Source: Subtercola boreus
GTDB lineage: Bacteria > Actinomycetota > Actinomycetes > Actinomycetales > Microbacteriaceae
Direction of reading: 5' to 3'
Length of the DNA: 64,000 nt
Assembly: GCF_003399635.1 (NCBI RefSeq)
Contig: NZ_NBXB01000017.1
Coordinates: 1 to 64,000, forward strand
Part shown: positions 1 through 64,000 of the stretch, in pieces
How the letters are laid out: the number at the start of each line of letters is the position of its first letter
Position numbering within the stretch: position 1 is the stretch's first letter
Position numbers and translations under genes: made by a program
Notes under the pieces: model-generated
The model's input: the letters and a program-made list of their open reading frames with translations, nothing else
What the model was told of the DNA's origin: nothing
The model's database searches: none

Positions 1-2
1 AG

Positions 3-68
3 ACCATGAACGACCCAACCACCGCGATCGAGGAGGTGACAACACTGCCCGAACTCATCGCCGCCTAA
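3..68 (+). CDS. C-terminal fragment of a truncated gene
   Basis: The reading frame is open from the left window edge to a TAA and gives about 21 residues ending ELIAA. A GAGGAGGTG stretch inside it looks like a ribosome site but no good start follows. It may be the tail of a gene that begins outside the window, or a chance frame. No function can be assigned. Confidence 0.3.
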   Translation, partial: TMNDPTTAIEEVTTLPELIAA

Positions 69-84
69 GCTTCAACCACTGACC

Positions 85-537
85 TCAACCGGCAAAGCGA
101 AAGCACACCACTCGAGGGGACGTCACCTCGGCGTAATTCAGTGAAACTCGAGGCACCGCAACCGTGCGGTCTAACTCATCTCGAACGATGCGCCGTAGTG
201 TGCTCTGACCGATAGAGAAGAGGTCAGTGGCGGCGACGTCAATTGGATCTAACTCATAATCCGGTGGAATCCGATCCGGGTCGGGAGTAGGCCATTCCCG
301 GGGTACTTCTGGATGTTTCTCGAGGTAGGCCTCCGCGTCTTGCCATTTACAGGGCAATTTGTTGCGACGCGTACTAATCAGTCCCCGGGGAAGGTCCTGG
401 ACCAATCGAATAGTGATGCTGGAGTCATAGCCTGCCGGCTGATTGATAATTTGAGCAGCTACCAGGGGCAGGCTCGGCTTCTCCCGGAATGCCCAAACAT
501 CGCCCTTACGGACCGCTAGCTCTCCTCCGATCGGCAT
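85..537 (-). CDS. hypothetical protein, 150 aa
   Basis: This 150-residue soluble protein has no signal peptide or membrane segment. Its middle is rich in Pro, Trp and charged residues (motif REWPTPDPDRIPPDY near residues 80-94), and the C-terminal third looks helical. I do not recognise the family. It is read leftward, and the short frame upstream (506-712) overlaps its start by 32 nt, which suggests a two-gene unit. It lies in the accessory stretch beside the nuclease genes, so a conflict-related or lysogenic-conversion role is possible but unsupported. The ATG at 537 is the first plausible start; the upstream sequence has AGAGAAGAGGG, a fair ribosome site. Confidence 0.5.
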   Translation of the reverse strand: MPIGGELAVRKGDVWAFREKPSLPLVAAQIINQPAGYDSSITIRLVQDLPRGLISTRRNKLPCKWQDAEAYLEKHPEVPREWPTPDPDRIPPDYELDPIDVAATDLFSIGQSTLRRIVRDELDRTVAVPRVSLNYAEVTSPRVVCFRFAG

Positions 538-712
538 GGAACCCTCTTCTCTTTGGATCGACTTCAGTCTGGGCGCCTAATGCGTACAAAGCCAGACGCA
601 GATCCGCACGGTCCGCTCGATAGTAGTCATAAGGCGAGGAGTTGCCCTGCCGCTGATCATAGAAATCAGAGCGTTCCCCTCCGCATGCAAAGCTCTCGAC
701 TTGCGACTGCAT
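506..712 (-). CDS. small hypothetical protein, 68 aa
   Basis: A 68-residue frame immediately upstream of and overlapping the 150-aa gene on the same strand. The first ~55 residues look protein-like (acidic/aromatic, with YRADRADLRLALYALGAQ), while the overlapping C-terminus is Arg-rich, as expected for a frame sharing bases with another gene. It could instead be the 5' part of a once-continuous gene broken by a frameshift. No family recognised; confidence is limited by the short length. Confidence 0.35.
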   Translation of the reverse strand: MQSQVESFACGGERSDFYDQRQGNSSPYDYYRADRADLRLALYALGAQTEVDPKRRGFHADRRRASGP

Positions 713-811
713 GACAGTCGTTACCGTGCGGTAGATCTCATATTCGAATCAGGTATGCCTAGGGGCGTAATCAAGCAGGTCGTCGGGCATTCAGGCCGTA
801 AACTCTTTCTC

Positions 812-1297
812 TCAGACCAACCCGAGAGAGGACCGCCATGACCGAGCGGCCCCGCTCGTCTGGCGAATAGTTGCATCGGGCTCGAAAGCCGCAGGCCGAA
901 GACTCAGTTCGTATCGTTCATTGCTTCCGGGATTGTCCAAGGAATCGCCCATTCCGCTTGCCGACCATCTCGCTCTGTAGGAGGGCTCTGGCAATTCGAA
1001 TCTCGTCACTACTTCACCTGACCAGTCCAACAGTGCTACATCGAACGAGTTCGGCGCTAGCGGAGCCTCGACAATTTCTTCCCATCCCGTTTCGTCGGAA
1101 TGTCCGAGCCTGACAGTTAGAGGAATCTCTCCAGTCTGAGTCCCGGTAAGCATGAAAAGGCGACCACTATGCATGCCGCCGAGCAGGCCGTTTGATTGTC
1201 CTTTGAACGAATCCGTCAGGTCGAGGTAGTCGTCGTCACCGCTGACCAGCTGCAGGTAGCCATATGAAATGAAGACGTTCTCTGAAAACAGAATCAC
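812..1297 (-). CDS. ComJ/Nin-like candidate nuclease inhibitor
   Basis: A 161-residue cytoplasmic protein without signal or membrane segments. Its pattern resembles the ComJ (Nin) family: a start with 'VFISYGYLQLV', a central 'WEEIVEAPL' followed by a hydrophobic strand, then 'FELPEPSYRARW', matching the ComJ layout of W/Y-x-E-x-x-V-x-V-P-F then F-x-L-P-x-G-x-Y. In Bacillus, ComJ/Nin binds and inhibits the competence nuclease NucA. The next gene, divergently read 105 bp away, carries a NucA/NucB domain, which strongly supports an inhibitor role. The family match is by eye; the function is inferred from the pairing. An alternative is a generic beta-sandwich immunity protein for that nuclease. 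Confidence 0.55.
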   Translation of the reverse strand: MILFSENVFISYGYLQLVSGDDDYLDLTDSFKGQSNGLLGGMHSGRLFMLTGTQTGEIPLTVRLGHSDETGWEEIVEAPLAPNSFDVALLDWSGEVVTRFELPEPSYRARWSASGMGDSLDNPGSNERYELSLRPAAFEPDATIRQTSGAARSWRSSLGLV

Positions 1298-1402
1298 GAG
1301 TTGTTCTTTCTTAGGGGTCCATTTTTCTGGACAACCCTACGCCAGCGCCCTAGAGTCCGACTAGTGACCGGGGGATCGGGGTCACACTAAGTAGGGGGAA
1401 GC

Positions 1403-2656
1403 ATGACTGTCTTCACGAAGCGGCGGCTGGGAATCATGTCAGCAATCGTCTTGGCAACTTGTCTTGTCGCACCCCAGAGCGCGATAGCCGTCGAAAAATC
1501 CGGTGGATCGATGGCTATGACGGACGGAACTTCTTTGCTTGAGCAGTCGAATGCGGAGGCTGAAGATCTGGAGTCAGTGCTGGTGGCACCCGATAACCCA
1601 GCAACTGACCCTGCCGGGCCTGTGTGCACGGGGTCGGACGCGGGCGGAGCAAGCTTCTGCGTGTCCACTTCGAAAATTTCTGGGTCCGAGTCGACATCTC
1701 CGACGGCTCGATCTATACAACCGCTACCGACGTTTTGTCGCGCCGATACCAGTGGGCTCTATGTTGCCAAGAGAACCCAAGCCTGCATTGTGAAGCTGTA
1801 CACAATCGAAAAACGTGTCACTACAAATGGGGCAACGAGGGTCGTCGGGACCGCGACGCAAACGGTTTACCACTTCGAGTACACCAACTACACCATTGCA
1901 ACGGTGGGGTCCCAGATAGGGTTTTCAGTACCTACGATCAAAGGCGATGTGAGTGGGGCTACCTTCACCGCGGAGAGTAGATGTCGGTACAGTTGCATCC
2001 AAACCACACCAGGGGCAATCACCTCAACCTCGCTTACGGGTATGACAACCTGGAAAGAGGCGGAAGCATTCTCGGAACCGAACACCAAGGCTGTTGGCTC
2101 GAATGTGAATGTCGAGCCAAGTTGGCAATTTGAATATCTCTTTCCGGAGTCTTACGCGGGGTTCGGGACTGACGGAATGTATGCCAGGTGCGACAACCAA
2201 GCTGGTGGGAAGTACCCCAAACCCGGATGTGTGTTCCCCTCAGCGCCCGGACGACTGACCTATTCCACCGCGGCCAATCCCGAACTCGCGCGGCACATCT
2301 CCCGAGCGTTAGCGTCCGGCCTGCCTGGCGCCGACCCTATGAAACCGTTGACTCGGATTACCGACCAGGCTTGGATTGACTCGAACCGTAATACTGTCTG
2401 TGGAAAACCCGTCGTTGTTGAGGGTAAGTCCTGTGACGAGTACCCGTTTGCCAGCACCGAACAAGGTGGTGGAACGCCACTCCGAACATTTTCGGGCTGC
2501 GCATTCACCGATCCGGCTCAGACGGGTGAGATCGGAGCCAGTCACTGCATGATCAACGCCCTCCAGAATTCATCAGGCGGCGGTATTCTCGGGAACACCT
2601 ACAGGCAGCAGCGGATTTTGAACTTCGACGTATTTGTCGTTGCGATCGTTCCGTAA
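1403..2656 (+). CDS. secreted NucA/NucB-type deoxyribonuclease
   Basis: A 417-residue exported protein. Residues 1-29 form a Sec signal (KRR, hydrophobic core, then ...SAIA). A long unrecognised region follows, and the C-terminal ~110 residues match the NucA/NucB fold: 'PLTRITDQAW', a Cys-containing strand, then 'CDEYPFASTEQGG' at about residues 344-356, equivalent to the Bacillus D-E-W-P catalytic segment. These enzymes are secreted Mg-dependent non-specific DNases. The start is the ATG preceded by AGGGGGAAGC. Several Cys residues suggest disulfides outside the cell. It is followed by a second nuclease gene and is divergent from a ComJ-like gene, so it may act as a DNA-degrading toxin or in nutrient/competence DNA processing. 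AT-richer than the host genes to the right. Confidence 0.8.
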   Translation: MTVFTKRRLGIMSAIVLATCLVAPQSAIAVEKSGGSMAMTDGTSLLEQSNAEAEDLESVLVAPDNPATDPAGPVCTGSDAGGASFCVSTSKISGSESTSPTARSIQPLPTFCRADTSGLYVAKRTQACIVKLYTIEKRVTTNGATRVVGTATQTVYHFEYTNYTIATVGSQIGFSVPTIKGDVSGATFTAESRCRYSCIQTTPGAITSTSLTGMTTWKEAEAFSEPNTKAVGSNVNVEPSWQFEYLFPESYAGFGTDGMYARCDNQAGGKYPKPGCVFPSAPGRLTYSTAANPELARHISRALASGLPGADPMKPLTRITDQAWIDSNRNTVCGKPVVVEGKSCDEYPFASTEQGGGTPLRTFSGCAFTDPAQTGEIGASHCMINALQNSSGGGILGNTYRQQRILNFDVFVVAIVP

Positions 2657-2660
2657 ACCC

Positions 2661-3524
2661 GTGACTGACTTAGTCCTTGGATACAGCTCTGAATTCTTGC
2701 CCATTCGCGTGATCCTGCCCGACTTTGAGGACGGTCGTTTGGTTCGCTCCCTTCAGTACATCCACTTCACAGTCCTGCAAGATCCGCAGCGTCGACTCCC
2801 AGCGGTGACGGGCGTAAATATCGACGGAGCTATGCTCCGCGACATCGAACGCGGGGAGCATTGGCATCTCGACACCCGAATATCAGCGTCAGAGCAGGCA
2901 GGCCCCGAGATTTACGCGAACAACGATCTCGATCGCGGCCATCAGGTTCGACGTCGAGACCCCGTGTGGGGCGATCTGGCGACCGCTACAGCCGCGAACC
3001 AGGCAACGTTCGTCTACACGAATTGCGCACCTCAGGCGGGCGAATTCAACCAATCCGCGGAACTGTGGGGCGGGCTCGAGAACCATGTGCTCGACTACGC
3101 GCAGGTCTACAAGCAGAAGATCAGCGTCTTTACCGGACCGGTACTTGCCGACGATGACCCGCCGTACCGCGGCATTCAGATCCCGCGCCTGTTCTGGAAG
3201 ATCGCGGCTTGGGCTGAGGAGCACGAGGACGGATCATTTCATCTCGCCGCCGCTGGGTTCGTTCTTGACCAAACGCCCGAGCTCGACGACATCGACCTCC
3301 GAAAGGCGCAAGCAGACTTAGCCGGTAACTCGCCGCCGCTCGGGCCGTTCAAGACTTACCAGGTCAGCATCCGCGATATCGAAGCACTCACGAACCTTGG
3401 TCTCGCCGACCTGATGGTGGCGGACCAGTTCGGGTTCGTGCTTTCGACTCGTGACGCGGCGCCGCGGGACACCTGGCAGGAGCTGCGATCCCTTGACGAC
3501 ATCAGGCTGAACAAACCAGCCTGA
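2661..3524 (+). CDS. DNA/RNA non-specific endonuclease (DRGH family)
   Basis: A 287-residue nuclease of the Serratia/NUC beta-beta-alpha-metal type. The motif DRGH is at about residues 91-94 in 'NDLDRGHQVRRRDPVWG' (His as general base), and the metal-binding Asn is in 'FVYTNCAPQ' near 121, followed by 'FNQSAELWGGLENHVL'. This closely matches actinobacterial members that begin 'LGYS-x-x-FL', so the GTG at 2661, four bases after the upstream stop, gives a full-length protein; an in-frame TTG at 2634 inside the preceding gene is a weaker alternative. No signal peptide is visible, in contrast to the upstream secreted nuclease. The two genes are adjacent and co-directional, probably one transcript. 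Confidence 0.85.
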   Translation: MTDLVLGYSSEFLPIRVILPDFEDGRLVRSLQYIHFTVLQDPQRRLPAVTGVNIDGAMLRDIERGEHWHLDTRISASEQAGPEIYANNDLDRGHQVRRRDPVWGDLATATAANQATFVYTNCAPQAGEFNQSAELWGGLENHVLDYAQVYKQKISVFTGPVLADDDPPYRGIQIPRLFWKIAAWAEEHEDGSFHLAAAGFVLDQTPELDDIDLRKAQADLAGNSPPLGPFKTYQVSIRDIEALTNLGLADLMVADQFGFVLSTRDAAPRDTWQELRSLDDIRLNKPA

Positions 3525-3525
3525 C

Positions 3526-3699
3526 TCAGGCCGGCCCGATCAGGCCGCGGGTCGGCTCCGCTGGCGCCGCTACAGACGCACCATCTCTTACAGCGACGGC
3601 GTGCGCCCGGCAGATCGCATAGTCTACGAGCAGCCCGTCGTGGTTCACGGTCAGGCGCTCGACTGGGTCGCCCGTGCACCCCTCGACGACGCATTCCAT
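3526..3699 (-). CDS. small Cys-containing hypothetical protein, 57 aa
   Basis: A 57-residue frame from the ATG at 3699, reading 'MECVVEGCTGDPVERLTVNH...DYAICRAHA'. The C-x4-C and later C-x2-H spacing suggests a small zinc-binding knuckle. It is convergent with the DRGH nuclease (one base between the stops) and divergent from the genes to its right. The longer upstream extension of the frame looks non-coding, so the internal ATG is preferred although its ribosome site is weak. Function unknown. Confidence 0.45.
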   Translation of the reverse strand: MECVVEGCTGDPVERLTVNHDGLLVDYAICRAHAVAVRDGASVAAPAEPTRGLIGPA

Positions 3700-3777
3700 G
3701 GTGCGACGGTAGCCGCTGTCAGTGCGCTCGTCTATGGTGAAAGCTCGTCGGCCGGGACGCTCGAGAGAGGAACCCGT

Positions 3778-4128
3778 GTGGCCGACTGGCACCCTGCCAT
3801 GCTCGCCGTGCCCGACCAGTGGGTGCTGAAGCACCCCGCATCACCGAACCCGTGGGCCGTCATCCGGCTGCTGCGGTTCCGTGGTCCGAAGAACGAGGTC
3901 GAGGACTGGTATCGGGTCGTGACATGGCAGGAGACCTCGAAGGGTCGCGAGCTGATCTGCTGGTGCCGGACCCTCGCTGCGGCGTGTGAGGCGGCATGGG
4001 ACTTCAACCGGGCTGCGTCATCGTGGCAGCACGCGCAGGCCGGCAGCAGGGCGCACGAACGTCTGGGAGGGGCGCCGCAGAGGCCGCCGGCGCACGATCT
4101 GCTGGTCGCGTACCGTGCGTCGTTATGA
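3778..4128 (+). CDS. phage-type hypothetical protein, 116 aa
   Basis: A 116-residue protein reading 'ADWHPAMLAVPDQWVLKHP' at the N-terminus, with 'WYRVVTW' and 'CRTLAAACEAAWDF' in the middle. The general look is of small proteins scattered in actinophage and prophage genomes, but I cannot name a function. The GTG at 3778 is chosen because AGAGAGGA lies just upstream and earlier codons look non-coding. Its TGA overlaps the next gene's ATG (ATGA), so the pair is translationally coupled. It may be a prophage moron or part of the flanking accessory island. Confidence 0.6.
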   Translation: MADWHPAMLAVPDQWVLKHPASPNPWAVIRLLRFRGPKNEVEDWYRVVTWQETSKGRELICWCRTLAAACEAAWDFNRAASSWQHAQAGSRAHERLGGAPQRPPAHDLLVAYRASL

Positions 4129-4943
4129 TCAGTCCCATGGCAACGCGAGTATGCGTATTTTGCGGCTCGACACCGTTGACACGCGAACATATCTGGCCGC
4201 AGTGGATGCGGAAACTTGACGGTGTCTCTCCAGCCGCCCTACGAAAGACTCCGCATCCCCACATGATCAGTCGAATGAGACTCGAGCGAGGGGTTCCGAT
4301 TTTCTTCAACCAGCCTCGCGGGATGTCATCGGGGCAGATGCAACTCGTCGCGAAGGCAGTCTGCGCGAACTGCAACAACGGCTGGATGAGCCGGCTTGAA
4401 GACTCCTTTCAGCCCGTGTTCTCGCGACTGAACAGTTGGGAACGGTTCACGCTCACCGACTCGGAATCGGACATAGCGGCCCTCTGGGCCGTGAAGACGG
4501 CCGCCATGTTCCAACAAAATGATCCGGAGACCAGAACCTTTAGTCTGGAGGACCTGCGCGGCCTTCGCGAAACAGGAAAACCACCGCCAAAAACTTCAGT
4601 CTGGATGTTCGCCATGGACTCGGCTGAAGACGAATTCCGGCTGACCCAGCAAGGGGCGCACTTAGGTAGCCCCGAAGACAAGATCGATGCTGCATTCCCT
4701 GCGAGCCTAGGTCAGACATTCCTCGGCGCGCAGCGAGTCGCGTTTGTCGTCGTGCACGGCCCACATCCTCTCATCGACGAGGAACAGCTCCCGGTGCCTG
4801 GTTGGAGAACAGCGCGTTTACTCTGGCCGCGGTTGAAGCCCGCGAAATGGCCAACACTCCCCGCTCAGCATGCGGAAGTGAACGTCCTAAAACTCCTGCC
4901 GGCGGCTGCCTTTGTCCCGGGAGCGTTGTTTCTGGACGAATAA
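4125..4943 (+). CDS. HNH-like zinc-binding protein
   Basis: A 272-residue protein with an N-terminal zinc-ribbon/HNH-like module: 'VCVFCGSTPLTREHIWPQWM' (C-x2-C then R-E-H) and later 'CANCNNGWMSRLE' (C-x2-C-N-N-G-W). This C-x2-C ... H ... C-x2-C pattern occurs in a widespread group of bacterial proteins related to HNH endonucleases, often with defence or mobile neighbours. The rest is unrecognised. The ATG at 4125 shares ATGA with the upstream stop. It is followed at once by a strong hairpin terminator. Whether it still cuts DNA is not clear, since the classical second HNH histidine is not obvious. Confidence 0.65.
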   Translation: MISPMATRVCVFCGSTPLTREHIWPQWMRKLDGVSPAALRKTPHPHMISRMRLERGVPIFFNQPRGMSSGQMQLVAKAVCANCNNGWMSRLEDSFQPVFSRLNSWERFTLTDSESDIAALWAVKTAAMFQQNDPETRTFSLEDLRGLRETGKPPPKTSVWMFAMDSAEDEFRLTQQGAHLGSPEDKIDAAFPASLGQTFLGAQRVAFVVVHGPHPLIDEEQLPVPGWRTARLLWPRLKPAKWPTLPAQHAEVNVLKLLPAAAFVPGALFLDE

Positions 4944-4945
4944 CA

Positions 4946-4987
4946 AGAAGCCCCCCATCCTCTCCGAAGAGAAGGTGGGGGGCTTCT
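4946..4987. terminator. strong hairpin terminator between convergent units
   Basis: A perfect 12-bp stem (AGAAGCCCCCCA / TGGGGGGCTTCT) with a further paired interior lies between the + strand HNH-like gene and the end of the leftward prophage late operon. On the minus strand it is followed by TTGTTATT, so it probably ends late phage transcription; it can also serve the + strand gene. Confidence 0.75.
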
Positions 4988-4992
4988 GTCAA

Positions 4993-5098
4993 TTGGATGG
5001 GTGGGATTCGAACCTCACGAGGCACACGCGAGCGCCCGCCTGATCCCAGCGCGATCGTCTGGGGGCTTCCCGATACAGCCACTCCGGGCCACCATCCT
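4993..5098 (-). tRNA. tRNA-like element, degenerate type II (Ser/Leu-like)
   Basis: Read on the minus strand there is a D-arm-like hairpin (CCCG, loop with AGTGG, CGGG), a long variable-arm-like hairpin, a canonical T-loop (GGTTCGAATCC), and an acceptor-like stem GGATGG/CCATCC. However the anticodon region forms a 9-nt loop without a U at the expected position, and the T stem needs a bulged A. It is therefore either a decayed phage tRNA or an unusual tRNA mimic. It sits downstream of the last tail gene and just before the terminator. Confidence 0.35.
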
Positions 5099-5105
5099 GA
5101 GACGG

Positions 5106-5807
5106 CTACACGGGTGCTGGGCCGAGGGACTTCTCGATGTAGATGTCGGTGAAGCCGAAGTTCGCCGCGGTGCCCGACTCGACACCGACGAAGCCGCCCG
5201 TCGGGTGGTAGTCGGTTGAGACGTCGAGGTACGTCTCGAGGAGGATGTTGTTGCGGAGCATCATGATCTTGTTGCCGTAGGCGCGGATGGCGATCTTGTC
5301 GCCAACCCCGACGATCCACGTGGCGGCCGCGCCGATGAGGGTCGACGCGTTCGTGCGGCGGTACATCTCGATGTAGACGACGCCTGCGAGGTTCACCAGC
5401 TTCATTCGGTACGAGTTCCGCGCCCCGGCCGCTCCGGCAGCCAGGTTCAACCGGATGTCGTAGTAGATCGCGTTCCCGTTCGCCGCCGGCAGGATGGTGA
5501 CCAGCTCGCCGAACTCCTGATCGGCTGCGCTGACGGTGGTCGTCATCTGTCCTGACGTGGTGACGCTGCCTCGCACGATCGAGCCGTTGACGATCGCGAA
5601 GGCGTTCGCGACGTTCGACGTCCAGACGTGCACGGTGCCGTCGTCACCGTAGAGCGCGTCGAGTACTCGCCCGTTGATGTCGGCGGCGTTCCCGCCGGTG
5701 GCACGGTCGGAGGTGATCTGCTCGGCGAGCCACGGGACGTCGGCGTAGGTGTTGCCCGCATCCGGTGTTCCCGCGATGTTGATCACGGTGCCATTGTTGG
5801 TTGCCAT
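5106..5807 (-). CDS. phage tail fibre/adhesion protein
   Basis: A 233-residue protein with no signal peptide, dominated by beta-strand-forming sequence (alternating hydrophobic, Gly, Asn and Thr). The C-terminal part ('MLRNNILLETYLDVS..GGFVGVESGTAANFGF') resembles a jelly-roll, LamG-like or carbohydrate-binding domain of tail fibres. The first ~60 residues look like a trimeric or adaptor stalk. AGGAGG lies 5 nt before the ATG. As the last gene of the late operon, after the SGNH tail protein, it probably makes part of the receptor-binding tip. The role comes from position and composition. Confidence 0.6.
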   Translation of the reverse strand: MATNNGTVINIAGTPDAGNTYADVPWLAEQITSDRATGGNAADINGRVLDALYGDDGTVHVWTSNVANAFAIVNGSIVRGSVTTSGQMTTTVSAADQEFGELVTILPAANGNAIYYDIRLNLAAGAAGARNSYRMKLVNLAGVVYIEMYRRTNASTLIGAAATWIVGVGDKIAIRAYGNKIMMLRNNILLETYLDVSTDYHPTGGFVGVESGTAANFGFTDIYIEKSLGPAPV

Positions 5808-5816
5808 GGGTGCCTC

Positions 5817-7244
5817 CTAAGCGGCGAGGGTGAAGGTGGATGCGTATCGGGAGTACTGCCGCAGCCACGACGCGATGAACGCGGCCATGAGCTGGTGCCC
5901 GAGCGGGTTGAGGTGCACGGAACCGGCGAACCGGAGCGACTGCGGAACGGTGCCCGCAGCGACGTCGGTGTTGTCCTGGCTGGTCGGCGTGAAGCCGGCC
6001 TGATACAGCGCCGCGTCGGCAAGGGCCTGCGGTGACGCGAGGTACCGGCGAACGGGGATGAACCGGACACCCTGCGTGGACACGAACCACGCCTCGAGCG
6101 CGCGGATGTAGTCGCCGTTCACGGTCCCGGCGGCCTCGGAGGCGCCCCGGTCGAGGACTCCCCAGTTCCACCACTCGTCCCGGAACGTCGAGATCTGCGC
6201 CCGGTACCATGTCTGAACATCGAGGACGGTGCGGGTGCCGCCATTGCCAGTGAGCAGCGGTTCGTCGTTGATGCCCATGCCGAACAGTGCGGGGTTGTCG
6301 CGCCACTGGCGGCCGGTGTACGAGTCGATGTAGACGCTTCCGACGGCGACCGCCCCGCCTGCGCTGGTGCGGGTGAAGGTGCGCACGTTCGCGTCGGTGC
6401 GATAGAGGGTGCCGCGGATGCGCTGCCCGGCCGGTGTGACGACCTCGATCTCGTACGAGGCGATGTTCGTGCCACGGAGGGTGTCGGCGGTCAGCCCGGT
6501 GAGCATGACGGAGCCGCCCTGCGCGGGAATGGTCCCGCCCGTGACGGTTGCGTTGACCCGGAGTGCGCCGGCGCGGGCGGTGATCTCGTCTGCACGTGCT
6601 CCGGGCTGGCCGTACTTGCCCATCGTGATGCCGAGCAGCGTGCCAAGCAGTGTTGTCCAGCACTGGTTCGTCGGGTCGGTGAGGTCGGCGCCGAAGGTGG
6701 TCGAGTCGCCGAAGGCGTTCCACGACTTCACTGCGCCTTTGCCTGCGAGGAACGTGCCGTCTCCGGAGAAGAGGTTTCCAGCCCAGTCGAAGTAGGCGAC
6801 GATCTTCCCGCCGATGATGATCGGCAGGGCGTACGGCCAACGCCTCGACATCTGCCGCTTCTGGATCGCGCCCTGCGTGAACAGGCCAGAGTCGCCGGCG
6901 GCCGCGATCGCAGCGGCGGACTCGCGGGGCGGGTTGCCCTTCAAGTCCGTCTGCAGCCACGTCAGTTTGCCGCCGAACGTAAACACGAGGCCTCGGCCCC
7001 ACCTGCGCGTAAGCGAGCGGGCACCCTTCACGATGCCTGCGTTTCCGAGCTGAGCCGCAACGGCCGTGACAGCGGCACCCGTCACGATTCCGCTCGTCGC
7101 GGGGTCAGCGAGAGCAGACGAGACGAGCGGGTCAACGATGCCCTTCGCTGCGTTGCGGGTGAGGCTGTCTTCTGTTTCCAGAAGGTCAGCGGTAACCGCG
7201 TCGTTCGCGTACTGAATGCGCCCCTTGGGGATAAGTCCGACCAT
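5817..7244 (-). CDS. tail protein with SGNH/GDSL hydrolase domain
   Basis: A 475-residue protein. Residues 1-160 are a phage-type stalk; residues ~170-460 carry SGNH hydrolase blocks: 'AFGDSTTFG' with the nucleophile Ser181, 'GMGINDEP' with the G-x-N-D block at 324-327, and 'SVHLNPLGH' with the catalytic His near 444. The spacing between the first two blocks is long because a Thr/Gly-rich beta segment (~225-315) is inserted. SGNH enzymes remove acyl groups from surface polysaccharides, so this may deacylate host glycans during adsorption. Its start follows the upstream stop by two bases. The target glycan is unknown. Confidence 0.7.
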   Translation of the reverse strand: MVGLIPKGRIQYANDAVTADLLETEDSLTRNAAKGIVDPLVSSALADPATSGIVTGAAVTAVAAQLGNAGIVKGARSLTRRWGRGLVFTFGGKLTWLQTDLKGNPPRESAAAIAAAGDSGLFTQGAIQKRQMSRRWPYALPIIIGGKIVAYFDWAGNLFSGDGTFLAGKGAVKSWNAFGDSTTFGADLTDPTNQCWTTLLGTLLGITMGKYGQPGARADEITARAGALRVNATVTGGTIPAQGGSVMLTGLTADTLRGTNIASYEIEVVTPAGQRIRGTLYRTDANVRTFTRTSAGGAVAVGSVYIDSYTGRQWRDNPALFGMGINDEPLLTGNGGTRTVLDVQTWYRAQISTFRDEWWNWGVLDRGASEAAGTVNGDYIRALEAWFVSTQGVRFIPVRRYLASPQALADAALYQAGFTPTSQDNTDVAAGTVPQSLRFAGSVHLNPLGHQLMAAFIASWLRQYSRYASTFTLAA

Positions 7245-7246
7245 GC

Positions 7247-7735
7247 TTACGCCGCCTCGAAGTAGTTGATTTCGCCCTCAGGGGCGGCCGTCCAATACAC
7301 ATCAGTGCCAGGCGACAAATTGCCGACGTCGACGAGAAGATCCGCATACGTGGGTGCGGCTGAGAAGTAGAGAGCGTCTGAGTTGGTTGGGGCGTCGAGG
7401 ATGTCTTCGAGCGTCCCCCCGCCCACAGGGACGCGCATCTGCCATTGCACGAAGTCCATGCCGATACTGTTGTTTGCGGAGTCCAGCCACTCGATGCGCG
7501 GGTAGTACCGCAGCGACCCGTCAGGCACCCCGTAGAGGGTGTCGGATGCTTCCAGGTTGACGGTGAAGGCGCCCGTTGAGGCGTTCGAGATAGTCGCCTG
7601 AACGCGTTGCGTGACAAACAGGTGATCGCCTTGCACCGCATTCCCGGTGGGCACGAAGAACAGCCTCAACCCGGGAAGTGTCGTCGCGGTTCGGGCGTAG
7701 GTTGTGATGAACCCGGTGATCGTTTCGAGCGCCAT
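7247..7735 (-). CDS. minor tail protein, 162 aa
   Basis: A 162-residue beta-rich protein without transmembrane or signal features. It includes 'TVNLEASDTLYGVPDGSLRYYPRIEW' -like strand patterns (shortened here: residues ~55-80) that suggest a fibronectin- or adaptor-type domain connecting fibres to the baseplate. It is separated from the lysis genes by a terminator and lies directly before the SGNH tail protein, so it probably belongs to the fibre module. No firm family assignment. Confidence 0.55.
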   Translation of the reverse strand: MALETITGFITTYARTATTLPGLRLFFVPTGNAVQGDHLFVTQRVQATISNASTGAFTVNLEASDTLYGVPDGSLRYYPRIEWLDSANNSIGMDFVQWQMRVPVGGGTLEDILDAPTNSDALYFSAAPTYADLLVDVGNLSPGTDVYWTAAPEGEINYFEAA

Positions 7736-7754
7736 GCGACCCCAATCTGGGCAT

Positions 7755-7782
7755 GAAAAAAGCCGCCCAGATCAGGACGGCT
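7755..7782 (-). terminator. rho-independent terminator after the lysis cassette
   Basis: On the minus strand AGCCGTCC / GGGCGGCT forms an 8-bp stem (one wobble) with a 6-nt loop, followed by six T. It separates the lysis genes from the fibre genes and may reduce fibre expression relative to upstream tail genes. Confidence 0.75.
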
Positions 7783-7803
7783 ACGAGAGGTGAGAGGTGG
7801 TGG

Positions 7804-8040
7804 TCAGTCGCCGAGAGGTGCAGCGGTTCGGCTTCGCGGGTTCGCACGAGCCTGATCGGCCCATGTCGCCTTGACCCACTCGGGTGGGTGTTCCACCCAG
7901 TCCGCGACTGCGCCGATCAGGCGGTCGCCACCAGCCGTGTACGCATCGGAGGGCGGGGTGCAGTTGTTGCGGATGGATGCCACGATCGACTCCACCGTGC
8001 TCTGAACGACGAGGTTGATTTCTTCTTGTGTCTGAGACAT
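7804..8040 (-). CDS. small hypothetical phage protein, 78 aa
   Basis: A 78-residue soluble protein, 'MSQTQEEINLVVQSTVESIV' at the N-terminus, predicted largely helical, with a Trp-rich centre (DWVEHPPEWVKATW). AGGAG lies before the ATG. It follows the holin-like genes in the lysis cassette and is the last gene before a terminator. It may be a lysis accessory factor, but no family is recognised. Confidence 0.6.
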   Translation of the reverse strand: MSQTQEEINLVVQSTVESIVASIRNNCTPPSDAYTAGGDRLIGAVADWVEHPPEWVKATWADQARANPRSRTAAPLGD

Positions 8041-8064
8041 GTGATGCTCCTGTCTGGCTAAGGG

Positions 8065-8409
8065 TCAGTCGCCGAGCTGCTGGTTGATCGCGTGACGCGC
8101 TGACTCTGCGACGCTCTCAGCGCTCACACCTGCGGGCGGGTAGATCGTCTGATTCAGGGTCGTCGTGTTCGTGGGCGTGACGTTCGCGGTGTTCGCGAGG
8201 GCGAGACCGCCGATCGGCACACCGAGATACGCGAGAACCGAGAGTGTGACGGTGAGCCAAGTGGGCTGCCCGCCAAGGTCAGGGTTCGCGAACGCGACCT
8301 GCACGCCGCCGACGAGGACAAGGGCGAAGACATACGTCGAGTAGATTCCCTTCCTGATCGCAGCGGAGGTGATGATCGTTCCGAGGTTGCCGGGGTTTGG
8401 GGTGCTCAT
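8065..8409 (-). CDS. holin-like membrane protein (two TM)
   Basis: A 114-residue protein with two hydrophobic segments (about residues 25-42 and 50-72) separated by a short loop containing 'NPDLGGQPTW'. The polar C-terminal tail has a run of Thr/Asn. This size and topology resemble actinophage holins encoded directly after the endolysin. GGAG precedes the ATG. Holins form the membrane lesion that starts lysis. The assignment rests on topology and on clustering with the M15 endolysin and two other membrane genes; which of the three is the true holin is unresolved. Confidence 0.65.
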   Translation of the reverse strand: MSTPNPGNLGTIITSAAIRKGIYSTYVFALVLVGGVQVAFANPDLGGQPTWLTVTLSVLAYLGVPIGGLALANTANVTPTNTTTLNQTIYPPAGVSAESVAESARHAINQQLGD

Positions 8410-8417
8410 GGTGTCTC

Positions 8418-8717
8418 CTAGATAGTTTCGGTGGGCCAGGGTGCGGGTGCGATCCCGGCTTCGTTCAGTTGGCGTCGGAGCACTGATGCGTACTCTTCGG
8501 TCTTGCGGCGTTTCTTCGCTTCAGCATCGCGTTCGGCGTTCGCTTGGTCGCGTTCCTCGATCGCTGCGACCCTCTGCGCCTCGAGGCTGGTATTCCTGAC
8601 CCGTTCGCGACCCGCGGAACCCGAAAGCTGTTTGAAGACGCCTTGGATGAGAGCGAGGAGAAGGGCACTGCCGCCACCTGCGCCGAGAATCGTGACCAGC
8701 AGTTGACCGGTGTCCAT
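8418..8717 (-). CDS. single-TM coiled-coil lysis protein
   Basis: A 99-residue protein with one N-terminal hydrophobic segment (residues ~5-26, including Ala/Gly-rich 'GAGGGSALLLALIQG') and then a charged coiled-coil (EAQRVAAIEERDQANAERDA). Such single-TM coiled-coil proteins commonly sit beside holins in actinophages and may be holin partners, antiholins or spanin-like factors. GGAGG lies upstream of the ATG. The lysis role is inferred from its location between two other membrane genes downstream of the endolysin. Confidence 0.6.
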   Translation of the reverse strand: MDTGQLLVTILGAGGGSALLLALIQGVFKQLSGSAGRERVRNTSLEAQRVAAIEERDQANAERDAEAKKRRKTEEYASVLRRQLNEAGIAPAPWPTETI

Positions 8718-8720
8718 GTG

Positions 8721-9134
8721 CTACCTCCGTGGCGCGAGTTGGTAGCGGCGAATCTCCATCCAACGGATGACCAAAAAACCGATGAGCATCAATGCCACAG
8801 GGAAACCGATAGCGGACGTACCCAGAACAACGATGATGACCATGTACATGAGCAGGCCGGTTACTGCGGCGATGATGCCGCCACGTTCCAACCACCACAC
8901 CCCAGGTAGCACAGCGACCGAACCAAGTAGCCCGCCGACCGCGAGGAACGTGCCGAACACGATCACCAGTCCGGGGCCGAGTACCTTCATGATTCCGTTC
9001 GACGGGGACTGAATGACCAGCAACCCTGCCGCAAGGAACGTGATGTAGATCGCGAACATGATGAGCCGGATGACTCGCGGTTCTGCGATGAGTTCAAAAA
9101 CGAAACGGAAGCCCTGTTGCAGAGTCTTCGTCAC
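8721..9134 (-). CDS. four-TM membrane protein in lysis cassette
   Basis: A 137-residue integral membrane protein with about four hydrophobic helices (residues ~23-43, 50-75, 83-103 and 105-125) and a basic C-terminus. It starts at a GTG after GAAGGGGG. It is the first gene after the endolysin. Four-TM proteins in this position are widespread in actinophages and are annotated variously as holins or unknown membrane proteins; a lysis role is likely but not proven. Confidence 0.6.
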   Translation of the reverse strand: MTKTLQQGFRFVFELIAEPRVIRLIMFAIYITFLAAGLLVIQSPSNGIMKVLGPGLVIVFGTFLAVGGLLGSVAVLPGVWWLERGGIIAAVTGLLMYMVIIVVLGTSAIGFPVALMLIGFLVIRWMEIRRYQLAPRR

Positions 9135-9164
9135 GGTGCCCCCTTCCGAGGAGAGAGGGGTGGG

Positions 9165-10001
9165 TTACGGCTCCTGGTAGAACGAGTTGAACGTCGCCCA
9201 GCCGTTCTCGTCGAGGAAGACCACCTTGTCGAAGGTCGGAAGCACGGGCGCTTCGCCACCGTTCGCGTTGATGGTGTCGCAGATGGTCTTGAAGGTGCCG
9301 TACTCGTCAGCGCTGCGGAAGATCCTGCGGCCCCGCTTGCCAAGACGTGCGGGCTCTGCGATGCCGTCCTCGACGAAATCGGCGCCGAAGATCGCAATCC
9401 CACCGTCAGCGGTGCGGCCTGCGATGGTTGCGGAGGGCTTCAGCTTCTGCACGGTGTCTGCTGCGGCCGCGGTGACTGCGGTCTTGATGTCGGCTACGTC
9501 CTGAGCGCTCATGTCGTCTTCTCCTTGTGTGTGTCGAGCATTGAACTGGGCGACCGTCAGGCTGAGCGGATCGCCGATGAAGTTGAAGTGCCAGGGCTCG
9601 CGCGAGGGTTCGCCGACAAGCTCCCACGACCAGCCGTGGTTGTGTCCGGTCTCGACGAGGATGTCGTGCAGCTCCATCCGGGCCGAGTAGACGGACGACA
9701 GGACGTCGCCGGCGGTCCACTCGCCGTGCGTTGAGGTTTTCGGCTTCGCGGCCGGGAAGAATCCGGGCCTACGATTCACCCATCCGTCGTAGAGGTAGTC
9801 CTGGGTCGCGATGTCCCGGCCGGTCTCGGAGAACCGGATGTGGATGCCGGTGCGTCCGAAGAATTCGGCGTCCCATGCGAGGAACGCCGCGGCCGCTGCA
9901 GGGTTGAGGCGCAGCTCCTTCTGTCCGAACGTTCCGATGACGACCGTGAGCGAGTTGGGTACCTCGCCGTTCTCGCACTTTGCCCAGTTGACCCATGCCA
10001 T
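9165..10001 (-). CDS. endolysin, M15 (VanY-like) peptidase domain
   Basis: A 278-residue lysin. The N-terminal ~150 residues form a peptidase M15 domain with 'STHGEWTAGD' at 90-99 (the S-x-H...A-x-D zinc site, with Trp where Gly is usual) and 'EPWHF' at 135-139 supplying the third ligand. M15 lysins cut D-Ala-D-Ala or L-Ala-D-Glu bonds in peptidoglycan peptides. There is no signal peptide, so release depends on the neighbouring holin candidates. The C-terminal ~120 residues ('RTADGGIAIFGADF', 'RSADEYGTFKTICDTI') do not look like LysM, SH3 or PG-binding domains and may be a new wall-binding module. Confidence 0.85.
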   Translation of the reverse strand: MAWVNWAKCENGEVPNSLTVVIGTFGQKELRLNPAAAAAFLAWDAEFFGRTGIHIRFSETGRDIATQDYLYDGWVNRRPGFFPAAKPKTSTHGEWTAGDVLSSVYSARMELHDILVETGHNHGWSWELVGEPSREPWHFNFIGDPLSLTVAQFNARHTQGEDDMSAQDVADIKTAVTAAAADTVQKLKPSATIAGRTADGGIAIFGADFVEDGIAEPARLGKRGRRIFRSADEYGTFKTICDTINANGGEAPVLPTFDKVVFLDENGWATFNSFYQEP

Positions 10002-10012
10002 GTGCTTCTCCG

Positions 10013-10840
10013 TTACTTGTAGACGCGGCCGTCAGAGCCGAGATAGAGCGGCGTGATCGTGACCCCGCCAGGTGCGGTCGTGATGCCCGGGAGATTCAGG
10101 GCATTGCTGACGAGCAGGCCACCGTTCAGGACCGCGCGCCCATTGCCCAACGAGAACGTCACCGTGACATCAGGTGCAACAAAGCCGAGATTCGGGCCGG
10201 ACGCGAAAACGGAGCCGCCGGGATTGAAGTTGATACTGCCGCCGCCGAGGGCAAGAGGTTCGATCTGCACCCCCGCTCCGACGCGGAGAATGCCGGGGGC
10301 AACAATGTTGATGTCACCCTTTTGTGTCGTGGTGCCGTTGTTCTCGATGTTCCCGGTGTGCTTCTCATTGCCGGTGTGCTCTTCTTCGCCGGTCTGTTTG
10401 AACTTGCCGGTGCCCTCGTAGTCGCCCTGCTGGGTCGTCTTACCGATGTTGGTGACATCGCCGTTGTTCGTCGTCGCACCATTGTTGATCGCGGTGCCAT
10501 TGTGAGTCTCGTTACCGGTGTAGGTCTGGATGCCCGAGTGCGACTCGTTGCCGACGTGCGTCTCCTGCCCGGTGAACCCGGAGGGTCCGGAGACAGTGAG
10601 CGACCCGGTGACGTTGATCGTCGTCGTCAGGTTCACGGTGCCGTCAGCGTTCAGCGTGCCCTGCACATTCAAGGTGCCGAAGACATCCTCGGAACCGTTC
10701 ACGATCAGCGACGACTCACCATTGAAACGGGTCTGACCACCTGACACGGAACTGTTACGGAGCGGAGTTGCGACACCCTGTTCCTGAGGGGCAGACACGA
10801 TCTTGTCGAGCTCGCCCTGATCGGTGCGTTCGATTCTCAT
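10013..10840 (-). CDS. minor tail protein with hexapeptide Gly repeats
   Basis: A 275-residue protein whose core is strictly periodic: between residues 49 and 175, Gly occupies 21 of 22 positions spaced exactly six residues apart (Thr at 73 is the exception). Hexads read like T-H-V-G-N-E and I-N-N-G-A-T. This implies a repetitive beta-structure, such as a trimeric triple-stranded beta-fibre or a left-handed beta-helix, forming a tail needle or fibre shaft. N-terminal ~45 residues may dock to the baseplate and the last ~95 form a non-repetitive tip ending 'LYLGSDGRVYK'. Its ATG overlaps the preceding gene's stop (ATGA). Confidence 0.75.
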   Translation of the reverse strand: MRIERTDQGELDKIVSAPQEQGVATPLRNSSVSGGQTRFNGESSLIVNGSEDVFGTLNVQGTLNADGTVNLTTTINVTGSLTVSGPSGFTGQETHVGNESHSGIQTYTGNETHNGTAINNGATTNNGDVTNIGKTTQQGDYEGTGKFKQTGEEEHTGNEKHTGNIENNGTTTQKGDINIVAPGILRVGAGVQIEPLALGGGSINFNPGGSVFASGPNLGFVAPDVTVTFSLGNGRAVLNGGLLVSNALNLPGITTAPGGVTITPLYLGSDGRVYK

Positions 10841-11940
10841 TCGGACCCAATCGGTTGCAGAACAGGAGTTACCCAGCGCGTCTCATCGCCGGACCAACCG
10901 ATGACCCGGAGTGTGTGCCAGCCGGTCTCGATGATCGGGCTGCCCTCGAACCACAGCTTGTGTAGCGTCCCGAGAGGCTGGTATTGGATCGAGTCAAGTT
11001 GCAGCCGGTACGACCACTGCTCGACGGGAGAGGAATAGGTTTTCAGGTCAGCGTCAGCGTGCGACTGCAGAACCGTCTCGTCGCCGATCTTCTTGTACTG
11101 GACGAACTTCTCGAGCGCCGGCGCGAAGGATTCGTTCTTCGCCGTCTTCACTTTCATGTCAGCTTCAGTGCCCTCGCCGACCGCGTAAATGTAGGTCGCC
11201 TGGTTCTTCCCGTCGACCGTCCGCTTCACGTCAACGAGACCGTGATTCGAGGTCGCAAGGTTGAACTCAAGCAGAGCGCCCGTCAGTTGCGGGTTAGATG
11301 CTGTGCCTGCACGCATCCGGTACTCGAGCTTGTGCGTCGGTCCCCACTGAGGCAGGAAGTCGATGTCAGGTCCGCGGTCGCGGTTCTGCGCCTCAGTCAT
11401 TGCCGAACCCACAACCGTGGACTGGTAGTCGAAGTACGTCTCGCTCTCCGTACCGCCACCGGTCGTCGTCCCCTTGGCGATAGGGATGATCGGCAGTCGG
11501 AAGCTCGGATTAGCGAGGGCAGGCGCTTCCGTCCCCGCCCACAAAACCCACGCCGCCAAACGGTCGGCCGTGATGTTGACGAGCTCGAGCTTGTTGTCAG
11601 GCGTGCCGCCCGAGTATCCATTCGTGCCGAACGTTGAACGCCGATCCAGAAGAACCCGGATGTCCTGATGCTTCAGGCTGATCGTGTTCGACCCGATGTC
11701 GTCATCCCGCGAAATACACAACCCCGCATAGATGACCACACCTTCCTCGCACACAACGAACGTGCGAGACCACGGCGTAAGCAGGTCGTTCCAGTTCAGG
11801 TTTGGGCCGACAGCGGAAATACGGAAGTCCGCGTTCCCACCGCCGGCACCGTTCAGAACCCGGTTCCACGAGTACTTGAACGGGGTAACCTGCGCCAGAA
11901 CCGTGCCAGTGACCGTCTCAGCGATGTAGCAGGTCTGCAC
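10837..11940 (-). CDS. baseplate hub / Gp37-like minor tail protein
   Basis: A 367-residue protein resembling the 'siphovirus ReqiPepy6 Gp37-like' group of tail-associated hub proteins: the N-terminal 'F.YSWNRVLNGAGGGNADFRI', followed by 'VIYAGLCISRDDDIGSNTISL' -type segments, fits the early strands of hub domains that cap the tail tube. It follows the Dit-like gene, the standard order Dit then Tal/hub. It starts at a GTG preceded by AGGGGGC. No clear peptidase motif is visible, so a wall-degrading function is not claimed. Confidence 0.7.
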   Translation of the reverse strand: MQTCYIAETVTGTVLAQVTPFKYSWNRVLNGAGGGNADFRISAVGPNLNWNDLLTPWSRTFVVCEEGVVIYAGLCISRDDDIGSNTISLKHQDIRVLLDRRSTFGTNGYSGGTPDNKLELVNITADRLAAWVLWAGTEAPALANPSFRLPIIPIAKGTTTGGGTESETYFDYQSTVVGSAMTEAQNRDRGPDIDFLPQWGPTHKLEYRMRAGTASNPQLTGALLEFNLATSNHGLVDVKRTVDGKNQATYIYAVGEGTEADMKVKTAKNESFAPALEKFVQYKKIGDETVLQSHADADLKTYSSPVEQWSYRLQLDSIQYQPLGTLHKLWFEGSPIIETGWHTLRVIGWSGDETRWVTPVLQPIGSE

Positions 11941-11948
11941 GATGCCCC

Positions 11949-12704
11949 CTAGATGTATGTGTCGGCTACCGTCACCGTCATGACCCCTGTGCCGCCCGAA
12001 GGCGCGAGAGTCTGCGAAACCGTCTGCCCCGGTGGGACAGCCCAGATACCCGCCTGCTCAACAACCCCGTAGACCGGGAAGCCGTCAACAATCAGCAGCC
12101 CCGAGTCCATGAAGATCTGGTGCGGATGACCGGCCGTGACCGCCTTGTTGACCTGGTACGTCTTCCCGCCGGATGACACGGAGTACGACGGCATCGAACC
12201 GGTGATCGTCAGGACCGGGTACGCGGCATAGTTCCCGTACTGCCACGCCGACACAACCAGCGGGGTAGCAGGGTCGGCCGTGAACGTGTACGACTGGCCA
12301 TACTTCCGCGGGTCAGCCGCCCAAAATTGGATTTGATAGGAAGCCCGGTAGCCCCACAACTCGACTTGAAATTGTGTTTTGGTGGCCAACCGCACAGAAG
12401 CGCTTGTAGTCAGTCCCGCATAATCGACAACAAGCCGCGCTGCGCCCCCGTCCGCTAGGGCGCCGCTCAGTTTTCGCTGGTAGTAAGCCAGCTTCTCTGC
12501 GGAATCGGCGTGGCAGTCGCCAGAGATTGAAATGACCCGGGATGAGAAGTACCCGACTGCATCGAACGAGCCCGCCGCGAGAGGTTTTTCGGCCTCGTCG
12601 CGGCGAACATCGGGTGTCGAATCCCAGCCAGTCATCTCAGTGACGTAGAAGCCGTCAGAACCGGAACCGCCATCGAACAACAGATCGTTGATACGTGCGA
12701 TCAC
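11949..12704 (-). CDS. distal tail protein (Dit-like)
   Basis: A 251-residue beta-rich protein immediately downstream of the tape-measure gene, the usual place of Dit. Features such as 'FYVTEMTGWDSTPDVRRDE', 'ISGDCHADSAEKLAYYQRKL' and 'QIQFWAADPRKYGQ' match the Dit/tail-component layout, in which an N-terminal beta barrel is followed by a galectin-like domain. Dit forms the hexameric ring joining the tail tube to the baseplate. It starts at a GTG overlapping the tape-measure stop (GTGA), indicating coupled translation. Confidence 0.75.
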   Translation of the reverse strand: MIARINDLLFDGGSGSDGFYVTEMTGWDSTPDVRRDEAEKPLAAGSFDAVGYFSSRVISISGDCHADSAEKLAYYQRKLSGALADGGAARLVVDYAGLTTSASVRLATKTQFQVELWGYRASYQIQFWAADPRKYGQSYTFTADPATPLVVSAWQYGNYAAYPVLTITGSMPSYSVSSGGKTYQVNKAVTAGHPHQIFMDSGLLIVDGFPVYGVVEQAGIWAVPPGQTVSQTLAPSGGTGVMTVTVADTYI

Positions 12705-15700
12705 TTCGCCATCGCCAATCGCCAGTTGAGGTCGTTCGCTGCCGTTTGTCCGATAACGCGTTCATCGGTTCCGGCAGCCGGGTAGACATTTACGGTCGCG
12801 TGCTTAGAGGAGGTAGCGACACTTCCCGAGCGACCTGCTGTATCTGCGTACTCACGAGCGCCGCCGAGCCGGTTCAACGCATCCAAAGCGATCGCCCGGT
12901 TGCGCGTCTCCTGCCCGGGCTTACCCGAGATGAAGCCCTCCCACGGCACGTTCTTCTCCGCGAACTTGTAGATCGCCTGCGGTCGTCCGGCATAGATCCC
13001 TGTCGGGAGCCCGCCATTCTCGAATGCCTGCGCTCGACCAGCAGCAAACAAGTTCCCGTTCTCGTTGACGGTCTGACCGCCAGAACCGCCCGGGCCCTGA
13101 GCGATACGGAAGTTGTAATCGCCCGTCGCCGCTCGGATCTGAGACTGCAATGCAGAGATCTTCTCCGAAGCCGTCGCCGTGTTCACGTCCAGTGTCGGCA
13201 CGTAGCCGGCGACCTTCAGCTTGTACTCGGTCATGATCTGCTCGACCGTCGCAGTACCAGCCTGAAGCTTGCCCGCAATCTCATCCGCGACGCCCTGCCC
13301 GAGCTGGGCGGCAGCGGCCGCGATGATCGGCCCGGAGCCGCTCAGCGTGTCAGCGAAATGTCCGGTCGCCTCGGAGGCCTTTTCGGTGAGTAGGCCGTCG
13401 AGCTTTGCCAGTTCGTCACCGGAAGCAGTGACAAGCTGCGCGACCAGGGGTGCCCCTCCAGGACCCATCTTCGCGAGCTCATCCAAGGTGCCTTGCGACA
13501 CCTTCCCGGAGAGCTTCAGCATGTTCGATTCCCAGTTGGTCTGAGCGTCGACCTGCGACTGGAGATCAGCGAGATAGTCGGACACGGAGACGGAGATCCC
13601 GTCGTAGTAGTCCTTCCATGAGTCGGTAGAAGAGTCCGTTGCGTCAGCCGTCGACTGCGCGACCTCCTGGTTCTTCGCGATCACAGCGTCATAAGCCGTC
13701 TGAAGCCCGACGAAGGACGAATCGGCTTCCGAAACCATCTTCAGCCAGTCGTCGGTTGCCTGCTTGGCCGCTTCCGTCGCTTTCGCCTGCTCCTCCGTCG
13801 CAACCGTGGTGGCCGCGACCGAATCCCGGAACGCCTGCTGAGCGACGGACCCCTTGCCCATAGCAAGGTTGAGAACGTTCTGATCCGAAGCAGCCTGACC
13901 ATTCGCGGTCAGGATGTCGATCAGCGCGGCCTTGTACTCCGGCATGACCTGAAGCAGCTTCTTGGTCGCTTCCTCGCCGCCACCCATCGCTGACACGAAC
14001 TGCTGGAACTGGTCGTTCGCGCCCTTGAAATCCGTCTTGGCGGTCGTCGCGAGAGTTTGGCCGAGCTGCTTGAACTGGGCCTCGTTCTTCGTGATCCCGT
14101 TGGCCAGATCTTTGATGGCAGGTGCGACGAGGCCAACTGTGTTCGCGAGGCCATTCCAAGCCGTCTTGTTGATCTGGTAGATGAACCCGTCGAGGCCGGA
14201 GGAAGTCAGCTTGCTAGCCGCGTCCGCCATCCCGTTAGTCGCGTTCGTCGTCCCCTGCATGCCCGTGAATAGGCCGTCGAGGTCTGTCGAGGATGTGCCG
14301 AGCTGCTTCACGGCATTGTCGAGCTTCGCGAGGTCGACGCTGGTCAGTTCGGCAACGTCGCCCGCATGGGACATGGCCGTCGCAGCCAGAGCAAGCGCCG
14401 CGAGAACGAGGCCTCCCTTACCGAACGATTTGGCGAGACCGAGACCGGTGAGGTTCATCTCCTGCATCGCAAGCCGAGTCGCCGCGATCTTCGGGACGAC
14501 GGTCAGAAGACCACCGCCGAACAGACCAACAGCGGCCGTGGTTGCCGTCAGGCCAAGACCAACCGCAAGGATCGGACCGGGCAAGCCGCCAATAGTATCC
14601 GTGGCGCTCGTGAGCGACTGGACGAGGAACCGCAGCACTTCGTTCGCCGACGAACCGGTCTGAATCAGGCCAGAGTCCACCGAGCCGGACAGGTACTCAA
14701 GGTCACCGGAGAGGTTGTCTAGCTTCAGGCGTGCAGTCTCAGCCGCAAACCCAGCGTCGTTCACTTTGTCATTCCACGACTGGATACCATCAGCACCCTG
14801 CGCATACAGAACAGACGCCGAGCGGACAGCATCCGAGCCGAAGATCGTAGCGAGGGCAGAGTTCCGCTGCTCATCCGTCAGCCCACCGAGCTTCGTCTTG
14901 AGCTGTTCAGCGATGCCCGAGAACTCGAGCATCTTGCCCGAAGAGTCGTAAACGTTGATGCCGTACTCCTGCATCACGCTGGCAGCCTTGGTAGAGGGGT
15001 TCTCTAGCGCGAGCAGCATCGTCTTGAGTGACGTGCCCGCGTCGGAACCAATCAGGCCGGCGGAAGCGAATGCCGCGAGAACGCCAGTGGTCCCCTCGAT
15101 CGACTGACCTGCCTGAGAAGCGACAAGGCCACCCTGATTGAGTGCCTGTGCGAGGTCATCGACGGAACCCTGCGCCTTGCCGGCACCAGCCGCGAGAAGG
15201 TCAGCGATGTGAGGCACCTCAGAGCCCGCAAGCTTGAACTGGGTCATCGCTGTAGCCGCGTACGTCGCAGCGTCCGCAACACCGAGCCCGCCCGCCGAAG
15301 CGAGATCCATCGACCCCTTCAGCGCGCCACCGAGGATGTCGGCAGTCGCAACGCCAGCCTTGGCGAGCTCGTTCTCTGCGTCCGCTGCTTCCTTGGCCGA
15401 GAACACTGAATCTGCGCCAGCCTTGATCGCTGCCTGCCGCAGCAGGTCCATGTTCGATGCCGACTCGTGCGTTGAGGCCTGCACCTCAGACATGGCCTTG
15501 TCGAACTCCATGAACTTCGAGACCGCGAGACCGACCCCAACAGCGGCAAGGGCGCCGACGGCGAGAAAACCTTGTCCGGCCTTCTGCATGTTCTCGCCGT
15601 TACGGGCGAGGTTCTGGGCCTCGGTGTTTGTGGTTCGCGTTGCAGCGGCAGCCCGCTCCATGCCCGACACATACTGTGCGACCTGCGCAGTGAGGGCTAC

Positions 15701-15721
15701 GCGTACGGTTCTCTCGGCCAA
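12701..15721 (-). CDS. tail tape measure protein
   Basis: A 1006-residue tape-measure protein, by far the longest phage gene, which sets tail length. The N-terminus 'AERTVRVALTAQVAQY' and residues ~60-330 match the TP901-type phage minor tail domain ('FDKAMSEVQASTHESASNMDLLRQAA', shortened here to its first residues). Hydrophobic Ala/Gly/Val segments follow (residues ~375-450), then a long helical region and a C-terminal portion. The TTG at 15721 is preferred because GGAGG lies 5 nt upstream; the in-frame ATG 21 bases earlier overlaps that ribosome site. A + strand gene begins just beyond its start. Confidence 0.9.
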   Translation of the reverse strand: MAERTVRVALTAQVAQYVSGMERAAAATRTTNTEAQNLARNGENMQKAGQGFLAVGALAAVGVGLAVSKFMEFDKAMSEVQASTHESASNMDLLRQAAIKAGADSVFSAKEAADAENELAKAGVATADILGGALKGSMDLASAGGLGVADAATYAATAMTQFKLAGSEVPHIADLLAAGAGKAQGSVDDLAQALNQGGLVASQAGQSIEGTTGVLAAFASAGLIGSDAGTSLKTMLLALENPSTKAASVMQEYGINVYDSSGKMLEFSGIAEQLKTKLGGLTDEQRNSALATIFGSDAVRSASVLYAQGADGIQSWNDKVNDAGFAAETARLKLDNLSGDLEYLSGSVDSGLIQTGSSANEVLRFLVQSLTSATDTIGGLPGPILAVGLGLTATTAAVGLFGGGLLTVVPKIAATRLAMQEMNLTGLGLAKSFGKGGLVLAALALAATAMSHAGDVAELTSVDLAKLDNAVKQLGTSSTDLDGLFTGMQGTTNATNGMADAASKLTSSGLDGFIYQINKTAWNGLANTVGLVAPAIKDLANGITKNEAQFKQLGQTLATTAKTDFKGANDQFQQFVSAMGGGEEATKKLLQVMPEYKAALIDILTANGQAASDQNVLNLAMGKGSVAQQAFRDSVAATTVATEEQAKATEAAKQATDDWLKMVSEADSSFVGLQTAYDAVIAKNQEVAQSTADATDSSTDSWKDYYDGISVSVSDYLADLQSQVDAQTNWESNMLKLSGKVSQGTLDELAKMGPGGAPLVAQLVTASGDELAKLDGLLTEKASEATGHFADTLSGSGPIIAAAAAQLGQGVADEIAGKLQAGTATVEQIMTEYKLKVAGYVPTLDVNTATASEKISALQSQIRAATGDYNFRIAQGPGGSGGQTVNENGNLFAAGRAQAFENGGLPTGIYAGRPQAIYKFAEKNVPWEGFISGKPGQETRNRAIALDALNRLGGAREYADTAGRSGSVATSSKHATVNVYPAAGTDERVIGQTAANDLNWRLAMAK

Positions 15722-15742
15722 AATAACCTCCAAGAGACGCAA

Positions 15743-15766
15743 TATGTGGTTGTAGGCTCACGGGCA
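15743..15766 (+). promoter_or_regulatory. possible leaderless promoter for the opposite-strand moron
   Basis: A TAGGCT hexamer at 15753-15758 ends 7 nt before the ATG at 15766, and no ribosome site is visible upstream of that ATG. This geometry fits a leaderless transcript beginning at or next to the ATG, common in actinobacteria. No convincing -35 element is seen. Confidence 0.35.
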
Positions 15767-16020
15767 TGACGAGCGACGAGAAAGACGCCTACGCGCCGGC
15801 GGAACGCCAACCGAGCACCGGAACGGCGTTCATCGTGTGGGGTGCGATCCTGTTGCTGTTCGCACTACTCCAGGTCGTCACGATTCCGGCGTTTTTGATC
15901 GACGACTTCACCAGCGCCGGTCTCGCAGGGAAGCTCTTTGCGGCGGTTGCTGGCGTGGGGTTTGGGGTGCTTCTGCTCGTCAAAGGCATCAATAGGCGCG
16001 GTCGCTACCTGAGGCGCTAA
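15766..16020 (+). CDS. two-TM membrane protein (phage moron)
   Basis: An 84-residue protein with a polar N-terminus (~20 residues), two hydrophobic segments (about 21-47 and 53-75) and a basic tail (RRGRYLRR), predicting two transmembrane helices. It is the only + strand gene within the leftward structural operon, placed between the tail chaperones and the tape measure, and overlaps the chaperone gene's end by 4 nt. Such insertions usually have their own promoter and are expressed in lysogeny. Superinfection exclusion is an attractive role for a small phage membrane protein, but is inference only. Confidence 0.65.
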   Translation: MTSDEKDAYAPAERQPSTGTAFIVWGAILLLFALLQVVTIPAFLIDDFTSAGLAGKLFAAVAGVGFGVLLLVKGINRRGRYLRR

Positions 16021-16445
16021 CGCTCGATCCGCGGCGTGTAGAACCACCCCGACTGATCCTGATGCTCATATGTCTTCGCGTCAGAGTCGCGGCGCTGTTT
16101 GACAGCACGCGCCATCAGGTCGACCTCAAGGTCAACAACGATGCTGTCTCGAATAGCCGGGTCAGTCGCTAACGAGTAAGGCACCCCGAACGGGTTCAGA
16201 TCAGCCTGGCGCTCCACGGAAGCAATCAGATAGCCGACCTGCTCCGCATCCCACTCAGCTTCAGTTGTGGTCACTGATCGGACGAGTCGGCCTTCTTCGT
16301 CGTACTCGTGCGACGTCGTGCGGCGCGGTTCCCACCCGTAGAGCCTTCGGAGGCTGACACCGAGTTCTCGAGCGAGGCGAGCTTCACCGTCGAGGCGGCG
16401 ATCGAAGCTTTTTTTAGGCGCTCCGTGAGCTGCCTGGGGTTCCAC
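16017..16445 (-). CDS. tail assembly chaperone, frameshift-encoded part (gpT-like)
   Basis: This frame has no ribosome site of its own and is expected to be read as the C-terminal extension of the upstream chaperone through a -1 shift on the A7 run at 16409-16415. After the shift the sequence continues 'KKSFDRRLDGEARLARELG' and ends 'GWFYTPRIER'. The open frame extends to 16445, but only the part from about 16415 leftward should be translated. Tail chaperones G and GT bind the tape measure and recruit tail-tube subunits. The arrangement is conserved in long-tailed phages. About 132 residues of the upstream protein plus ~130 here form the fusion. Confidence 0.8.
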   Translation of the reverse strand: MEPQAAHGAPKKSFDRRLDGEARLARELGVSLRRLYGWEPRRTTSHEYDEEGRLVRSVTTTEAEWDAEQVGYLIASVERQADLNPFGVPYSLATDPAIRDSIVVDLEVDLMARAVKQRRDSDAKTYEHQDQSGWFYTPRIER

Positions 16446-16804
16446 TCATTCAGGCCGAAAATCGCGTCGCACACCGCGACAAAGTCGGGGCCAGACAGGG
16501 AAGTGAGCATCTTCTGCCACTGCTCAGGCGTCAATACCGTCTCGGTGTCGCCGTCGAGATATACGCCACTGATCGGTGCGGCTTCCTGGCAGACATCATG
16601 GACGTCATAACCGACGTAGCGATCTGTCGGGGCCTCAGGGTCGGCGGGGTTCCGGGAGGTGATCCCAGCCCATACCGTGCCGTCAGGGATCTCCGAGAAG
16701 CGAAGCGTTACCAGCTCGCCACCGAACACCACCGGAACGTCGATGCGATCGGGTTCGGCTTTCTGCTCCTGCTGTTTGGCATTGAGGTCATCAAACGAGG
16801 TCAT
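16271..16804 (-). CDS. tail assembly chaperone (gpG-like)
   Basis: A 177-residue chaperone encoded between the major tail protein and the tape measure, the conserved position. The body (residues ~20-125) is a compact acidic domain with 'LTPEQWQKMLTSLSGPDFVAVCDAIFG' -like helices (only the start is quoted as evidence: LTPEQWQKML); the C-terminus is Ser/Arg/Lys-rich, typical of the unshifted form. Codons 130-132 (CTA AAA AAA) form the slippery site for the -1 product. Normal translation ends here; a minority of ribosomes should yield the longer GT fusion. Confidence 0.85.
   Translation of the reverse strand: MTSFDDLNAKQQEQKAEPDRIDVPVVFGGELVTLRFSEIPDGTVWAGITSRNPADPEAPTDRYVGYDVHDVCQEAAPISGVYLDGDTETVLTPEQWQKMLTSLSGPDFVAVCDAIFGLNEWNPRQLTERLKKASIAASTVKLASLENSVSASEGSTGGNRAARRRTSTTKKADSSDQ
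16409..16415 (-). promoter_or_regulatory. programmed -1 ribosomal frameshift site (A_AAA_AAA)
   Basis: On the minus strand the zero-frame codons CTA AAA AAA GCT contain a perfect X-XXY-YYZ heptamer of seven A. A -1 slip re-pairs both Lys tRNAs fully and continues AGC TTC GAT (Ser-Phe-Asp) into the downstream open frame. Confidence 0.8.
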
Positions 16805-16845
16805 GCGTTCCTCCCACGGAATAGCCCACGGATAGAGAGATGAAG

Positions 16846-16886
16846 CCTGCCGGGGCGCTTCCGTGGGCTGGGTACACCCCGGCAGG
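16846..16886 (-). other. 10-bp inverted repeat between tail genes
   Basis: CCTGCCGGGG and CCCCGGCAGG pair perfectly across a 21-nt loop in the gap between the major tail protein and the tail chaperones. There is no T tract, so it is more likely an mRNA-stability, processing or attenuation hairpin than a full terminator; it would help keep major tail protein mRNA in excess. Confidence 0.55.
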
Positions 16887-16896
16887 GGTAGAGGGG

Positions 16897-17400
16897 TTAC
16901 GCCGCGACAGCCACGTCCATCAGGACGGTGCCGCTGACATTGCAGACGAGCGTGCGAGTGAGTTCCTGATCCTTCACCGGGGCGTCCGGGATGGACTCCG
17001 AAGCGGTGATCGGGATGACGTGGACGATCTGCGCGGCTGCGATCGCAACCGAGTTGTCGACCGCCCAGCGCTCCACGAGGAAACCCGAGACGCCCTTCGT
17101 GAGCGCGAGGCGCACCACGTCTCCGGCGGTGTTCGTGTACGCATACGTGATCGTCACGTCATCAACCACGGTGCCGTCGTACTGGATCTCCTGCGCGAGG
17201 GTGAAACGGTTGGCCCGCACCTTCGTGATCGCACGAGTGTGCTTGTAACCATCGCCGGTTGCGGAATAGGTGATCTTCTTCACCGTGCCAGCGGTGAGCT
17301 CGGCGATGGTCGGCGCGGCCGGGTTCGCGATGGTGGGAACGAAAAGAACGAGAGCCTGGCCGTTACTGACCTTGCCCAGGGGGACTGTCTCAAGAGCCAT
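16897..17400 (-). CDS. major tail (tube) protein
   Basis: A 167-residue beta-rich protein starting 'MALETVPLGKVSNGQALVLF'. Its small size, Thr/Val-rich strands and position directly before the tail chaperones match the major tail tube subunits of siphoviruses, which stack as hexameric rings around the tape measure. Start and stop overlap with the preceding small gene (TGATG), so translation is coupled. It ends in 'MDVAVAA'. A stable hairpin follows it. No Ig-like decoration domain is present. Confidence 0.75.
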   Translation of the reverse strand: MALETVPLGKVSNGQALVLFVPTIANPAAPTIAELTAGTVKKITYSATGDGYKHTRAITKVRANRFTLAQEIQYDGTVVDDVTITYAYTNTAGDVVRLALTKGVSGFLVERWAVDNSVAIAAAQIVHVIPITASESIPDAPVKDQELTRTLVCNVSGTVLMDVAVAA

Positions 17401-17603
17401 CAGGCATCTCCTTTTTTGGGTTCGCCCACGGAAGTTTTAGTGGAAGCCTTGGGCTTCGGGGGGAAGTACTCAGCGGCCCGGGACTCGGTGACAGGTTCGT
17501 CATCGATTACCTCGTAAAGGTCCGGGTTCGCTTCGACTTCTGACTGCGAAGCGTCGAACTCATGCTTCGGGCCATCGACTGCTCGCACACGAAGAAATGG
17601 CAT
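17400..17603 (-). CDS. small phage protein before major tail protein, 67 aa
   Basis: A 67-residue acidic protein (FDASQSEVEANPDLYEVID) with a Lys/Pro/Ser-rich C-terminus. The first half resembles the short head-tail region proteins of actinophages that begin with a beta-strand 'FLRVRAVDG' and keep an 'F-D-x-S' element; a 42-aa gene in the connector region (19434-19562) is of the same general kind. AGGAGGG lies upstream. Function unknown; a structural or assembly role is suggested by position. Confidence 0.6.
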   Translation of the reverse strand: MPFLRVRAVDGPKHEFDASQSEVEANPDLYEVIDDEPVTESRAAEYFPPKPKASTKTSVGEPKKGDA

Positions 17604-17643
17604 GACGAATAACCCTCCTAAGGGCGTTGGCGGTGAGAGATGG

Positions 17644-18060
17644 TCAGATCAGGTCGGAAAAGAAACCGCAGCGGATCGTGTTCCAGAAAAGGGGCGGAGT
17701 CGAGTCGTCGTCACGCTGCACGTCGATCGGTGACTCGAACCAGAAGGGTCCAGGACTTTCGTCATCGACAGCAGGGATTGCGCCGAGACCGCGCGGGAAC
17801 AGCACGCCTTTGATCTGTTCAAAAACCCACGACGCTTGGTCAGCCGTAGAGCCGACACAATGAACCGTCCATGATGGGTTCTGCCTGACAGAGCCGCTAG
17901 TAAACCGTGGCTGAGTATCAGTGCCCTCGCCGCTATAGAAAACCGCGTACGGGCCAGCCTGAGGCTTACCACCCACCAGCGGGGCGAGACCCGGATAGAA
18001 GTTCGTCACCTTCGACGTGGCAACCAGTGCGACAAGTGCTGCGGTGTGCTTCCGGCTCAC
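17644..18060 (-). CDS. tail terminator/completion protein
   Basis: A 138-residue protein placed after the HK97 gp10-like gene and before the major tail protein, where tail terminators are encoded. The fold appears mixed alpha/beta ('TNFYPGLAPLVGGKPQAGPY', then strands and 'VFEQIKGVLF'), consistent with lambda gpU-like proteins that close the tail tube before head joining. It starts at a GTG overlapping the previous stop (GTGA). Assignment by gene order and size. Confidence 0.65.
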   Translation of the reverse strand: MSRKHTAALVALVATSKVTNFYPGLAPLVGGKPQAGPYAVFYSGEGTDTQPRFTSGSVRQNPSWTVHCVGSTADQASWVFEQIKGVLFPRGLGAIPAVDDESPGPFWFESPIDVQRDDDSTPPLFWNTIRCGFFSDLI

Positions 18061-18467
18061 AGTCCCGCCGCCCTCATCGCATCATCGACGGCCTTCGCGA
18101 TACCGAACTCGAAGTCCTCTTGGTTCTCATTCAGAGACGCCAGACCGTAACCGCGAGGGGCGACCTTCGGCGAACCGAACTCAGAAATGTTCCCGAGTGG
18201 ACCCTGACGACGGTCCTTGTCGAAACCGATCTCCGCAGTGATCGGTGCCGTCGAAGAGTTATCAGACAAAACGTCATAGCTCACCGCACTCGGCAAGCCA
18301 GGGAGCGAATCGGAGCCCTGCAGTTTCGCTTTCCACGCATCCTTGATGTTCCGCGAAGTGACCGTGACCGCTTTGCGGATGTTGTATCGAGCCTCGCGCG
18401 GGGCTTCCTCGATCGACGCGGCTAGAGCGTTGATCTCCGAGAAGTCGAAGGAGATGTTGTCGGGCAT
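18057..18467 (-). CDS. HK97 gp10-like head-tail connector
   Basis: A 136-residue protein: 'MPDNISFDFSEINALAASIE' leads into a conserved basic helix ('RYNIRKAVTVTSRNIKDAW') typical of HK97 gp10-like proteins, which are tail-proximal neck components. The ATG at 18467 is preferred over an upstream ATG because GGAGGTGG precedes it and it overlaps the previous stop as TGATG. The C-terminus ends in a helix (GIAKAVDDAMRAAGL). Confidence 0.75.
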   Translation of the reverse strand: MPDNISFDFSEINALAASIEEAPREARYNIRKAVTVTSRNIKDAWKAKLQGSDSLPGLPSAVSYDVLSDNSSTAPITAEIGFDKDRRQGPLGNISEFGSPKVAPRGYGLASLNENQEDFEFGIAKAVDDAMRAAGL

Positions 18468-18868
18468 CAGGAAACCACCTCCACGGGGAACCTGCGAGCC
18501 GTCACATACGAACCCGCGAATGGGCCTGTTATCCGGCACCGTGTACCCACGAGCGCCGGATCGTTACGTGCCGCTGTGATGATCGCGACCATGTTCTTCT
18601 TCACGCCCAGTGACGTCATCACCGGAAGTTTCAGGATCGCATTCTGGTCGGTGAGGATCTGACCCGCAGCATCCACATCGGAACCCAGACGGTGAGGCGC
18701 CATGTATTCACACGGGCCTGAATACACAGGGGTGAACGTCGAACCGTAGCCGCCTGTTGCATCGTCTAGCACAGTGCCGGGAGTATCGAAGCCGATGTCG
18801 CACGTATCCGGCATGAGGGACTGTGCGAGCTTTCGTCCCATGCCGAGTGTGCCGTCAGCGATACTCAT
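18467..18868 (-). CDS. head-tail connector / head closure protein
   Basis: A 133-residue protein of the head-completion region. It reads 'MPDTCDIGF' and 'DDATGGYGSTFTPVYSGPC' near the N-terminus, a pattern seen in many siphovirus neck proteins with an SH3-like beta barrel, and later 'CRITGPFAGSYVTARRFPVE'. The ATG at 18868 shares ATGA with the upstream stop and is preferred to an ATG 18 bases earlier. It presumably plugs or extends the portal channel with its neighbours. Confidence 0.65.
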   Translation of the reverse strand: MSIADGTLGMGRKLAQSLMPDTCDIGFDTPGTVLDDATGGYGSTFTPVYSGPCEYMAPHRLGSDVDAAGQILTDQNAILKLPVMTSLGVKKNMVAIITAARNDPALVGTRCRITGPFAGSYVTARRFPVEVVS

Positions 18869-19428
18869 CGCGACCCGGTAACCCACACGCCAGTGCCGTA
18901 CTGGGAGCGGATCAGTTCGATGTTTCGGTCAGACAGTGTGATGCCGGTTGAATCACCAGCATCAGCGAACGATGCTTTGAAGTCATCGAGGGCGACGGAT
19001 GATAGCCCGCCAACCGTGAGCCCCAGGTTGAGCTCCAGAGAGATGAGTGTCTGGGAGACGAGGACCATCGTCCACCGCTTGAGCCCCTCAGGGGCCTCCG
19101 CGTATCCGTAGGTGAACGTGATGTCCACCGGCAGAGGGCTCGCAATCAGAACACGGCCGTCGCGGTACACATAGTCGACATCACTGCCATCACGGCTCAC
19201 CGAAACGACAGCCTGAACGGGCTGCTGCGGCAGCACGATCCCCTCGGGCTCCGGCCACACCGTGAATGTGACCGTCGCCTGAGGAAAGACCTGCGCGCCG
19301 ATGATGTCTTCGCGCAGGTAGGTGGACGCATCCTTGAGCAGGGAAGTTACCCATGCCGTCTCGTCGGACGAGAAAGTCCGATTGAGACGGGTACCTAGCT
19401 CTACTGCTGTAGCGAATGCGTCCACCAT
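18865..19428 (-). CDS. head-tail connector (gp6-like adaptor)
   Basis: A ~187-residue helical protein from ATG 19428 (GTG at 19425 is an equally good alternative given GGAG spacing). Helices near the N-terminus ('TAWVTSLLKDASTYLREDI') precede a beta insert ('FTVWPEPEGIVLPQQPVQAV') and a C-terminal helix, like phage adaptor proteins that bind the portal. It follows the capsid gene and a 42-aa gene. Role inferred from order and secondary-structure look. Confidence 0.65.
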   Translation of the reverse strand: MVDAFATAVELGTRLNRTFSSDETAWVTSLLKDASTYLREDIIGAQVFPQATVTFTVWPEPEGIVLPQQPVQAVVSVSRDGSDVDYVYRDGRVLIASPLPVDITFTYGYAEAPEGLKRWTMVLVSQTLISLELNLGLTVGGLSSVALDDFKASFADAGDSTGITLSDRNIELIRSQYGTGVWVTGSR

Positions 19429-19433
19429 GACTC

Positions 19434-19562
19434 CTACTTCTTCGAAGCGGTCTGTTTCTTCTGCGGCGGATCGACCGGAACCCATCCAAGGGCCTCGATC
19501 GCATGAACCCCGTTATCGGGAATGTCGAGCACTTCCCCCGAAGGGGACTTGTACGCCGTCAC
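19434..19562 (-). CDS. small phage protein, 42 aa
   Basis: A 42-codon frame between capsid and connector genes: GTG start two bases after the capsid stop, then 'TAYKSPSGEVLDIPDNGVHA', 'IEALGWVPVDPP' and a Lys-rich end. The smooth sequence and tight fit between stop and next start support a real gene. It resembles short capsid-adjacent proteins of actinophages with an S-P-S/D-G-x-V-x-x-V-P pattern. Function unknown; a minor head or scaffold-related role is possible. Confidence 0.6.
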   Translation of the reverse strand: MTAYKSPSGEVLDIPDNGVHAIEALGWVPVDPPQKKQTASKK

Positions 19563-19564
19563 GT

Positions 19565-20488
19565 TTACGCAGACGGGGTGAGGACGGCGAACGGGTACTT
19601 GCTGCCCGAACCCTCGGTTGTCACGGGCGTAGCAACTGCGAAGCCGGCACGGAACTTGAATCGCAGGGCCACCATGTCGCGCTCGGCAAGGTTGATGCCG
19701 CCGACAGTCGCCTCAGTGAGGATCTTCACCTGAACGTCCTGCCGGATTCCGAGGATAGCCTTGGACGAATCCCCGACAAGGAGCTCGGCGACGGCCGGGT
19801 TCCATGAACCGTTCCGCACATAGTCGAGCGGCTGCCCGTAGATGCTGCCCAGCGAGTTGTCCGAACGGATCGAGTCGAGGTAGATCGGCTCGTTCTGCTT
19901 GTCACGCAGACCGCGAAGCTTCGACCGCATGAACCGTCCCGTGTACGCGTGGTTCACGTCGAACCCATCATCTTCGACCTTTGCGAAGACCTGATTGATG
20001 TCCTCAGCGAAGTCGACGGTCGACGTACCACGAACGACAGTGTTGCCGGCCGCAATCGCGCCGGGCACCAAGGCTGCGTCGGTCCACGTCGCCGGCTTGT
20101 TGACGCCGAAGAACACAGCCGCGTCGAGAACTCGACCGAGTTCCTGGGAGACCAGAGGCTGGACCTCGCCCCAGATGTCGAACGTCGAGTCATCGATCAC
20201 ATTCTCGTGAACGGGGATGATGACTGCGATCTCCTCCGCGATCAGGTCCTTATTTGCCCACAGAACCTCGGAGGTCGGCTTCACGCCAGCCGCGAGGGTC
20301 GCTGACTCGCCGACGAAACCGGCGGTTGGCAGAGCCGACAGGACGGGCATGCGTGCGGCGCCCGAGACCATGCGGATGGTGCGGAACGAGGAAAGCGCAG
20401 CAGAGGTGTACTCCGCCTCCTTGACGATGGTGCCGATGTTCTGGACTGCGAGCAGCGCCAGCGCATCGGAGCGACTGATGTCAGCCAT
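19565..20488 (-). CDS. major capsid protein (HK97 fold)
   Basis: A 307-residue protein with HK97-type features: an N-terminal helix, then 'RTIRMVSGAARMPVLSALP' (P-loop/E-loop region) and a long middle 'KDLIAEEIAVIIPVHENVI' with 'DLIAEE' matching the conserved spine-helix entry, and C-terminal 'LAERDMVALRFKFRAGFAV' (P-domain strand). It follows the scaffold gene. The length is short because no large N-terminal delta domain is fused; the scaffold is separate. It forms the icosahedral shell. Confidence 0.9.
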   Translation of the reverse strand: MADISRSDALALLAVQNIGTIVKEAEYTSAALSSFRTIRMVSGAARMPVLSALPTAGFVGESATLAAGVKPTSEVLWANKDLIAEEIAVIIPVHENVIDDSTFDIWGEVQPLVSQELGRVLDAAVFFGVNKPATWTDAALVPGAIAAGNTVVRGTSTVDFAEDINQVFAKVEDDGFDVNHAYTGRFMRSKLRGLRDKQNEPIYLDSIRSDNSLGSIYGQPLDYVRNGSWNPAVAELLVGDSSKAILGIRQDVQVKILTEATVGGINLAERDMVALRFKFRAGFAVATPVTTEGSGSKYPFAVLTPSA

Positions 20489-20503
20489 GATGAACTCTTT
20501 TCA

Positions 20504-21046
20504 CTAGGATTTTTGGAACGCCGCTCGGATGAGGTCGTTCGGGTCGTACTTGACCGGTGCGGCCTGCTTGCCCTTCGCGCCCTGATCTGCGTCGCCGACG
20601 AACTTGCGTTGTGCGGCAGCAGCGAGGTGCGGTTTCTGGGTGAGCAGGTCGATTACGGCCTTGTTCAGCGCTTCGACATCCACTTCGCCGTCATCGCCTA
20701 CCTCAAATGAGGTGGCGTCGATGAACACGGCAGCATCTGCCGGGTCGGCAAGCTTCCCTGCGGCGACCGCCTTGAGTTCCGCTTTGACAATGCGTGCGTT
20801 AGCGGAAGCTGTTGCCTCAGCACGCGCCTCAGCGCGGGCGTTATCGAGGGCTACTTCCTCAGCAGGCTTGTCGCGTGCGGCGAGCTCGCGCCGGAGTTGC
20901 GCAATTTCCTTCTCGGCTGTTTTTCGCGCTGCGCGCTCAGAGTCGAGAGCTTTCTTGGCTCCGGCATTCGGGTCAACTTCGGTGGTGGTGTCTTCGGACT
21001 GTGCTTCGTTCGACTCCGACGTCACATCGGTTTCGGCTTCTGGCAT
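20504..21046 (-). CDS. capsid scaffolding protein
   Basis: A 180-residue acidic, Ala/Glu/Lys-rich protein with a long coiled coil (about residues 30-110, 'ALDSERAARKTAEKEIAQL') and a short C-terminal domain with 'YDPNDLIRAAFQKS', the typical capsid-binding tail of phage scaffolds. It lies directly before the capsid gene. The ATG at 21046 follows AGAGGAAG; the longer upstream frame is low complexity from the terminator region and is rejected. Confidence 0.85.
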   Translation of the reverse strand: MPEAETDVTSESNEAQSEDTTTEVDPNAGAKKALDSERAARKTAEKEIAQLRRELAARDKPAEEVALDNARAEARAEATASANARIVKAELKAVAAGKLADPADAAVFIDATSFEVGDDGEVDVEALNKAVIDLLTQKPHLAAAAQRKFVGDADQGAKGKQAAPVKYDPNDLIRAAFQKS

Positions 21047-21123
21047 GAGAAAATCACTTCCTCTGGGGGATGGATGCCGAGTCGCTCGGCCTGATCCCGC
21101 AAAGGAGCGGGAAGTTTTGGGCA

Positions 21124-21157
21124 ACAAAAAAGCCCCACCTAAGCAGGGCACTTTTTG
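21124..21157 (-). terminator. hairpin terminator between MuF-like and scaffold genes
   Basis: On the minus strand GCCC ... GGGC closes a loop and is followed by TTTTTTG; a run of A precedes it, so it is nearly symmetrical. It lies just after the MuF-like gene and probably reduces read-through, with a fresh ribosome/promoter context for scaffold and capsid. Confidence 0.6.
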
Positions 21158-21163
21158 TTGAAG

Positions 21164-22411
21164 TCAGATGCCTAGAAGTTGCGCCAGACGGCGAACCGAA
21201 CTGGCTGAGGTGGCGAGCTTCGCGACCTCATTTGCATATGCCTGCTCAATATGTGCGAGCTGCATAGGGGTGATCGGCTTCGGCGCCACGTACTTGTCAG
21301 CCGACGACAGCCCGACCGTGCGTGGGTAAACACCGGTCCGGGCGACATCGAGCTTGTACTTCGCGTCATACAGTCGACGCTCCGCAGCCGTCATCGTGTA
21401 ACGGTTCAGTGGGTCGCGGACACCGGTCTCGCGGGCCTGTTTTACGGCGTCCGATGCGGCGCGAGCCTTGCCACCTTTGCCTAGGGCACCGAAGCCCTCG
21501 ATGCGACCAACGATGTTGCCACCGGCGACCTGCGGACCCGTGATGTACCCCTCATGCTCAAGCATCTTGATCGCATTCGTGCGCGTGCCAGCAGTGCGGA
21601 AGATGTCATCCACGGTCATCCGAGAGGGGGTTCCGTAGCGCAGGTGCCCCTTAGATGTCGCAAGTCCACGCTGCTGAATGTTGCCGACCCGGTAAATGTC
21701 GGCACCCTCACGGATAGCACGTGCCTCAGACCGCCCGAACGTTTTCTCTTGCGCCTCCGGGGAGAGCGAGTGAAAGTACTTGTACGGGTCGGTCGTCAGG
21801 TCGCCGGCCATGTTCTCGTTGGTCGGAATGTGGCGGCAGTCACATCGCGGGTGGCGAAGGAAACCGCTGTTCCAACGGAAGAACTTTCCCGCCAGGATCG
21901 CGCACCGTGAGCACGAGGGCGGGTTCAGCATCCGCGTGTACCCCTGCAAGGTGGGCCGTTGGGCTATGTCCGCCGCAACAACACTCCGCCCAGTGTCTGA
22001 CATGACCGTCAGCAGAGTTCCGGTGAGCCACCGTTCAGCCTGCTGCAAAGCCAGCGGCGCAGACAGGCCAGAGCCCACCGCAGACTTGGCCTTCACCACA
22101 GACTCTCCGAGTAACGAACCCATCGACCGACCGTCAGGCGCGGAAGATAGGAAGCCAGCAGGGCTCAGAACCCCGACAGGTGCCGCATCAACGTTCGTTT
22201 CTTGCAGAACATCGGCCGTGTACCCGATCGATGAGGCGACTGCAGCAGCACGCCCCGTTTGCACCCAGTTGAGTAGTGGGGTAACGACATCAGCCCATGA
22301 AGAATCGAAGTCCGGCCCCATACGGCGCCAGAACTTCTTCGCACCCGCGGCCGTCGCCACAGCGATGCGCTGCTGCGTCTCGTAGTAGCTAGTTGCCGAC
22401 TGGGGAAGCAT
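21164..22411 (-). CDS. MuF-like minor head / capsid maturation protein
   Basis: A 415-residue protein between portal and scaffold. Its centre has a zinc-binding signature 'CSRCAILAGKFF...RHPRCDCRH' (Cys167, Cys170, Cys190, Cys192, His194), characteristic of the VG15/MuF head-morphogenesis proteins of actinophages, in which the N-terminal part binds the portal and enters the capsid. The C-terminal half is long and basic and may act as an internal or ejected protein. Its ATG overlaps the portal 3' end by 23 nt. A protease role is sometimes assigned to this group, but no catalytic triad is evident. Confidence 0.8.
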   Translation of the reverse strand: MLPQSATSYYETQQRIAVATAAGAKKFWRRMGPDFDSSWADVVTPLLNWVQTGRAAAVASSIGYTADVLQETNVDAAPVGVLSPAGFLSSAPDGRSMGSLLGESVVKAKSAVGSGLSAPLALQQAERWLTGTLLTVMSDTGRSVVAADIAQRPTLQGYTRMLNPPSCSRCAILAGKFFRWNSGFLRHPRCDCRHIPTNENMAGDLTTDPYKYFHSLSPEAQEKTFGRSEARAIREGADIYRVGNIQQRGLATSKGHLRYGTPSRMTVDDIFRTAGTRTNAIKMLEHEGYITGPQVAGGNIVGRIEGFGALGKGGKARAASDAVKQARETGVRDPLNRYTMTAAERRLYDAKYKLDVARTGVYPRTVGLSSADKYVAPKPITPMQLAHIEQAYANEVAKLATSASSVRRLAQLLGI

Positions 22412-23864
22412 TCAGAACGCCTCCCGGCTGGCCCTGAGCGGGGCGTAGAGCGGCTTGCAACTGCGGGTCGGTGTTCTGCTCGTCCACCATCGCCAGTACC
22501 CGCTCCACCTCTGTTGGCGACAGGCCGTACAGTTCCATCAGGTACTCGAGCGGGAACCCCATCGTCTTCATCTTCAGCAACGCATCCGCGAGCTGAGCCT
22601 CGGAACGAATCTCCGGGTTCATCCAGTCCATGTGCGCAAGCCGGCACATCTTCGCCAACTCCTTGTCGCCCTTCGCTAACGCGACAAGGCGATACATCTC
22701 ACGCAGCGCCGGATCGGTGAACGTCTGAAACTCAAGAACTTTCTTGTTCAGACCAATCTCAGACGCCTTGAGACCATCCGCGTTGACGTTCGACATGCCC
22801 GACTTCGCAACAAGGTACGTCGGCGGGGTGCGGGTCTGGGAGCCGATGTGCGCCACCGCCACATCGATGGTGTCCGTGAACACGTCGAGGCGCGCCGCAT
22901 CCCACTGGCCAACCTTGGCGTCACCCGTAAGAAACAGGAGCCTCTTTTCCGACAAATCATCGATCTGGACCGGTTTCTCGCCGATCTTCTTCCCAGTACT
23001 GTCCAGAACAGGGATCTTCGGCGGCGCCTGGTTCATCACGACACGGGCCGGCATGGAGGCATAGTCGGCCGCGAGGAACAGGTACGCCCACAGCAGGTTG
23101 ATAGCGTCCTGCATAGGCATCACGCCCTGGATTTCCGACACAGGGTCGCCGAGGAGAGTAGGCCGGTTCTGGATTTCCACGACCGGAACTTCGCCGATCG
23201 GGTTAGGCAGAGGCCACACCTCATTCCCGACCGCGCGGGGAGTCCAAGCGCCTCCGCCGAGACCCTTCTGGCGGGCCTGCTCAGCCTGGGAGAAGAACTT
23301 GTCGGCAGAAGAGGCACGTGACCGCTCGAACTTCCACACGTAGTCTGCGGTGTACAGGGTGCCGTACTCTTTCGTGTCATCGACCCACGTCTTCAACGCG
23401 GCGACACGAAGCCTCGGGTTAGCCCAGTCGTACTCGATCTCCACATTCATGGGATGTTCCCATGTGATGAGAGGCTCGTCCGTCTTCGTGTCGCCCCACA
23501 CGATCACGTAGGAACGGCCCGTGGTGAGTGTGGTGACGAAACCCTGAGAAGACTGCATGTCCATCTCGTTGATCAGCCACTGCTCGTGCAGGACCATTGC
23601 AGCCTCGGGACTGTCAGCGATCTTCACGCCCGTGTGGCGAATACGCTCCGACTCAGCGTTTACCACCGCGCCGCACCAGTTATCCGAGAAGCCCGAGTAC
23701 CGTTGCGCGTTCTTCCGCTTCCATTCCGCGGTAGCGAAAGTCAGAGGCTGCTTGCCCCCAAAATACTCTTCCTGCTTGCTCATTGCAGCACGACGAAACG
23801 AAATACGGCCGTAGCACGCATCAACCAAACGCAGCGCCTCATCGAGAGCAGTATTCTCGCTCAA
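22389..23864 (-). CDS. portal protein (SPP1 Gp6-like)
   Basis: A 491-residue portal: the N-terminal 'RRAAMSKQEEYFGGKQPL' helix, then 'DNWCGAVVNAESERIRHTG' and the strand-rich clip region, then 'HIGSQTRTPPTYLVA' and 'NADGLKASEIGL', the wing/crown segment common to SPP1-type portals. It forms the dodecameric DNA gate and motor docking ring. It starts at a TTG with GGAGG well placed upstream. It follows the large terminase, the standard order. Confidence 0.9.
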   Translation of the reverse strand: MSENTALDEALRLVDACYGRISFRRAAMSKQEEYFGGKQPLTFATAEWKRKNAQRYSGFSDNWCGAVVNAESERIRHTGVKIADSPEAAMVLHEQWLINEMDMQSSQGFVTTLTTGRSYVIVWGDTKTDEPLITWEHPMNVEIEYDWANPRLRVAALKTWVDDTKEYGTLYTADYVWKFERSRASSADKFFSQAEQARQKGLGGGAWTPRAVGNEVWPLPNPIGEVPVVEIQNRPTLLGDPVSEIQGVMPMQDAINLLWAYLFLAADYASMPARVVMNQAPPKIPVLDSTGKKIGEKPVQIDDLSEKRLLFLTGDAKVGQWDAARLDVFTDTIDVAVAHIGSQTRTPPTYLVAKSGMSNVNADGLKASEIGLNKKVLEFQTFTDPALREMYRLVALAKGDKELAKMCRLAHMDWMNPEIRSEAQLADALLKMKTMGFPLEYLMELYGLSPTEVERVLAMVDEQNTDPQLQAALRPAQGQPGGVLNASPVGN

Positions 23865-23873
23865 TGCGGCCTC

Positions 23874-25454
23874 CTAGTAGTACACGTATTCGTCTTCGTC
23901 GGCCGTATAGCCAGCAGCGATAACATCGCCGGCAGCCTCATGGGCCAGCACTGACGACATGGCAAGGTCGATCTTCTGTGTCTCGGACGCCTTGAAAATG
24001 AGGTACTTCTGTCCGGGCCGGGCAACTTCGACAGCGTTACGGATGTGCGTGCCGACCGTCTCGTCACCGTCATGAGTGAACTGCGACTCGGGCAGCATCA
24101 CATCGGTTTTCATCCGCTCGAGAGCAGCGTGCATCTGGGTCGGCCGGTATGTCTCCCAGCGAAAGACCCGCTTCGGGTACTTCGCCTCGAGCCCATCAAT
24201 CTCCGACTGCCAGAACGGCGGGTCGCAGTAAGCACGCACCACGTCGAACTGTTCGAAAATCTCGTCAAACGCTGCCAGGATCTCCAACCGCGGAACTCGG
24301 CCGTTGTGCTGGCGCGGGTCCCAGATGGTCGGTCGGCCATCATGGTAAGTCGGGGTGAATTGGTAGCCGTCGAGCGTTTCGGCTCTAATACCAGTCCAGT
24401 CATCAACATCAGACCCGTCGAAACCGAGCACAATCGGTGTCTTATCGGGCACCACATGCGTGGCCTTCTTCGACTCCCATCGTGCGAAGTCCAACCATGC
24501 CCCGGAACCAGCGACGATGCGGTTACCGAAGAACCGTTCCGCCTCAGCCTTGTCCTTCTGAACGAGCTCGGCAGCTTCAGCCTCGATCGCAGCAACGGAT
24601 ACCCACGGGGCGCCCGCATAGTTGAAAACGAACATCTTGTGACGGTCACGCTTGTCACCGAAGCTCAGATGCGCGGGCGGCTGGCGGAAGTCCTTATTGA
24701 TGTCCTTCGACGGTGCCTCGAAGGTGCGCTGGGCGACGGAATCCTGTGCCGGGTCCCACGCGTTCGTCGTTTCGATTGCCCGACCACCCATGCCGGCGAG
24801 ACCACGACGCTGCGTCGACGCGAGCTTGTGCCCGCCATTCGACTTCACCCACAGGCCTGTCTCATCCTGCGGCGCAAACGTCACACGCTGACCGAGGCGA
24901 GAGTTTGCCTTCGACGTGACCACATCGATTCGGCCACCACCGGGAAGGCGGATGAACTCCTCGCCCGTATGCCGAATGATCTCAGCCAACGGGCCTAGCT
25001 CAATCATCGGGCGAAGTGCGTCATACGTGTTGTCGGTCTGGTCTTCGGACGTAGCAGTGATCTGAATAAGCGGCGTCGACCACGGACGGCCCATCGGCTC
25101 GCCCTGGTCATACTCATACGCCCACCCGCAACCACAACCGAAGTCGCGGCAGTCGTACATCTCGCGGCCGGACGCGAACCCATCGAACAAGACAGGGCCG
25201 ACACCCTCCACGCAGACGAACGCGCCGATCATCGGAGACTTGCCCCACTTCTGAGCGCGAACCAACTGCGAACGACGGAAGATAAAAGCTTCGGCCTTCT
25301 GACCCACCAGCGCATCCGAACGAACCATGTAGTGATTCGCGACGAATGTGAACTGCTCATCACCGAGCACGAACGGGTTGCCCCGGTTGTCGCCATCTGG
25401 GATCACACAGTGCTGCTCAACCCACTCAGGGACGATCAGCAGCGGGCTAGCCAT
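23874..25454 (-). CDS. terminase large subunit
   Basis: A 526-residue packaging motor. The ATPase domain has a Walker A-like 'AQKWGKS' at 67-73, Walker B with 'FAPQDETGLW' at ~195-203, and 'TATSEDQTDNTYD' as the arginine/coupling region. The RNase H-like nuclease domain begins 'VLGFDGSDVDDWTG' near 342-355 (acidic metal ligands) and has 'AYCDPPFWQSEID' further on. It cuts concatemers and translocates DNA into the capsid. The ATG overlaps the small-terminase stop by 8 nt. Confidence 0.92.
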   Translation of the reverse strand: MASPLLIVPEWVEQHCVIPDGDNRGNPFVLGDEQFTFVANHYMVRSDALVGQKAEAFIFRRSQLVRAQKWGKSPMIGAFVCVEGVGPVLFDGFASGREMYDCRDFGCGCGWAYEYDQGEPMGRPWSTPLIQITATSEDQTDNTYDALRPMIELGPLAEIIRHTGEEFIRLPGGGRIDVVTSKANSRLGQRVTFAPQDETGLWVKSNGGHKLASTQRRGLAGMGGRAIETTNAWDPAQDSVAQRTFEAPSKDINKDFRQPPAHLSFGDKRDRHKMFVFNYAGAPWVSVAAIEAEAAELVQKDKAEAERFFGNRIVAGSGAWLDFARWESKKATHVVPDKTPIVLGFDGSDVDDWTGIRAETLDGYQFTPTYHDGRPTIWDPRQHNGRVPRLEILAAFDEIFEQFDVVRAYCDPPFWQSEIDGLEAKYPKRVFRWETYRPTQMHAALERMKTDVMLPESQFTHDGDETVGTHIRNAVEVARPGQKYLIFKASETQKIDLAMSSVLAHEAAGDVIAAGYTADEDEYVYY

Positions 25455-25980
25455 TGCTCAGAGCGGCGAACCTAGCCTTCGCCGAAGTCGCCGCCTTCCT
25501 CGCCGGGGCAGACGACCGCTTCACCGACAGCTCATCCTCAGAGAACCGCCACCGCAAAGAATGCATCCCCGGCAGCGACAGGCCGATCTCGGCAGCCATC
25601 CGAAGCGCTGCCGTCTTCAGCCCAGAATTTGACTCAGCAGACGTTGATTCGATGTACCCGCGCACATACGCAGCTACCTCGTACTTCAGGCTGAGCTTCG
25701 ACCACATGGCAGCTTGAGGCTTCGACCAGAGGTCTTCCCAAAGCTCGATCTCTCGAGCATGGAGGTCGTCGGTCGCATCCTTGTCGAACTCTTTGATCCG
25801 CCTCTTGTCTTCCCAGTAGATGTCATAGATAGGAATGGCGGGCAGGGGAAATGCAGGAACAGCGCCATCGAAACCCTCTGCCGGGAGAGTCACCCAAGCC
25901 GCATCGTCCGTGCGATCACGGCGCAACGCATTTGGGTCAGGAGCGCGACCACTGTTTCTACGAACACCACCAGAAGGCAT
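25447..25980 (-). CDS. terminase small subunit
   Basis: A 177-residue protein starting 'MPSGGVRRNSGRAPDPNALRRD', a basic N-terminal arm common in actinophage small terminases, followed by helices that should form the oligomeric core. It recognises the pac/cos site and loads the large subunit. GAGGAGG lies 6 nt before the ATG at 25980. It is adjacent to the large terminase and to an HNH gene, the normal arrangement for HK97-like packaging. Confidence 0.85.
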   Translation of the reverse strand: MPSGGVRRNSGRAPDPNALRRDRTDDAAWVTLPAEGFDGAVPAFPLPAIPIYDIYWEDKRRIKEFDKDATDDLHAREIELWEDLWSKPQAAMWSKLSLKYEVAAYVRGYIESTSAESNSGLKTAALRMAAEIGLSLPGMHSLRWRFSEDELSVKRSSAPARKAATSAKARFAALSNG

Positions 25981-25999
25981 GATCACCTCCTCGGGTTCG

Positions 26000-26206
26000 T
26001 CAGCAAGCAGTCGAGCCGAAAACCATCATCTTCAGCATTGGGAAATCGTTTACAGTCCGGGACTCAATAAGCTCTGGCCGCGTAAAATCCGCGAACCCAT
26101 GATCCGCCGCAAGCTTCCTGAACTGCGTAGCAACAAGCTCGTCGACCATCTCCTGATCGGTCGCCAGCCCATCGCTCACAGGCACCATCACGCGCATCTC
26201 GTTCAC
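26000..26206 (-). CDS. small phage protein, 68 aa
   Basis: A 68-residue soluble protein between HNH and small terminase. From a GTG with GGGAGG eight bases upstream it reads 'VSDGLATDQEMVDELVATQF' then 'FADFTRPELIESRTVNDFP'. It looks like a small alpha/beta protein; no family recognised. The upstream extension of this frame overlaps the HNH gene and looks non-coding. Packaging-associated by position only. Confidence 0.55.
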   Translation of the reverse strand: MNEMRVMVPVSDGLATDQEMVDELVATQFRKLAADHGFADFTRPELIESRTVNDFPMLKMMVFGSTAC

Positions 26207-26339
26207 CGCAAACGCCTCCCAAAGGCCGAATTGAGAACATCTTGGTTCTGCCGCACCTTTTAGCCACCTCCCCGGCGGTCCTGAGGGGCTGGTTTCGCGG
26301 AGGTCTCCCCCCACCCCCGTGGTGCCTAGTGGGTGCTTC

Positions 26340-26690
26340 TCAGTGGATGTTGTGCCATCCGCCTGGTTGATTGCGTGCCGTCTCTTTGTTGTGGCAGTTG
26401 GCGTCAAGACCGCGACCATATTCCGGGTCGTTCGGGTTTAATCCAAGTTCGATGAGTTCTTGGCGTGAACGCGGCCAGTGGTCGGCTACGGTTGCTTGCG
26501 CTATGTGGCAGACAACACAGATGGGGTCACGTCGTAACACTTCGGCCCTGAAGTTACGGTGTCCTCTGCCTGTGTACCCTCGCTGTGTGGCTGTGCCCCT
26601 GCGTTGGTCTGCTGTGCGTGTGTGTTGCGGGCAGCGCGACTCTGTGCTGTCGTAGATGGTTGGACATCCTGGTGTGCTGCACACACGCAT
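26340..26690 (-). CDS. HNH endonuclease
   Basis: A 116-residue HNH nuclease: the N-terminal zinc knuckle 'CSTPGC..RCPQHT', then 'RAEVLRRDPICVVC', 'ATVADHWPRSRQ' and 'GLDANCHNKETARNQ' giving the H-N-H core with C-x2-C. Phage HNH proteins next to the terminase are known to be needed for terminase cutting in HK97-type systems. AAGAGG precedes the ATG, which follows a tiny Cys-rich gene by three bases. Confidence 0.88.
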   Translation of the reverse strand: MRVCSTPGCPTIYDSTESRCPQHTRTADQRRGTATQRGYTGRGHRNFRAEVLRRDPICVVCHIAQATVADHWPRSRQELIELGLNPNDPEYGRGLDANCHNKETARNQPGGWHNIH

Positions 26691-26693
26691 GCT

Positions 26694-26777
26694 CTACCTC
26701 TTAGCGCAGTGTGTGCGTGCGATGGAGGGAACGACGCAGGCTTGCCCGCACACTGGGCAGTGGTGACTGTCAGCCAA
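26694..26777 (-). CDS. tiny Cys-rich protein, 27 aa
   Basis: A 27-residue frame wedged between the 122-aa gene and HNH: 'ADSHHCPVCGQACVVP' then 'HCAKR', with C-x2-C-x3-C and a final H-C, suggesting a single zinc knuckle. It begins at a TTG overlapping the previous stop and ends three bases before the HNH ATG. Its tight fit supports translation, but start choice and length make this tentative. Confidence 0.45.
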   Translation of the reverse strand: MADSHHCPVCGQACVVPSIARTHCAKR

Positions 26778-27138
26778 TGACTCGTGCGTTCTTGACTGCG
26801 AGCGTGACGGTGACGTAGGTCTCGCCGTTGGCGCCGGATGTTATCTCGACGGGCTTCTTCGCTACCCACATGGTGATGTCTTGACCGTCGACTGTGACGT
26901 GGTGATCGTCGGTGTCGATCACGATGGTGTCGATGCTCTGCCAGTAGCCACCATCGGCGAGGGCCAGTGTGCCCTTGAGCGCCTGATCGATCGTGTCGAT
27001 AGATACGCCGCATGCAAGGAGGTTCTTGGTCGCCTCGGTAGCGCGCTCTATTGCTGCGACGTACCCGTCGACGTCGGCAGTGAGCGTCACCTTGACCTTG
27101 CGTCCTTTGTCTTCGGCGTCGGATGCGGTCGCGTTCAT
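26770..27138 (-). CDS. hypothetical phage protein, 122 aa
   Basis: A 122-residue protein: 'VKVTLTADVDGYVAAIERAT' at the N-terminus, then helices 'LKGTLALADGGYWQSIDTIV' and a strand-rich end. AGGAG precedes the ATG. It follows the tRNA-Gln in the transition between early and late modules. No family recognised; it could be a DNA-binding or regulatory protein but no motif shows it. Confidence 0.55.
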   Translation of the reverse strand: MNATASDAEDKGRKVKVTLTADVDGYVAAIERATEATKNLLACGVSIDTIDQALKGTLALADGGYWQSIDTIVIDTDDHHVTVDGQDITMWVAKKPVEITSGANGETYVTVTLAVKNARVIG

Positions 27139-27225
27139 GGCTGCTCCTGACGGTTACACGGTTACTAACCGTCATATGTTTGTGAGCGGCCGACGAAAGG
27201 CTACGTGCACCCCGAACCGGCCTAG

Positions 27226-27296
27226 CTCTCCACCAAGGATTCGAACCTCGACAAGTTGGCTCAGAACCAACCGTGATGCCGTTACACCAGCGGAGA
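27226..27296 (-). tRNA. phage tRNA-Gln(CTG)
   Basis: A full 71-nt cloverleaf on the minus strand: acceptor TCTCCGC/GTGGAGA (one G-U pair), anticodon stem GTTGG/CCAAC with loop TTCTGAG giving anticodon CTG, and T-arm CGAGG-TTCGAAT-CCTTG. The 3' CCA is not encoded. It decodes CAG, the main Gln codon in high-GC genes. It lies between early and late modules. Confidence 0.9.
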
Positions 27297-27533
27297 ATGC
27301 GTGAGCCGTGCGTGCTGAGCTAGGGGCATAAGTGCGGGGCGTCCACCGCGTGGCAGATGCGACTTGACAGCCGCTGACACGCACCTGAACACCCCGCTTT
27401 TTACGGTCACGTCTGACCTATTTGTCCGCGCCGTGTGGCCTAATGGTGAGCGGCGCGACGGGGTTCCCGTCCAAGACGAAGCCGCGTTTCGTGTGGGTGT
27501 GTCGGCTGCTGGTACGGGAAGCGTTAAACGAAA

Positions 27534-27562
27534 AGGACCCCCACGATTAGGTGAGGGTCAAG
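27534..27562 (-). terminator. terminator after the early operon
   Basis: On the minus strand GACCC ... GGGTC pairs across a loop containing CACCTAATCGTG and is followed by CTTTTCGTTT. It lies downstream of the last early gene (the helix-turn-helix gene at 27628) and probably ends early transcription before the tRNA and late genes. Confidence 0.6.
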
Positions 27563-27627
27563 AGTTACGGGCGGCGGGAACAAGAATGCCTAAGGCATAG
27601 CATACCTGTTCCCACCGACACCGTGGC

Positions 27628-27834
27628 TTACTGGATACCGCGTTTCTGCCTGTTTGGGTTCGCGAGGATCTTGACCCGGTACTGCGCCATCAGGTCGCTG
27701 TGTTCGATGACCACAATCCCAGCGACGTCCCGGCACCGCATCCCGTCCCTCACCCACCGCTCGATTGTCCTAGTGGACTTACCCACGCGCTCCGCGGCCG
27801 CCTTGATGGTGTAGTTCTCCTGATTCTCGGGCAT
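27628..27834 (-). CDS. small helix-turn-helix DNA-binding protein
   Basis: A 68-residue protein with one HTH: 'YTIKAAAERVGKSTRTIERW' followed by 'VRDGMRCRD', the MerR/excisionase-like arrangement in which a recognition helix is followed by a short wing. It is the last gene of the early operon, so it may switch on late genes or act as an accessory factor in recombination. AAGGA precedes the ATG. Confidence 0.7.
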   Translation of the reverse strand: MPENQENYTIKAAAERVGKSTRTIERWVRDGMRCRDVAGIVVIEHSDLMAQYRVKILANPNRQKRGIQ

Positions 27835-27843
27835 CCGGCGATC

Positions 27844-28626
27844 CTAAGCGGCCACTGCGTGGAGAATGCGGTCTACCTGTTGCGGAGGCGCGACCCACTC
27901 ACACGCTGCGCACATGACGGTCAGGTCGGGATCGAGCTTGTCGGGGAACTTCACAAACACCTCTCGCTGGCCACAGAGCGGGCATTCCCGCTTATCTGCA
28001 TCCCTGACAGGTCGTGGTTCGACGCCGTACGCGCCGGCGAGGGTGAACACGCCTCGGGCGTCGTCGTAGCCGTAGCAGAGGTCGTCGTGGAAAGCGATCG
28101 CGAGGGGGAGTGCCGCGATGGTCTCGAGGCGGTCGAGGAACCATCCCACCAGTTCGGTGGAGATCTCGTGTGCTCTTTCGGGGGTGACGACCCGTGAGCC
28201 TTGGACCTCGGTGAGATTGATCCACACCGAGACGTGAGGCGGAGCCACGCTCAGCGTTTCGGATACTGATCCGGTCCAAAGCACCAGCTTCGCGAACAGG
28301 GAATCGCTGGCATCGAGCGGGCCGACCCGGAGGGGTGCGGGGGAGCCGCCGCCGCCCCCCGAGACTCGCTCGCCCATCGGCGCGGCACCGAAACCGTTGA
28401 TCTGTGCCCGCATGTTGGCCATGAGGTCGGGGACGAGCTCGAGTGCGTGTCGGAGCCGGTAGTAGCAGGAGTCGCAGAGCAGCCCGTGTCGGGCATGCTT
28501 GGGGCGGGGCGCTTCGCCCTCGACGAGCGAGTCCCAGGCGCAACCACGGGTGCACGGAAGGGTCTCATCGAAGGTGGTGTCGTCGTTCATGTTTGCCCTG
28601 CTTTCGTTGAGGTTTCTAGACGTCAT
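27844..28626 (-). CDS. phage protein with N- and C-terminal zinc ribbons
   Basis: A 260-residue protein with Cys motifs at both ends: 'CTRGCAWD', then 'LLCDSCYYRL' near 50, and a C-terminal zinc ribbon 'CPLCGQREVFVKF..MCAACEW'. A Gly-rich linker (GGGGGSP) lies near residue 95. The family is common in actinophage replication regions but has no known function. The ATG at 28626 overlaps the previous stop (ATGA). Zinc ribbons suggest nucleic-acid or protein binding. Confidence 0.65.
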   Translation of the reverse strand: MTSRNLNESRANMNDDTTFDETLPCTRGCAWDSLVEGEAPRPKHARHGLLCDSCYYRLRHALELVPDLMANMRAQINGFGAAPMGERVSGGGGGSPAPLRVGPLDASDSLFAKLVLWTGSVSETLSVAPPHVSVWINLTEVQGSRVVTPERAHEISTELVGWFLDRLETIAALPLAIAFHDDLCYGYDDARGVFTLAGAYGVEPRPVRDADKRECPLCGQREVFVKFPDKLDPDLTVMCAACEWVAPPQQVDRILHAVAA

Positions 28627-28910
28627 GCGAGTAGGTCTCCTGTCACGGGATTGATGCGGATTAGATTGTCAAAACAACGGGTCTGCCATTCGCGAGGGCT
28701 CTGCAGGTGTGCCTGGCGGTTCAAGGAGGGCTGCGCCCCGATGACGTCGGCCCAGTCACGCCAGCCGACATATGGTCGTTTCTGCCCGTGGTGGATGTGA
28801 CATTCGCACCCGCCGTCCGCGCACATGTATGGGGTGCGGCAGTGGACGCAGCACCAGGGTGCCCTGTACTCCCGGCCCATGTTCACGTATCCCTGAATGA
28901 CGTCTCCCAT
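28623..28910 (-). CDS. small Cys/His-rich phage protein, 95 aa
   Basis: A 95-residue protein: 'APWCCVHCRTPYMCADGGCECHIHHGQ' supplies many zinc ligands (C-x2-C, C-x5-C-x-C-x-H), then a basic helical C-terminus. The ATG at 28910 is chosen because GGAGG is upstream and it overlaps the primase stop as TGATG. It may be an accessory DNA-binding protein for the adjacent primase/helicase; this is inferred from context. Confidence 0.6.
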   Translation of the reverse strand: MGDVIQGYVNMGREYRAPWCCVHCRTPYMCADGGCECHIHHGQKRPYVGWRDWADVIGAQPSLNRQAHLQSPREWQTRCFDNLIRINPVTGDLLA

Positions 28911-30418
28911 CAGAGACCACCTCCTGGCATCCACGGCATCTCGCCCTCGGCGCCCCGGCGCAGATGCTTTGGCCAGTCGCGCTTGTCGCGGTCTCCCCGC
29001 CACCGGATGAGAGCGACCATGTTGTCGTCGTCTTCAATAGGGCGGAGGCCGAAACCGAATTCGGGCCACCCCATGAGCGCAGACGATCCGCGCGGTCGAA
29101 GATCACGGTCGCCGCCCATTCCTTTTGAGTGGCCCGCATGCGCCTCCATCAGCAAAGCGACGCCTCGATCGCGGATCTCGTCGAGCGCGATGATGAGAGG
29201 TGCCGCATCGTCGTCTCGACTGATCTCCTTCGGGACCAGCTTGTACAGAGGACCGATGTATACGAGATCAGGTCTGTGAGCGTCGATGAGTCGGTGCACG
29301 GTGTCGATGTCAGCCTGACGGGTGAAGTCGAGTCGAACGCCCGCGCTCACGAGCACGTTCTGTCGGGGATCACCGGACCCATATTGGGCCGCGAAGTTAG
29401 TCACGTAGCGGGCGTTCCGGGCCCACTGCTGTTCGGAGTTCTCTGCATCGATCACCAGCACCCGACGGGGTTCGATCTGCTCATTCCTGAACGGGTGAAT
29501 ACCTGCCGCGGCTGTGATCGCGAGCTGACGGGCAAGGTAGCTTTTCCCTGCGCCCTCACCACCCGTGAGGATCAGCCGGTCGTGTCGTTCGAGCAGCCCT
29601 TCAATCAACCAGTCGTACGTGACCGTCACATCGAGGATCTCGCCGAGCAACTTCGGATTGAGGATCGCGGCGCCCGAACCTGACTCGCGACGTCGTGCCT
29701 CTGCCCGCACCCGCTCGTTCTGCAGCAGCATCTCGACGGCTTTCTCGAACTCTGGGTCGACGGGCTCTGTTGACTTCAGATCGTCGATCCCGAGACCGGC
29801 CGCCACATGATCCGCGGCGTCCTTTCCGACTGCCGGTTCCAGGATCTTTACATCCGCGATGCCAGCCAATAGTGCAGCGACCTGATTGGCATGCGCCAAG
29901 CCCGGTTCGTCCATGTCCCGGACGATCCGAACAGTCTTCCCTCGGAGTGGCGACAAGTCGAAGAGGTGCGCTTTCCCGGCACCCATCGCCGTGCACGTCG
30001 CGCTCACGCCGAGAGACTCGAGGGCCAGCACGTCCTTCTCGCCTTCGACCACGAACACGACCTTCGCGTCCGCCAGCCGGTCAGCCCGGAACAACGCCGT
30101 GCCCTTCGTGTTCCCCGACTTTGAGAAACGCTTGTCAGGTGAACGTGACACCCGACGACCATCTGGGTAGTCGTAGTTGGCGCCCTTCGGGTCATCGAAC
30201 AGGTCCGCCTTCGAGAGGTTCAACGCGGCCAGCACGTCATCGGTCGGGTCGGAGTGGGAGTGAACAAGCACCCCACCCTCATAGGCCGCCAGGGACACCG
30301 ACAAGTCCGCTTGCGAGTGTCCGGGGGCCTGCGCTGAAGCCTTCGACTGGCCCAGCATCTTCACCTTTAGGCCGTGGTCGTGGAACGTGTCCACGAGACG
30401 CTCAAACGCGTTCTGCAT
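28910..30418 (-). CDS. primase-like TOPRIM/RecA-type ATPase fusion protein
   Basis: A 502-residue replication protein. Residues ~115-200 form a TOPRIM domain ('VVFVVEGEKDVLALESLG' with catalytic Glu, 'VRIVRDMDEPG' with the D-x-D pair). Residues ~255-460 form a RecA/RepA-like ATPase with Walker A 'GGEGAGKSYLA' and Walker B 'RVLVIDAEN', plus 'PDLVYIGPLYKL'. Such bifunctional primase-helicases start phage DNA replication. The short N-terminal part ('GHSQADLSVSLAAYEGG') may be a degenerate primase zinc domain lacking Cys ligands. GAGAGGG lies before the ATG. Confidence 0.82.
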   Translation of the reverse strand: MQNAFERLVDTFHDHGLKVKMLGQSKASAQAPGHSQADLSVSLAAYEGGVLVHSHSDPTDDVLAALNLSKADLFDDPKGANYDYPDGRRVSRSPDKRFSKSGNTKGTALFRADRLADAKVVFVVEGEKDVLALESLGVSATCTAMGAGKAHLFDLSPLRGKTVRIVRDMDEPGLAHANQVAALLAGIADVKILEPAVGKDAADHVAAGLGIDDLKSTEPVDPEFEKAVEMLLQNERVRAEARRRESGSGAAILNPKLLGEILDVTVTYDWLIEGLLERHDRLILTGGEGAGKSYLARQLAITAAAGIHPFRNEQIEPRRVLVIDAENSEQQWARNARYVTNFAAQYGSGDPRQNVLVSAGVRLDFTRQADIDTVHRLIDAHRPDLVYIGPLYKLVPKEISRDDDAAPLIIALDEIRDRGVALLMEAHAGHSKGMGGDRDLRPRGSSALMGWPEFGFGLRPIEDDDNMVALIRWRGDRDKRDWPKHLRRGAEGEMPWMPGGGL

Positions 30419-30545
30419 CGGTTTCCCTCTCGATCAGCAACATCAGCACAAACAGCTGCGCGACGAGCTCGCGGTTCTGCTCTCGAAGGTGCTCCACTTC
30501 CGCCAGCAGGCTTTCGCGGGAGGCGATGGTGTCTGTCATGGTCAC
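30402..30545 (-). CDS. short coiled-coil phage protein, 47 aa
   Basis: A 47-residue protein consisting of one leucine-rich helix: 'RESLLAEVEHLREQNRELVA' followed by a hydrophobic 'LFVLMLLIE'. It may form a coiled coil or a membrane-associated dimer. The GTG at 30545 overlaps the upstream stop (GTGA) and has AAGGAGG at good distance. Function unknown; it lies directly before the primase. Confidence 0.5.
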   Translation of the reverse strand: MTMTDTIASRESLLAEVEHLREQNRELVAQLFVLMLLIERETDAERV

Positions 30546-30856
30546 TGTCCGACCTCCTTCAATCTCGGATCGTTCTCGATAACGTCTGCTGCCCAACGAG
30601 TGCCTGCTGGGGGAGCGGGGTGAAGGCCTTCGACCTCCCGACGGTGCTGAACCGCCACCCGAACCTGGTGGACGATGTCGGACGGCTTCGGAAAGAACGG
30701 GCTCTCCGTCATGTGCGACCGCAGCGCATCCAAACCCTGCTGGCGGGTGTACTTCCCGACGATCGGAAGCCACGCCTGCACCAGAGCGTCAGGCACCTCA
30801 CGGTCGTTCACGATCGCCGCAACCGTCAGGAGTTCCATCACGTCCCCGGCGTTCAC
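30542..30856 (-). CDS. phage replication accessory protein, 104 aa
   Basis: A 104-residue protein: 'LVQAWLPIVGKYTRQQGLDALRSHM' and 'FFPKPSDIVHQVRVAVQHRR' form helices typical of small actinophage replication-loading proteins with a conserved 'P-x-D-I' element. It sits between the DnaD-like initiator and the primase, the place of helicase-loader genes. It starts at a GTG overlapping the previous stop. Helicase loading is inferred from position, not from an ATPase motif (none is present). Confidence 0.55.
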   Translation of the reverse strand: MNAGDVMELLTVAAIVNDREVPDALVQAWLPIVGKYTRQQGLDALRSHMTESPFFPKPSDIVHQVRVAVQHRREVEGLHPAPPAGTRWAADVIENDPRLKEVGQ

Positions 30857-31650
30857 GATGCCTCCTCCTGGGCTCTCATCGCGGCGAGCCGGGTGAGGTT
30901 CCGTTCGAGGGTGCTCGAACCAGACGCGCCCTTCGACTTCATGGCGAGCTGATCGAACTTCTCCCGGAACTTCGGCATCGACAAGATGTTCTTCGACCAG
31001 AAGTCATTGCTCTGCGACCACAACAGCACGCGCCTCGCGTCGGCCAGCGGCACCCCGTCCCTGTCGAGCAGGAGCCGGGCCGAGTTCCGCCAAGTATCGG
31101 TGATGACCGCTTGGTTCTTTCGGACACCGTTGCTCAGAATCGAGTCACGGAGCAACGAGCAAAGCTCTTCAACGTCGGTTCTCACGATGTCGGTGACGTG
31201 GGTCTCCGACGAAGAGACTAGTGATTCTTCTGGTGATTCATACTGGTGGTTCTCTTCTGCCCCGTCACCTTGTCGGGTAGGCGAGGACAGGTTGTCGGGT
31301 AGGCCGGACAGGTTGCCTTGTAGGCGTTCTGCCTTGTGGGCAGTTTGACTGGTAGGCGTTTTGTCGGGTAGGTCGACGGTGAGAACATCCACCTGCAGCT
31401 CGTAACGGTCACTCGTCCGCCAGCCCTGCGCTCCGTGACGGTGTACCCGAACAAGCAGCTTCGCAGCCTCGAGGTACTTCAGTGCCCGCTCGATAGTCTT
31501 CACCGAGCGACCAGTCATCGCTGCCAGTTTCTCCTGCCCCGGATAGCAGGAGTTCGCCTCGTCGGCCATGTCGGCCAAGGCGACGAGAATCCCCTTGGCC
31601 GACCCGGTCAGTGGGAGGTCGTAAGCCCACTTAGTTGCTGTGTAGCTCAC
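30853..31650 (-). CDS. replication initiator with N-terminal winged helix
   Basis: A 265-residue protein with an N-terminal helix-turn-helix typical of phage replisome organisers: 'LPLTGSAKGILVALADMAD', 'CYPGQEKLAAMTGRSVKTIERAL' and 'YLEAAKLLVRVHRHG'. A long Ser/Glu/Asp-rich linker follows, then a C-terminal helical domain. This matches origin-binding initiators of temperate actinophages. It starts at a GTG overlapping the previous stop. The origin may lie within or near this gene; no iterons were picked out by eye. Confidence 0.7.
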   Translation of the reverse strand: MSYTATKWAYDLPLTGSAKGILVALADMADEANSCYPGQEKLAAMTGRSVKTIERALKYLEAAKLLVRVHRHGAQGWRTSDRYELQVDVLTVDLPDKTPTSQTAHKAERLQGNLSGLPDNLSSPTRQGDGAEENHQYESPEESLVSSSETHVTDIVRTDVEELCSLLRDSILSNGVRKNQAVITDTWRNSARLLLDRDGVPLADARRVLLWSQSNDFWSKNILSMPKFREKFDQLAMKSKGASGSSTLERNLTRLAAMRAQEEAS

Positions 31651-31979
31651 CGCGCAGATGCTTCCAGCAACGACGGTGCGGTCATCTCTGCGGCGATGAT
31701 CTGGCCGATCGCGACGAGGCTCGGAGCGATCCCTTCAGGCGATACGTCACCGTCTATGAGGTGTTGGGCCATCTGGATAATGCTGCGGACCTGTCGACCC
31801 AACAGCGGGCTCGTCAGACCCAGGTTCGCCAGCCTCTGGTAGTCGTACTCCGGTACGGCGGACCCGGTGAGGATCGACTCGATGCTCGGCCGATTCACCG
31901 GTTCTGTCGCCGCCAGCAGTTCGGCGATAACGACATCGAGGGGCGGGTTCGGGTTGATGGTAATCTGCACGGCGTTCAC
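31647..31979 (-). CDS. hypothetical phage early protein, 110 aa
   Basis: A 110-residue soluble helical protein: 'INPNPPLDVVIAELLAATEP', 'GLTSPLLGRQVRSIIQMAQH' and 'GIAPSLVAIGQIIAAEMTAP'. No Cys, no TM, no recognised domain. The GTG at 31979 overlaps the previous stop (GTGA). It is part of the tightly packed early operon. Confidence 0.55.
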   Translation of the reverse strand: MNAVQITINPNPPLDVVIAELLAATEPVNRPSIESILTGSAVPEYDYQRLANLGLTSPLLGRQVRSIIQMAQHLIDGDVSPEGIAPSLVAIGQIIAAEMTAPSLLEASAR

Positions 31980-32275
31980 TCGCTTTCTCGACGGAACGCT
32001 GCGCCGCCGTCGCGCTTCTGTTTCAGGTGGGCGACGACCTTCTGCAGGTCGCTGCTCTTTATCGCGGCGGACGCCTCGGCGTAGTTCCGGCGGGCGGTCC
32101 TCAACCACTCGGGCGGGATCGCCATGGAGAGGTCCTGGGCGCCGCCAGCGACGAGACGCTGCATGTCGAGCTCCGCGCGGTATTCGGCATCGGTGACGTC
32201 GCAGAGCAGCGACATAGCGTCCGCTGACATGAGAGGACCGAGCGCGGACTGAATGAAGAGTTGGTCGCCGCTCAT
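31976..32275 (-). CDS. hypothetical phage early protein, 99 aa
   Basis: A 99-residue helical protein: 'LFIQSALGPLMSADAMSLLC' then 'AIPPEWLRTARRNYAEASAA' and a basic C-terminus. It overlaps the upstream zinc-ribbon gene's stop by ATGA. No domain recognised; early-operon membership is the only functional hint. Confidence 0.55.
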   Translation of the reverse strand: MSGDQLFIQSALGPLMSADAMSLLCDVTDAEYRAELDMQRLVAGGAQDLSMAIPPEWLRTARRNYAEASAAIKSSDLQKVVAHLKQKRDGGAAFRRESE

Positions 32276-32493
32276 GCCTTGCTCGTTGCCACTGCTCGGC
32301 CAAACGCGTCCGTGCCAATGTAGTCGAGGGTCGCCTCGTTGATTTCGGCTTCCGCGTTCTCTTCCGCCGTCTGACAGGCCGGGCAGATGATCGCGACCGG
32401 GACGCCCTGGTGCATCTCGAAATTCCAGTTGCCCCGATCCCGGCCCGTACGTCCGCACCGTGAGCAGGTGTGCCTGACGGTCTTGGTCTTCAC
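32272..32493 (-). CDS. small zinc-ribbon protein, 73 aa
   Basis: A 73-residue protein with two Cys pairs, 'HTCSRCGRTGRD' and 'IICPACQTAEEN', forming a probable zinc ribbon, followed by an acidic helix. GTG start overlapping the upstream stop. Such small ribbons in early operons may bind DNA or host proteins; function unknown. Confidence 0.6.
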   Translation of the reverse strand: MKTKTVRHTCSRCGRTGRDRGNWNFEMHQGVPVAIICPACQTAEENAEAEINEATLDYIGTDAFGRAVATSKA

Positions 32494-33041
32494 TGGATGC
32501 TCCTCAGGTTTGCTTCGCGGTCCCGTTCGACGGCCAGTTCGTCGACCGACACGGCGGGCAGGAGTTCTTCGGGGGTGGGCATGGCGGTCAGGAACGCTTG
32601 CGCCGCGCCCGTGGTGAGGCCGGCGGCGAGCAGCTGCGTCTGAACGTCAACCGATGACTTCTCGATCGTCGCCAGTGCGGTCTTCAGGTGGGCGTCAATG
32701 CGTGCCCGAGCGAGAGTGCGCAGCTCACCACGGCGTTGAGGATCGAGGCTCTCACCGCGACCCCGCCAGCCGAGAGTCAGTGAGGGCATCAGGTTGTCGG
32801 GAACACCCTCCGCGCCAAGCGCTTCACGGATCTTGTTGTTCGCGGAGTCCAGCGCGATCTTCGCCTTCGCGATCGCGGACTGCCACCGCTCGTCCTCAGC
32901 CGCGAACACCCGGGACAATTGTTCCTCGGTTTCCGCCGTGAGTTCTGCAGCACGCTGCCGGGCTTGGTTTTTCGCCACGGTCGCCCGCTTCCGAGTCAGG
33001 CCGGCGAGGTCGCTACGCTCGGTTCGCGTCATCTCGGTCAT
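32490..33041 (-). CDS. coiled-coil phage early protein, 183 aa
   Basis: A 183-residue highly charged helical protein ('KRATVAKNQARQRAAELTAE', then 'SAIAKAKIALDSANNKIREA') with a Pro-containing C-terminal segment. It resembles actinophage early proteins of unknown function with a long coiled coil, possibly a recombination or nucleoid-associated factor. The ATG overlaps the previous stop (ATGA). Confidence 0.55.
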   Translation of the reverse strand: MTEMTRTERSDLAGLTRKRATVAKNQARQRAAELTAETEEQLSRVFAAEDERWQSAIAKAKIALDSANNKIREALGAEGVPDNLMPSLTLGWRGRGESLDPQRRGELRTLARARIDAHLKTALATIEKSSVDVQTQLLAAGLTTGAAQAFLTAMPTPEELLPAVSVDELAVERDREANLRSIQ

Positions 33042-33274
33042 CGCGCAACACCGACTTCGTCGCGCAGCAGATCCGAGACGTTGACTCCAAAAGCTTCAGC
33101 GAGGCTGACCAGGTGGGAGAACGGCCAGCTCTTTCGCCCCTCAAGATAGGCGGTGACCCTCTTCGCGCTCTTGCCGACGACGGCTGCGAGATCGTTGATA
33201 CACATCTCGCGGCTTTTCATCTCAGTGGTCACGTTCGCGGTGACGACATGGTCGAGGGTGGATGCGGCGGTCAC
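33038..33274 (-). CDS. XRE-family HTH regulator, 78 aa
   Basis: A 78-residue protein with a Cro/CI-type HTH: 'MCINDLAAVVGKSAKRVTAYL' and 'WPFSHLVSLAEAFGVNVSDLL'. Small XRE proteins in the phage early region usually act as Cro-like repressors or accessory regulators. It starts at a GTG overlapping the upstream stop. Located several genes from the switch, so it is less likely to be the primary Cro. Confidence 0.7.
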   Translation of the reverse strand: MTAASTLDHVVTANVTTEMKSREMCINDLAAVVGKSAKRVTAYLEGRKSWPFSHLVSLAEAFGVNVSDLLRDEVGVAR

Positions 33275-34062
33275 TGGGCGACCTCAATGGTCGGCAGGGC
33301 TGCATTGAGGGTGTCGACGCGCTCGGCGACCTCGCGCAGGAACTTCGCGTAGACAGGGACGCTGTCCAGGTGGAATCGGAGCTCATTGCTGGTGAACTCG
33401 CCCTGCGTGGTAGTGCTTACCGCAGCCACGAAGCTGCCGTTGGTGGAGAGGTAGAGGATCTCGACAGAGACCTCCCCGAATGGGTCTTCCTCTCCGAACA
33501 CTCGCCTCTCGACGACGTGAATCCATAGTTCTTCAGGGTCGAACGGGCTGTGATCAGCGCCGTCGCAACCGAACTGGCGGAAGTCGCAATCCGCAGACTG
33601 CGCCTTTCCGAACGCGGCGTCCACCTCATCTCTGTGCTGCCGTTCGGCCTCTCTCGTCAGAGCGGGAGTCCGGCCCGCGAGGATGTCACGGGCATGCTGC
33701 GCGGCTTTCGTAAACGAGTTGCTCATCCGGTCGAGATCCTGCGGGGAGTCGAACTGCCACCTGTCGCCACCGCCCCAGGCCTGGATCGTCGTCGGGCCGG
33801 TGACGATCTCCCCGGTGCCCGGGTTGTAGGTCGCCTCGCATCCCAGCGAGACGTCGGCGTGCATGTCGAGTTGCTCGGAAAGCCAGGTGGTGAATACGAG
33901 CCCGTTGTCTTCTCCGGCGGCGACGGCTGAAGTGGTCAGAGACGCCCAGTCCGGTTTCGCGGCGATGATGCGCAGCACGTCGTCACGACTGCAGGTCTCA
34001 TCAACGAACCTGAATGCGGACTCGGGGATCTGGGCGAGCTGTGAGATGATCGAGGTGTTCAT
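33271..34062 (-). CDS. hypothetical phage early protein, 263 aa
   Basis: A 263-residue soluble protein with no clear family: 'WASLTTSAVAAGEDNGLVFT' and 'GDRWQFDSPQDLDRMSNSFT' in the N-terminal half, acidic and Trp-containing C-terminal half. It lies second in the early operon after the antirepressor group. The ATG overlaps the preceding stop (ATGA). Possibly a host-takeover protein; no evidence beyond position. Confidence 0.5.
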   Translation of the reverse strand: MNTSIISQLAQIPESAFRFVDETCSRDDVLRIIAAKPDWASLTTSAVAAGEDNGLVFTTWLSEQLDMHADVSLGCEATYNPGTGEIVTGPTTIQAWGGGDRWQFDSPQDLDRMSNSFTKAAQHARDILAGRTPALTREAERQHRDEVDAAFGKAQSADCDFRQFGCDGADHSPFDPEELWIHVVERRVFGEEDPFGEVSVEILYLSTNGSFVAAVSTTTQGEFTSNELRFHLDSVPVYAKFLREVAERVDTLNAALPTIEVAQ

Positions 34063-34277
34063 TTCGACTCTTTCGTTGTGTTGTTACTTCGGATGGAGTT
34101 GGTTGGCCCGGTGGGTGAGATCACCGGGCTTTTTTCGTCTCCACCGCGGGTGCGGCGAAGAAGTTCTCTGCGCGCTACGGCCAGCCCGAAGGCGGCCACT
34201 GCGATGACGACGACGAGCGTCGTGGGGACGGTGAAGCCAGCGACCACCACGGCGGTGATCGCGAGCAGCCAGTTCAT
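34059..34277 (-). CDS. small phage membrane protein, 72 aa
   Basis: A 72-residue protein with two hydrophobic stretches (residues ~4-20 and 24-38) and a Ser/Arg-rich tail. It may insert in the membrane or be a small regulator; membrane proteins at this point in early operons are sometimes exclusion factors. Start overlaps the upstream stop (ATGA). Confidence 0.5.
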   Translation of the reverse strand: MNWLLAITAVVVAGFTVPTTLVVVIAVAAFGLAVARRELLRRTRGGDEKSPVISPTGPTNSIRSNNTTKESK

Positions 34278-34480
34278 CGACCAGTGCGTGCGTCGATGAA
34301 TTCCTGAAGGTGATCAGCCCGTACTCGGAACCGGGATCGTCCGTCCCGGCCGATGTCGACTGTTCGAATCGCGCCGTCGTGGATCAGCCTGTAGACGGTG
34401 TCGACGCTTGTCCCGAGATGATCAGCGACGCTCGGGATGGTGTGCAGACGGACGGCCTCCGCAACACTCGCGGCGGTCAT
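34274..34480 (-). CDS. excisionase-like HTH protein
   Basis: A 68-residue protein: 'VRLHTIPSVADHLGTSVDTV' then 'YRLIHDGAIRTVDIGRDGR' and 'FRVRADHLQEFIDAR'. This is the compact HTH seen in phage excisionases and MerR-like small regulators, with a recognition helix and a beta-strand wing. It sits near the lysogeny module, so it could be the excisionase partner of the integrase. The ATG overlaps the antirepressor stop (ATGA). Confidence 0.7.
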   Translation of the reverse strand: MTAASVAEAVRLHTIPSVADHLGTSVDTVYRLIHDGAIRTVDIGRDGRSRFRVRADHLQEFIDARTGR

Positions 34481-35262
34481 GAGCGCACCAGACCCATTGC
34501 GTCGAAAATCTGATCGAAGAGCGCGAGATCCTGGCGGGTGTATCCGTTCACCTCGGTGACGACGCCGTTGATGGTACGCGGCACCTTGAGAGGCTCGCGG
34601 CCGTGCTTCGCGACGTATGCGCCCTTCAGGCGCTTGCCGAACTGGCTCCGCACCCGAGAACGTTCGACGCCCCCGATGCCGGTGTCTCGAAGATACGACT
34701 CGACATCCTGCGGGATTGTCGCAGTGTCGAGTTCCGGTTCGATGCCGAGGGCCTGGCCGATGACGAACCGGCCCTGCACCTCGAGGTAGGCGTCATCGAC
34801 GATTCCCTTCAACGCGGCGAGCACGCCGGCCTGGGCCTGAGCCCGTCGTGCGAGGACATCGAGTTGGTCGATGGTGGCGTTCGGGTTGATAGCGCCGCCC
34901 TGGCTGAAGTAGGCCTCAATGACGTCGGCCACTTCGGATTGGTACGCGATCAGGAGGGGTCGACGCTGTTCGGACACGCGACTTTCGTCGATCGTCGCGA
35001 GGAGCATCAGCGCGGTACGGACGTCGACGATGGTGTGCTCGCGACGCTGGCCATCTCCGGGGACCTGCATCACCGTGGTGGTGACGGAGGCCCACGACTT
35101 GTTCATCAGCTTGCGGTGCTGGGGCTGGTACGCAATGCCGAGTGATTCGATGAACGGCTTCAGCAACACGTTTGGCTTGCCGTCGATGTGGACAGCGAGG
35201 ATGTCTGATCCGTGGAATGGGATCGTCGCGACTTCAGCCGTGGGTTGGGTAATCTGGGGCAC
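34477..35262 (-). CDS. antirepressor (P22 Ant-like)
   Basis: A 261-residue protein with an N-terminal P22_AR-type domain ('ILAVHIDGKPNVLLKPFIESLG', shortened here: V-x-I-D-G-K-P...F-I-x-S-L-G-I-x-Y-Q) and 'VDVRTALMLLATID', plus a C-terminal DNA-binding-like segment. Such proteins bind phage repressor and promote lytic growth. It is divergent from the repressor across a 188-bp regulatory region and is the first gene of the lytic operon. It starts at a GTG after AAGGAAACGATC. Confidence 0.8.
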   Translation of the reverse strand: MPQITQPTAEVATIPFHGSDILAVHIDGKPNVLLKPFIESLGIAYQPQHRKLMNKSWASVTTTVMQVPGDGQRREHTIVDVRTALMLLATIDESRVSEQRRPLLIAYQSEVADVIEAYFSQGGAINPNATIDQLDVLARRAQAQAGVLAALKGIVDDAYLEVQGRFVIGQALGIEPELDTATIPQDVESYLRDTGIGGVERSRVRSQFGKRLKGAYVAKHGREPLKVPRTINGVVTEVNGYTRQDLALFDQIFDAMGLVRS

Positions 35263-35450
35263 GATCGTTTCCTTGACTTAGCGGTTGGGTTTCGGTCTGA
35301 CTTCCGATCCGGCTCACGGTGTTACAGCACCTGCCGGATCGGGAGTTTTCATATTGCAAACTTTGAGATCTGATTCTTTCGATATGAGAATCCCTGCAAT
35401 GAATCTACCCGATTCTCAATTTGCGCGCAAGCCTCCTGTATATTTGCAAT
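35263..35450. promoter_or_regulatory. lysis-lysogeny switch region with paired operators
   Basis: ATATTGCAAA at 35351-35360 and its perfect inverse TTTGCAATAT at 35443-35452 flank the region; each lies at the start side of one divergent transcript, so promoter and operator are mirrored. Between them GAGAATC (35386-35392) and GATTCTC (35411-35417) form a second inverted pair, and GATTCT at 35372 adds a third half-site. It is visibly AT-rich. These are the likely repressor/antirepressor binding sites. Confidence 0.65.
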
Positions 35451-35451
35451 A
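35439..35451 (+). promoter_or_regulatory. leaderless promoter (-10) of the repressor
   Basis: TATATT at 35439-35444, preceded by TG in extended -10 position, ends 6 nt before the repressor ATG. No ribosome site precedes that ATG, so transcription probably starts at or next to it. The TTTGCAATAT operator overlaps both promoter and start codon, allowing autorepression. Confidence 0.5.
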
Positions 35452-36470
35452 TGGCAATCGAATATTCGAGGACTCCCATCGGCACGCGGCTGGCGTTTTA
35501 CCGAAAAATGGCGGGTTTCCGGACCCCTCAGGCATTAGCGGACGCAATTCCAAGCTCCGCCATCACCCGGTCCACGGTCGTCAATATCGAAGTTGGACGA
35601 AAAAAAGACCCCTCCTACTCCGAGGTGATGCTCATCGCAAGCGCTCTGGACATTTCGCCGCTTGCATTGATGGTGGATTTTGAGAACCCGTGGAGTCCAA
35701 TCGATGTTGAGGGCATGGCTCGTCCTTATGGAGGAGTGACGTCGGTCGAGTATGTCTCGATGGTTCAGGTCTTGCAGTCCGAGTACTTTCGTAACCCTCC
35801 TGATACCTTTTGGGGTCTCGGGAGGCTTATGGATTCCTTGCACGGCGCAGAGGCGGCCGAGGCGGATGTCGCTGCAGTGGCTGAATCTGTAGCAAGGGGC
35901 GATAAGTGGGAAAAGCACGGTACGCACTGGCGGCTGGAGCTGGGTGAAAAATCAGTCAACATCGTTCTCAGTGATCTTGATGTTGATTCGCCCGAAAAGG
36001 CGGATCATGCCGCCGTTGAGATCGAGTATCAGGATTTGCTTCAAACAATTGCATTCTTCGACAATGTTGTAGAGAAGAAGCCGCATCTGAATCTGCCAGA
36101 TTCTGTTTGGAACCGTGTCAATCACATTGGTGATGTTGTTGAGGAGTACTCGCGAGAAGTGCCAATCCCCAATGCGAATGTGAAGAGAAAACCCTGGGCG
36201 GGACCATCTCTTACGATGCCCCGTCTAAAGCATCAATCACATCTCAAGCTGCTATTTGATTTCGGCACTCCCGAAACGCGCCGAAGTGCGGTCGGAGCTT
36301 TTTCTGAACATCGGTCTGACTTTTACGACATGAATCTCTATAACACTGAGGGTCTCTATTCCCTTGGACTCGTTGATGAGGAGGAAACTGTCGGAGACGT
36401 GCCTGCGATCCCGTCGGACGCAACCGCGCCGGTATCGGGTGAGATTGGGGACGAGCCAGGGAATGGCTGA
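35451..36470 (+). CDS. phage immunity repressor (XRE family)
   Basis: A 339-residue regulator with an N-terminal XRE HTH ('IGTRLAFYRKMAGFRTPQAL', 'AITRSTVVNIEVGRKKDPSY' and 'VMLIASALDISPLALM') and a long C-terminal domain likely used for oligomerisation. No Ser-Lys LexA-type protease motif is evident, suggesting induction by antirepressor rather than by RecA cleavage. It is the only AT-rich gene near the integrase and is separated from the antirepressor by paired operators. The ATG at 35451 fits a leaderless transcript; an upstream TTG is unlikely. Confidence 0.75.
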   Translation: MAIEYSRTPIGTRLAFYRKMAGFRTPQALADAIPSSAITRSTVVNIEVGRKKDPSYSEVMLIASALDISPLALMVDFENPWSPIDVEGMARPYGGVTSVEYVSMVQVLQSEYFRNPPDTFWGLGRLMDSLHGAEAAEADVAAVAESVARGDKWEKHGTHWRLELGEKSVNIVLSDLDVDSPEKADHAAVEIEYQDLLQTIAFFDNVVEKKPHLNLPDSVWNRVNHIGDVVEEYSREVPIPNANVKRKPWAGPSLTMPRLKHQSHLKLLFDFGTPETRRSAVGAFSEHRSDFYDMNLYNTEGLYSLGLVDEEETVGDVPAIPSDATAPVSGEIGDEPGNG

Positions 36471-37653
36471 TGGGGTGAAGGGCGAGGGGTCGCTCTACGA
36501 GTACCGGCTCGGGTACCGGGCGTACATCACCGTGAAGGGGAAGAGGAAGTATTTCTATTTCCCTGGCGTGACGAAGAAGGTTGCGACCCAGAAGCTTCGG
36601 GCCCTTCTGGGTCAGCGTGACGACGGCACCTTGCCGCGTGGGAAGGACTACACGCTCGCCCAGTGGATGCGGCACTGGTTGTCGACGGCGAAGCTGAAGC
36701 CGGCAGTGCACACGAACTACCAGCACAACGTCGAGCACTACATCGTCCCTCAGATCGGTCACCTGAAGCTCAGCGAACTCGAACCGGAAGACCTCGAGCG
36801 GCTGTACGACGACATGCTCTCCGGCAAGCTGTCCACCGCCAGGCTGCACGCCGGCGATAAGAAGCCGACGAAGAGGCCGCTCACGCCTCGCGCGGTCATC
36901 AACGTGCATTCGAACATCCGCCGCTCACTCACCGTGGCCATGCAGCGCGGGCACGTCGGACGCAACGTCGCGCAGCTCGTAGAACCGCCGCAGGCGACCA
37001 AGGCCGACACTAGGGCGCTGAGTGTCGCTGACGCGAAGGCGGTGCTCGCGCAGGCGAAGGCCGACCGTTACGCGGCACGCTGGTACCTCGGCCTCATGTT
37101 CGGGCTGCGACCCGCAGAGGTGCTTGGTCTCGGGTGGGAGCACGTCGACTTCACTAGGGGCGTAGTGAAGGTGCGGCGCCAGCTGCAGCGGGTGCGGGGG
37201 AGTGGTCTGCAGATCATTTCCTCGGCGAAGACGGACTCCGGCTGGCGCGATATCCCGGTTCCGCCGTTCGTCATGGCCATGCTCGCCGAGACGCGTGAGC
37301 AGCAGATGGTCGACCGCATCGAGTTCGGGAACACCTACACCGAGTGGGCTTTCGACGACGTGCCGGCCGCGCTTGTGTTCACGCAGCCGAACGGCAGGCC
37401 TCTGGATATCGGAGTCGACACCAGAGGTTGGAGGAAGCTTCTCGACGCCGCGGGTCTGCCGCACGAGCGGCGTTACATAGGCCGCCACACTGCGGCGTCG
37501 ATCATGATCGACATGGGGGAGGAGATCTCCGTCGTCTCGAGCATCCTCGGCCACTCCAAGACATCGTTCACGTATGACACCTACGTGCACCCCATGGAGG
37601 ACACGAAGCGTGCGACGAGTGACCGTCTCGGAGCCTTCTTTGCAGGAAGCTAA
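36463..37653 (+). CDS. tyrosine integrase
   Basis: A 396-residue site-specific recombinase. The N-terminal SAM-like and core-binding part ('HWLSTAKLKPAVHTNYQHNV', 'YIVPQIGHLKLSELEPEDL') precedes the catalytic domain with Arg in 'LMFGLRPAEVLGL' (~216), 'RYIGRHTAAS' where Tyr replaces the usual first His of H-x-x-R (Arg341, His342), and the nucleophile Tyr374 in 'FTYDTYVHPM'. It excises and integrates the phage. The ATG at 36463 overlaps the repressor stop by 8 nt, so the two are probably co-expressed in the lysogen. It defines the right end of the prophage. Confidence 0.9.
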   Translation: MADGVKGEGSLYEYRLGYRAYITVKGKRKYFYFPGVTKKVATQKLRALLGQRDDGTLPRGKDYTLAQWMRHWLSTAKLKPAVHTNYQHNVEHYIVPQIGHLKLSELEPEDLERLYDDMLSGKLSTARLHAGDKKPTKRPLTPRAVINVHSNIRRSLTVAMQRGHVGRNVAQLVEPPQATKADTRALSVADAKAVLAQAKADRYAARWYLGLMFGLRPAEVLGLGWEHVDFTRGVVKVRRQLQRVRGSGLQIISSAKTDSGWRDIPVPPFVMAMLAETREQQMVDRIEFGNTYTEWAFDDVPAALVFTQPNGRPLDIGVDTRGWRKLLDAAGLPHERRYIGRHTAASIMIDMGEEISVVSSILGHSKTSFTYDTYVHPMEDTKRATSDRLGAFFAGS

Positions 37654-37809
37654 AGCTGACTAGGTGGCGCAGCTGCCATTCCAAATCGCCGGTGTAGCAA
37701 ATGGGTCAATTCCCACGCGGAGGGTGGGGTAGGGTCTCATCTCGTGCCAGGACGGGGAAACAGACATCAACAGCCATGGGGGATTGCGCCGGTTGGGCCG
37801 AGGTCTCCG

Positions 37810-38589
37810 ATGCAGATCATCTATCTTGTTCTCGTTTGGTCTGTCGATCATCTGTCGTGGGTACCGTCGCTGCTGGGAGGCGTCAGCGCCGTTTTTGCAG
37901 CCTACTTCTGGTCAATCGTCGGCGATCCACCCCAGATCGACGAGGGCGCACAGCATCTCGGTGTTCTTTTCACCGGCCTGACGCTTGCTTTTGCCGGATT
38001 TGTCGAAGTGTGGCGGCGTCAGGCGCGAAACGCCGAGCGGACCGAAGCTTCTCAAATACGCCTTCTATTGGGCGACGCTGCTTCACCGATCGTCGACGAG
38101 CTAGCCAAGATGGCTTCGATGAATAAGCTTCAGCGCGGGCAATCCCTCGTCAAGGTGGTCTCGAACGTGTGCGCTGCCATTCCTCTCGTTCTCCCTGACG
38201 CCAAGCAACCGCGCGTAATCGTCTACGCAATCGAAAACGACCCGGCCGGATATCGTCGGCTTACTGCCCTGAACTTTTTTGGAAGACCAGACAGGCCAGC
38301 CGCCCTAACCGATGTCCCCAGGAGTCGCGGAGCAAGTATCTTCAAAGTTATAGCGGACGGAGAGACGGTCTTCGAACCAGACATCCGACGCAGCACGCGC
38401 CCCGGCGTTCAGAGTGCTGGGAAGAAGTACCTGACCTTTATATCGAGTCCGATCATCACGGGTACCACTGCTTTCGGTATGGTTTCGATCGATTGTCCGA
38501 TCGTTGGCAGTCTCGACCAAAACGACAAGCCAGTGGTCGAGTTCTTCGCCAACTTGCTGGCGACGGCATTTGCATTGTCCCGACGGTGA
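37810..38589 (+). CDS. membrane-anchored GAF-like domain protein
   Basis: A 259-residue protein with two N-terminal hydrophobic segments (residues ~2-35 and 45-65) and then a charged linker and a cytoplasmic domain of ~150 residues resembling GAF/PAS-like sensor folds ('YLTFISSPIITGTTAFGMVS' then a helix). GAGG precedes the ATG at 37810. It sits between the integrase and the host tRNA genes, so it may be a phage moron, a lysogenic-conversion factor or a flanking host gene. A sensory or superinfection role is inference. Confidence 0.6.
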   Translation: MQIIYLVLVWSVDHLSWVPSLLGGVSAVFAAYFWSIVGDPPQIDEGAQHLGVLFTGLTLAFAGFVEVWRRQARNAERTEASQIRLLLGDAASPIVDELAKMASMNKLQRGQSLVKVVSNVCAAIPLVLPDAKQPRVIVYAIENDPAGYRRLTALNFFGRPDRPAALTDVPRSRGASIFKVIADGETVFEPDIRRSTRPGVQSAGKKYLTFISSPIITGTTAFGMVSIDCPIVGSLDQNDKPVVEFFANLLATAFALSRR

Positions 38590-38646
38590 ATCACTACGCG
38601 GGCTGTGGCGTTTCCTCAGGATCAAGTTCTAAACTCGGGAAAAGAG

Positions 38647-38820
38647 ATGGGAGCTAAATTGACTTTGACACCGATGAAGGTAAAGCCCCGCAAAGCCCAG
38701 CTGAAGAACCTTCGTGATCCGAAAGTTGTCGCTCAAGTGAGGCGTGAAGCGCGAGCGGCTGTGCGCGACGAGCGTACGCGCCGCGCACTTCGAAGGCTCC
38801 GTTCTGCAGTGGGCTTTTAG
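38647..38820 (+). CDS. small basic protein, 57 aa
   Basis: A 57-residue very basic protein ('[20 protein letters not shown]' and '[17 protein letters not shown]'), without TM or Cys. The ATG at 38647 has GGAAAAGAG upstream. It resembles small ribosome- or DNA-associated basic proteins but no family is recognised. Followed by a strong terminator that closes this region. Confidence 0.5.
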
Positions 38821-38840
38821 AAGACTCACGGAATAGCAGA

Positions 38841-38874
38841 GGCGGGTCCGCAACGGCGATGTTGCGGACCCGCC
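38841..38874. terminator. strong bidirectional terminator
   Basis: A perfect 14-bp stem (GGCGGGTCCGCAAC / GTTGCGGACCCGCC) with a 6-nt loop, extendable on both sides to ~22 bp with one G-U pair, followed by TTTGCTATT on the + strand and flanked by AGAGG/CCTTT. It marks the edge between the junction region and the host tRNA genes. Confidence 0.85.
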
Positions 38875-39042
38875 TTTGCTATTTGCGTGGCCTAGCCGCG
38901 CACGATGAGTTGGGCCGAAAGCGTCTTGCGAGGCTGCGTCAAGATCCGCAACCGACGGCGACCGGGAAGGAAGGGTGCCTTTTTCGGTGCCATCCTGGCC
39001 GATCGACGGGGCATGTGACCCGGGAGCCCTTTGTTTGCTTGG
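38875..39042. other. spacer between prophage-side terminator and tRNA-Gly
   Basis: About 168 bp with no gene, no convincing promoter and no att repeat recognised by eye. It contains AGGGTGCCTTTTTCGGTGCC, a small inverted pair around T5. If the phage used the tRNA-Gly 3' end as attB, this stretch would be phage DNA, but no matching copy was seen on the left side. Confidence 0.3.
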
Positions 39043-39113
39043 AGGGGATGACCAGGATCGAACTGGCGTCATCAGTTTGGAAGACTGAGGCTCTACCATT
39101 GAGCTACATCCCC
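39043..39113 (-). tRNA. tRNA-Gly(TCC)
   Basis: A complete cloverleaf on the minus strand: acceptor GGGGATG/CATCCCC, D-arm GCTC...GAGC, anticodon stem TCAGT/ACTGA with loop CTTCCAA (anticodon TCC), and T-arm with GTTCGATCC. Discriminator T with CCA encoded just beyond. Its 3' end faces the prophage. Confidence 0.92.
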
Positions 39114-39191
39114 GCGCACCGGGTGGCACTCGAATATCGTAGTACAGGTTTGGGTCAGCCCCGGTGCACTAGACTCGGTGAGGTTATTTCC

Positions 39192-39265
39192 CGGGGCGTA
39201 GCTCAGCTTGGTAGAGCGCTCGGTTTGGGACCGAGAGGTCGCAGGTTCGAATCCTGTCGCCCCGA
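39192..39265 (+). tRNA. tRNA-Pro(TGG)
   Basis: A complete 74-nt cloverleaf: acceptor CGGGGCG/CGCCCCG, D-arm GCTCAGCTTGGTAGAGC, anticodon stem CTCGG/CCGAG with loop TTTGGGA (anticodon TGG), T-arm GGTTCGAATCC. It lies just upstream of tig, a conserved arrangement in the family. Confidence 0.92.
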
Positions 39266-39320
39266 CAAGACCCACCAGCAGCATCCGTTCAACAGTTTCG
39301 ATCCACAGGAGATTTTTCAC

Positions 39321-40688
39321 GTGAAGACCACGGTAGAACAGCTCAGCCCCACGCGCGTCAAGCTCGAGATTTTCGTGACGCCCGAAGAGCTGAAGCCCAG
39401 CATCGACCACGCCTACAGCCACATCGCCGAGCAGGTCAACATCCCCGGCTTCCGGAAGGGCAAGGTTCCGCCGCCCCTGATCGACCAGCGCGTCGGCAAG
39501 GACGCCGTTCTCGAGCACGCGGTCAACGACGGTCTCGACGGCTTCTACCGCGCCGCGATCACCGAGAAGGAGCTGCGGCCGCTGGGTCGCCCCGAGGCCG
39601 ACATCGTCGAGTGGCCGAGCAACAAGGACTTCACCGGCGACCTGCAGCTGAAGATCGAGGTGGATGTCCGCCCCGAGCTCGACCTCCCCGACTACAACGG
39701 GCTGGCCGTCACGGTCGACCCGATCGAGGTCAGCGACGAGGAGATCGACTCCGAGCTCGAGAAGCTCCGCAGCCGCTTCGGCACCCTGATCACCGTCGAC
39801 CGCCCCATCAAGACGGGTGACTTCGCCCAGCTCGACCTGATCGCCACAATCGACGACGCCGAGGTCGACAACGCCACCGGCATCAGCTACGAGGTCGGTT
39901 CGGGTGAGCTCCTCGAGGGTCTCGACGGTGTCATCGACTCGTTGACCGCCGGTGAGACCACTTCGTTCGAGGCGCCCCTGCTCGGCGGCGAGTTCGCCGG
40001 AAAAGACGCTCTCGTCACGGTGACCATCAACTCGGTCAAGGAGCGCGAGCTTCCCGAGGCCGACGACGACTTCGCCCAGATCTCGAGCGAGTTCGACACG
40101 ATCGACGAGCTGAAGGCCGACCTCAAGACCCAGGTCGAGCGTCAGAAGGCGTTCAGCCAGGTGACGGATGCCCGCACGAAGACGCTCGATGCGCTGCTCG
40201 CCCTCGTCGAGGTGCCGGTTCCCCCGAAGCTGATCGAAGACGAGGTGCACCGTCACCTCGAGAACGAGAGCCGCCTCGAAGACGACGAGCACCGCGCCGA
40301 GGTCACCGAATCCAGCACTGCGACCTTCAAGACCCAGATCCTCCTCGACATCATCGCCGAGAAGGAAGAGGTCAAGGTCAGCCAGGACGAACTGACCCAG
40401 TACCTCGTTCAGAGCGCCGCCCAGTACGGCATGGAGCCGGCCGAATTCGTCCAGGTCCTCGACCAGAACGGCCAGATCCCGTCGATGGTCGGCGAGGTCG
40501 CCCGCAACAAGGCGCTCGCCATCGTTCTCGACAAGGCTGTCGTCACCGACAGCAACGGCAAGACGGTCGACGTGTCCGAGTTCACCACGATCGCGCGTGG
40601 GGCCGATGAGCCGTTCGTCGCCGTCGATGGTGCAGGCGACGACCACGAGGGCCACGACCACGGTGACCACGAGGGTCACTCGCACTAG
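39321..40688 (+). CDS. tig: trigger factor (ribosome-associated chaperone/PPIase)
   Basis: A 455-residue trigger factor. The N-terminal ribosome-binding domain has '[20 protein letters not shown]' (the G-F-R-x-x-K signature near residues 45-50); the FKBP-type PPIase domain lies at ~155-240 ('[17 protein letters not shown]', '[16 protein letters not shown]'), followed by the helical C-terminal chaperone arms. The acidic His-rich tail ([15 protein letters not shown]) may bind metal. It holds nascent chains at the ribosome exit. The GTG at 39321 has AGGAG at the right distance. It begins a folding/degradation block with clpP1, clpP2 and clpX. Confidence 0.97.
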
Positions 40689-40702
40689 TCACCTCTTCGA
40701 CA

Positions 40703-40734
40703 AGGGCCCCACGATCATCCGTGGGGCCCTTTTT
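40703..40734 (+). terminator. terminator after tig
   Basis: AGGGCCCCAC/GTGGGGCCCT forms a 10-bp stem with an 8-nt loop followed by TTTT(T)CG. It separates tig from the clpP genes, so clpP1 should have its own promoter in the ~90-bp gap. Confidence 0.85.
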
Positions 40735-40826
40735 CGTGCCCCGAGTCTGCCCCCAGCGAACACGGGCTGTGCGGGGGAGACGCTCCACTACATTCGAAGT
40801 ACCGCAAGTGAATTGGAGCGACACAC

Positions 40827-41438
40827 ATGGCCGATATGGCGATGCCAAACAGCGTTTTCGAACGTCTTCTGAAAGACCGGATCATCTGGCTCGGCACTGA
40901 AGTCCGTGACGACATGGCCAACGAGATCTGCGCCAAGATCCTGCTTCTGGCAGCGGAAGACCCCCAGCGAGACATCTACCTCTACATCAATTCGCCCGGC
41001 GGATCCATCACCGCGGGCATGGCGATCTACGACACGATGAAGTTCGTGCCGAACGATATCGTCACGGTCGGCATCGGCATGGCCGCCTCGATGGGGCAGT
41101 TCCTGCTCTCCTCCGGCACCAAGGGCAAGCGGTACATCACGCCGAACGCCCGGGTTCTCCTCCACCAGCCCTCCGGCGGGTTCGGCGGCACGTCCGCCGA
41201 CATCCAGACCCAGGCCCTTCTCATCCTCGACATGAAGAAGCGCATGGCGGAGCTCACGGCCGAGCAGACCGGCAAGACGCCGGAGCAGGTCATGATCGAC
41301 GGTGACCGCGACAACTGGTTCACGGCCCAGGAAGCGCTCGAGTACGGCTTCGTCGACTACGTGCGCGAATTCTCCTCCGACGTCGCCGGTGGCGGCGGCA
41401 CCGAGGTCGAAGACGCCGTCCCCTCCGCATCCAACTAG
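40827..41438 (+). CDS. clpP1: ATP-dependent Clp protease proteolytic subunit 1
   Basis: A 203-residue serine peptidase subunit. The catalytic Ser is in '[14 protein letters not shown]' (~98), the His in '[11 protein letters not shown]' (~123) and the Asp in 'DGDRDNWF' (~172). Subunits form tetradecameric barrels that degrade unfolded substrates fed by ClpX or ClpC; in actinobacteria two different ClpP paralogues mix. The acidic C-terminal extension is unusual. It starts at an ATG, followed by clpP2 33 nt downstream in the same transcript. Confidence 0.95.
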
Positions 41439-41470
41439 TCGCAACGCTCAACCCAAGAACAGAGACACTT

Positions 41471-42151
41471 ATGCAAACCCCCATGTTCGGCGGAATGCCG
41501 ACTTCTTCGCCCTACGGCAACGGTACGAGCCCGTCCGACCGCTACATCCTGCCGACCTTCGAAGAGCGCACGGCTTACGGCTACAAGCGCCAGGATCCGT
41601 ACGCCAAGCTGTTCGAAGACCGCATCATCTTCCTCGGCGTGCAGATCGACGACGCCTCGGCCGACGATGTGATGGCGCAGCTCCTCGTGCTCGAGAGCCA
41701 GGATCCCGACCGCGACATCGAGATGTACATCAACTCGCCCGGTGGCTCGTTCACTGCGATGACGGCGATCTACGACACCATGCAGTACGTCAAGCCGAAC
41801 ATCCAGACGGTGTGCCTCGGCCAGGCGGCCTCGGCTGCTGCGGTCATCCTCGCCGCCGGCACCCCGGGCAAGCGCCTCGCTCTGCCGAACGCGCGCATCC
41901 TCATCCACCAGCCCTCCGCCGGTGGCCAAGGGGGTGGCCAAGCGTCGGACATCGAGATCCAGGCACGGGAGATCCTCCGCATGCGCACCTGGCTCGAGTC
42001 GACCCTCTCGTCGCACTCGAACCGCACGCCCGAGCAGGTGAACAAGGACATCGACCGCGACAACATCCTGAGCGCCGCCGACGCCGTCGAGTACGGCATA
42101 ATCGACCAGGTGCTGACGTCGCGCAAGAACCTGCCCGCGCTCGTCAAATAA
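41471..42151 (+). CDS. clpP2: ATP-dependent Clp protease proteolytic subunit 2
   Basis: A 226-residue paralogue with an N-terminal extension (~30 residues, Met/Pro/Gly-rich) absent from clpP1. Catalytic Ser in '[14 protein letters not shown]' (~121), His in '[12 protein letters not shown]' (~146), Asp in 'DIDRDNIL' (~197). ClpP1P2 heteromers are the active protease in actinobacteria. Placed directly after clpP1 and closed by a terminator at 42170-42203. Confidence 0.95.
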
Positions 42152-42169
42152 AGAAGCGCAGACCCACCG

Positions 42170-42203
42170 AAAGGCACCCGGCCTCCGAAGACCGGGTGCC
42201 TTT
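42170..42203 (+). terminator. terminator after clpP2
   Basis: GGCACCCGG and CCGGGTGCC pair over 10 nt, extended to AAAGG/CCTTT; T tract follows. It separates the protease genes from clpX, which therefore needs its own promoter. Confidence 0.8.
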
Positions 42204-42274
42204 CGCTGTCTCAATGGCCAGCGGTGTCAGTGCCACAGGTTAGGCTCTATCCAGGTCATACGAGGAGGATGAAC

Positions 42275-43555
42275 ATGGCACGCATCGGGGAGAGCGCCGA
42301 CTTGCTCAAGTGTTCGTTCTGTGGCAAGAGCCAGAAGCAGGTCCAGCAGCTCATCGCGGGGCCGGGCGTGTACATCTGCGACGAGTGCGTCGAGCTGTGC
42401 AACGAGATCATCGAAGAGCGCCTGTCCGAGACGGGTGAAGAGGCCTCCAGCGAGTTCGAATTGCCGAAGCCGAAAGAGATCTTCGCGTTCCTCGAGGAGT
42501 ACGTCATCGGCCAGGAGCAGGCGAAGAAGTCGCTCGCTGTCGCCGTCTACAACCACTACAAGCGGGTGCGTTCGAAGAACACCCTCACGTCGGCCGATGC
42601 CGTCGCCAACGAGGTCGAACTCGCGAAGAGCAACATCCTGCTGATCGGCCCGACCGGCTGCGGCAAGACCTATCTGGCGCAGACGCTCGCGAAGCAGCTC
42701 AACGTGCCGTTCGCCGTCGCGGATGCCACGGCCCTCACCGAAGCGGGCTATGTCGGTGAAGACGTGGAGAACATCCTGCTGAAGCTGCTGCAGGCCGCCG
42801 ACTTCGATGTGAAGAAGGCCGAGACCGGCATCATCTACATCGACGAGATCGACAAGATCGCCCGGAAGGCCGAGAACCCCTCGATCACCCGCGATGTGTC
42901 CGGTGAGGGCGTGCAGCAGGCGCTGCTGAAGATCCTCGAGGGCACGGTCGCCTCGGTTCCGCCGCAGGGTGGTCGAAAGCATCCGCACCAGGAGTTCATC
43001 CAGATCGATACGACGAACGTGCTGTTCATCGTGGCCGGGGCCTTTGCGGGTCTCGAGGAGATCGTGGCCGAGCGCAGCGGCAAGCGCGGCATCGGTTTCA
43101 ACGCGCCCCTGCACTCCAAGCGCGACGACATCAACCTCTTCAGTGAGGTTCTGCCCGAAGACCTGCATAAGTTTGGGCTGATCCCCGAGTTCATCGGCCG
43201 GCTTCCCGTCGTGACCACCGTGACGCCGCTCGACCAGGTCGCGCTGATGCAGATCCTGACCGTTCCCCGCAACGCCCTCGTTCGCCAGTACCAGCGCATG
43301 TTCGAGATCGATGGTGTGGAGCTCGACTTCGAGAAAGACGCTCTCGAGGCGATCGCGGACCTGGCGGTGCTCCGCAAGACCGGTGCCCGCGGCCTCCGCG
43401 CGATCATGGAAGAAGTGCTCGGCCCGGTCATGTTCGAAGTGCCCTCGACCGACGAGGTCGCGAAGGTGATCATCACGCGCGAGGCCGTCGTGTCGAATGC
43501 CGCTCCGACGATCGTGCCGCGTGCGGCTGCGCGCCGCGTCGAGAAGTCTGCGTAA
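42275..43555 (+). CDS. clpX: ATP-dependent Clp protease ATP-binding subunit ClpX
   Basis: A 426-residue AAA+ unfoldase. The N-terminal zinc domain has '[10 protein letters not shown]...[10 protein letters not shown]' (Cys4), the AAA domain Walker A '[11 protein letters not shown]', Walker B '[11 protein letters not shown]' and '[15 protein letters not shown]' (sensor region), then the C-terminal hexamerisation helix. It recognises tagged proteins and feeds them to ClpP1P2. The ATG at 42275 has GGAGG 6 nt upstream; an ATG 6 bases earlier lies on top of that ribosome site and is rejected. Confidence 0.96.
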
Positions 43556-43596
43556 AGCAGCTGGGCAACACTGACCCGCGGGCTGCGCGTGCCGGA

Positions 43597-44769
43597 GTGA
43601 TCCAGCCGGTTGCGGCCGGCATCGTTGCGGGCATCACGGGGTTCGCCAGCTCGTTTGCGCTCGTCATCGCGGGTCTGCATGCTGTCGGGGCCTCGGATGC
43701 CCAAGCCTCCTCAGGTCTCCTGACGCTGTGCTTTGCGGTGGCGGTGCTCTGCATCGTGCTCGCCCGTGTCTACCGCATGCCGATCTCATTCGCTTGGTCG
43801 ACCCCCGGAGCCGCCCTCCTCATCGCTGCCAGCGCGACAACCCAGGACTTCTCGGCCGCGGTCGGTGCGTTCGCCGTCTGCGGTTTGCTCATCGTGCTGA
43901 GCGGGCTCTGGCCGGCGCTCGGCCGGGCGATCACCCGCATCCCGAAGTCGATCGCGAGTGCGATGCTGGCGGGTATCCTCTTCCCGATCTGCCTGGCGCC
44001 CGTTCTCGCAGTGACTCAGATCCCGGCGTTGGCGATCCCGGTGGTGGTGGTGTGGCTGGTGCTGTTCCGGCTGGCGCCGCGGTGGGCCGTTCCGGCGGCG
44101 ATGCTGGTCGCTGCCGTCGGCATCGGGGTCTCTGCGGGTTCGGGCTGGCTCTCCTCCGCGTCGACGTCGCTCGTGCCTGCTTTCGTGTTCGTGCCGCCGC
44201 AGTTCGACGCGTTCGTGATCGTCAGCCTCGGGCTGCCGCTGTTCATCGTGACGATGGCCGGGCAGAACGTGCCCGGATTCGTGGTGATGTCGACCTTCGG
44301 TTACACCGTTCCGCCGCGTCCGGTTCTGGTCGCATCCGGCGCCGTCACGGCCGTGGGTGCGCTGTTCGGCGGGCACGCCGTGAACCTCGCGGCGATCACA
44401 GCGGCGATCACGGCCGGCCCCGACTCGCATCCCGACCGCTCACGCCGTTGGATCGCGACCTTCGCCTCGGGTTTCGTCTACATCGTGTTCGGGCTCGGGG
44501 CCGGCTTCGCGGTCGCGCTCATCTCGGCGTCCCCGCCCATCCTGATCACCGCCGTTGCGGGCCTTGCGCTGCTGGGCGCCCTCGTGGGAGCCGTAACCTC
44601 GGCACTCGAGGATGCCGCACAGCGCATCCCCGCCATTGCAACGTTCCTCGTCACCGCCTCGGGCATCGTCATCGTGGGTATCGGTAGCGCCTTCTGGGGC
44701 CTCCTCGTCGGCGGCCTGATCATGCTGGTCGCGGCCTCGCCCTGGCCCCGCCCGCACGCCCGCGCCTGA
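43597..44769 (+). CDS. benE: BenE-family membrane transporter
   Basis: A 390-residue integral membrane protein with about 11-12 hydrophobic helices spread over the whole length, starting 'QPVAAGIVAGITGFASSFAL' and containing 'STPGAALLIAASA' and 'GQNVPGFVVMSTFGY', the conserved centre of BenE permeases. These transport benzoate or related aromatic acids by proton symport; here the substrate is not proven. Two short conserved polar motifs between helices fit the family. It starts at a GTG 42 bp after clpX. The Pro/His C-terminus suggests a cytoplasmic tail. Confidence 0.85.
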   Translation: MIQPVAAGIVAGITGFASSFALVIAGLHAVGASDAQASSGLLTLCFAVAVLCIVLARVYRMPISFAWSTPGAALLIAASATTQDFSAAVGAFAVCGLLIVLSGLWPALGRAITRIPKSIASAMLAGILFPICLAPVLAVTQIPALAIPVVVVWLVLFRLAPRWAVPAAMLVAAVGIGVSAGSGWLSSASTSLVPAFVFVPPQFDAFVIVSLGLPLFIVTMAGQNVPGFVVMSTFGYTVPPRPVLVASGAVTAVGALFGGHAVNLAAITAAITAGPDSHPDRSRRWIATFASGFVYIVFGLGAGFAVALISASPPILITAVAGLALLGALVGAVTSALEDAAQRIPAIATFLVTASGIVIVGIGSAFWGLLVGGLIMLVAASPWPRPHARA

Positions 44770-44826
44770 CCCTGCCCCTCTCGTCCCTCGTGACGGCCGC
44801 GAGAACGACGGGTGCGCCCGAGACCA

Positions 44827-45498
44827 TCACCTCTCCATGTTGGTTTCGACCGCAGGTGTCGTTCTCACGGGAGGGGCGGGAGCAGCGGGAGGGGCGGGAG
44901 CAGCGGGAGGGGCGGGAGTGGCGGGAGTGCAGGCAGCGCGGGCGCGCGACATCCAGAGCGTGGTGAAGGCGCCGGTGACCGCGCCGAAGGTGGCGTCGAT
45001 GAGAGCGGCGACGACGAAGATCGGCCACATTGCCCAGTACTGGTCGTCGGCCGGGTAGGTCTGGGTGCTGGCGACACCGAGGGTCGCGAACGTCAGGAGC
45101 GCGAGTGAGGCGATCCAGGGCAGCGTCACGATGCCGAACGTCGACCAGCCGAGCGCGCGGGGACGGGGGATGCGGGCGCGGCGCAGGATGCGCTGGCCGA
45201 CCGTGATGCCGGTGGCCGTGATGAGGAGGGATAACGGCAGGAGCACAAGGGCGGGGCCGCCGAAGTGGGCGAAATCCTGCTCCATCTCGGCGTCGACGGC
45301 GATCGCACCGCTGTTGAAGAGAGCGCCGAGAAGCAGCAGGCCGGCCGTCGCGCCGAGCGGGATGAGCGCGATCACGATCCCGTCGAACCCGAGTTTCAGC
45401 AGGCCGAAGCCCCACGCTCCGCTCGCGAGCACCGCGCGGCGGTGGCGGCGATGATCGACGGGCCGAAGCGGGTCGTCGATCGGCGGAGAAGAGGGCAT
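44827..45498 (-). CDS. four-TM membrane protein with Pro/Ala repeat tail
   Basis: A 223-residue membrane protein with about four helices (residues ~44-65, 81-103, 123-144 and 155-178) and a C-terminal tail of tandem A-P-P-A repeats (residues ~190-210) encoded by near-identical 18-bp direct repeats at ~44874-44925. The tail resembles flexible periplasmic or wall-spanning linkers. No family recognised. It is read leftward, convergent with the BenE gene. Confidence 0.6.
   Translation of the reverse strand: MPSSPPIDDPLRPVDHRRHRRAVLASGAWGFGLLKLGFDGIVIALIPLGATAGLLLLGALFNSGAIAVDAEMEQDFAHFGGPALVLLPLSLLITATGITVGQRILRRARIPRPRALGWSTFGIVTLPWIASLALLTFATLGVASTQTYPADDQYWAMWPIFVVAALIDATFGAVTGAFTTLWMSRARAACTPATPAPPAAPAPPAAPAPPVRTTPAVETNMER
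44871..44928. repeat. 18-bp tandem repeats (three copies)
   Basis: GCGGGAGGGGCGGGAGCA-type units occur in tandem three times inside the membrane-protein gene and encode its A-P-P-A-A-P repeats. Such in-frame 18-bp repeats vary in copy number by slippage and could change tail length. Confidence 0.6.
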
Positions 45499-45546
45499 GC
45501 CTCATCGTGTGCCATAAACGAGCATCCGTCAATTCGTCGGTGCCCG

Positions 45547-45612
45547 ACGTGAGACGCGTACGTGGAAGTGAGACGGGCGTGCGCGTCTCACGTGGCCGCA
45601 GGTGTCTCACGA
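45547..45612. repeat. GTGAGAC/GTCTCAC clustered inverted repeats
   Basis: Two GTGAGAC (45549, 45568) and two GTCTCAC (45585, 45604) copies occur within 66 bp in the gap between the membrane-protein gene and the acidic-protein gene; the outer pair is embedded in a 12-bp perfect inverted repeat ACGTGAGACGCG / CGCGTCTCACGT. This suggests a regulator binding site or an extended hairpin. Confidence 0.6.
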
Positions 45613-45681
45613 ACTACGCGGGGGCTACTCGGGGGCTACGCGAGAGCTACGCGGTAGCGGCGCGGCGCGGGGCGGTGCGGG

Positions 45682-45942
45682 TCAGGCGTCGTCGTCGCTG
45701 TACTCGTCGGACTGCGAGACGGTCACCTCGTCGGTGTCAGGGTCGTAGTCGATGCGGGTGCCGTCATCGAACTCGACGACAGGACGGCCTTCGAGCCAGG
45801 TGAGGGTCCAGTACCACATCGACGTGTTGACGTTCTGCTCGGCGAGGTCGCCCTCGATGTCGAGCACGGCGTCGATGACGGCCTGGGGGAGGCGGGTGGG
45901 CGGTTCGTCGCCGCTCGACCAGCGGGTTCCGACGGAAATCAT
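45682..45942 (-). CDS. small acidic protein, 86 aa
   Basis: An 86-residue acidic protein: 'MISVGTRWSSGDEPPTRLPQ', 'MWYWTLTWLEGRPVVEFDDG' and an Asp/Glu-rich tail. GGAG precedes the ATG at 45942, only 49 nt after the GNAT gene's stop. The sequence resembles short acidic proteins of unknown function found near translation genes in this family; no assignment. Confidence 0.55.
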   Translation of the reverse strand: MISVGTRWSSGDEPPTRLPQAVIDAVLDIEGDLAEQNVNTSMWYWTLTWLEGRPVVEFDDGTRIDYDPDTDEVTVSQSDEYSDDDA

Positions 45943-45991
45943 GTGTTCAGCTCCAAGCGAGGAAAAGCGGGTAAAGCGAGGGGAAAGCAGT

Positions 45992-46459
45992 TCAGACGGT
46001 GATGCTGTAGGTGACCCACGCGGTCTTGTCGGCCAGTTTGTCATAGACGCGCTGCGCCGTGGCATTGTCGGCGGCGGTGATCCAGCGTACGACATCGAGC
46101 CCGCGGGCGGCGGCGAGTGACCGCAGCGAAGTGAGAAGGGCCGTCGCCACACCGCCCCCACGGGCATCCGGTGCGACGAAGAGATCGTCGAGGTACAACC
46201 CGCGTGCTCCGGCGAGGGGCCGGGCGAACTCGCGCACGTGCGCGAGCCCGACCAGTCGCTCGCTGCCGTCGACGGCCACGAACCCCTCGGTCTCGTGCGC
46301 GGGGTCGAGCAGCCAGCCCCACACACGCGTCGCGATGTCACCCGCGGTCGGTGAGTTGTAGAACTCGCCGTAGCCGATGTAGAGGCGCTGCCACTGGTCG
46401 ACATCGCCGGCTTCGACGGGCCGGATGCTCACGCCGGCGGTCAGCGGATGCCCGCTCAC
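45992..46459 (-). CDS. GNAT-family N-acetyltransferase
   Basis: A 155-residue GNAT enzyme: 'SIRPVEAGDVDQWQRLYIGY' (first helix), 'LYLDDLFVAPDARGGGVATAL' containing the acetyl-CoA-binding R/Q-x-x-G-x-G/A loop, and 'DNATAQRVYDKL' near the C-terminus. It acetylates an unknown amine, possibly a small molecule or protein. It overlaps the valS stop by ATGA and is cotranscribed with valS. Confidence 0.85.
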   Translation of the reverse strand: MSGHPLTAGVSIRPVEAGDVDQWQRLYIGYGEFYNSPTAGDIATRVWGWLLDPAHETEGFVAVDGSERLVGLAHVREFARPLAGARGLYLDDLFVAPDARGGGVATALLTSLRSLAAARGLDVVRWITAADNATAQRVYDKLADKTAWVTYSITV

Positions 46460-49098
46460 GCGTCGCCCGCCTCCAGCACGATCTCGGTGACGGCGAGCTC
46501 GGGGCCGTCGACGAAGGTCAGCGTCTCGATGCGCCCGACCTGTTTGAGGTCGTCGGATGCCAGCGCGAGCTCCTCGAGGGCCGCAGCGGGGCCTGCGATG
46601 GTCGCGGAGACGACGGGCGTCTTCTGCGAGGCCTTGGCGTCGGTCTTCGCGCGGCGGATGCCCACCAGGGCCTGGCCGGCGAGACCGAGCAGCGTGCGGT
46701 GTGCGGGCAGGGCGGGTGCGGCATCCGGAGCGAACACCGCACCCTCACCGCCGGTCATGCCCGTCGGCCAGAGCGCGCGATGCACTGACGAACCGTCGCT
46801 GTGCGTCCACGACCAGACCTCTTCGGTGGCGAACGGGATGAACGGGGCGAGCAACCGCAGCAGCACGTCGATCGCCGCCTGCAGGGCGATCACGGCCGAG
46901 GCCTTGGCCGCAGCATCCGACGAGGCGCTGTACGCGCGCTCCTTCACGAGTTCCAGATAGTCGTCGCAGAAGGTCCAGAAGAACGTTTCGGTGACTTCGA
47001 GCGCGCGAGCGTGGTCGTAGCTTTCGAACGCAGCGGTCGCGGCCACGATGACCTCATCGAGCTGGGTCAGCATCGACAGGTCGAGCGGGTGCGTGACGCC
47101 GAACGAACCTTCGGGCAGCTCGAAACCGTAGACGAATTTCGCCGCGTTCAGCACCTTGATGGCGAGCCGGCGGCCGATCTTGATCTGCGTCGGATTCTGC
47201 GGGTCGAAGGCGGCATCTGTTCCGAGGCGGCTGGATGCTGCCCAGTACCGCACCGCATCCGAGCCGTGAGTCTCCAGAACAGCCGCGGGGGTGACGACGT
47301 TGCCCTTCGACTTCGACATCTTCTTGCGGTCGGGGTCGACGATGAAACCACTGAGCGCGGCGTGCTTCCACGGCGTGCGGCCGTCTTCGAGCGCCGAGCG
47401 GAGCATGGTGGAGAACAGCCAGGTGCGGATGATGTCCTGTCCCTGTGGCCGGAGGTCGTAGGGAGCGACGAGATCCCAGAGCTCGGGGTCGCGCTCCCAG
47501 CCGCCCGCGAGCTGCGGGGTGAGCGACGAGGTCGCCCAGGTGTCCATCACGTCGAGTTCGCCGAGGAAACCGCCGGGCGTGTTGCGTCGGTCTTCGCTGT
47601 AGCCGGGTGCGGCATCCGTCGACGGGTCGACCGGAAGCGACGCCTCGTCGGCGACGATCGGCTGGTCGAAGACGGGGTTGCCGTCGCCGTCTAGTGGATA
47701 CCAGACCGGGATCGGCACGCCGAAGAAGCGCTGGCGCGAAATCAGCCAGTCACCGGTGAGCCCGTTGACCCAGTTGTCGTAGCGCACCTTCATGAAGCTC
47801 GGGTGCCATTCGACCTCGTTGCCCATGTCGAGCAGGCGCTGGCGCAGCTCTTCGTCGCGCGCACCATTTCGGATGTACCACTGGCGGGTCGACACGATCT
47901 CGAGCGGTTTGTCGCCCTTCTCGAAGAACTTGACCGGGTGGATGATCGGCTTCGGGTCTCCGATCAGTTCACCTGACTCGCGGAGGAGGTCGACGACCGT
48001 CTGCTTGGCCGAGAAGATCGTCTTGCCGGCGATCTCGGCATAGGCGGCCAGACCACTCTCGCTGGTGATGACATCCGGAGCCTCGCTGATGATGCGCCCG
48101 TCGAAGCCGACGATCGCGCGGTTCGGCAGGGACAGGTCGCGCCACCAGATCACGTCGGTCAGGTCGCCGAACGTGCAGATCATGGCGATTCCGGCGCCCT
48201 TGTCGGGCTGCGCGAGGTGGTGCGCGACGATCGGCACAGAGACGCCGAAGAGGGGGGTGGTGACGGTCGTGCCTACGAGCGGTTTGAAGCGCTCGTCATC
48301 CGGATGCGCGACCAGCGCCACGCAGGCCGCGAGCAGTTCCGGGCGGGTGGTCTCGATGAAGATGTCGTCGCCGGCGCCCGTCGTGCCGTCGGCATTCTCG
48401 GGGTGGAACACGATGCGGTGGTACGCCCCCGGCATGTCCTTGTCTTCGAGCTCGGCCTGCGCGACCGCGGTGCGGAACGTGACATCCCAGAGCGTCGGAG
48501 CCTGGGCCTGGTAGGCCTCGCCGCGCGCGACATTACGGACAAAAGCCAGCTGGCTGGCACGCATCGACGAATCGGCGATCGTGCGGTAGGTCTGCGTCCA
48601 GTCGACCGACAGGCCCAGCCGGTGCCAGAGCGCCTCGAACTGCTTCTCGTCTTCGACCGTCAGGCGCTCGCAGAGCTCGATGAAGTTGCGGCGGCTGATC
48701 GGCTTCTGGTCGGCCGCCTTGCCGCTCTTGTTGTCGCCGCCCTCGTAGGGAGGCGCGTAGTCGGTGGTGTAGGGCAGCGTCGGGTCGCAGCGCACGCCGT
48801 AGTAGTTCTGCACGCGGCGCTCGGTAGGCAGACCGTTGTCGTCCCAGCCGATCGGGTAGAACACGCTCTTGCCCCGCATGCGCTGGAACCTCGCGATGAC
48901 GTCGGTGTGCGTGTACGAGAACACGTGACCGATGTGCAGCGATCCGCTCGCGGTCGGCGGCGGGGTGTCGATCGAGTAGACGTTCTCGCGAGTGGTCAGT
49001 GCACGATCGAAGCGGTACGTGCCGCGCTCACTCCACAGGTCGTCCCACCTGCCTTCGAGGCCTTCCAGCGCGGGTTTGTCAGGTACGTTCGCGGTCAT
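46456..49098 (-). CDS. valS: valyl-tRNA synthetase
   Basis: An 880-residue class I synthetase: 'TASGSLHIGHVFSYTHTDV' (HIGH), a large editing domain, 'KKMSKSKGNVV' (KMSKS) and a C-terminal anticodon-binding domain. The N-terminal ~45 residues lack a clear coiled-coil extension, as usual for actinobacterial ValS, and the C-terminal coiled-coil tail is short. It charges tRNA-Val. The ATG at 49098 has GGAGG at good distance. It is the second gene of a two-gene unit with the GNAT gene. Confidence 0.95.
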   Translation of the reverse strand: MTANVPDKPALEGLEGRWDDLWSERGTYRFDRALTTRENVYSIDTPPPTASGSLHIGHVFSYTHTDVIARFQRMRGKSVFYPIGWDDNGLPTERRVQNYYGVRCDPTLPYTTDYAPPYEGGDNKSGKAADQKPISRRNFIELCERLTVEDEKQFEALWHRLGLSVDWTQTYRTIADSSMRASQLAFVRNVARGEAYQAQAPTLWDVTFRTAVAQAELEDKDMPGAYHRIVFHPENADGTTGAGDDIFIETTRPELLAACVALVAHPDDERFKPLVGTTVTTPLFGVSVPIVAHHLAQPDKGAGIAMICTFGDLTDVIWWRDLSLPNRAIVGFDGRIISEAPDVITSESGLAAYAEIAGKTIFSAKQTVVDLLRESGELIGDPKPIIHPVKFFEKGDKPLEIVSTRQWYIRNGARDEELRQRLLDMGNEVEWHPSFMKVRYDNWVNGLTGDWLISRQRFFGVPIPVWYPLDGDGNPVFDQPIVADEASLPVDPSTDAAPGYSEDRRNTPGGFLGELDVMDTWATSSLTPQLAGGWERDPELWDLVAPYDLRPQGQDIIRTWLFSTMLRSALEDGRTPWKHAALSGFIVDPDRKKMSKSKGNVVTPAAVLETHGSDAVRYWAASSRLGTDAAFDPQNPTQIKIGRRLAIKVLNAAKFVYGFELPEGSFGVTHPLDLSMLTQLDEVIVAATAAFESYDHARALEVTETFFWTFCDDYLELVKERAYSASSDAAAKASAVIALQAAIDVLLRLLAPFIPFATEEVWSWTHSDGSSVHRALWPTGMTGGEGAVFAPDAAPALPAHRTLLGLAGQALVGIRRAKTDAKASQKTPVVSATIAGPAAALEELALASDDLKQVGRIETLTFVDGPELAVTEIVLEAGDA

Positions 49099-49122
49099 GG
49101 TGGCCCTCCAGGCACTATAGGC

Positions 49123-49142
49123 GGCACCGAGTCTGGGGTGCC
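49123..49142 (-). promoter_or_regulatory. hairpin in the valS leader
   Basis: GGCACC/GGTGCC pairs over an 8-nt loop directly upstream of the valS ribosome site on the minus strand; TATAGT further upstream may be its -10. The hairpin could limit ribosome access. No T-box motif was found here. Confidence 0.3.
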
Positions 49143-49313
49143 TTTTGTGAGTAGGCCACCAGTTTACCGATGTGGCGGCTGGATGCCCGAACTCATCCTC
49201 GCGGACGATTCCTCGTTCACCGGAACTCCCTAGACTCAGGGCAGTCCGTGGGGGAATCGGCGGGCGAATTCTGTACGCCGCCCGCAGAACCGGGCCGACA
49301 CGAAGGTGCCAAC

Positions 49314-50405
49314 GTGGGTGTTGTCCGCAAGTGGGTCTTTCCGATCATCCGACTCGTTGTCGTCGTCGCCATTGCGGCGGCGCTCTGCAAGTTGGCGTTC
49401 TTCCCGGACACGCAGGCGGTCGCCGATCCTGCTGTGCCGACGGGGGAGCTCACGGAACCGCAGGCCACGGTCGCGACTGGCACGATCTCGAACGACGTGA
49501 CGTTGAAGGCGACGGTGAGTGCGGATCCAGCGTCGCCGATCCGGGCGACAGCGATCGGCGTCGTCGACGAGGTGCAGGTGAAGGTCGGGGCGACGGTCGC
49601 CGCGGGTGACACCATCTTCGACATCAAGGTGGAGACCGAGCGCGATCCGGTTGAGACGACCGGGCCTGACGGCTCGACGGTGCAGACACCGCGGAAACCG
49701 CTCATCACATACGTCGAGGTGACGGCTCCGATCGCGGGCATCGTCAGCGCCCTGCCGGTGCTCGCGGGGCAGTCGATGGCCGTCGGAGACGTGGCCGGCC
49801 AGATCGCGCCACCGACCTTCTCGGTGACGGGGTCGCTGAACGCCGCCGACCAGTACCGGCTCGTCAGCCAGCCGACCGAGGCGCAGGTGGCGATCACCGG
49901 CGGGCCGGCACCGTTCGCCTGCACGAACCTCACGATCGTCACGCCGCTCGCGGGTTCGGATGGGAGCGGATCGGGTGGCTCGGGCGCGAACGGAGGCGGC
50001 GGGAGTAGCGGCAGCGGTGGCGGTGGCACGGATGGCGGCGGCCTCGGCTCGGGCAACACCCTCCGCTGCAGCGTGCCCGGCGACGTGCGCGTCTTCTCCG
50101 GACTCGCCGCCGACGTCACCATCGCCGCGGGCAAGGCCGAGAACGTGCTCGTCATCCCCACCACGGCCGTCGAGGGCACCGCGCTGAACGGCAACGTCTG
50201 GTTCGTGCTGCCCGACGGAACGACGGAGCAGAGGCCGGTCATCCTGGGCCTGACAGACGGCAGCATGGTGCAGGTCGTCTCGGGCCTTGCCGACGGGGAT
50301 GCGGTGCTGCAGTTCGTGCCCGGGGCGGTTGCGCCGACCGACGGCTGCAATGGAGCGCCAAACTGTTTCGACACCGGTGGCGGCGGTTTCGCCGTGGCGG
50401 GTTGA
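49314..50405 (+). CDS. periplasmic adaptor/membrane fusion protein (HlyD/MacA-like)
   Basis: A 363-residue protein with one N-terminal TM anchor ('FPIIRLVVVVAIAAALCKLA') and an adaptor body: a lipoyl/biotinyl-like half 'TAIGVVDEVQVKVGATVAAG' and its partner 'VTAPIAGIVSALPVLAGQSM', then a beta-barrel and a conserved 'VFSGLAADVTIAAGKAENVLVIPTTAVE' -like end (the first residues being the diagnostic V-I-P-T-A-V). A Gly/Ser-rich insert (~residues 214-250) lies between two Cys (~203 and ~254) that may pair outside the membrane. With the next two genes it forms a MacAB-type export system. GTG start with GAAGGTG upstream. Confidence 0.8.
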   Translation: MGVVRKWVFPIIRLVVVVAIAAALCKLAFFPDTQAVADPAVPTGELTEPQATVATGTISNDVTLKATVSADPASPIRATAIGVVDEVQVKVGATVAAGDTIFDIKVETERDPVETTGPDGSTVQTPRKPLITYVEVTAPIAGIVSALPVLAGQSMAVGDVAGQIAPPTFSVTGSLNAADQYRLVSQPTEAQVAITGGPAPFACTNLTIVTPLAGSDGSGSGGSGANGGGGSSGSGGGGTDGGGLGSGNTLRCSVPGDVRVFSGLAADVTIAAGKAENVLVIPTTAVEGTALNGNVWFVLPDGTTEQRPVILGLTDGSMVQVVSGLADGDAVLQFVPGAVAPTDGCNGAPNCFDTGGGGFAVAG

Positions 50406-50409
50406 GCGC

Positions 50410-51159
50410 GTGACGTTCCTCGAACTGAGGGGTGTGGGCCGCACGGTCTCCCGGCCGGATGACCGTCCCCTCGTCATCCTCGACGGCGTCGAGCTCGTGG
50501 TGGAGGTCGGTGACCGCCTCTCGATCGTCGGCCGGTCGGGCTCGGGCAAATCCACGCTGCTGAATCTGCTCGGGCTGCTCGATTCGCCCACCGAGGGCGA
50601 AATCTTTCTCGACGACGAACCCACGCGCCACTTCTCTGCACGGCGGCGTGACGTGACGCGGGGCCGCGACGTGGGCTTCATCTTCCAGCAGTTCAACCTG
50701 CTGCAGGGGCGTACCGCGCTCGAGAACGTGATGACGCCGCTGCTCTACGACACCGGATCGGCGTTCTGGCGACGCCGCGCGATCGCGAGCGAGATGCTCG
50801 ACCGGGTCGGGCTCGGACACCGCCTGTCGTCGACCCCGGATCGGCTCTCGGGAGGCGAACAGCAGCGCGTCGCGATCGCCCGCGCGCTGGTGCGGCGCCC
50901 CCGGCTCATCCTCGCCGACGAGCCGACCGGTGCCCTCGACATCGAGACGGGTGAGATCGTGATGGCGCTGCTCGACGAGATCGCGACGGCCTCGGATGCT
51001 GCGCTCGTGACGATCACGCACGACCCGGCGATCGCGGCGCTCGCGACGAGACGGTTCCGGTTGGAGAAGGGGGCGCTGGTGGATGCCGCGGCTCCCGTTC
51101 TGGCGCACGAAGGGGCCCCCGGACATCCGTTCGCCGACCCGTCGGGGAGCGACTCGTGA
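50410..51159 (+). CDS. ABC transporter ATP-binding protein (MacB-like)
   Basis: A 249-residue ABC ATPase: Walker A 'GRSGSGKSTLLNLLG', signature 'LSGGEQQRVAIA', Walker B 'LILADEPTGALD' and H-loop 'TITHDP'. It powers the next gene's permease, probably exporting a peptide, lipid or antimicrobial from the membrane. Its GTG start lies five bases after the adaptor stop and it overlaps the permease start by four bases, so the operon is translationally coupled. Confidence 0.88.
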   Translation: MTFLELRGVGRTVSRPDDRPLVILDGVELVVEVGDRLSIVGRSGSGKSTLLNLLGLLDSPTEGEIFLDDEPTRHFSARRRDVTRGRDVGFIFQQFNLLQGRTALENVMTPLLYDTGSAFWRRRAIASEMLDRVGLGHRLSSTPDRLSGGEQQRVAIARALVRRPRLILADEPTGALDIETGEIVMALLDEIATASDAALVTITHDPAIAALATRRFRLEKGALVDAAAPVLAHEGAPGHPFADPSGSDS

Positions 51160-52382
51160 AGGGCCTTGTGACCGCGTTCGTCGGGAGTGTCATCGAGGCG
51201 TGGGCGGAGCTCCGCATCCACCGCACGCGGGTGCTGCTCTCGCTGGTCGGCGTCGCGGTCGCGGTGTGTGCGCTCACCAGCGTGGTCGCGCTCGGCAACA
51301 TCGCGCAGCAGGCCACCATCGAGACGAGCGAGCGTTCGAGTGGGCGGCCCGCGACCCTCTACGTCTCCGCCTACACAGCCGACGGCTCCGCGCCGCCGAC
51401 CGCCACCATGGACAAGACCTGGAACGAGGCACTCGAACGGTACAGCGTGCACTACGCCAGCCGGGTGAACCAACAGCAGGTGAGCATCCAGTTCATCGAC
51501 GGCGTCAGCCCGGTGAACGCAACACTCGTCGACCAGCCGTACGGCACGATGCACCGGGTCGAGGTCGTTAGGGGATCGTGGTTCGGCGAGACGGATGCGA
51601 CCCGCCTCGCGCCCGCCCTGATCGTGAACGACATCTTCTGGCAGCGGCTCGGCTCGCCAGACCTCGCGACCCACCCGACCGTGAGCCTCGTCGGGTCGAA
51701 GCCGGTCACGGCCGTGATCACCGGGGTCATTGCCGCTCTTCCCTACGAGGACCAGCCCAGCATGATGATGCTGAACGACTCCTACACGCGGCTCGCGGAA
51801 CAGCTGGCGACGGATGCCTCGTACCCCTCCTATCCGTCGTACGAGATGTGGGTACCGCCCTCGGTCTCCGCGGAACTGACCACCCGGCTGCAGTCGGACT
51901 TCAGTGCCTCACTCGGCGAGGGTGCCACCGCCCAGGTGAACCGACAGGACTACGCCGCGTACGGCGACGACCCGTTCCTGCCGATCAAGCTGATGATCAG
52001 CGGGGTCGCGGTGCTCGTTCTGCTGCTCGGGGCGCTGGGGCTCGTGAACATCTCACTCGTGACGGTGCGGCAGCGCATCCAGGAGATTGGGATCCGGCGG
52101 AGCTTCGGCGCGACGGCCGCGCGGGTGTTCTTCGCGGTGATGATGGAGAGCGTGGTCGCCACGGTCGCGGCGGGGGTGGTCGGCGTGATGCTGTCGATCC
52201 TCATCGTGAAGAGCCCGTGGGTCGAGGATGTCATCTCGCAGGGGGTGAGCGACATCCCGGCGTTCCCGCTCGACGCCGCGCTGCTCGGGCTCGCGGCGGC
52301 GACCGTGGTGGGCGCGATCGCGGGCCTGCTGCCGGCGCTCGTGGCGGTGCGCGTGAAGGTGATCGACGCGATCCGCTACTGA
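51156..52382 (+). CDS. ABC transporter permease (MacB/FtsX-like)
   Basis: A 408-residue permease with an N-terminal TM ('RVLLSLVGVAVAVCALTSVV'), a large extracytoplasmic domain (residues ~60-270, 'WNEALERYSVHYASRVNQQQ'), and three C-terminal TM helices including 'LVLLLGALGLVNISLVTVRQRIQEIGIRRSFGATAARV', cut here to the diagnostic E-I-G-I-R-R-x-x-G-A motif of MacB/FtsX permeases. It works with the ATPase and adaptor as a mechanotransmission exporter. It is the last gene of the operon and converges on the next gene, overlapping 7 nt. Confidence 0.82.
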   Translation: MKGLVTAFVGSVIEAWAELRIHRTRVLLSLVGVAVAVCALTSVVALGNIAQQATIETSERSSGRPATLYVSAYTADGSAPPTATMDKTWNEALERYSVHYASRVNQQQVSIQFIDGVSPVNATLVDQPYGTMHRVEVVRGSWFGETDATRLAPALIVNDIFWQRLGSPDLATHPTVSLVGSKPVTAVITGVIAALPYEDQPSMMMLNDSYTRLAEQLATDASYPSYPSYEMWVPPSVSAELTTRLQSDFSASLGEGATAQVNRQDYAAYGDDPFLPIKLMISGVAVLVLLLGALGLVNISLVTVRQRIQEIGIRRSFGATAARVFFAVMMESVVATVAAGVVGVMLSILIVKSPWVEDVISQGVSDIPAFPLDAALLGLAAATVVGAIAGLLPALVAVRVKVIDAIRY

Positions 52383-54856
52383 CCGCCCGCGCCGGCCGGC
52401 GGCCCGCCCGGCGCGGCCGGCGTGTCGGTGGCGCGCGAGGGCGACCCGCCCTGCGTGCCCGGGACGGCGGTCAGCGGTGCGGTGCGGGGATCCTCGACGG
52501 TGTACCCGAGCTCGCGGAGCTCCGACACGACCACGCCCACCGAGCCGTCTCGCAGGGCGGAACCGGCCACGACCCAAGCCGGCACGGTCTTTCGGGGATC
52601 GAGCCAGGGAGCCTCCCCGTCGCCGTCGCGACTGATCCGTGCCAGGTCGTGAGCTGTGACCGCGGCTCTCTGCTTCGTCGACATTCCCAGGAGCTTCAGC
52701 ACCTTCTTCTTCGTGAGGCCGACGGAGGGCGGACGACGTGGCGTGGTGACGACGCTGACACCGAAGGAGGCCAAGCGCGAAGCGAGCGTCTCTTCGGAGA
52801 GACCGAGCCGCTCTGCTGCCTCTGCCATGCGCTCGCCAGGCATGGGCTGGGACCTGTCGTAGAACGGCGATCGGGAGTCCTGATCGCAACTGAGGAGCAC
52901 CAGGTCGCCGTCGGTCACGTCTTTCCCGTCGAGCTCGAGGTCGGGCAGCTTGGCGAAGCCGAGTGCGCGGAGCTCGGCCAGGAGAGTTGCGACGGTGAGG
53001 CCGGACGCACGGGAGGCGGCGACGATGTGCTCGAGCCCGATCATCCACACGGCATTGCGCCACGGGGCGATTCCCTCTCCGTTCTCGCTCATCGCTCTCA
53101 GAACGCCGGGGCTGAGCGGTGAGCTGTGGAGGGTGCGGGCGCGGTCTGCGAAATCGATGCCCCGGGCATCCAGAGCGGCGACGACCTGCTCCGTCGACAC
53201 GTCGAGCTGACGGGCGCACAGCAGAATGGCCAGCCCCGTCACCGGGAGTGGTTCGCCGTCGGCGTCGGCCCGCCCGTTGAAGGAGAGGCTCGCACGAACG
53301 ATCGGGTCGCTCTCGGGCAGCGAGTCCGCGTCGCGGGGCACGCGGAGGCCGAGTTCACGTGCCCGCTCGACGATGCGGGCGACGGGATGGCCGAGCAGGC
53401 GCTCGGCTTCGTAGACGGAGGCTGCGCTGCCGAACCAGGGACTGGCGGCGTCTGTGGTGCCGATCTGCTGGGAGCCGCCCGCGGCTCCGAGAAACACCGC
53501 GTCGGACGGCAGCGCGGGCACGGGTGCTGTCTCGGTCGGGGCTATGCCGACCGCTTCGAACATGCCCCCCGACCGCAGGCGGGAGAAGCGCCACTGCAGA
53601 ACGGAATCCGTGTGACCCGCTGGGCCGCTGTATTCGTCGCCCAGGGTGTACCCCGCGACCCCGATCGCGTACTCATGACCGTGGAGATGCGACCTCGTCG
53701 GCTGGTGCTCGATCGCCCGCAGCACCAGGGCGTCTGCGATCTTGAGGGAGAAGGCCGATGTGCGCGAGAGCCAGCCCGGGTCGCCCACGATGTGCCAGGC
53801 CTGATCGATGGCTGCCGCGGCCCGCCCCACCGCCAGGGCATCGATGACGCCCTCGTCGAGGCGGACCGCCCGGCGCCGGTCCGCTGTGAGTGGAGGGGCG
53901 GAGGGGCCGGCCAGGTTGACGACCATGCCAGAGCGCGAGGCGTCGATCCAGATTCCGTCGGCCAGCACGGCTCCCCAGCCGCTCGTCCACCACAGCTCAG
54001 GACCGGTGCGGACAGCATCGGCGACGCCGGGGAGCAGAGCCGAACCTCGGTTGAGGACGCCGGGTGCCCAACGGTGTTCCAATGAGTCCCGATCGCTGAC
54101 CCGGAGCCGAAACGGGCAGACCAGCACGAGGTTCCTCAGCGTGGTGAGGGCTGAGACGTTCATCCCCGGCTTCAGCCAGAGTCGCACCCTGGTACCGTGC
54201 GATGGGGCCGGCGCATCGCGGTTCAGATCGAACTCTGCCGTGGGGCCCGGGATGTGCGCCCGGAGGGCGTCACCGACCGAGCCGTCGCGGTTCAGGCGTG
54301 TCGTGGTCACGGTGAGGGCATCGGCGATCATGAAGTACGAAAGCACGCCAATGCCGAAACGCGAGTTCTGCCAGAGTTCGACGGGTGGATCTGCCTTCGC
54401 GAAAGCCGCGGCCTCCTCGATTCTCTCCGAGAGGTCGGATGCTCGTACTCCCGCCTGGCAAAAGGCCTGCTCGAACTCTGCCGGGCCCATGCCGGCACCT
54501 GTGTCGACGAAGTCGACGAAAGCCCGCCCGGCCGCATCGACACCCTGCTCGATCTCGATCTCGATCGCCATGGCGCTGGCGTCGTGAATGTCGCCGTCGC
54601 TGTTGTCATCGCTGTCGTCGCGGTCGTCGCTGTCGAGCGAGGAGTGCCGGTCCGGATCCACAAACTCGCGCCGGGCAGTTGCGAGGCGGCACGCGTCGAC
54701 CGCGTTCTGGTAGAGCTCCCGGAGTGCGAGCGAGGGATCGCCGTAGAGGTTCTCGCCCATCAGCAGTTCTCGCACCCTGTCTTCGGCGAGATGGAAGCGG
54801 AGCCCCCTCGCCACGGGCGGAGCCTGAGGAGAAGTGACGAATGCTCGTTCTATCAT
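52376..54856 (-). CDS. GHKL (Hsp90-like) ATPase with tandem winged helices
   Basis: An 826-residue protein. The N-terminal ATPase has the GHKL motifs 'LALRELYQNAVDACRLA' (Glu47, Asn51), 'FVDTGAGMG' (118-124) and 'SRFGIGVLSYFMIAD' (165-179), like Hsp90/MutL. The C-terminal half carries at least five related winged-helix-like units (~490-800), e.g. 'CARQLDVSTEQVVAALDARG' and 'AERLGLSEETLASRLASFG'. Architectures of this type occur in actinobacterial NTP-dependent conflict systems, where the wHTH repeats associate with effector modules. No effector gene is adjacent here, so the role is open. Confidence 0.7.
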   Translation of the reverse strand: MIERAFVTSPQAPPVARGLRFHLAEDRVRELLMGENLYGDPSLALRELYQNAVDACRLATARREFVDPDRHSSLDSDDRDDSDDNSDGDIHDASAMAIEIEIEQGVDAAGRAFVDFVDTGAGMGPAEFEQAFCQAGVRASDLSERIEEAAAFAKADPPVELWQNSRFGIGVLSYFMIADALTVTTTRLNRDGSVGDALRAHIPGPTAEFDLNRDAPAPSHGTRVRLWLKPGMNVSALTTLRNLVLVCPFRLRVSDRDSLEHRWAPGVLNRGSALLPGVADAVRTGPELWWTSGWGAVLADGIWIDASRSGMVVNLAGPSAPPLTADRRRAVRLDEGVIDALAVGRAAAAIDQAWHIVGDPGWLSRTSAFSLKIADALVLRAIEHQPTRSHLHGHEYAIGVAGYTLGDEYSGPAGHTDSVLQWRFSRLRSGGMFEAVGIAPTETAPVPALPSDAVFLGAAGGSQQIGTTDAASPWFGSAASVYEAERLLGHPVARIVERARELGLRVPRDADSLPESDPIVRASLSFNGRADADGEPLPVTGLAILLCARQLDVSTEQVVAALDARGIDFADRARTLHSSPLSPGVLRAMSENGEGIAPWRNAVWMIGLEHIVAASRASGLTVATLLAELRALGFAKLPDLELDGKDVTDGDLVLLSCDQDSRSPFYDRSQPMPGERMAEAAERLGLSEETLASRLASFGVSVVTTPRRPPSVGLTKKKVLKLLGMSTKQRAAVTAHDLARISRDGDGEAPWLDPRKTVPAWVVAGSALRDGSVGVVVSELRELGYTVEDPRTAPLTAVPGTQGGSPSRATDTPAAPGGPPAGAGGQ

Positions 54857-54912
54857 CTCTCGATGGTAGCTCAGTCCCCGCGGCGTGGGGGTTCGGGGTC
54901 AGGCGCTGGAGG

Positions 54913-56811
54913 CTAGGGGAGCTTCGCCAGACCCGCGCGGAGGCGCGCCAGCTCGGTCACGAGGGTCTCGGGCATCCGGTCGGCGCCGAGAGTATCGAAG
55001 TAGTCTTCCGTCTCGTCGGCCTCGGCCAGCCAGGCGGACTTGTCGACGCCGGTGAGGGTCGCGAGGTCGGCGTCCGACAGGCCGAGGCCGTCGACGTTCA
55101 GCTCGTGCACGAGGGGCAGGCCGCCGATCGGGGTCTGGCGTGCGGCGACGTCCCCTTCGAGGCGGCGGATGATCCACTCGACCACCCGCGAGTTCTCGGC
55201 GAAGCCGGGCCAGATGTACGACCCGGCGGAGTCCTTGCGGAACCAATTGACCTGGAAGATCGGGGGAGCGTTCTCGCCGAGCACGTCGCCCATGTCGAGC
55301 CAGTGCTGGAAGTAGTCGGCCATGTTGTAGCCGACGAACGGCAGCATCGCGAAGGGGTCGTGGCGGAGGCGCCCGACGGCGCCGGCCGCCGCAGCGGTGG
55401 TCTCCGAGGCCATTGTGGCCCCGACGAACACGCCGTGCGCCCAGTTCTTCGACTGCGCCACAAGCGGCACGGTCGATGGGCGACGGCCGCCGAAAAGGAT
55501 CGCGTCGACGACGACGCCTTCGGGCGACTCCCACTCCGCAGCGATCGAGGGGCACTGGTCGGCCGTCACCGTGAAGCGGGCGTTCGGGTGTGCGGCGGCG
55601 GTCGAGGAGGCCGGCGTCCAGTCGTTGCCCTGCCAGTCGAGCAGATGCGACGGCGGGGTGGGCGTGAGACCCTCCCACCAGACATCCCCATCGTCCCGGA
55701 GCGCGACGTTCGTGAAAATCGTGTTGCCCCACATGGTGTCGACGGCCGTCTGGTTCGTCTCGATGCCGGTGCCGGGGGCGACGCCGAAGAAGCCGCGCTC
55801 GGGGTTGATCGCGCGGAGCTTGCCGTCGGGGCCGGGGCGCATCCAGACGATGTCGTCGCCGATGGTTTCGACCGTCCAGCCCGGAGTGGTGGGCTTCAGC
55901 ATGGCGAGGTTCGTCTTGCCGCAGGCCGACGGGAACGCAGCGGCGACGTGGTAGGCGCGGCCCTCGGGCGACGTGATCTTGACGAGCAGCATGTGCTCGG
56001 CCATCCAGCCCTCGTCTCGAGCCATCACCGACGCGATGCGCAAGGCGAAGCACTTCTTGCCGAGCAGGGCGTTTCCGCCGTAACCCGATCCGAACGACCA
56101 GATCTCGCGGGTCTCCGGGAAGTGCGCGATGTACTTCGAGGGGTTGTGCGGCCACGCGACATCCACATCGCCGGCGGAAAGTGGCGCGCCGACGCTGTGC
56201 AGTGCGGGCACCCAGGGGGTGTCGTCGGTGATCAGGTCGAGAACGTCAGTTCCGATCCGGGTCATCAGCGCCATGCTGGCGACGACGTAGGGCGAGTCGG
56301 TGACCTGCACGCCGACCTGCGAGAGCGGGCCACCGACCGGGCCCATCGAGAACGGCACGACGTACATCGTGCGCCCGCGCATGCTGCCGCGGAAAAGCGG
56401 GATGAGCTCGTTCTTTATCTCAGACGGCTCGCGCCAGTTGTTCGTAGGGCCGGCGTCGATCTCCGTGGGCGAGCAGATGAAGGTGCGGTCTTCGACGCGG
56501 GCGACGTCGGCCGGATCGCTGCGGGCCAGGAAGCTGTTCGGGCGCCACTCCGGGTTCAGCCGGATGAGGGTGCCCTGCGAAACCATCTCTTTGGTCAGGC
56601 GATCGTATTCGGCCGTCGATCCGTCGCACCAGACTACGTCAGTGGGCTCGGTGAGCGCGGTGACGTCGGCGATCCACGCAGCCAGCCCGGCATCGATGCG
56701 CAGGGTGGGCGGAGTCTCGGATGCCCGGTCGGGGCGGGTTCCGACGCTGTCGACTCGGGTGGGGTACTTCGACGTAATGGTTTTCTGTGTCGGTCGTTGC
56801 AAGAGGCTCAC
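54913..56811 (-). CDS. pckG: GTP-dependent phosphoenolpyruvate carboxykinase
   Basis: A 632-residue PEP carboxykinase of the GTP type. Kinase-1a P-loop with the catalytic Cys in '[14 protein letters not shown]' (~294-302), kinase-2 '[10 protein letters not shown]' just after, and '[19 protein letters not shown]' in the N-terminal substrate part. It converts oxaloacetate and GTP to PEP, feeding gluconeogenesis. The GTG at 56811 has GGAG 5 nt upstream and avoids the N-terminal extension, which looks non-coding. Divergent from a RamB-like regulator across ~140 bp. Confidence 0.92.
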
Positions 56812-56954
56812 GATCGCTCCGCTCGTTCTGTGACGGGCACCCTTCGGTTGAAAGAGTGCAGAAGTTCTGGGGTGTTCTTCCACTGTGCGCTCAATTTGCG
56901 CTAAATTCAGAGAAACCATCGCGAAAGATCGCCCGTTCTTTACAGGAGGCAAAG
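56812..56954. promoter_or_regulatory. divergent pckG/RamB-like promoter region with AT dyad
   Basis: AATTTGCGCTAAATT at 56893-56907 is a near-palindrome with AATTT/AAATT arms. In corynebacteria the RamB regulator binds a related motif and controls acetate and gluconeogenic genes including pck-type genes. The dyad lies between the two divergent starts, where one factor could control both. Confidence 0.45.
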
Positions 56955-58394
56955 ATGCCATCGACTCTCGACCTGATCACGCTCGGTCGCCGCATCCGGC
57001 ATTTCCGGAAGGCCGCCGACCTCACGCTCGACCAGCTGGGCGAGAAGGTGGGGGTCGTCGGCAGCCAGCTGTCGCTCATCGAGAACGGCCGGCGGGAGCC
57101 GAAGTTCTCCCTCCTGCAGTCGCTCTCCTCCGTGCTCGGCGTACCGCTCTCCGACCTGCTCTCCGAGGAGGCGCCGGATGCCCGCACCGCCCTCGAGATC
57201 GAGCTGGCCCGGGCGCAGACCGGCGATCTCTACGCCTCGCTCGGGCTCCCGCGCGTTCCCGCCAGCCGGAACCTCCCGCAGGAGACGCTCGAGTCGCTCG
57301 TGGGCCTTCACCGCGAGCTGATCCGGCGCGCGACAGAGTCGATCGCTACGCCCGAGGAGGCGCGCCGGGCGAACACCGAGTCGCGTGAGCGGATGCGTGA
57401 GCAGAACAACCACCTGCCCGAGCTCGAGAAGGTCGTCGAGCAGACACTGGCGCGCGTCGGCCACACTGGCGGGGCGCTCAGCCACCGCACGGTGAGCCTG
57501 TTGGCCGAGGACCTCGGCTTCCGCCTTATCCACGTCAATGATCTGCCGCACTCCGCCCGCTCAGTGACCGACCTCGAGAGTGGTCGTATCTACCTGCCGC
57601 CGGCGTCGATCCCGGGTGGGCACGGGCTCCGTTCGATGGCCCTCCAGGCGATGGCGCACCGTGTGCTCGGGCACACGCCCCCGCAGAACTACGCGGACTT
57701 CCTGCAGCAGCGGCTCGAGATCAACTACTTCGCGGCGGCGTCGCTGATGCCCGAGGCGGCATCGGTGAAGTTCCTGCAGGCGGCGAAGGCCCGGCGCGAC
57801 CTCTCCGTCGAGGACTTCCGCGACGCATTCGGTGTCACCCACGAAGCAGCGGCGCTGCGGATGACCAACCTCGCCACCTCGCACCTCGGCATCGACGTGC
57901 ACTTCCTGCGCCTCACGGATGACGGGGCCATCCAGAAGGCGTACGAGAACGATGGGTTACCGCTGCCGCAGGACGTGACAGGGGCGGTGGAGGGCCAGTT
58001 CGTCTGCCGCAACTGGGCCGCGCGCGTCGCACTCACCCGCACGAATCGCAGCACCGAATTCTACCAGTACACCGACACTCCGTCGGGAACGTTCTGGTGC
58101 GCCACCCAGACCGGGACGACCGCCGCGGGCGAGTTCTCGATCAGCTTCGGCACCTCGTTCGCCGACGCGAAGTGGTTCCGCGGGCGCGACACCGAGAAGC
58201 GCGCGCTCTCCCGCTGCCCCGACGAGTCGTGCTGCCGGCGCCCCGCTTCGGCACTGGTGGAACGCTGGTCGGAGAGCGCTTGGCCGAGCGCCCGGCTGCA
58301 CGCACACGTGCTCTCGCCGTTGCCGTCGGGCAAGTTCCCGGGGGTCGACGACCGGGAAGTGTACGAGTTCCTCGAGTCGCACGCGGCATCGTAG
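56955..58394 (+). CDS. RamB-like transcriptional regulator (XRE plus ScfR/IrrE-like domain)
   Basis: A 479-residue regulator. The N-terminal XRE HTH is '[20 protein letters not shown]' then '[21 protein letters not shown]'. The central part has '[14 protein letters not shown]', an ImmA/IrrE-type metal-like segment lacking the Glu of the HE-x-x-H motif, and the C-terminus has '[13 protein letters not shown]', the Cys-rich ScfR signature. This is the domain order of RamB/ScfR short-chain acyl-CoA sensing regulators, which control acetate, glyoxylate and propionate genes. GGAGG precedes the ATG. Confidence 0.85.
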
Positions 58395-58476
58395 GGTTCT
58401 GGGCCGCCCGGCCGCTTCGCCCGGGTCCCCCTAAATGAGGCCTGTGGATGTCGGCGGGCGGGGTTACTCTCGACAC

Positions 58477-60015
58477 GTGCCGATCTCCCGCAGAACTTCC
58501 TCCCTCGTCTCCGCGTTCGTCGGCACCGTTGCCGCTGTCGCCCTGGTGCTCGGGGGGTCGTTGGCCGCCTCCGCATCCGTATCCGCCGCCGACGGCGACG
58601 CGTCGCCCCGCGCCACGGAGACCACGGCGAGCATCCAGGCCCAGGCTGCGGCGCAGGCCACGCTGCAGCAGAAGCTCGCGGCGACCCATGCGGGCGGCAC
58701 CGCGGTGGCCGCGCCTACGGGCCCTGCCGCCGCTCCCGACAGCGCCGATCGGCAGGCCTCCGTCGCCGTGGCGAAATTCACCGCCGGCAACATCATCAAC
58801 GACTCCCTCTTCTATACGGGCACGTCGATGACCGCCTCGCAGGTGCAGTCGTTCCTGGTCTCGAAGGGCTCCGGATGCACGGCGGGCGCCCTCTGCCTGA
58901 AGAACTACCGGCAGACCACGTACACGCAGGCCGCCGACCAGATGTGCGGCCAGTACGTCGGCGCTTCCAACGAGACGGCGGCCACCATCGTCTACCGGGT
59001 CGGCCAGCTCTGCGGCATCAGCCAGAAGGTGCTTCTCACGCTCATCCAGAAGGAGTCCTCGCTGGTTGCGAACACGAGCCCCTCAGTCGGCGACTACGAG
59101 ACCGCAACGGGGTACGGCTGCGCCGACACGCAGGCCACGTGCGACAAGTACTACTACGGCTTCTACAACCAGGTCTACAACGCCGCGTGGCAGTTCAAGC
59201 GCTACCTCAACCCGCCCGGACGCACCCTCGACTTCACCTACTTCCCGGTCGGCAAACTGACGAGCATCCAGTACAACTACGACACCAGCTGCGGTTCGTC
59301 GAAGGTCACGATCACGAACGCGGCCACCGCGGCGCTCTACTACTACACGCCGTACCAGCCGAACAAGGCTGCGCTCGCGAACCCCTACGGCACGGGCGAT
59401 GCGTGCTCGGCCTATGGCAACCGCAACTTCTTCTACGTGTACTCGGACTGGTTCGGCACGCCGAACGCCGCACCCGACCAGTTCTTCACCGACGTGACGC
59501 CCACGACGGCGAAGTACGCCGACATCCAGTGGATGGCGAGCCTCGGTTTCGGCACCGGGTCGGTGGCCGCGAACGGCACCCGCGTCTACTCGCCCACCCA
59601 GGTGATCAACCGGGGCACGACCGCAATATACCTGTACCGCTACAGCGGACTGCCGTTCACGCCGCCCGCGACGCCGTCGTTCGTCGACGTGCCGAAGACG
59701 AGCGGCTCGTACACCGCCGTCGAGTGGATGCTCGCCAACCATCTGATCACGCTGCCGGCCGACAAGAAGTTCTCGCCCGCCTCGAACGCCACACGCACCG
59801 ACCTGGCCGTCTGGCTCTCGGCCTACAGCGGAGACACACTGCCGAACCCCGCAACACCGTCGTTCACCGACGTGCCGACGTCGAACCCGAACTACCGCGC
59901 CATCGAGTGGATCAGGGCGAACAAGATCTCCACCGGCACCGGGTTCGGCCCCGCCACCCCGGTCACGCGCGACGTGCTGGCGGCGTTCCTGCACCGCTAC
60001 TACCTGCGCCCGTAG
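58477..60015 (+). CDS. exported protein with three SLH-type repeats
   Basis: A 512-residue secreted protein: signal with 'SAFVGTVAAVALVLGGSLAA' and cleavage near 'ASA', then an Ala/Thr-rich region, a domain beginning 'FTAGNIINDSLFYTGTSMTA', and three S-layer-homology-type repeats at the C-terminus ('QFFTDVTPTTAKYADIQWM', 'PSFVDVPKTSGSYTAVEWM', 'PSFTDVPTSNPNYRAIEWI'). SLH repeats attach proteins to secondary cell-wall polymers. It probably sits on the cell wall as a lectin- or enzyme-like factor. GTG start. Confidence 0.75.
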   Translation: MPISRRTSSLVSAFVGTVAAVALVLGGSLAASASVSAADGDASPRATETTASIQAQAAAQATLQQKLAATHAGGTAVAAPTGPAAAPDSADRQASVAVAKFTAGNIINDSLFYTGTSMTASQVQSFLVSKGSGCTAGALCLKNYRQTTYTQAADQMCGQYVGASNETAATIVYRVGQLCGISQKVLLTLIQKESSLVANTSPSVGDYETATGYGCADTQATCDKYYYGFYNQVYNAAWQFKRYLNPPGRTLDFTYFPVGKLTSIQYNYDTSCGSSKVTITNAATAALYYYTPYQPNKAALANPYGTGDACSAYGNRNFFYVYSDWFGTPNAAPDQFFTDVTPTTAKYADIQWMASLGFGTGSVAANGTRVYSPTQVINRGTTAIYLYRYSGLPFTPPATPSFVDVPKTSGSYTAVEWMLANHLITLPADKKFSPASNATRTDLAVWLSAYSGDTLPNPATPSFTDVPTSNPNYRAIEWIRANKISTGTGFGPATPVTRDVLAAFLHRYYLRP

Positions 60016-60089
60016 TCCGCGGCGCCGCCGCGACCCCGCGCGCCGCGCTGCCGCGCCGCCGCGCGCCCGCGACTCGTGCGGCGAATGGC

Positions 60090-60704
60090 TCAGGCAGCAA
60101 AGCCGTCGGCGAGTGCGTCGAGCGCCTTCACCACGAACGGCTCGAGCGATCCGCGAGACGGGCCGGCGGCCGCCCACTCCTGCGTCGCAGCCACGACGGC
60201 GCCCGTCACGGCGTACGCGAGGGTACGCGGCCTGAGCGACTCGGGGTCGAGCCCCAGCCGCACGCCCGCGAAGGTCGCGAGGATGCCGGCCCAGCGCGCG
60301 AACCGAGCCAGCGCCGACGCCTGCACCTCCGCCACCGATCCGATGAACGGGTACTGCGTGAGGATCCACGGCACGCGCGACGGCCCGAAGTCGCGGGCGA
60401 CGGCCGTCAGGGCAGAACCCAGCGCGAGGGGGAGGGGAGCATCCAGAGCCTGCTCGTCGAGGCGCCGCTGCAGAACCTCGGATGCCCGGTCGAGGTCACC
60501 CCAGAAGACGTCACTCTTGCCGTCGAAGTAGTTGAAGAAGGTCGAGCGACCGACGCCGGCGCGCTGGGTGATCTGCTCGACGGTGGTTCGGGCGTAGGTG
60601 TTCTCGAAGAAGAGCTCGAACGCTGCCTCCTCGAGGAGTTCTCGGGACGACGCGCGAGGTCGACCGCGCGCGGGCCGTGCGGTCGTGGCTGACTGCTCGT
60701 CCAC
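60090..60704 (-). CDS. TetR-family transcriptional regulator
   Basis: A 204-residue TetR regulator: N-terminal HTH with 'TTVEQITQRAGVGRSTFFNY' preceded by 'ASSRELLEEAAFELFFENTY', and an all-helical C-terminal domain of unknown ligand. A perfect 15-bp palindrome (60745-60759) lies in the divergent gap to ileS and is the probable operator, so the protein may repress itself and influence ileS transcription. No effector gene is adjacent. Confidence 0.85.
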   Translation of the reverse strand: MDEQSATTARPARGRPRASSRELLEEAAFELFFENTYARTTVEQITQRAGVGRSTFFNYFDGKSDVFWGDLDRASEVLQRRLDEQALDAPLPLALGSALTAVARDFGPSRVPWILTQYPFIGSVAEVQASALARFARWAGILATFAGVRLGLDPESLRPRTLAYAVTGAVVAATQEWAAAGPSRGSLEPFVVKALDALADGFAA

Positions 60705-60783
60705 AGGCGAATCCTCTCGGCAGGTCTATCCACAGCAGCCTATCCACTCGATTCGAGTGTAAGATTGCTCACCAAAGACTATG
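60705..60783. promoter_or_regulatory. divergent tetR/ileS promoter region with palindromic operator
   Basis: CACTCGATTCGAGTG at 60745-60759 is a perfect odd palindrome (7-bp arms). TAAGAT at 60760-60765, touching it, is a good -10 for ileS with a start near 60772. The TetR protein encoded next to it is the natural candidate ligand, so ileS may be under TetR as well as T-box control. Confidence 0.55.
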
Positions 60784-60985
60784 AACCGGTCATCACCGGG
60801 GAGTCGCCGGAAGAACAGTGGTAAGCCTCACAACAGGGGTGCATCGCCCAGTAGAACCAGCCGGGTCTGGCCCGTCACAGCCAAAGAGAGAGCGACCTGA
60901 CGAGCCTGAACCCGAGAGGGAGAAGGCACAGACGGTAAGCGGGGTGGTACCGCGCCGGAGAGAGCAGAGCTGGCGTCCTCGTGGA
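60784..60985 (+). promoter_or_regulatory. T-box riboswitch controlling ileS
   Basis: A very short first stem CCGGT/ACCGG encloses the specifier ATC (Ile) at 60792-60794. About 150 nt later GGGGTGGTACCGCG (60941-60954) matches the T-box core: UGGT pairs with the ACCA end of uncharged tRNA-Ile (discriminator A). A stem with GCGTCC follows, and the ileS SD (AGGAGA) lies at 61011-61016. Actinobacterial ileS T-boxes of this kind control translation rather than transcription; the sequestering helix could not be drawn by eye. Uncharged tRNA-Ile would expose the SD and raise IleS. Confidence 0.85.
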
Positions 60986-61026
60986 ACAGGCAGCAGCACA
61001 CACAGCCGTCCAGGAGACACCAGCAC

Positions 61027-64000
61027 ATGACGTATCCCAGAGAGTCACCCGCAGGCGCGGCATTCGGCCTGGATTCGAACAGCATCAGCCCGAGCCCCCG
61101 CTTCCCCGCGATCGAAGAGCAGGTGCTCGGCTTCTGGAAGGCAGACGGCACCTTCCGGGCTTCCATCGACCAGCGCGCCGACGCCCCCGAGTGGGTCTTC
61201 TACGACGGCCCGCCCTTCGCCAACGGCCTTCCCCACTACGGCCACCTGTTGACCGGGTACGCCAAAGACCTCTTTCCCCGCTTCCAGACCATGCGTGGCA
61301 AGCTCGTGCACCGCCGGTTCGGCTGGGACACGCACGGCCTCCCCGCCGAGCTCGAAGCCATGCGCCAGCTCGGCATCACCGAAAAGAGCGAGATCGAGGC
61401 GATGGGCATCGCCGAGTTCAATGCGGCGGCCCGGGCATCCGTGCTGCAGTACACCGGTGAGTGGCAGGAGTATGTCACCCGGCAGGCCCGCTGGGTCGAC
61501 TTCGAGAACGACTACAAGACGCTCGACATCACCTTCATGGAGAGCGTGATCTGGGCCTTCAAACAGCTGCACGACAAAGGTCTCGCCTACGAGGGTTTCC
61601 GGGTGCTGCCCTACTGCTGGCACGACGAGACCCCGCTGTCGAACCATGAGCTCCGCATGGACGACGACGTCTACAAGATGCGCCAGGACCAGACTGTCAC
61701 GGTCACGTTCCCTCTGGTCGGCACGAAGGCCGAGGCGCTCGGCCTCACCGCGGTGCGGGCACTCGCCTGGACGACCACGCCGTGGACGCTGCCCACCAAC
61801 CTCGCGCTGGCGGTCGGGCCCGACATCACCTACGCCGTGGTGCCCTCGGGCCCGAACGGCACCGCCGATGCCGAGGTGTCGCGGGAGCAGGGCGAACAGG
61901 CTCCGGATGCTGCCACCGACGTGCTCAGCATTGATGTACTGAGCGCCGACTATCTCCTGGCCGAAGACCTCGTCGGCAACTACGCCAAGGAGCTCGGCTA
62001 CGACTCCGCCGAGGCGGCACGGGAGGCCGTCACCCGCACGCTTCGGGGCAGCGAACTCGACGGCGTGCGCTACGACCGGCTATGGGACTACTACGCCGAC
62101 GTCGAGACGTACGGCACCGAGCACGCCTGGCAGATCCTGGTGGCCGACTATGTCTCCACCACAGAGGGCACCGGCATCGTGCACCAGTCGCCCGCCTACG
62201 GCGAGGAAGACCAGAAGATCTGCGAGGCAGCGGGCATCCCCGTGCTCATCTCGGTCGATGAGGGGGCGCGCTTCCTGCCGAACATCACCGAGGTCGCCGG
62301 GCTCCAGGTCTTCGAAGCCAACAAGCCGCTGACCCAGCTGCTGAAGGCCCAGGGCCGGCTCCTCCGCCAGGCGAGCTACGAGCACTCCTACCCGCACTGC
62401 TGGCGCTGTCGCAATCCGCTGATCTACAAGGCCGTGTCCAGCTGGTTCATCAGGGTCACCGACGTCCGTGGCCGCATGGAGGAGCTCAACCAGCAGATCG
62501 AGTGGGTGCCCGAGAACGTCAAGGACGGCCAGTTCGGCAAGTGGGTCTCGAACGCCCGTGACTGGTCGATCTCCCGAAACCGCTACTGGGGTTCGCCGAT
62601 CCCGGTGTGGAAGAGCGACAATCCCGAGTTCCCGCGGGTGGATGTCTACGGCTCGCTCGACGAGCTCGCCCGCGACTTCGGCGAACTGCCGTTGAACGCC
62701 GACGGCCAGCCCGACCTCCACCGCCCCTACATCGACGGCCTGACGCGCCCGAACCCCGACGACCCGAGGGGTGAGTCGACGATGCGCCGCATCGAAGACG
62801 TGCTCGACGTCTGGTTCGACAGCGGGTCGATGCCCTTCGCCCAAGTGCACTATCCGTTCGAGAACCACGACTGGTTCGACTCGCACAGCCCCGCCGACTT
62901 CATCGTCGAGTACATCGGGCAGACGCGCGGCTGGTTCTACACGATGCACATCCTCTCGACGGCGCTCTTCGACCGGCCTGCGTTCAAGAACGTGATCAGC
63001 CACGGCATCGTGCTCGGCAGCGACGGCCAGAAGATGTCGAAGAGCCTCCGCAACTATCCCGACGTGAACGAGGTCTTCGACCGCGACGGCTCGGATGCGA
63101 TGCGTTGGTTCCTGATGAGTTCACCGGTTCTGCGGGGTGGCAACCTCATCGTGACGGAGGAGGGTATCCGCGAGTCGGTGCGGCAGTTCATCCTGCCGCT
63201 CTGGAACACGTACTACTTCTTCACTCTGTACGCGAATGCGGCGGGGGCCACCGGCTACGAGGCCGAATGGCGCACCGACTCGACCGACGTGCTCGACCGT
63301 TACCTGCTCGCCAAGACCCGCGAACTCGTCGACGGCGTGACCGACGACCTCGAAGCGCTTGATGCGACGGTGGCCGCCTCCCGGCTCCGCGACTTTGCCG
63401 ACGTGCTCACGAACTGGTACGTGCGCCGCTCCCGCGACCGCTTCTGGTCAGGCGACGACACACAGGGCTTCGACACGCTCTACACCGTGCTCGAGACGCT
63501 CACGAGGCTGTCGGCCCCGCTCATCCCGCTCATCGGCGACCACATCTGGAAGGGTCTCACCGGTGGCCGGAGCGTGCACCTCGAAGACTGGCCGCACGCG
63601 AACGCGTTCCCCGAAGACCACGAGCTCGTGGCGACGATGGACCGCATCCGCGCGATCAGTTCCAGTGCGCTCTCCCTCCGCAAGGCGAACGGGCTCCGTG
63701 TGCGTCTGCCGCTATCGACCCTGACCGTGGTCACCGAGAATGCCAGCGCGCTCGCGGCGTTCGAGGAGATCCTGCGCGACGAGCTGAACGTCAAGACGGT
63801 CTCGTTCGTCGAGCAGTCGCTGACCAGCGCCGCCGATTTCGGCATCACCTCGCGCCTCACCGTGAACGCCCGGGCCGCAGGCCCGCGGCTCGGCAAGCAG
63901 GTCCAGCAGGTCATCAAGGCCGCCCGGAGCGGGGACTGGTCGGAGCAGAACGGTGTCGTCACGGCGGGCGGCATCGCGCTCGAGCCCGCCGAGTACGACC
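61027..64000 (+). CDS. ileS: isoleucyl-tRNA synthetase (3' end beyond window)
   Basis: 991 codons of a class I synthetase, continuing past the window. It has '[18 protein letters not shown]' (HIGH-type signature), an editing domain ('[17 protein letters not shown]'), zinc-like Cys pairs '[13 protein letters not shown]', KMSKS '[12 protein letters not shown]' and the anticodon-binding domain. It attaches Ile to tRNA-Ile and proofreads Val. It is under T-box and possibly TetR control. The start follows AGGAGA at good spacing. Confidence 0.95.

Follow-up and report, generated by a model that had tools for sequence, protein, structure and literature searches.

A strict six-residue glycine repeat in a minor tail protein of a Subtercola boreus prophage, most likely a trimeric tail-tip fibre

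A gene on the minus strand of the 64,000-nucleotide stretch of Subtercola boreus DNA analysed here (contig NZ_NBXB01000017.1; hereafter the window) encodes a protein in which glycine recurs at a spacing of exactly six residues, and this raises the question of what kind of structure such a chain builds and where in a phage particle it belongs. A sequence-only reading had taken the repeat for the shaft of a continuous beta-helix or a trimeric beta-fibre in a siphovirus tail. The answer that we favour, and regard as probable with some room for doubt, is that the gene encodes a homotrimeric tail-tip fibre, a minor tail protein of a Microbacteriaceae siphovirus, whose hexads form an interlaced triple-stranded beta-prism.

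The hexad period and its gene

The open reading frame 10013-10840 encodes 275 amino acids on the minus strand. The sequence-only reading had the frame and its pattern right and left the strand unstated; the plus strand, read in the same register over 10013-10840, yields no Gly-hexad protein. A 249-residue ATG frame on the plus strand of the window (9995-10744) lies antisense to the hexad gene.

On recount, of the 22 positions that lie six apart from residue 49 to residue 175, 21 are Gly, exactly as had been claimed. The sole exception is Thr at residue 73, and the 17 consecutive hexad starts from 79 to 175 are all Gly. Gly makes up 47 of the 275 residues; when the protein was shuffled 5000 times, with the best phase and the best of the periods 5, 6 and 7 taken for each shuffle, the top count was 13 of 22, reached in three shuffles. 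Other periods between 2 and 12 collect at most 12 Gly in the real protein, except for 14 at period 12, a harmonic of six. Likewise, identity among the non-Gly residues of 46-178 peaks at lag 6 (26/127) and lag 12 (25/121), compared to values of 2-16 at the other lags up to 20.

The residues between the glycines had been described as rich in Thr, Asn and His. For Thr and Asn this is true throughout, whereas for His it fails before residue 95. The seven hexads of residues 49-90 contain no His and are hydrophobic at position 3 in five cases and at position 5 in six, whereas in the 14 hexads of residues 91-174 no column is hydrophobic more than four times and position 5 is His, Asn or Gln in 12 (His in five). 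In the DNA of the gene a direct-repeat family of 16 bases or more was not found, and there are two weak 18-bp tandem patches of about two copies each. The DNA repeat is eroded, and the hexad repeat is a pattern of the protein and not a recent DNA expansion.

Table 1. Parts of the hexad gene and the tail genes upstream of it, in window coordinates
Feature	Position	Strand	Basis
Hexad-repeat minor tail (fibre) gene, 275 aa	10013..10840	-	ORF and translation
Residues 1-48, N-terminal anchor	10697..10840	-	AlphaFold2 and alignment; similar anchor in family members
Residues 49-180, 22-hexad array, 21 starting with Gly	10301..10696	-	period count
Residues 49-90, first 7 hexads, hydrophobic positions 3 and 5	10571..10696	-	column counts
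Residues 91-174, 14 hexads without hydrophobic column	10319..10570	-	column counts
Residues 103-126, four hexads missing in the S. boreus P27444 homologue	10463..10534	-	alignment
Residues 181-258, divergent C-terminal domain, candidate distal domain	10067..10300	-	DNA identity bins; low pLDDT
Residues 259-275, C-terminal ending	10016..10066	-	17 residues identical in the S. boreus P27444 copy
Tal/baseplate-hub-like minor tail gene, 367 aa	10837..11940	-	PHROG 1885 minor tail protein, E 1.7e-38
Dit-like minor tail gene, 251 aa	11949..12704	-	PHROG 5577 minor tail, E 4.5e-35; PHROG 33 Dit, E 1.6e-9
Tape measure protein, 1013 aa	12701..15742	-	PHROG 4704, E 5.4e-77; PF10145, E 5.3e-47

The gene is part of a siphovirus-type prophage that spans about 4338-37653 of the window. 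The viral contig IMGVR_UViG_2837060743 carries a 100% identical copy of the hexad protein and may be the same prophage; the part of it that was fetched matches window 4338-16840 exactly, and at a length of 33316 its full span would end at 37653, which is the end of the integrase frame 36364-37653. A search for an attachment site compared 3500-5900 with 36300-39400 and found that the two share no exact direct repeat of at least 14 bases. The minus strand carries, in order, the genes for terminase, portal, head maturation protease, scaffold, major head protein, adaptor and major tail protein, and after the latter those for the tape measure, the Dit-like protein and the Tal-like protein, which overlaps the start of the hexad gene by four bases. 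The Tal- or hub-like identity of this upstream neighbour is one that we infer from gene position, and a sequence search of its product against solved structures returned only four weak matches of the enoyl-CoA hydratase type. The gene order and the synteny in relatives back the assignment to a siphovirus tail made from the letters alone; a PHROGs scan of 30 frames of the window showed no sheath family.

Several other features of the prophage region may be recorded here. A tRNA-Gln (ctg) gene lies at window 27225-27296 (minus strand). A second tail-fibre candidate at 5817-7244 (minus strand) matches PHROG 11419 (tail fiber, E 1.8e-28) and has a weak resemblance to GDSL lipases. The gene 3' of the hexad gene, at 9165-10001 (minus strand), has weak PHROG endolysin matches and VanY matches below the cut-off; its DNA identity to the copy in S. 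boreus P27444 is 0.45-0.58 over the first ~480 bases and about 0.85-0.89 thereafter.

Relatives of the protein and the length of their arrays

The homologue of the hexad protein in S. boreus P27444 (67% in the best segment, 77% in the alignment) is identical to the window protein over the first 76 residues, and a congener of the source genome has a frame whose sequence appears identical. The P27444 copy has 16 hexads versus 21 in the window protein, the difference falling as a block of four and a single hexad within residues 151-162. DNA identity between the two copies is 0.83-0.99 in the bins of the Tal-like gene, and within the hexad gene it falls from 0.93-0.95 over the initial 240 bases to 0.53-0.76 in the C-terminal part; the two Subtercola copies differ in their C-terminal domain and are conserved in the Tal-like gene and the N-terminus.

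The order of tape measure, Dit-like, Tal-like and hexad gene is that of Glutamicibacter phage BIM BV-113. There BV113_00540, annotated as a hypothetical protein, follows the Tal-like gene and has a similar anchor, 18 hexads and a similar C-terminal ending. It shares 26.6% identity with the window protein and, unlike the latter, is hydrophobic at position 5 in 18 of 18 hexads. When four BV-113-like proteins, the window protein not among them, were combined into a profile (A4), it matched the window gene with E 2.2e-14, indicating that anchor and array are homologous to those of the BV-113 family. The profile finds matches in eight of 396 genomes of the order, the source genome among them; of these eight, L279 and L280 are frames of low complexity, and on parsing L278 shows no clear array. 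The A4 alignment also retrieved 22 viral-contig loci, the last three of which (L270-L272) are not clear members.

Members of the family have in common an N-terminal anchor, the hexad array, a cap after the array and often a similar C-terminal ending, the pattern of which was matched in eight of 25. A Tal-like homologue stands immediately upstream in 20 of 23 family loci, the window's own copy counted. Over all loci examined the figure is 20 of 26 (E 1.4e-14 or better), and half of the six loci lacking such a neighbour, namely L165, L133 and L189, had been included as unrelated comparisons. Measured from the N-terminal anchor to the C-terminal cap, which was sought near the array end and is not recognisable in six of the 25 members, the array comprises 7-17, 20 or 21 hexads in the remaining 19. 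Taken modulo three, these counts leave remainders of 0, 1 and 2 in five, six and eight members, respectively, and these are not independent draws because the members are related.

A strict six-residue period is not special to the S. boreus prophage protein. The sequence-only reading had proposed to check related phages for the same period, and similar hexads do occur there, in the BV-113 family, and also in the tail fibres of phages unrelated to it. At E<=0.01, a search with one family member retrieved 174 phage records, the majority from Synechococcus and other cyanophages, and among the matches listed many are annotated as structural or tail-fibre proteins; another matched 26 phage records, mostly of Klebsiella phages, many of them annotated as tail fibres. 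A scan of the collection for Gly codons every 18 bases gave at least 80 loci, which a script classed as 68 collagen-type, seven other Gly-rich and five neither; the last group contains a single fibre-like relative, L018. A second scan, in which Gly at hexad positions 3-5 was excluded, likewise gave at least 80 loci; its 80 together with L018 and L250 make up the 82 loci parsed, one of them without a frame. Tail-like proteins were chosen by eye from these 82, many others of which look low-complexity; as samples, the 15 proteins of A3 and the 27 arrays of the lag test described below, both picked by hand, are biased.

The source genome itself holds a second hexad protein with 12 hexads and a different anchor (contig C45, ~90585-91025; L004/L276), which presumably sits in another prophage. 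Two relatives, L252 and L274, have an extra long C-terminal domain of ~115-150 residues with similarity to PHROG 1786 and 19653 ('minor head protein'). We took these C-termini to look S74-like, but this was not confirmed: Pfam gave no S74 match at E<=0.01, and a PDB search, made for L274, did not bear it out. PF13884 was found in none of four records of relatives, and Peptidase_S74 is absent from the Pfam list of the window protein at E<=1. In a literature search on six-residue repeats, triple-stranded fibres, collagen-like or Gly-rich actinophage tail proteins and Subtercola prophages, none of the papers listed deals with the hexad protein in its title or the opening of its abstract.

The monomer model and other readings of the array

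The protein was modelled with AlphaFold2 as a monomer on five aligned rows, with a mean pLDDT of 63.5. In the anchor the model predicts a helix at residues 8-16 and, ahead of the array, two two-residue strands at 32-33 and 36-37, with low confidence (pLDDT block means of 39-50 over residues 1-40). Each of the 17 hexads starting at residues 79 to 175 is predicted to contain a strand of three to four residues, and the means of ten-residue pLDDT blocks are 73-85 over 81-170, highest (85) at 121-130, and 65 over 171-180. No strand is assigned to the hexads of residues 49-78, the first five, even though their pLDDT is about 69-80. Disorder or a lack of periodic beta structure, named in the sequence-only reading as the outcome that would speak against it, did not appear in the monomer model, and the predicted periodic beta structure holds for 17 of the 22 hexads but not for the first five.

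In the model the strands are paired within the chain into a single-chain beta-helix. It superposes on 4wa0 with Z 14.3 and an rmsd of 1.9 A over 138 residues, and on the bactofilin 2n3d with Z 11.2 and an rmsd of 2.5 over 103; the rmsd for 4wa0, 6n2b and 2n3d lies at 1.9-2.9, compared to ~12-14 for the rows of GlmU and LpxD. The single-chain helices on which the model superposes (4wa0 and others) are ones that we take to be right-handed. Neither TP901-1 nor gp5 chains are among the structural-match rows. A control for this outcome is L189 (IMGVR_UViG_3300042988_000066), a spike-type protein with 13 hexads of similar residues (GDYKQQ, GNFELV): modelled as a monomer it also shows self-paired hexad strands and has 4wa0 at rank 4, with a low mean pLDDT of 47. 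Foldseek E values exceed 0.1 against the PDB for both models and 0.004 against BFVD for the model of the window protein. Because the spike-type control pairs with itself as well, the monomer model appears to say little on how the chains are arranged.

It is nevertheless possible, at perhaps one chance in six, that the array is a three-sided, bactofilin-like beta-helix of one chain, in which three hexads form an 18-residue coil, about seven coils in all, and which is a monomer or a side-by-side trimer. Two lines point in this direction: the monomer model, with the structures 4wa0, 6n2b and 2n3d that it matches, and a scan of ten relatives in which three (L273, 2.1e-5; L274, 0.0033; L189, 0.0088) gave Bactofilin matches under the cut-off. 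However, one of these three, L189, is itself a spike-type protein, and Bactofilin (PF04519) has no match to the window protein at E<=1. Monomer modelling is blind to strands exchanged between chains, as the low-confidence result for L189 illustrates, the array lengths show no preference for steps of three hexads, and in residues 91-174 no column offers more than the four hydrophobic residues in 14 already noted. The number of layers depends on this choice: the 22 rungs of the sequence-only reading require every hexad to form a single layer of a trimer, whereas a single chain would have about seven coils.

A further comparison of hexads within arrays turned out to be non-discriminating. Over 27 arrays, lags of two and four hexads show raised identity and a lag of three does not (z -1.1); in a thinned set of 15 arrays, z is +5.1 at lag four and +1.6 at lag two. 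In a control of seven arrays, presumed left-handed helices, lag three is not raised either (z -2.6), and the test was therefore dropped as a discriminator for three-sided coils. As a separate observation, the raised identity at lag four (24 residues) is seen in L008, L257, L273, L189 and other arrays, and the larger gap of the P27444 copy also amounts to exactly four hexads. Segmental duplication may account for the raised identity, and several of the arrays are related.

In our judgement it is rather unlikely that the array is a Gly-rich linker, collagen-like or flexible, that lacks beta structure. Such a linker is suggested by a match to PHROG 1806 ('collagen like minor tail', E 0.0075), by Pfam Collagen at E 0.86 (9.9 bits, below the cut-off of 27.2), by NCBIfam matches to Scl adhesins that fall far under the cut-off, by the low hydrophobicity of residues 91-174 and by the first five hexads, for which no strand is predicted. 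However, Gly recurs every six residues and not every three (the best count at period 3 is 12/22, compared to 21/22), the array contains a single Pro, at residue 86, and the model predicts a strand in every hexad from 79 onwards, including the block of highest confidence. That the gene belongs to a dead prophage and its product is never built into a virion seems very improbable: the hexad frame is intact, the N-terminus is shared unchanged with the P27444 homologue, and there are long open frames for the head, packaging, tail and integrase genes.

A proposed interlaced trimer and its polar core

The reading as a trimeric fibre is the most likely one, and is favoured over the single-chain helix on several grounds. 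The neck of the TP901-1 RBP, a published six-residue repeat with a solved structure, is an interlaced trimeric prism: in the part of the published account that concerns it, the neck has a six-residue repeating motif and forms a beta-prism interlaced from three chains (PMC3893620). As in the window array, Gly starts each unit of this prism (residues 40-63; GDETIA/GKKTFT/GNVEVN/GSLTLP in the PDB alignment). The same part of that account describes the RBP as a homotrimer in a siphovirus tail tip with a helical part ahead of the prism (PMC3893620), comparable to the helix predicted before the array of the window protein. In contrast, the TP901-1 neck has four hexads and the window protein 22, and position 5 is hydrophobic in all four of the former but mostly His, Asn or Gln in the latter from residue 91.

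A profile of 37 hexad fragments from the 15 chosen proteins, with TP901-1 left out, was compared with the PDB at E<=10 and matched 10 distinct sequences, every one of which bears the name of a phage baseplate, BPP or tail-fibre chain; the individual matches are weak (E 0.16-3.7). By name or by the same matched segment, we take seven to be TP901-1 or chimeras, two Tuc2009 and one PhiTE. Other searches of the PDB did not retrieve TP901-1: the full-length window protein found only a Natrinema pilin (E 0.01) and its first 85 residues only a lectin (E 0.5), both of which we regard as matches of composition; the family profile A4 found a designed protein (0.33) and LpxD (2.3); and a gapped hexad alignment of 37 columns (A5) gave five matches, none of them phage proteins.

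L189 provides a second ground. Its 13 hexads are flanked on one side by a PF18352 phage domain (E 3.2e-19) and on the other by a match to GpV Apex that falls narrowly below the cut-off, and solved spikes carry a trimeric helix between such a domain and the apex. L189 also matches solved tail-tip or puncturing proteins (E 1.2e-8 and 4.5e-7), mainly through its N-terminal domain. In contrast to L189, neither PF18352 nor the apex motif was found in the window protein with Pfam. The trimer is preferred, furthermore, because array lengths ignore multiples of three, as a step of 120 degrees would be neutral for a threefold trimer but would turn the ends of a single-chain triangle against each other, and because residues 91-174, lacking a hydrophobic column, are hard to square with a single-chain helix.

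In the proposed fibre, the N-terminal ~48 residues would anchor the protein to the Tal/hub trimer encoded just upstream. Each hexad would contribute one short strand and a Gly turn, and three chains would wind about one axis with one layer per hexad, so that the number of hexads would set the length of the shaft. Beta-strands are spaced 4.7-4.8 A apart, and 22 layers would correspond to a shaft of ~10 nm. The C-terminal ~90 residues would form a distal variable domain, probably meeting the cell surface, and the fibre may serve adsorption. An adsorption fibre seated in the hub fits the locus because of the position after the Tal-like gene, the predicted N-terminal helix and the divergent C-terminal domain beside conserved neighbours. 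A comparable arrangement is described for gp30 of mycobacteriophage Mysterious, a central fibre seated in the hub trimer, with an N-terminal trimeric coiled coil followed by short strands (PMC13252515, a preprint). Only the first 64 residues of gp30 are resolved (PMC13252515), and the likeness drawn here is one of description.

A polar interior has a parallel in the central spike of T4. The parts of the published account that deal with the trimeric gp5 helix describe hydrophobic, polar and charged residues inside it and a buried hydrated Mg ion (PMC4576200). With the proposed fibre this beta-helix shares a short Gly repeat, three interwound chains and a mixed polar interior, whereas it differs in its eight-residue VxGxxxxx repeat and in being a puncturing spike of a contractile tail (PMC4576200). 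We therefore entertain, as a tentative and on balance doubtful extension, a modular family whose length is tuned per trimeric layer (7 to 21 hexads) and in one member of which, the window protein, stacked layers of His, Asn and Gln, possibly metal- or anion-binding, replace an oily core, so that bound ions would fold or stiffen its long shaft.

The strict hexad is a known kind of phage shaft that recurs widely, and the idea of a trimeric fibre is probably right; the length and the His/Asn/Gln-rich core are somewhat unusual features of the window protein. The protein offers a long and very regular six-residue beta repeat, and its relatives of 7-21 hexads form a natural length series, useful for understanding how sequence sets the length of a fibre and what a polar core does. 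Likewise, a hexad array directly after a Tal-like gene is a cue for recognising tail-tip fibres that are annotated as 'hypothetical' in related prophages.
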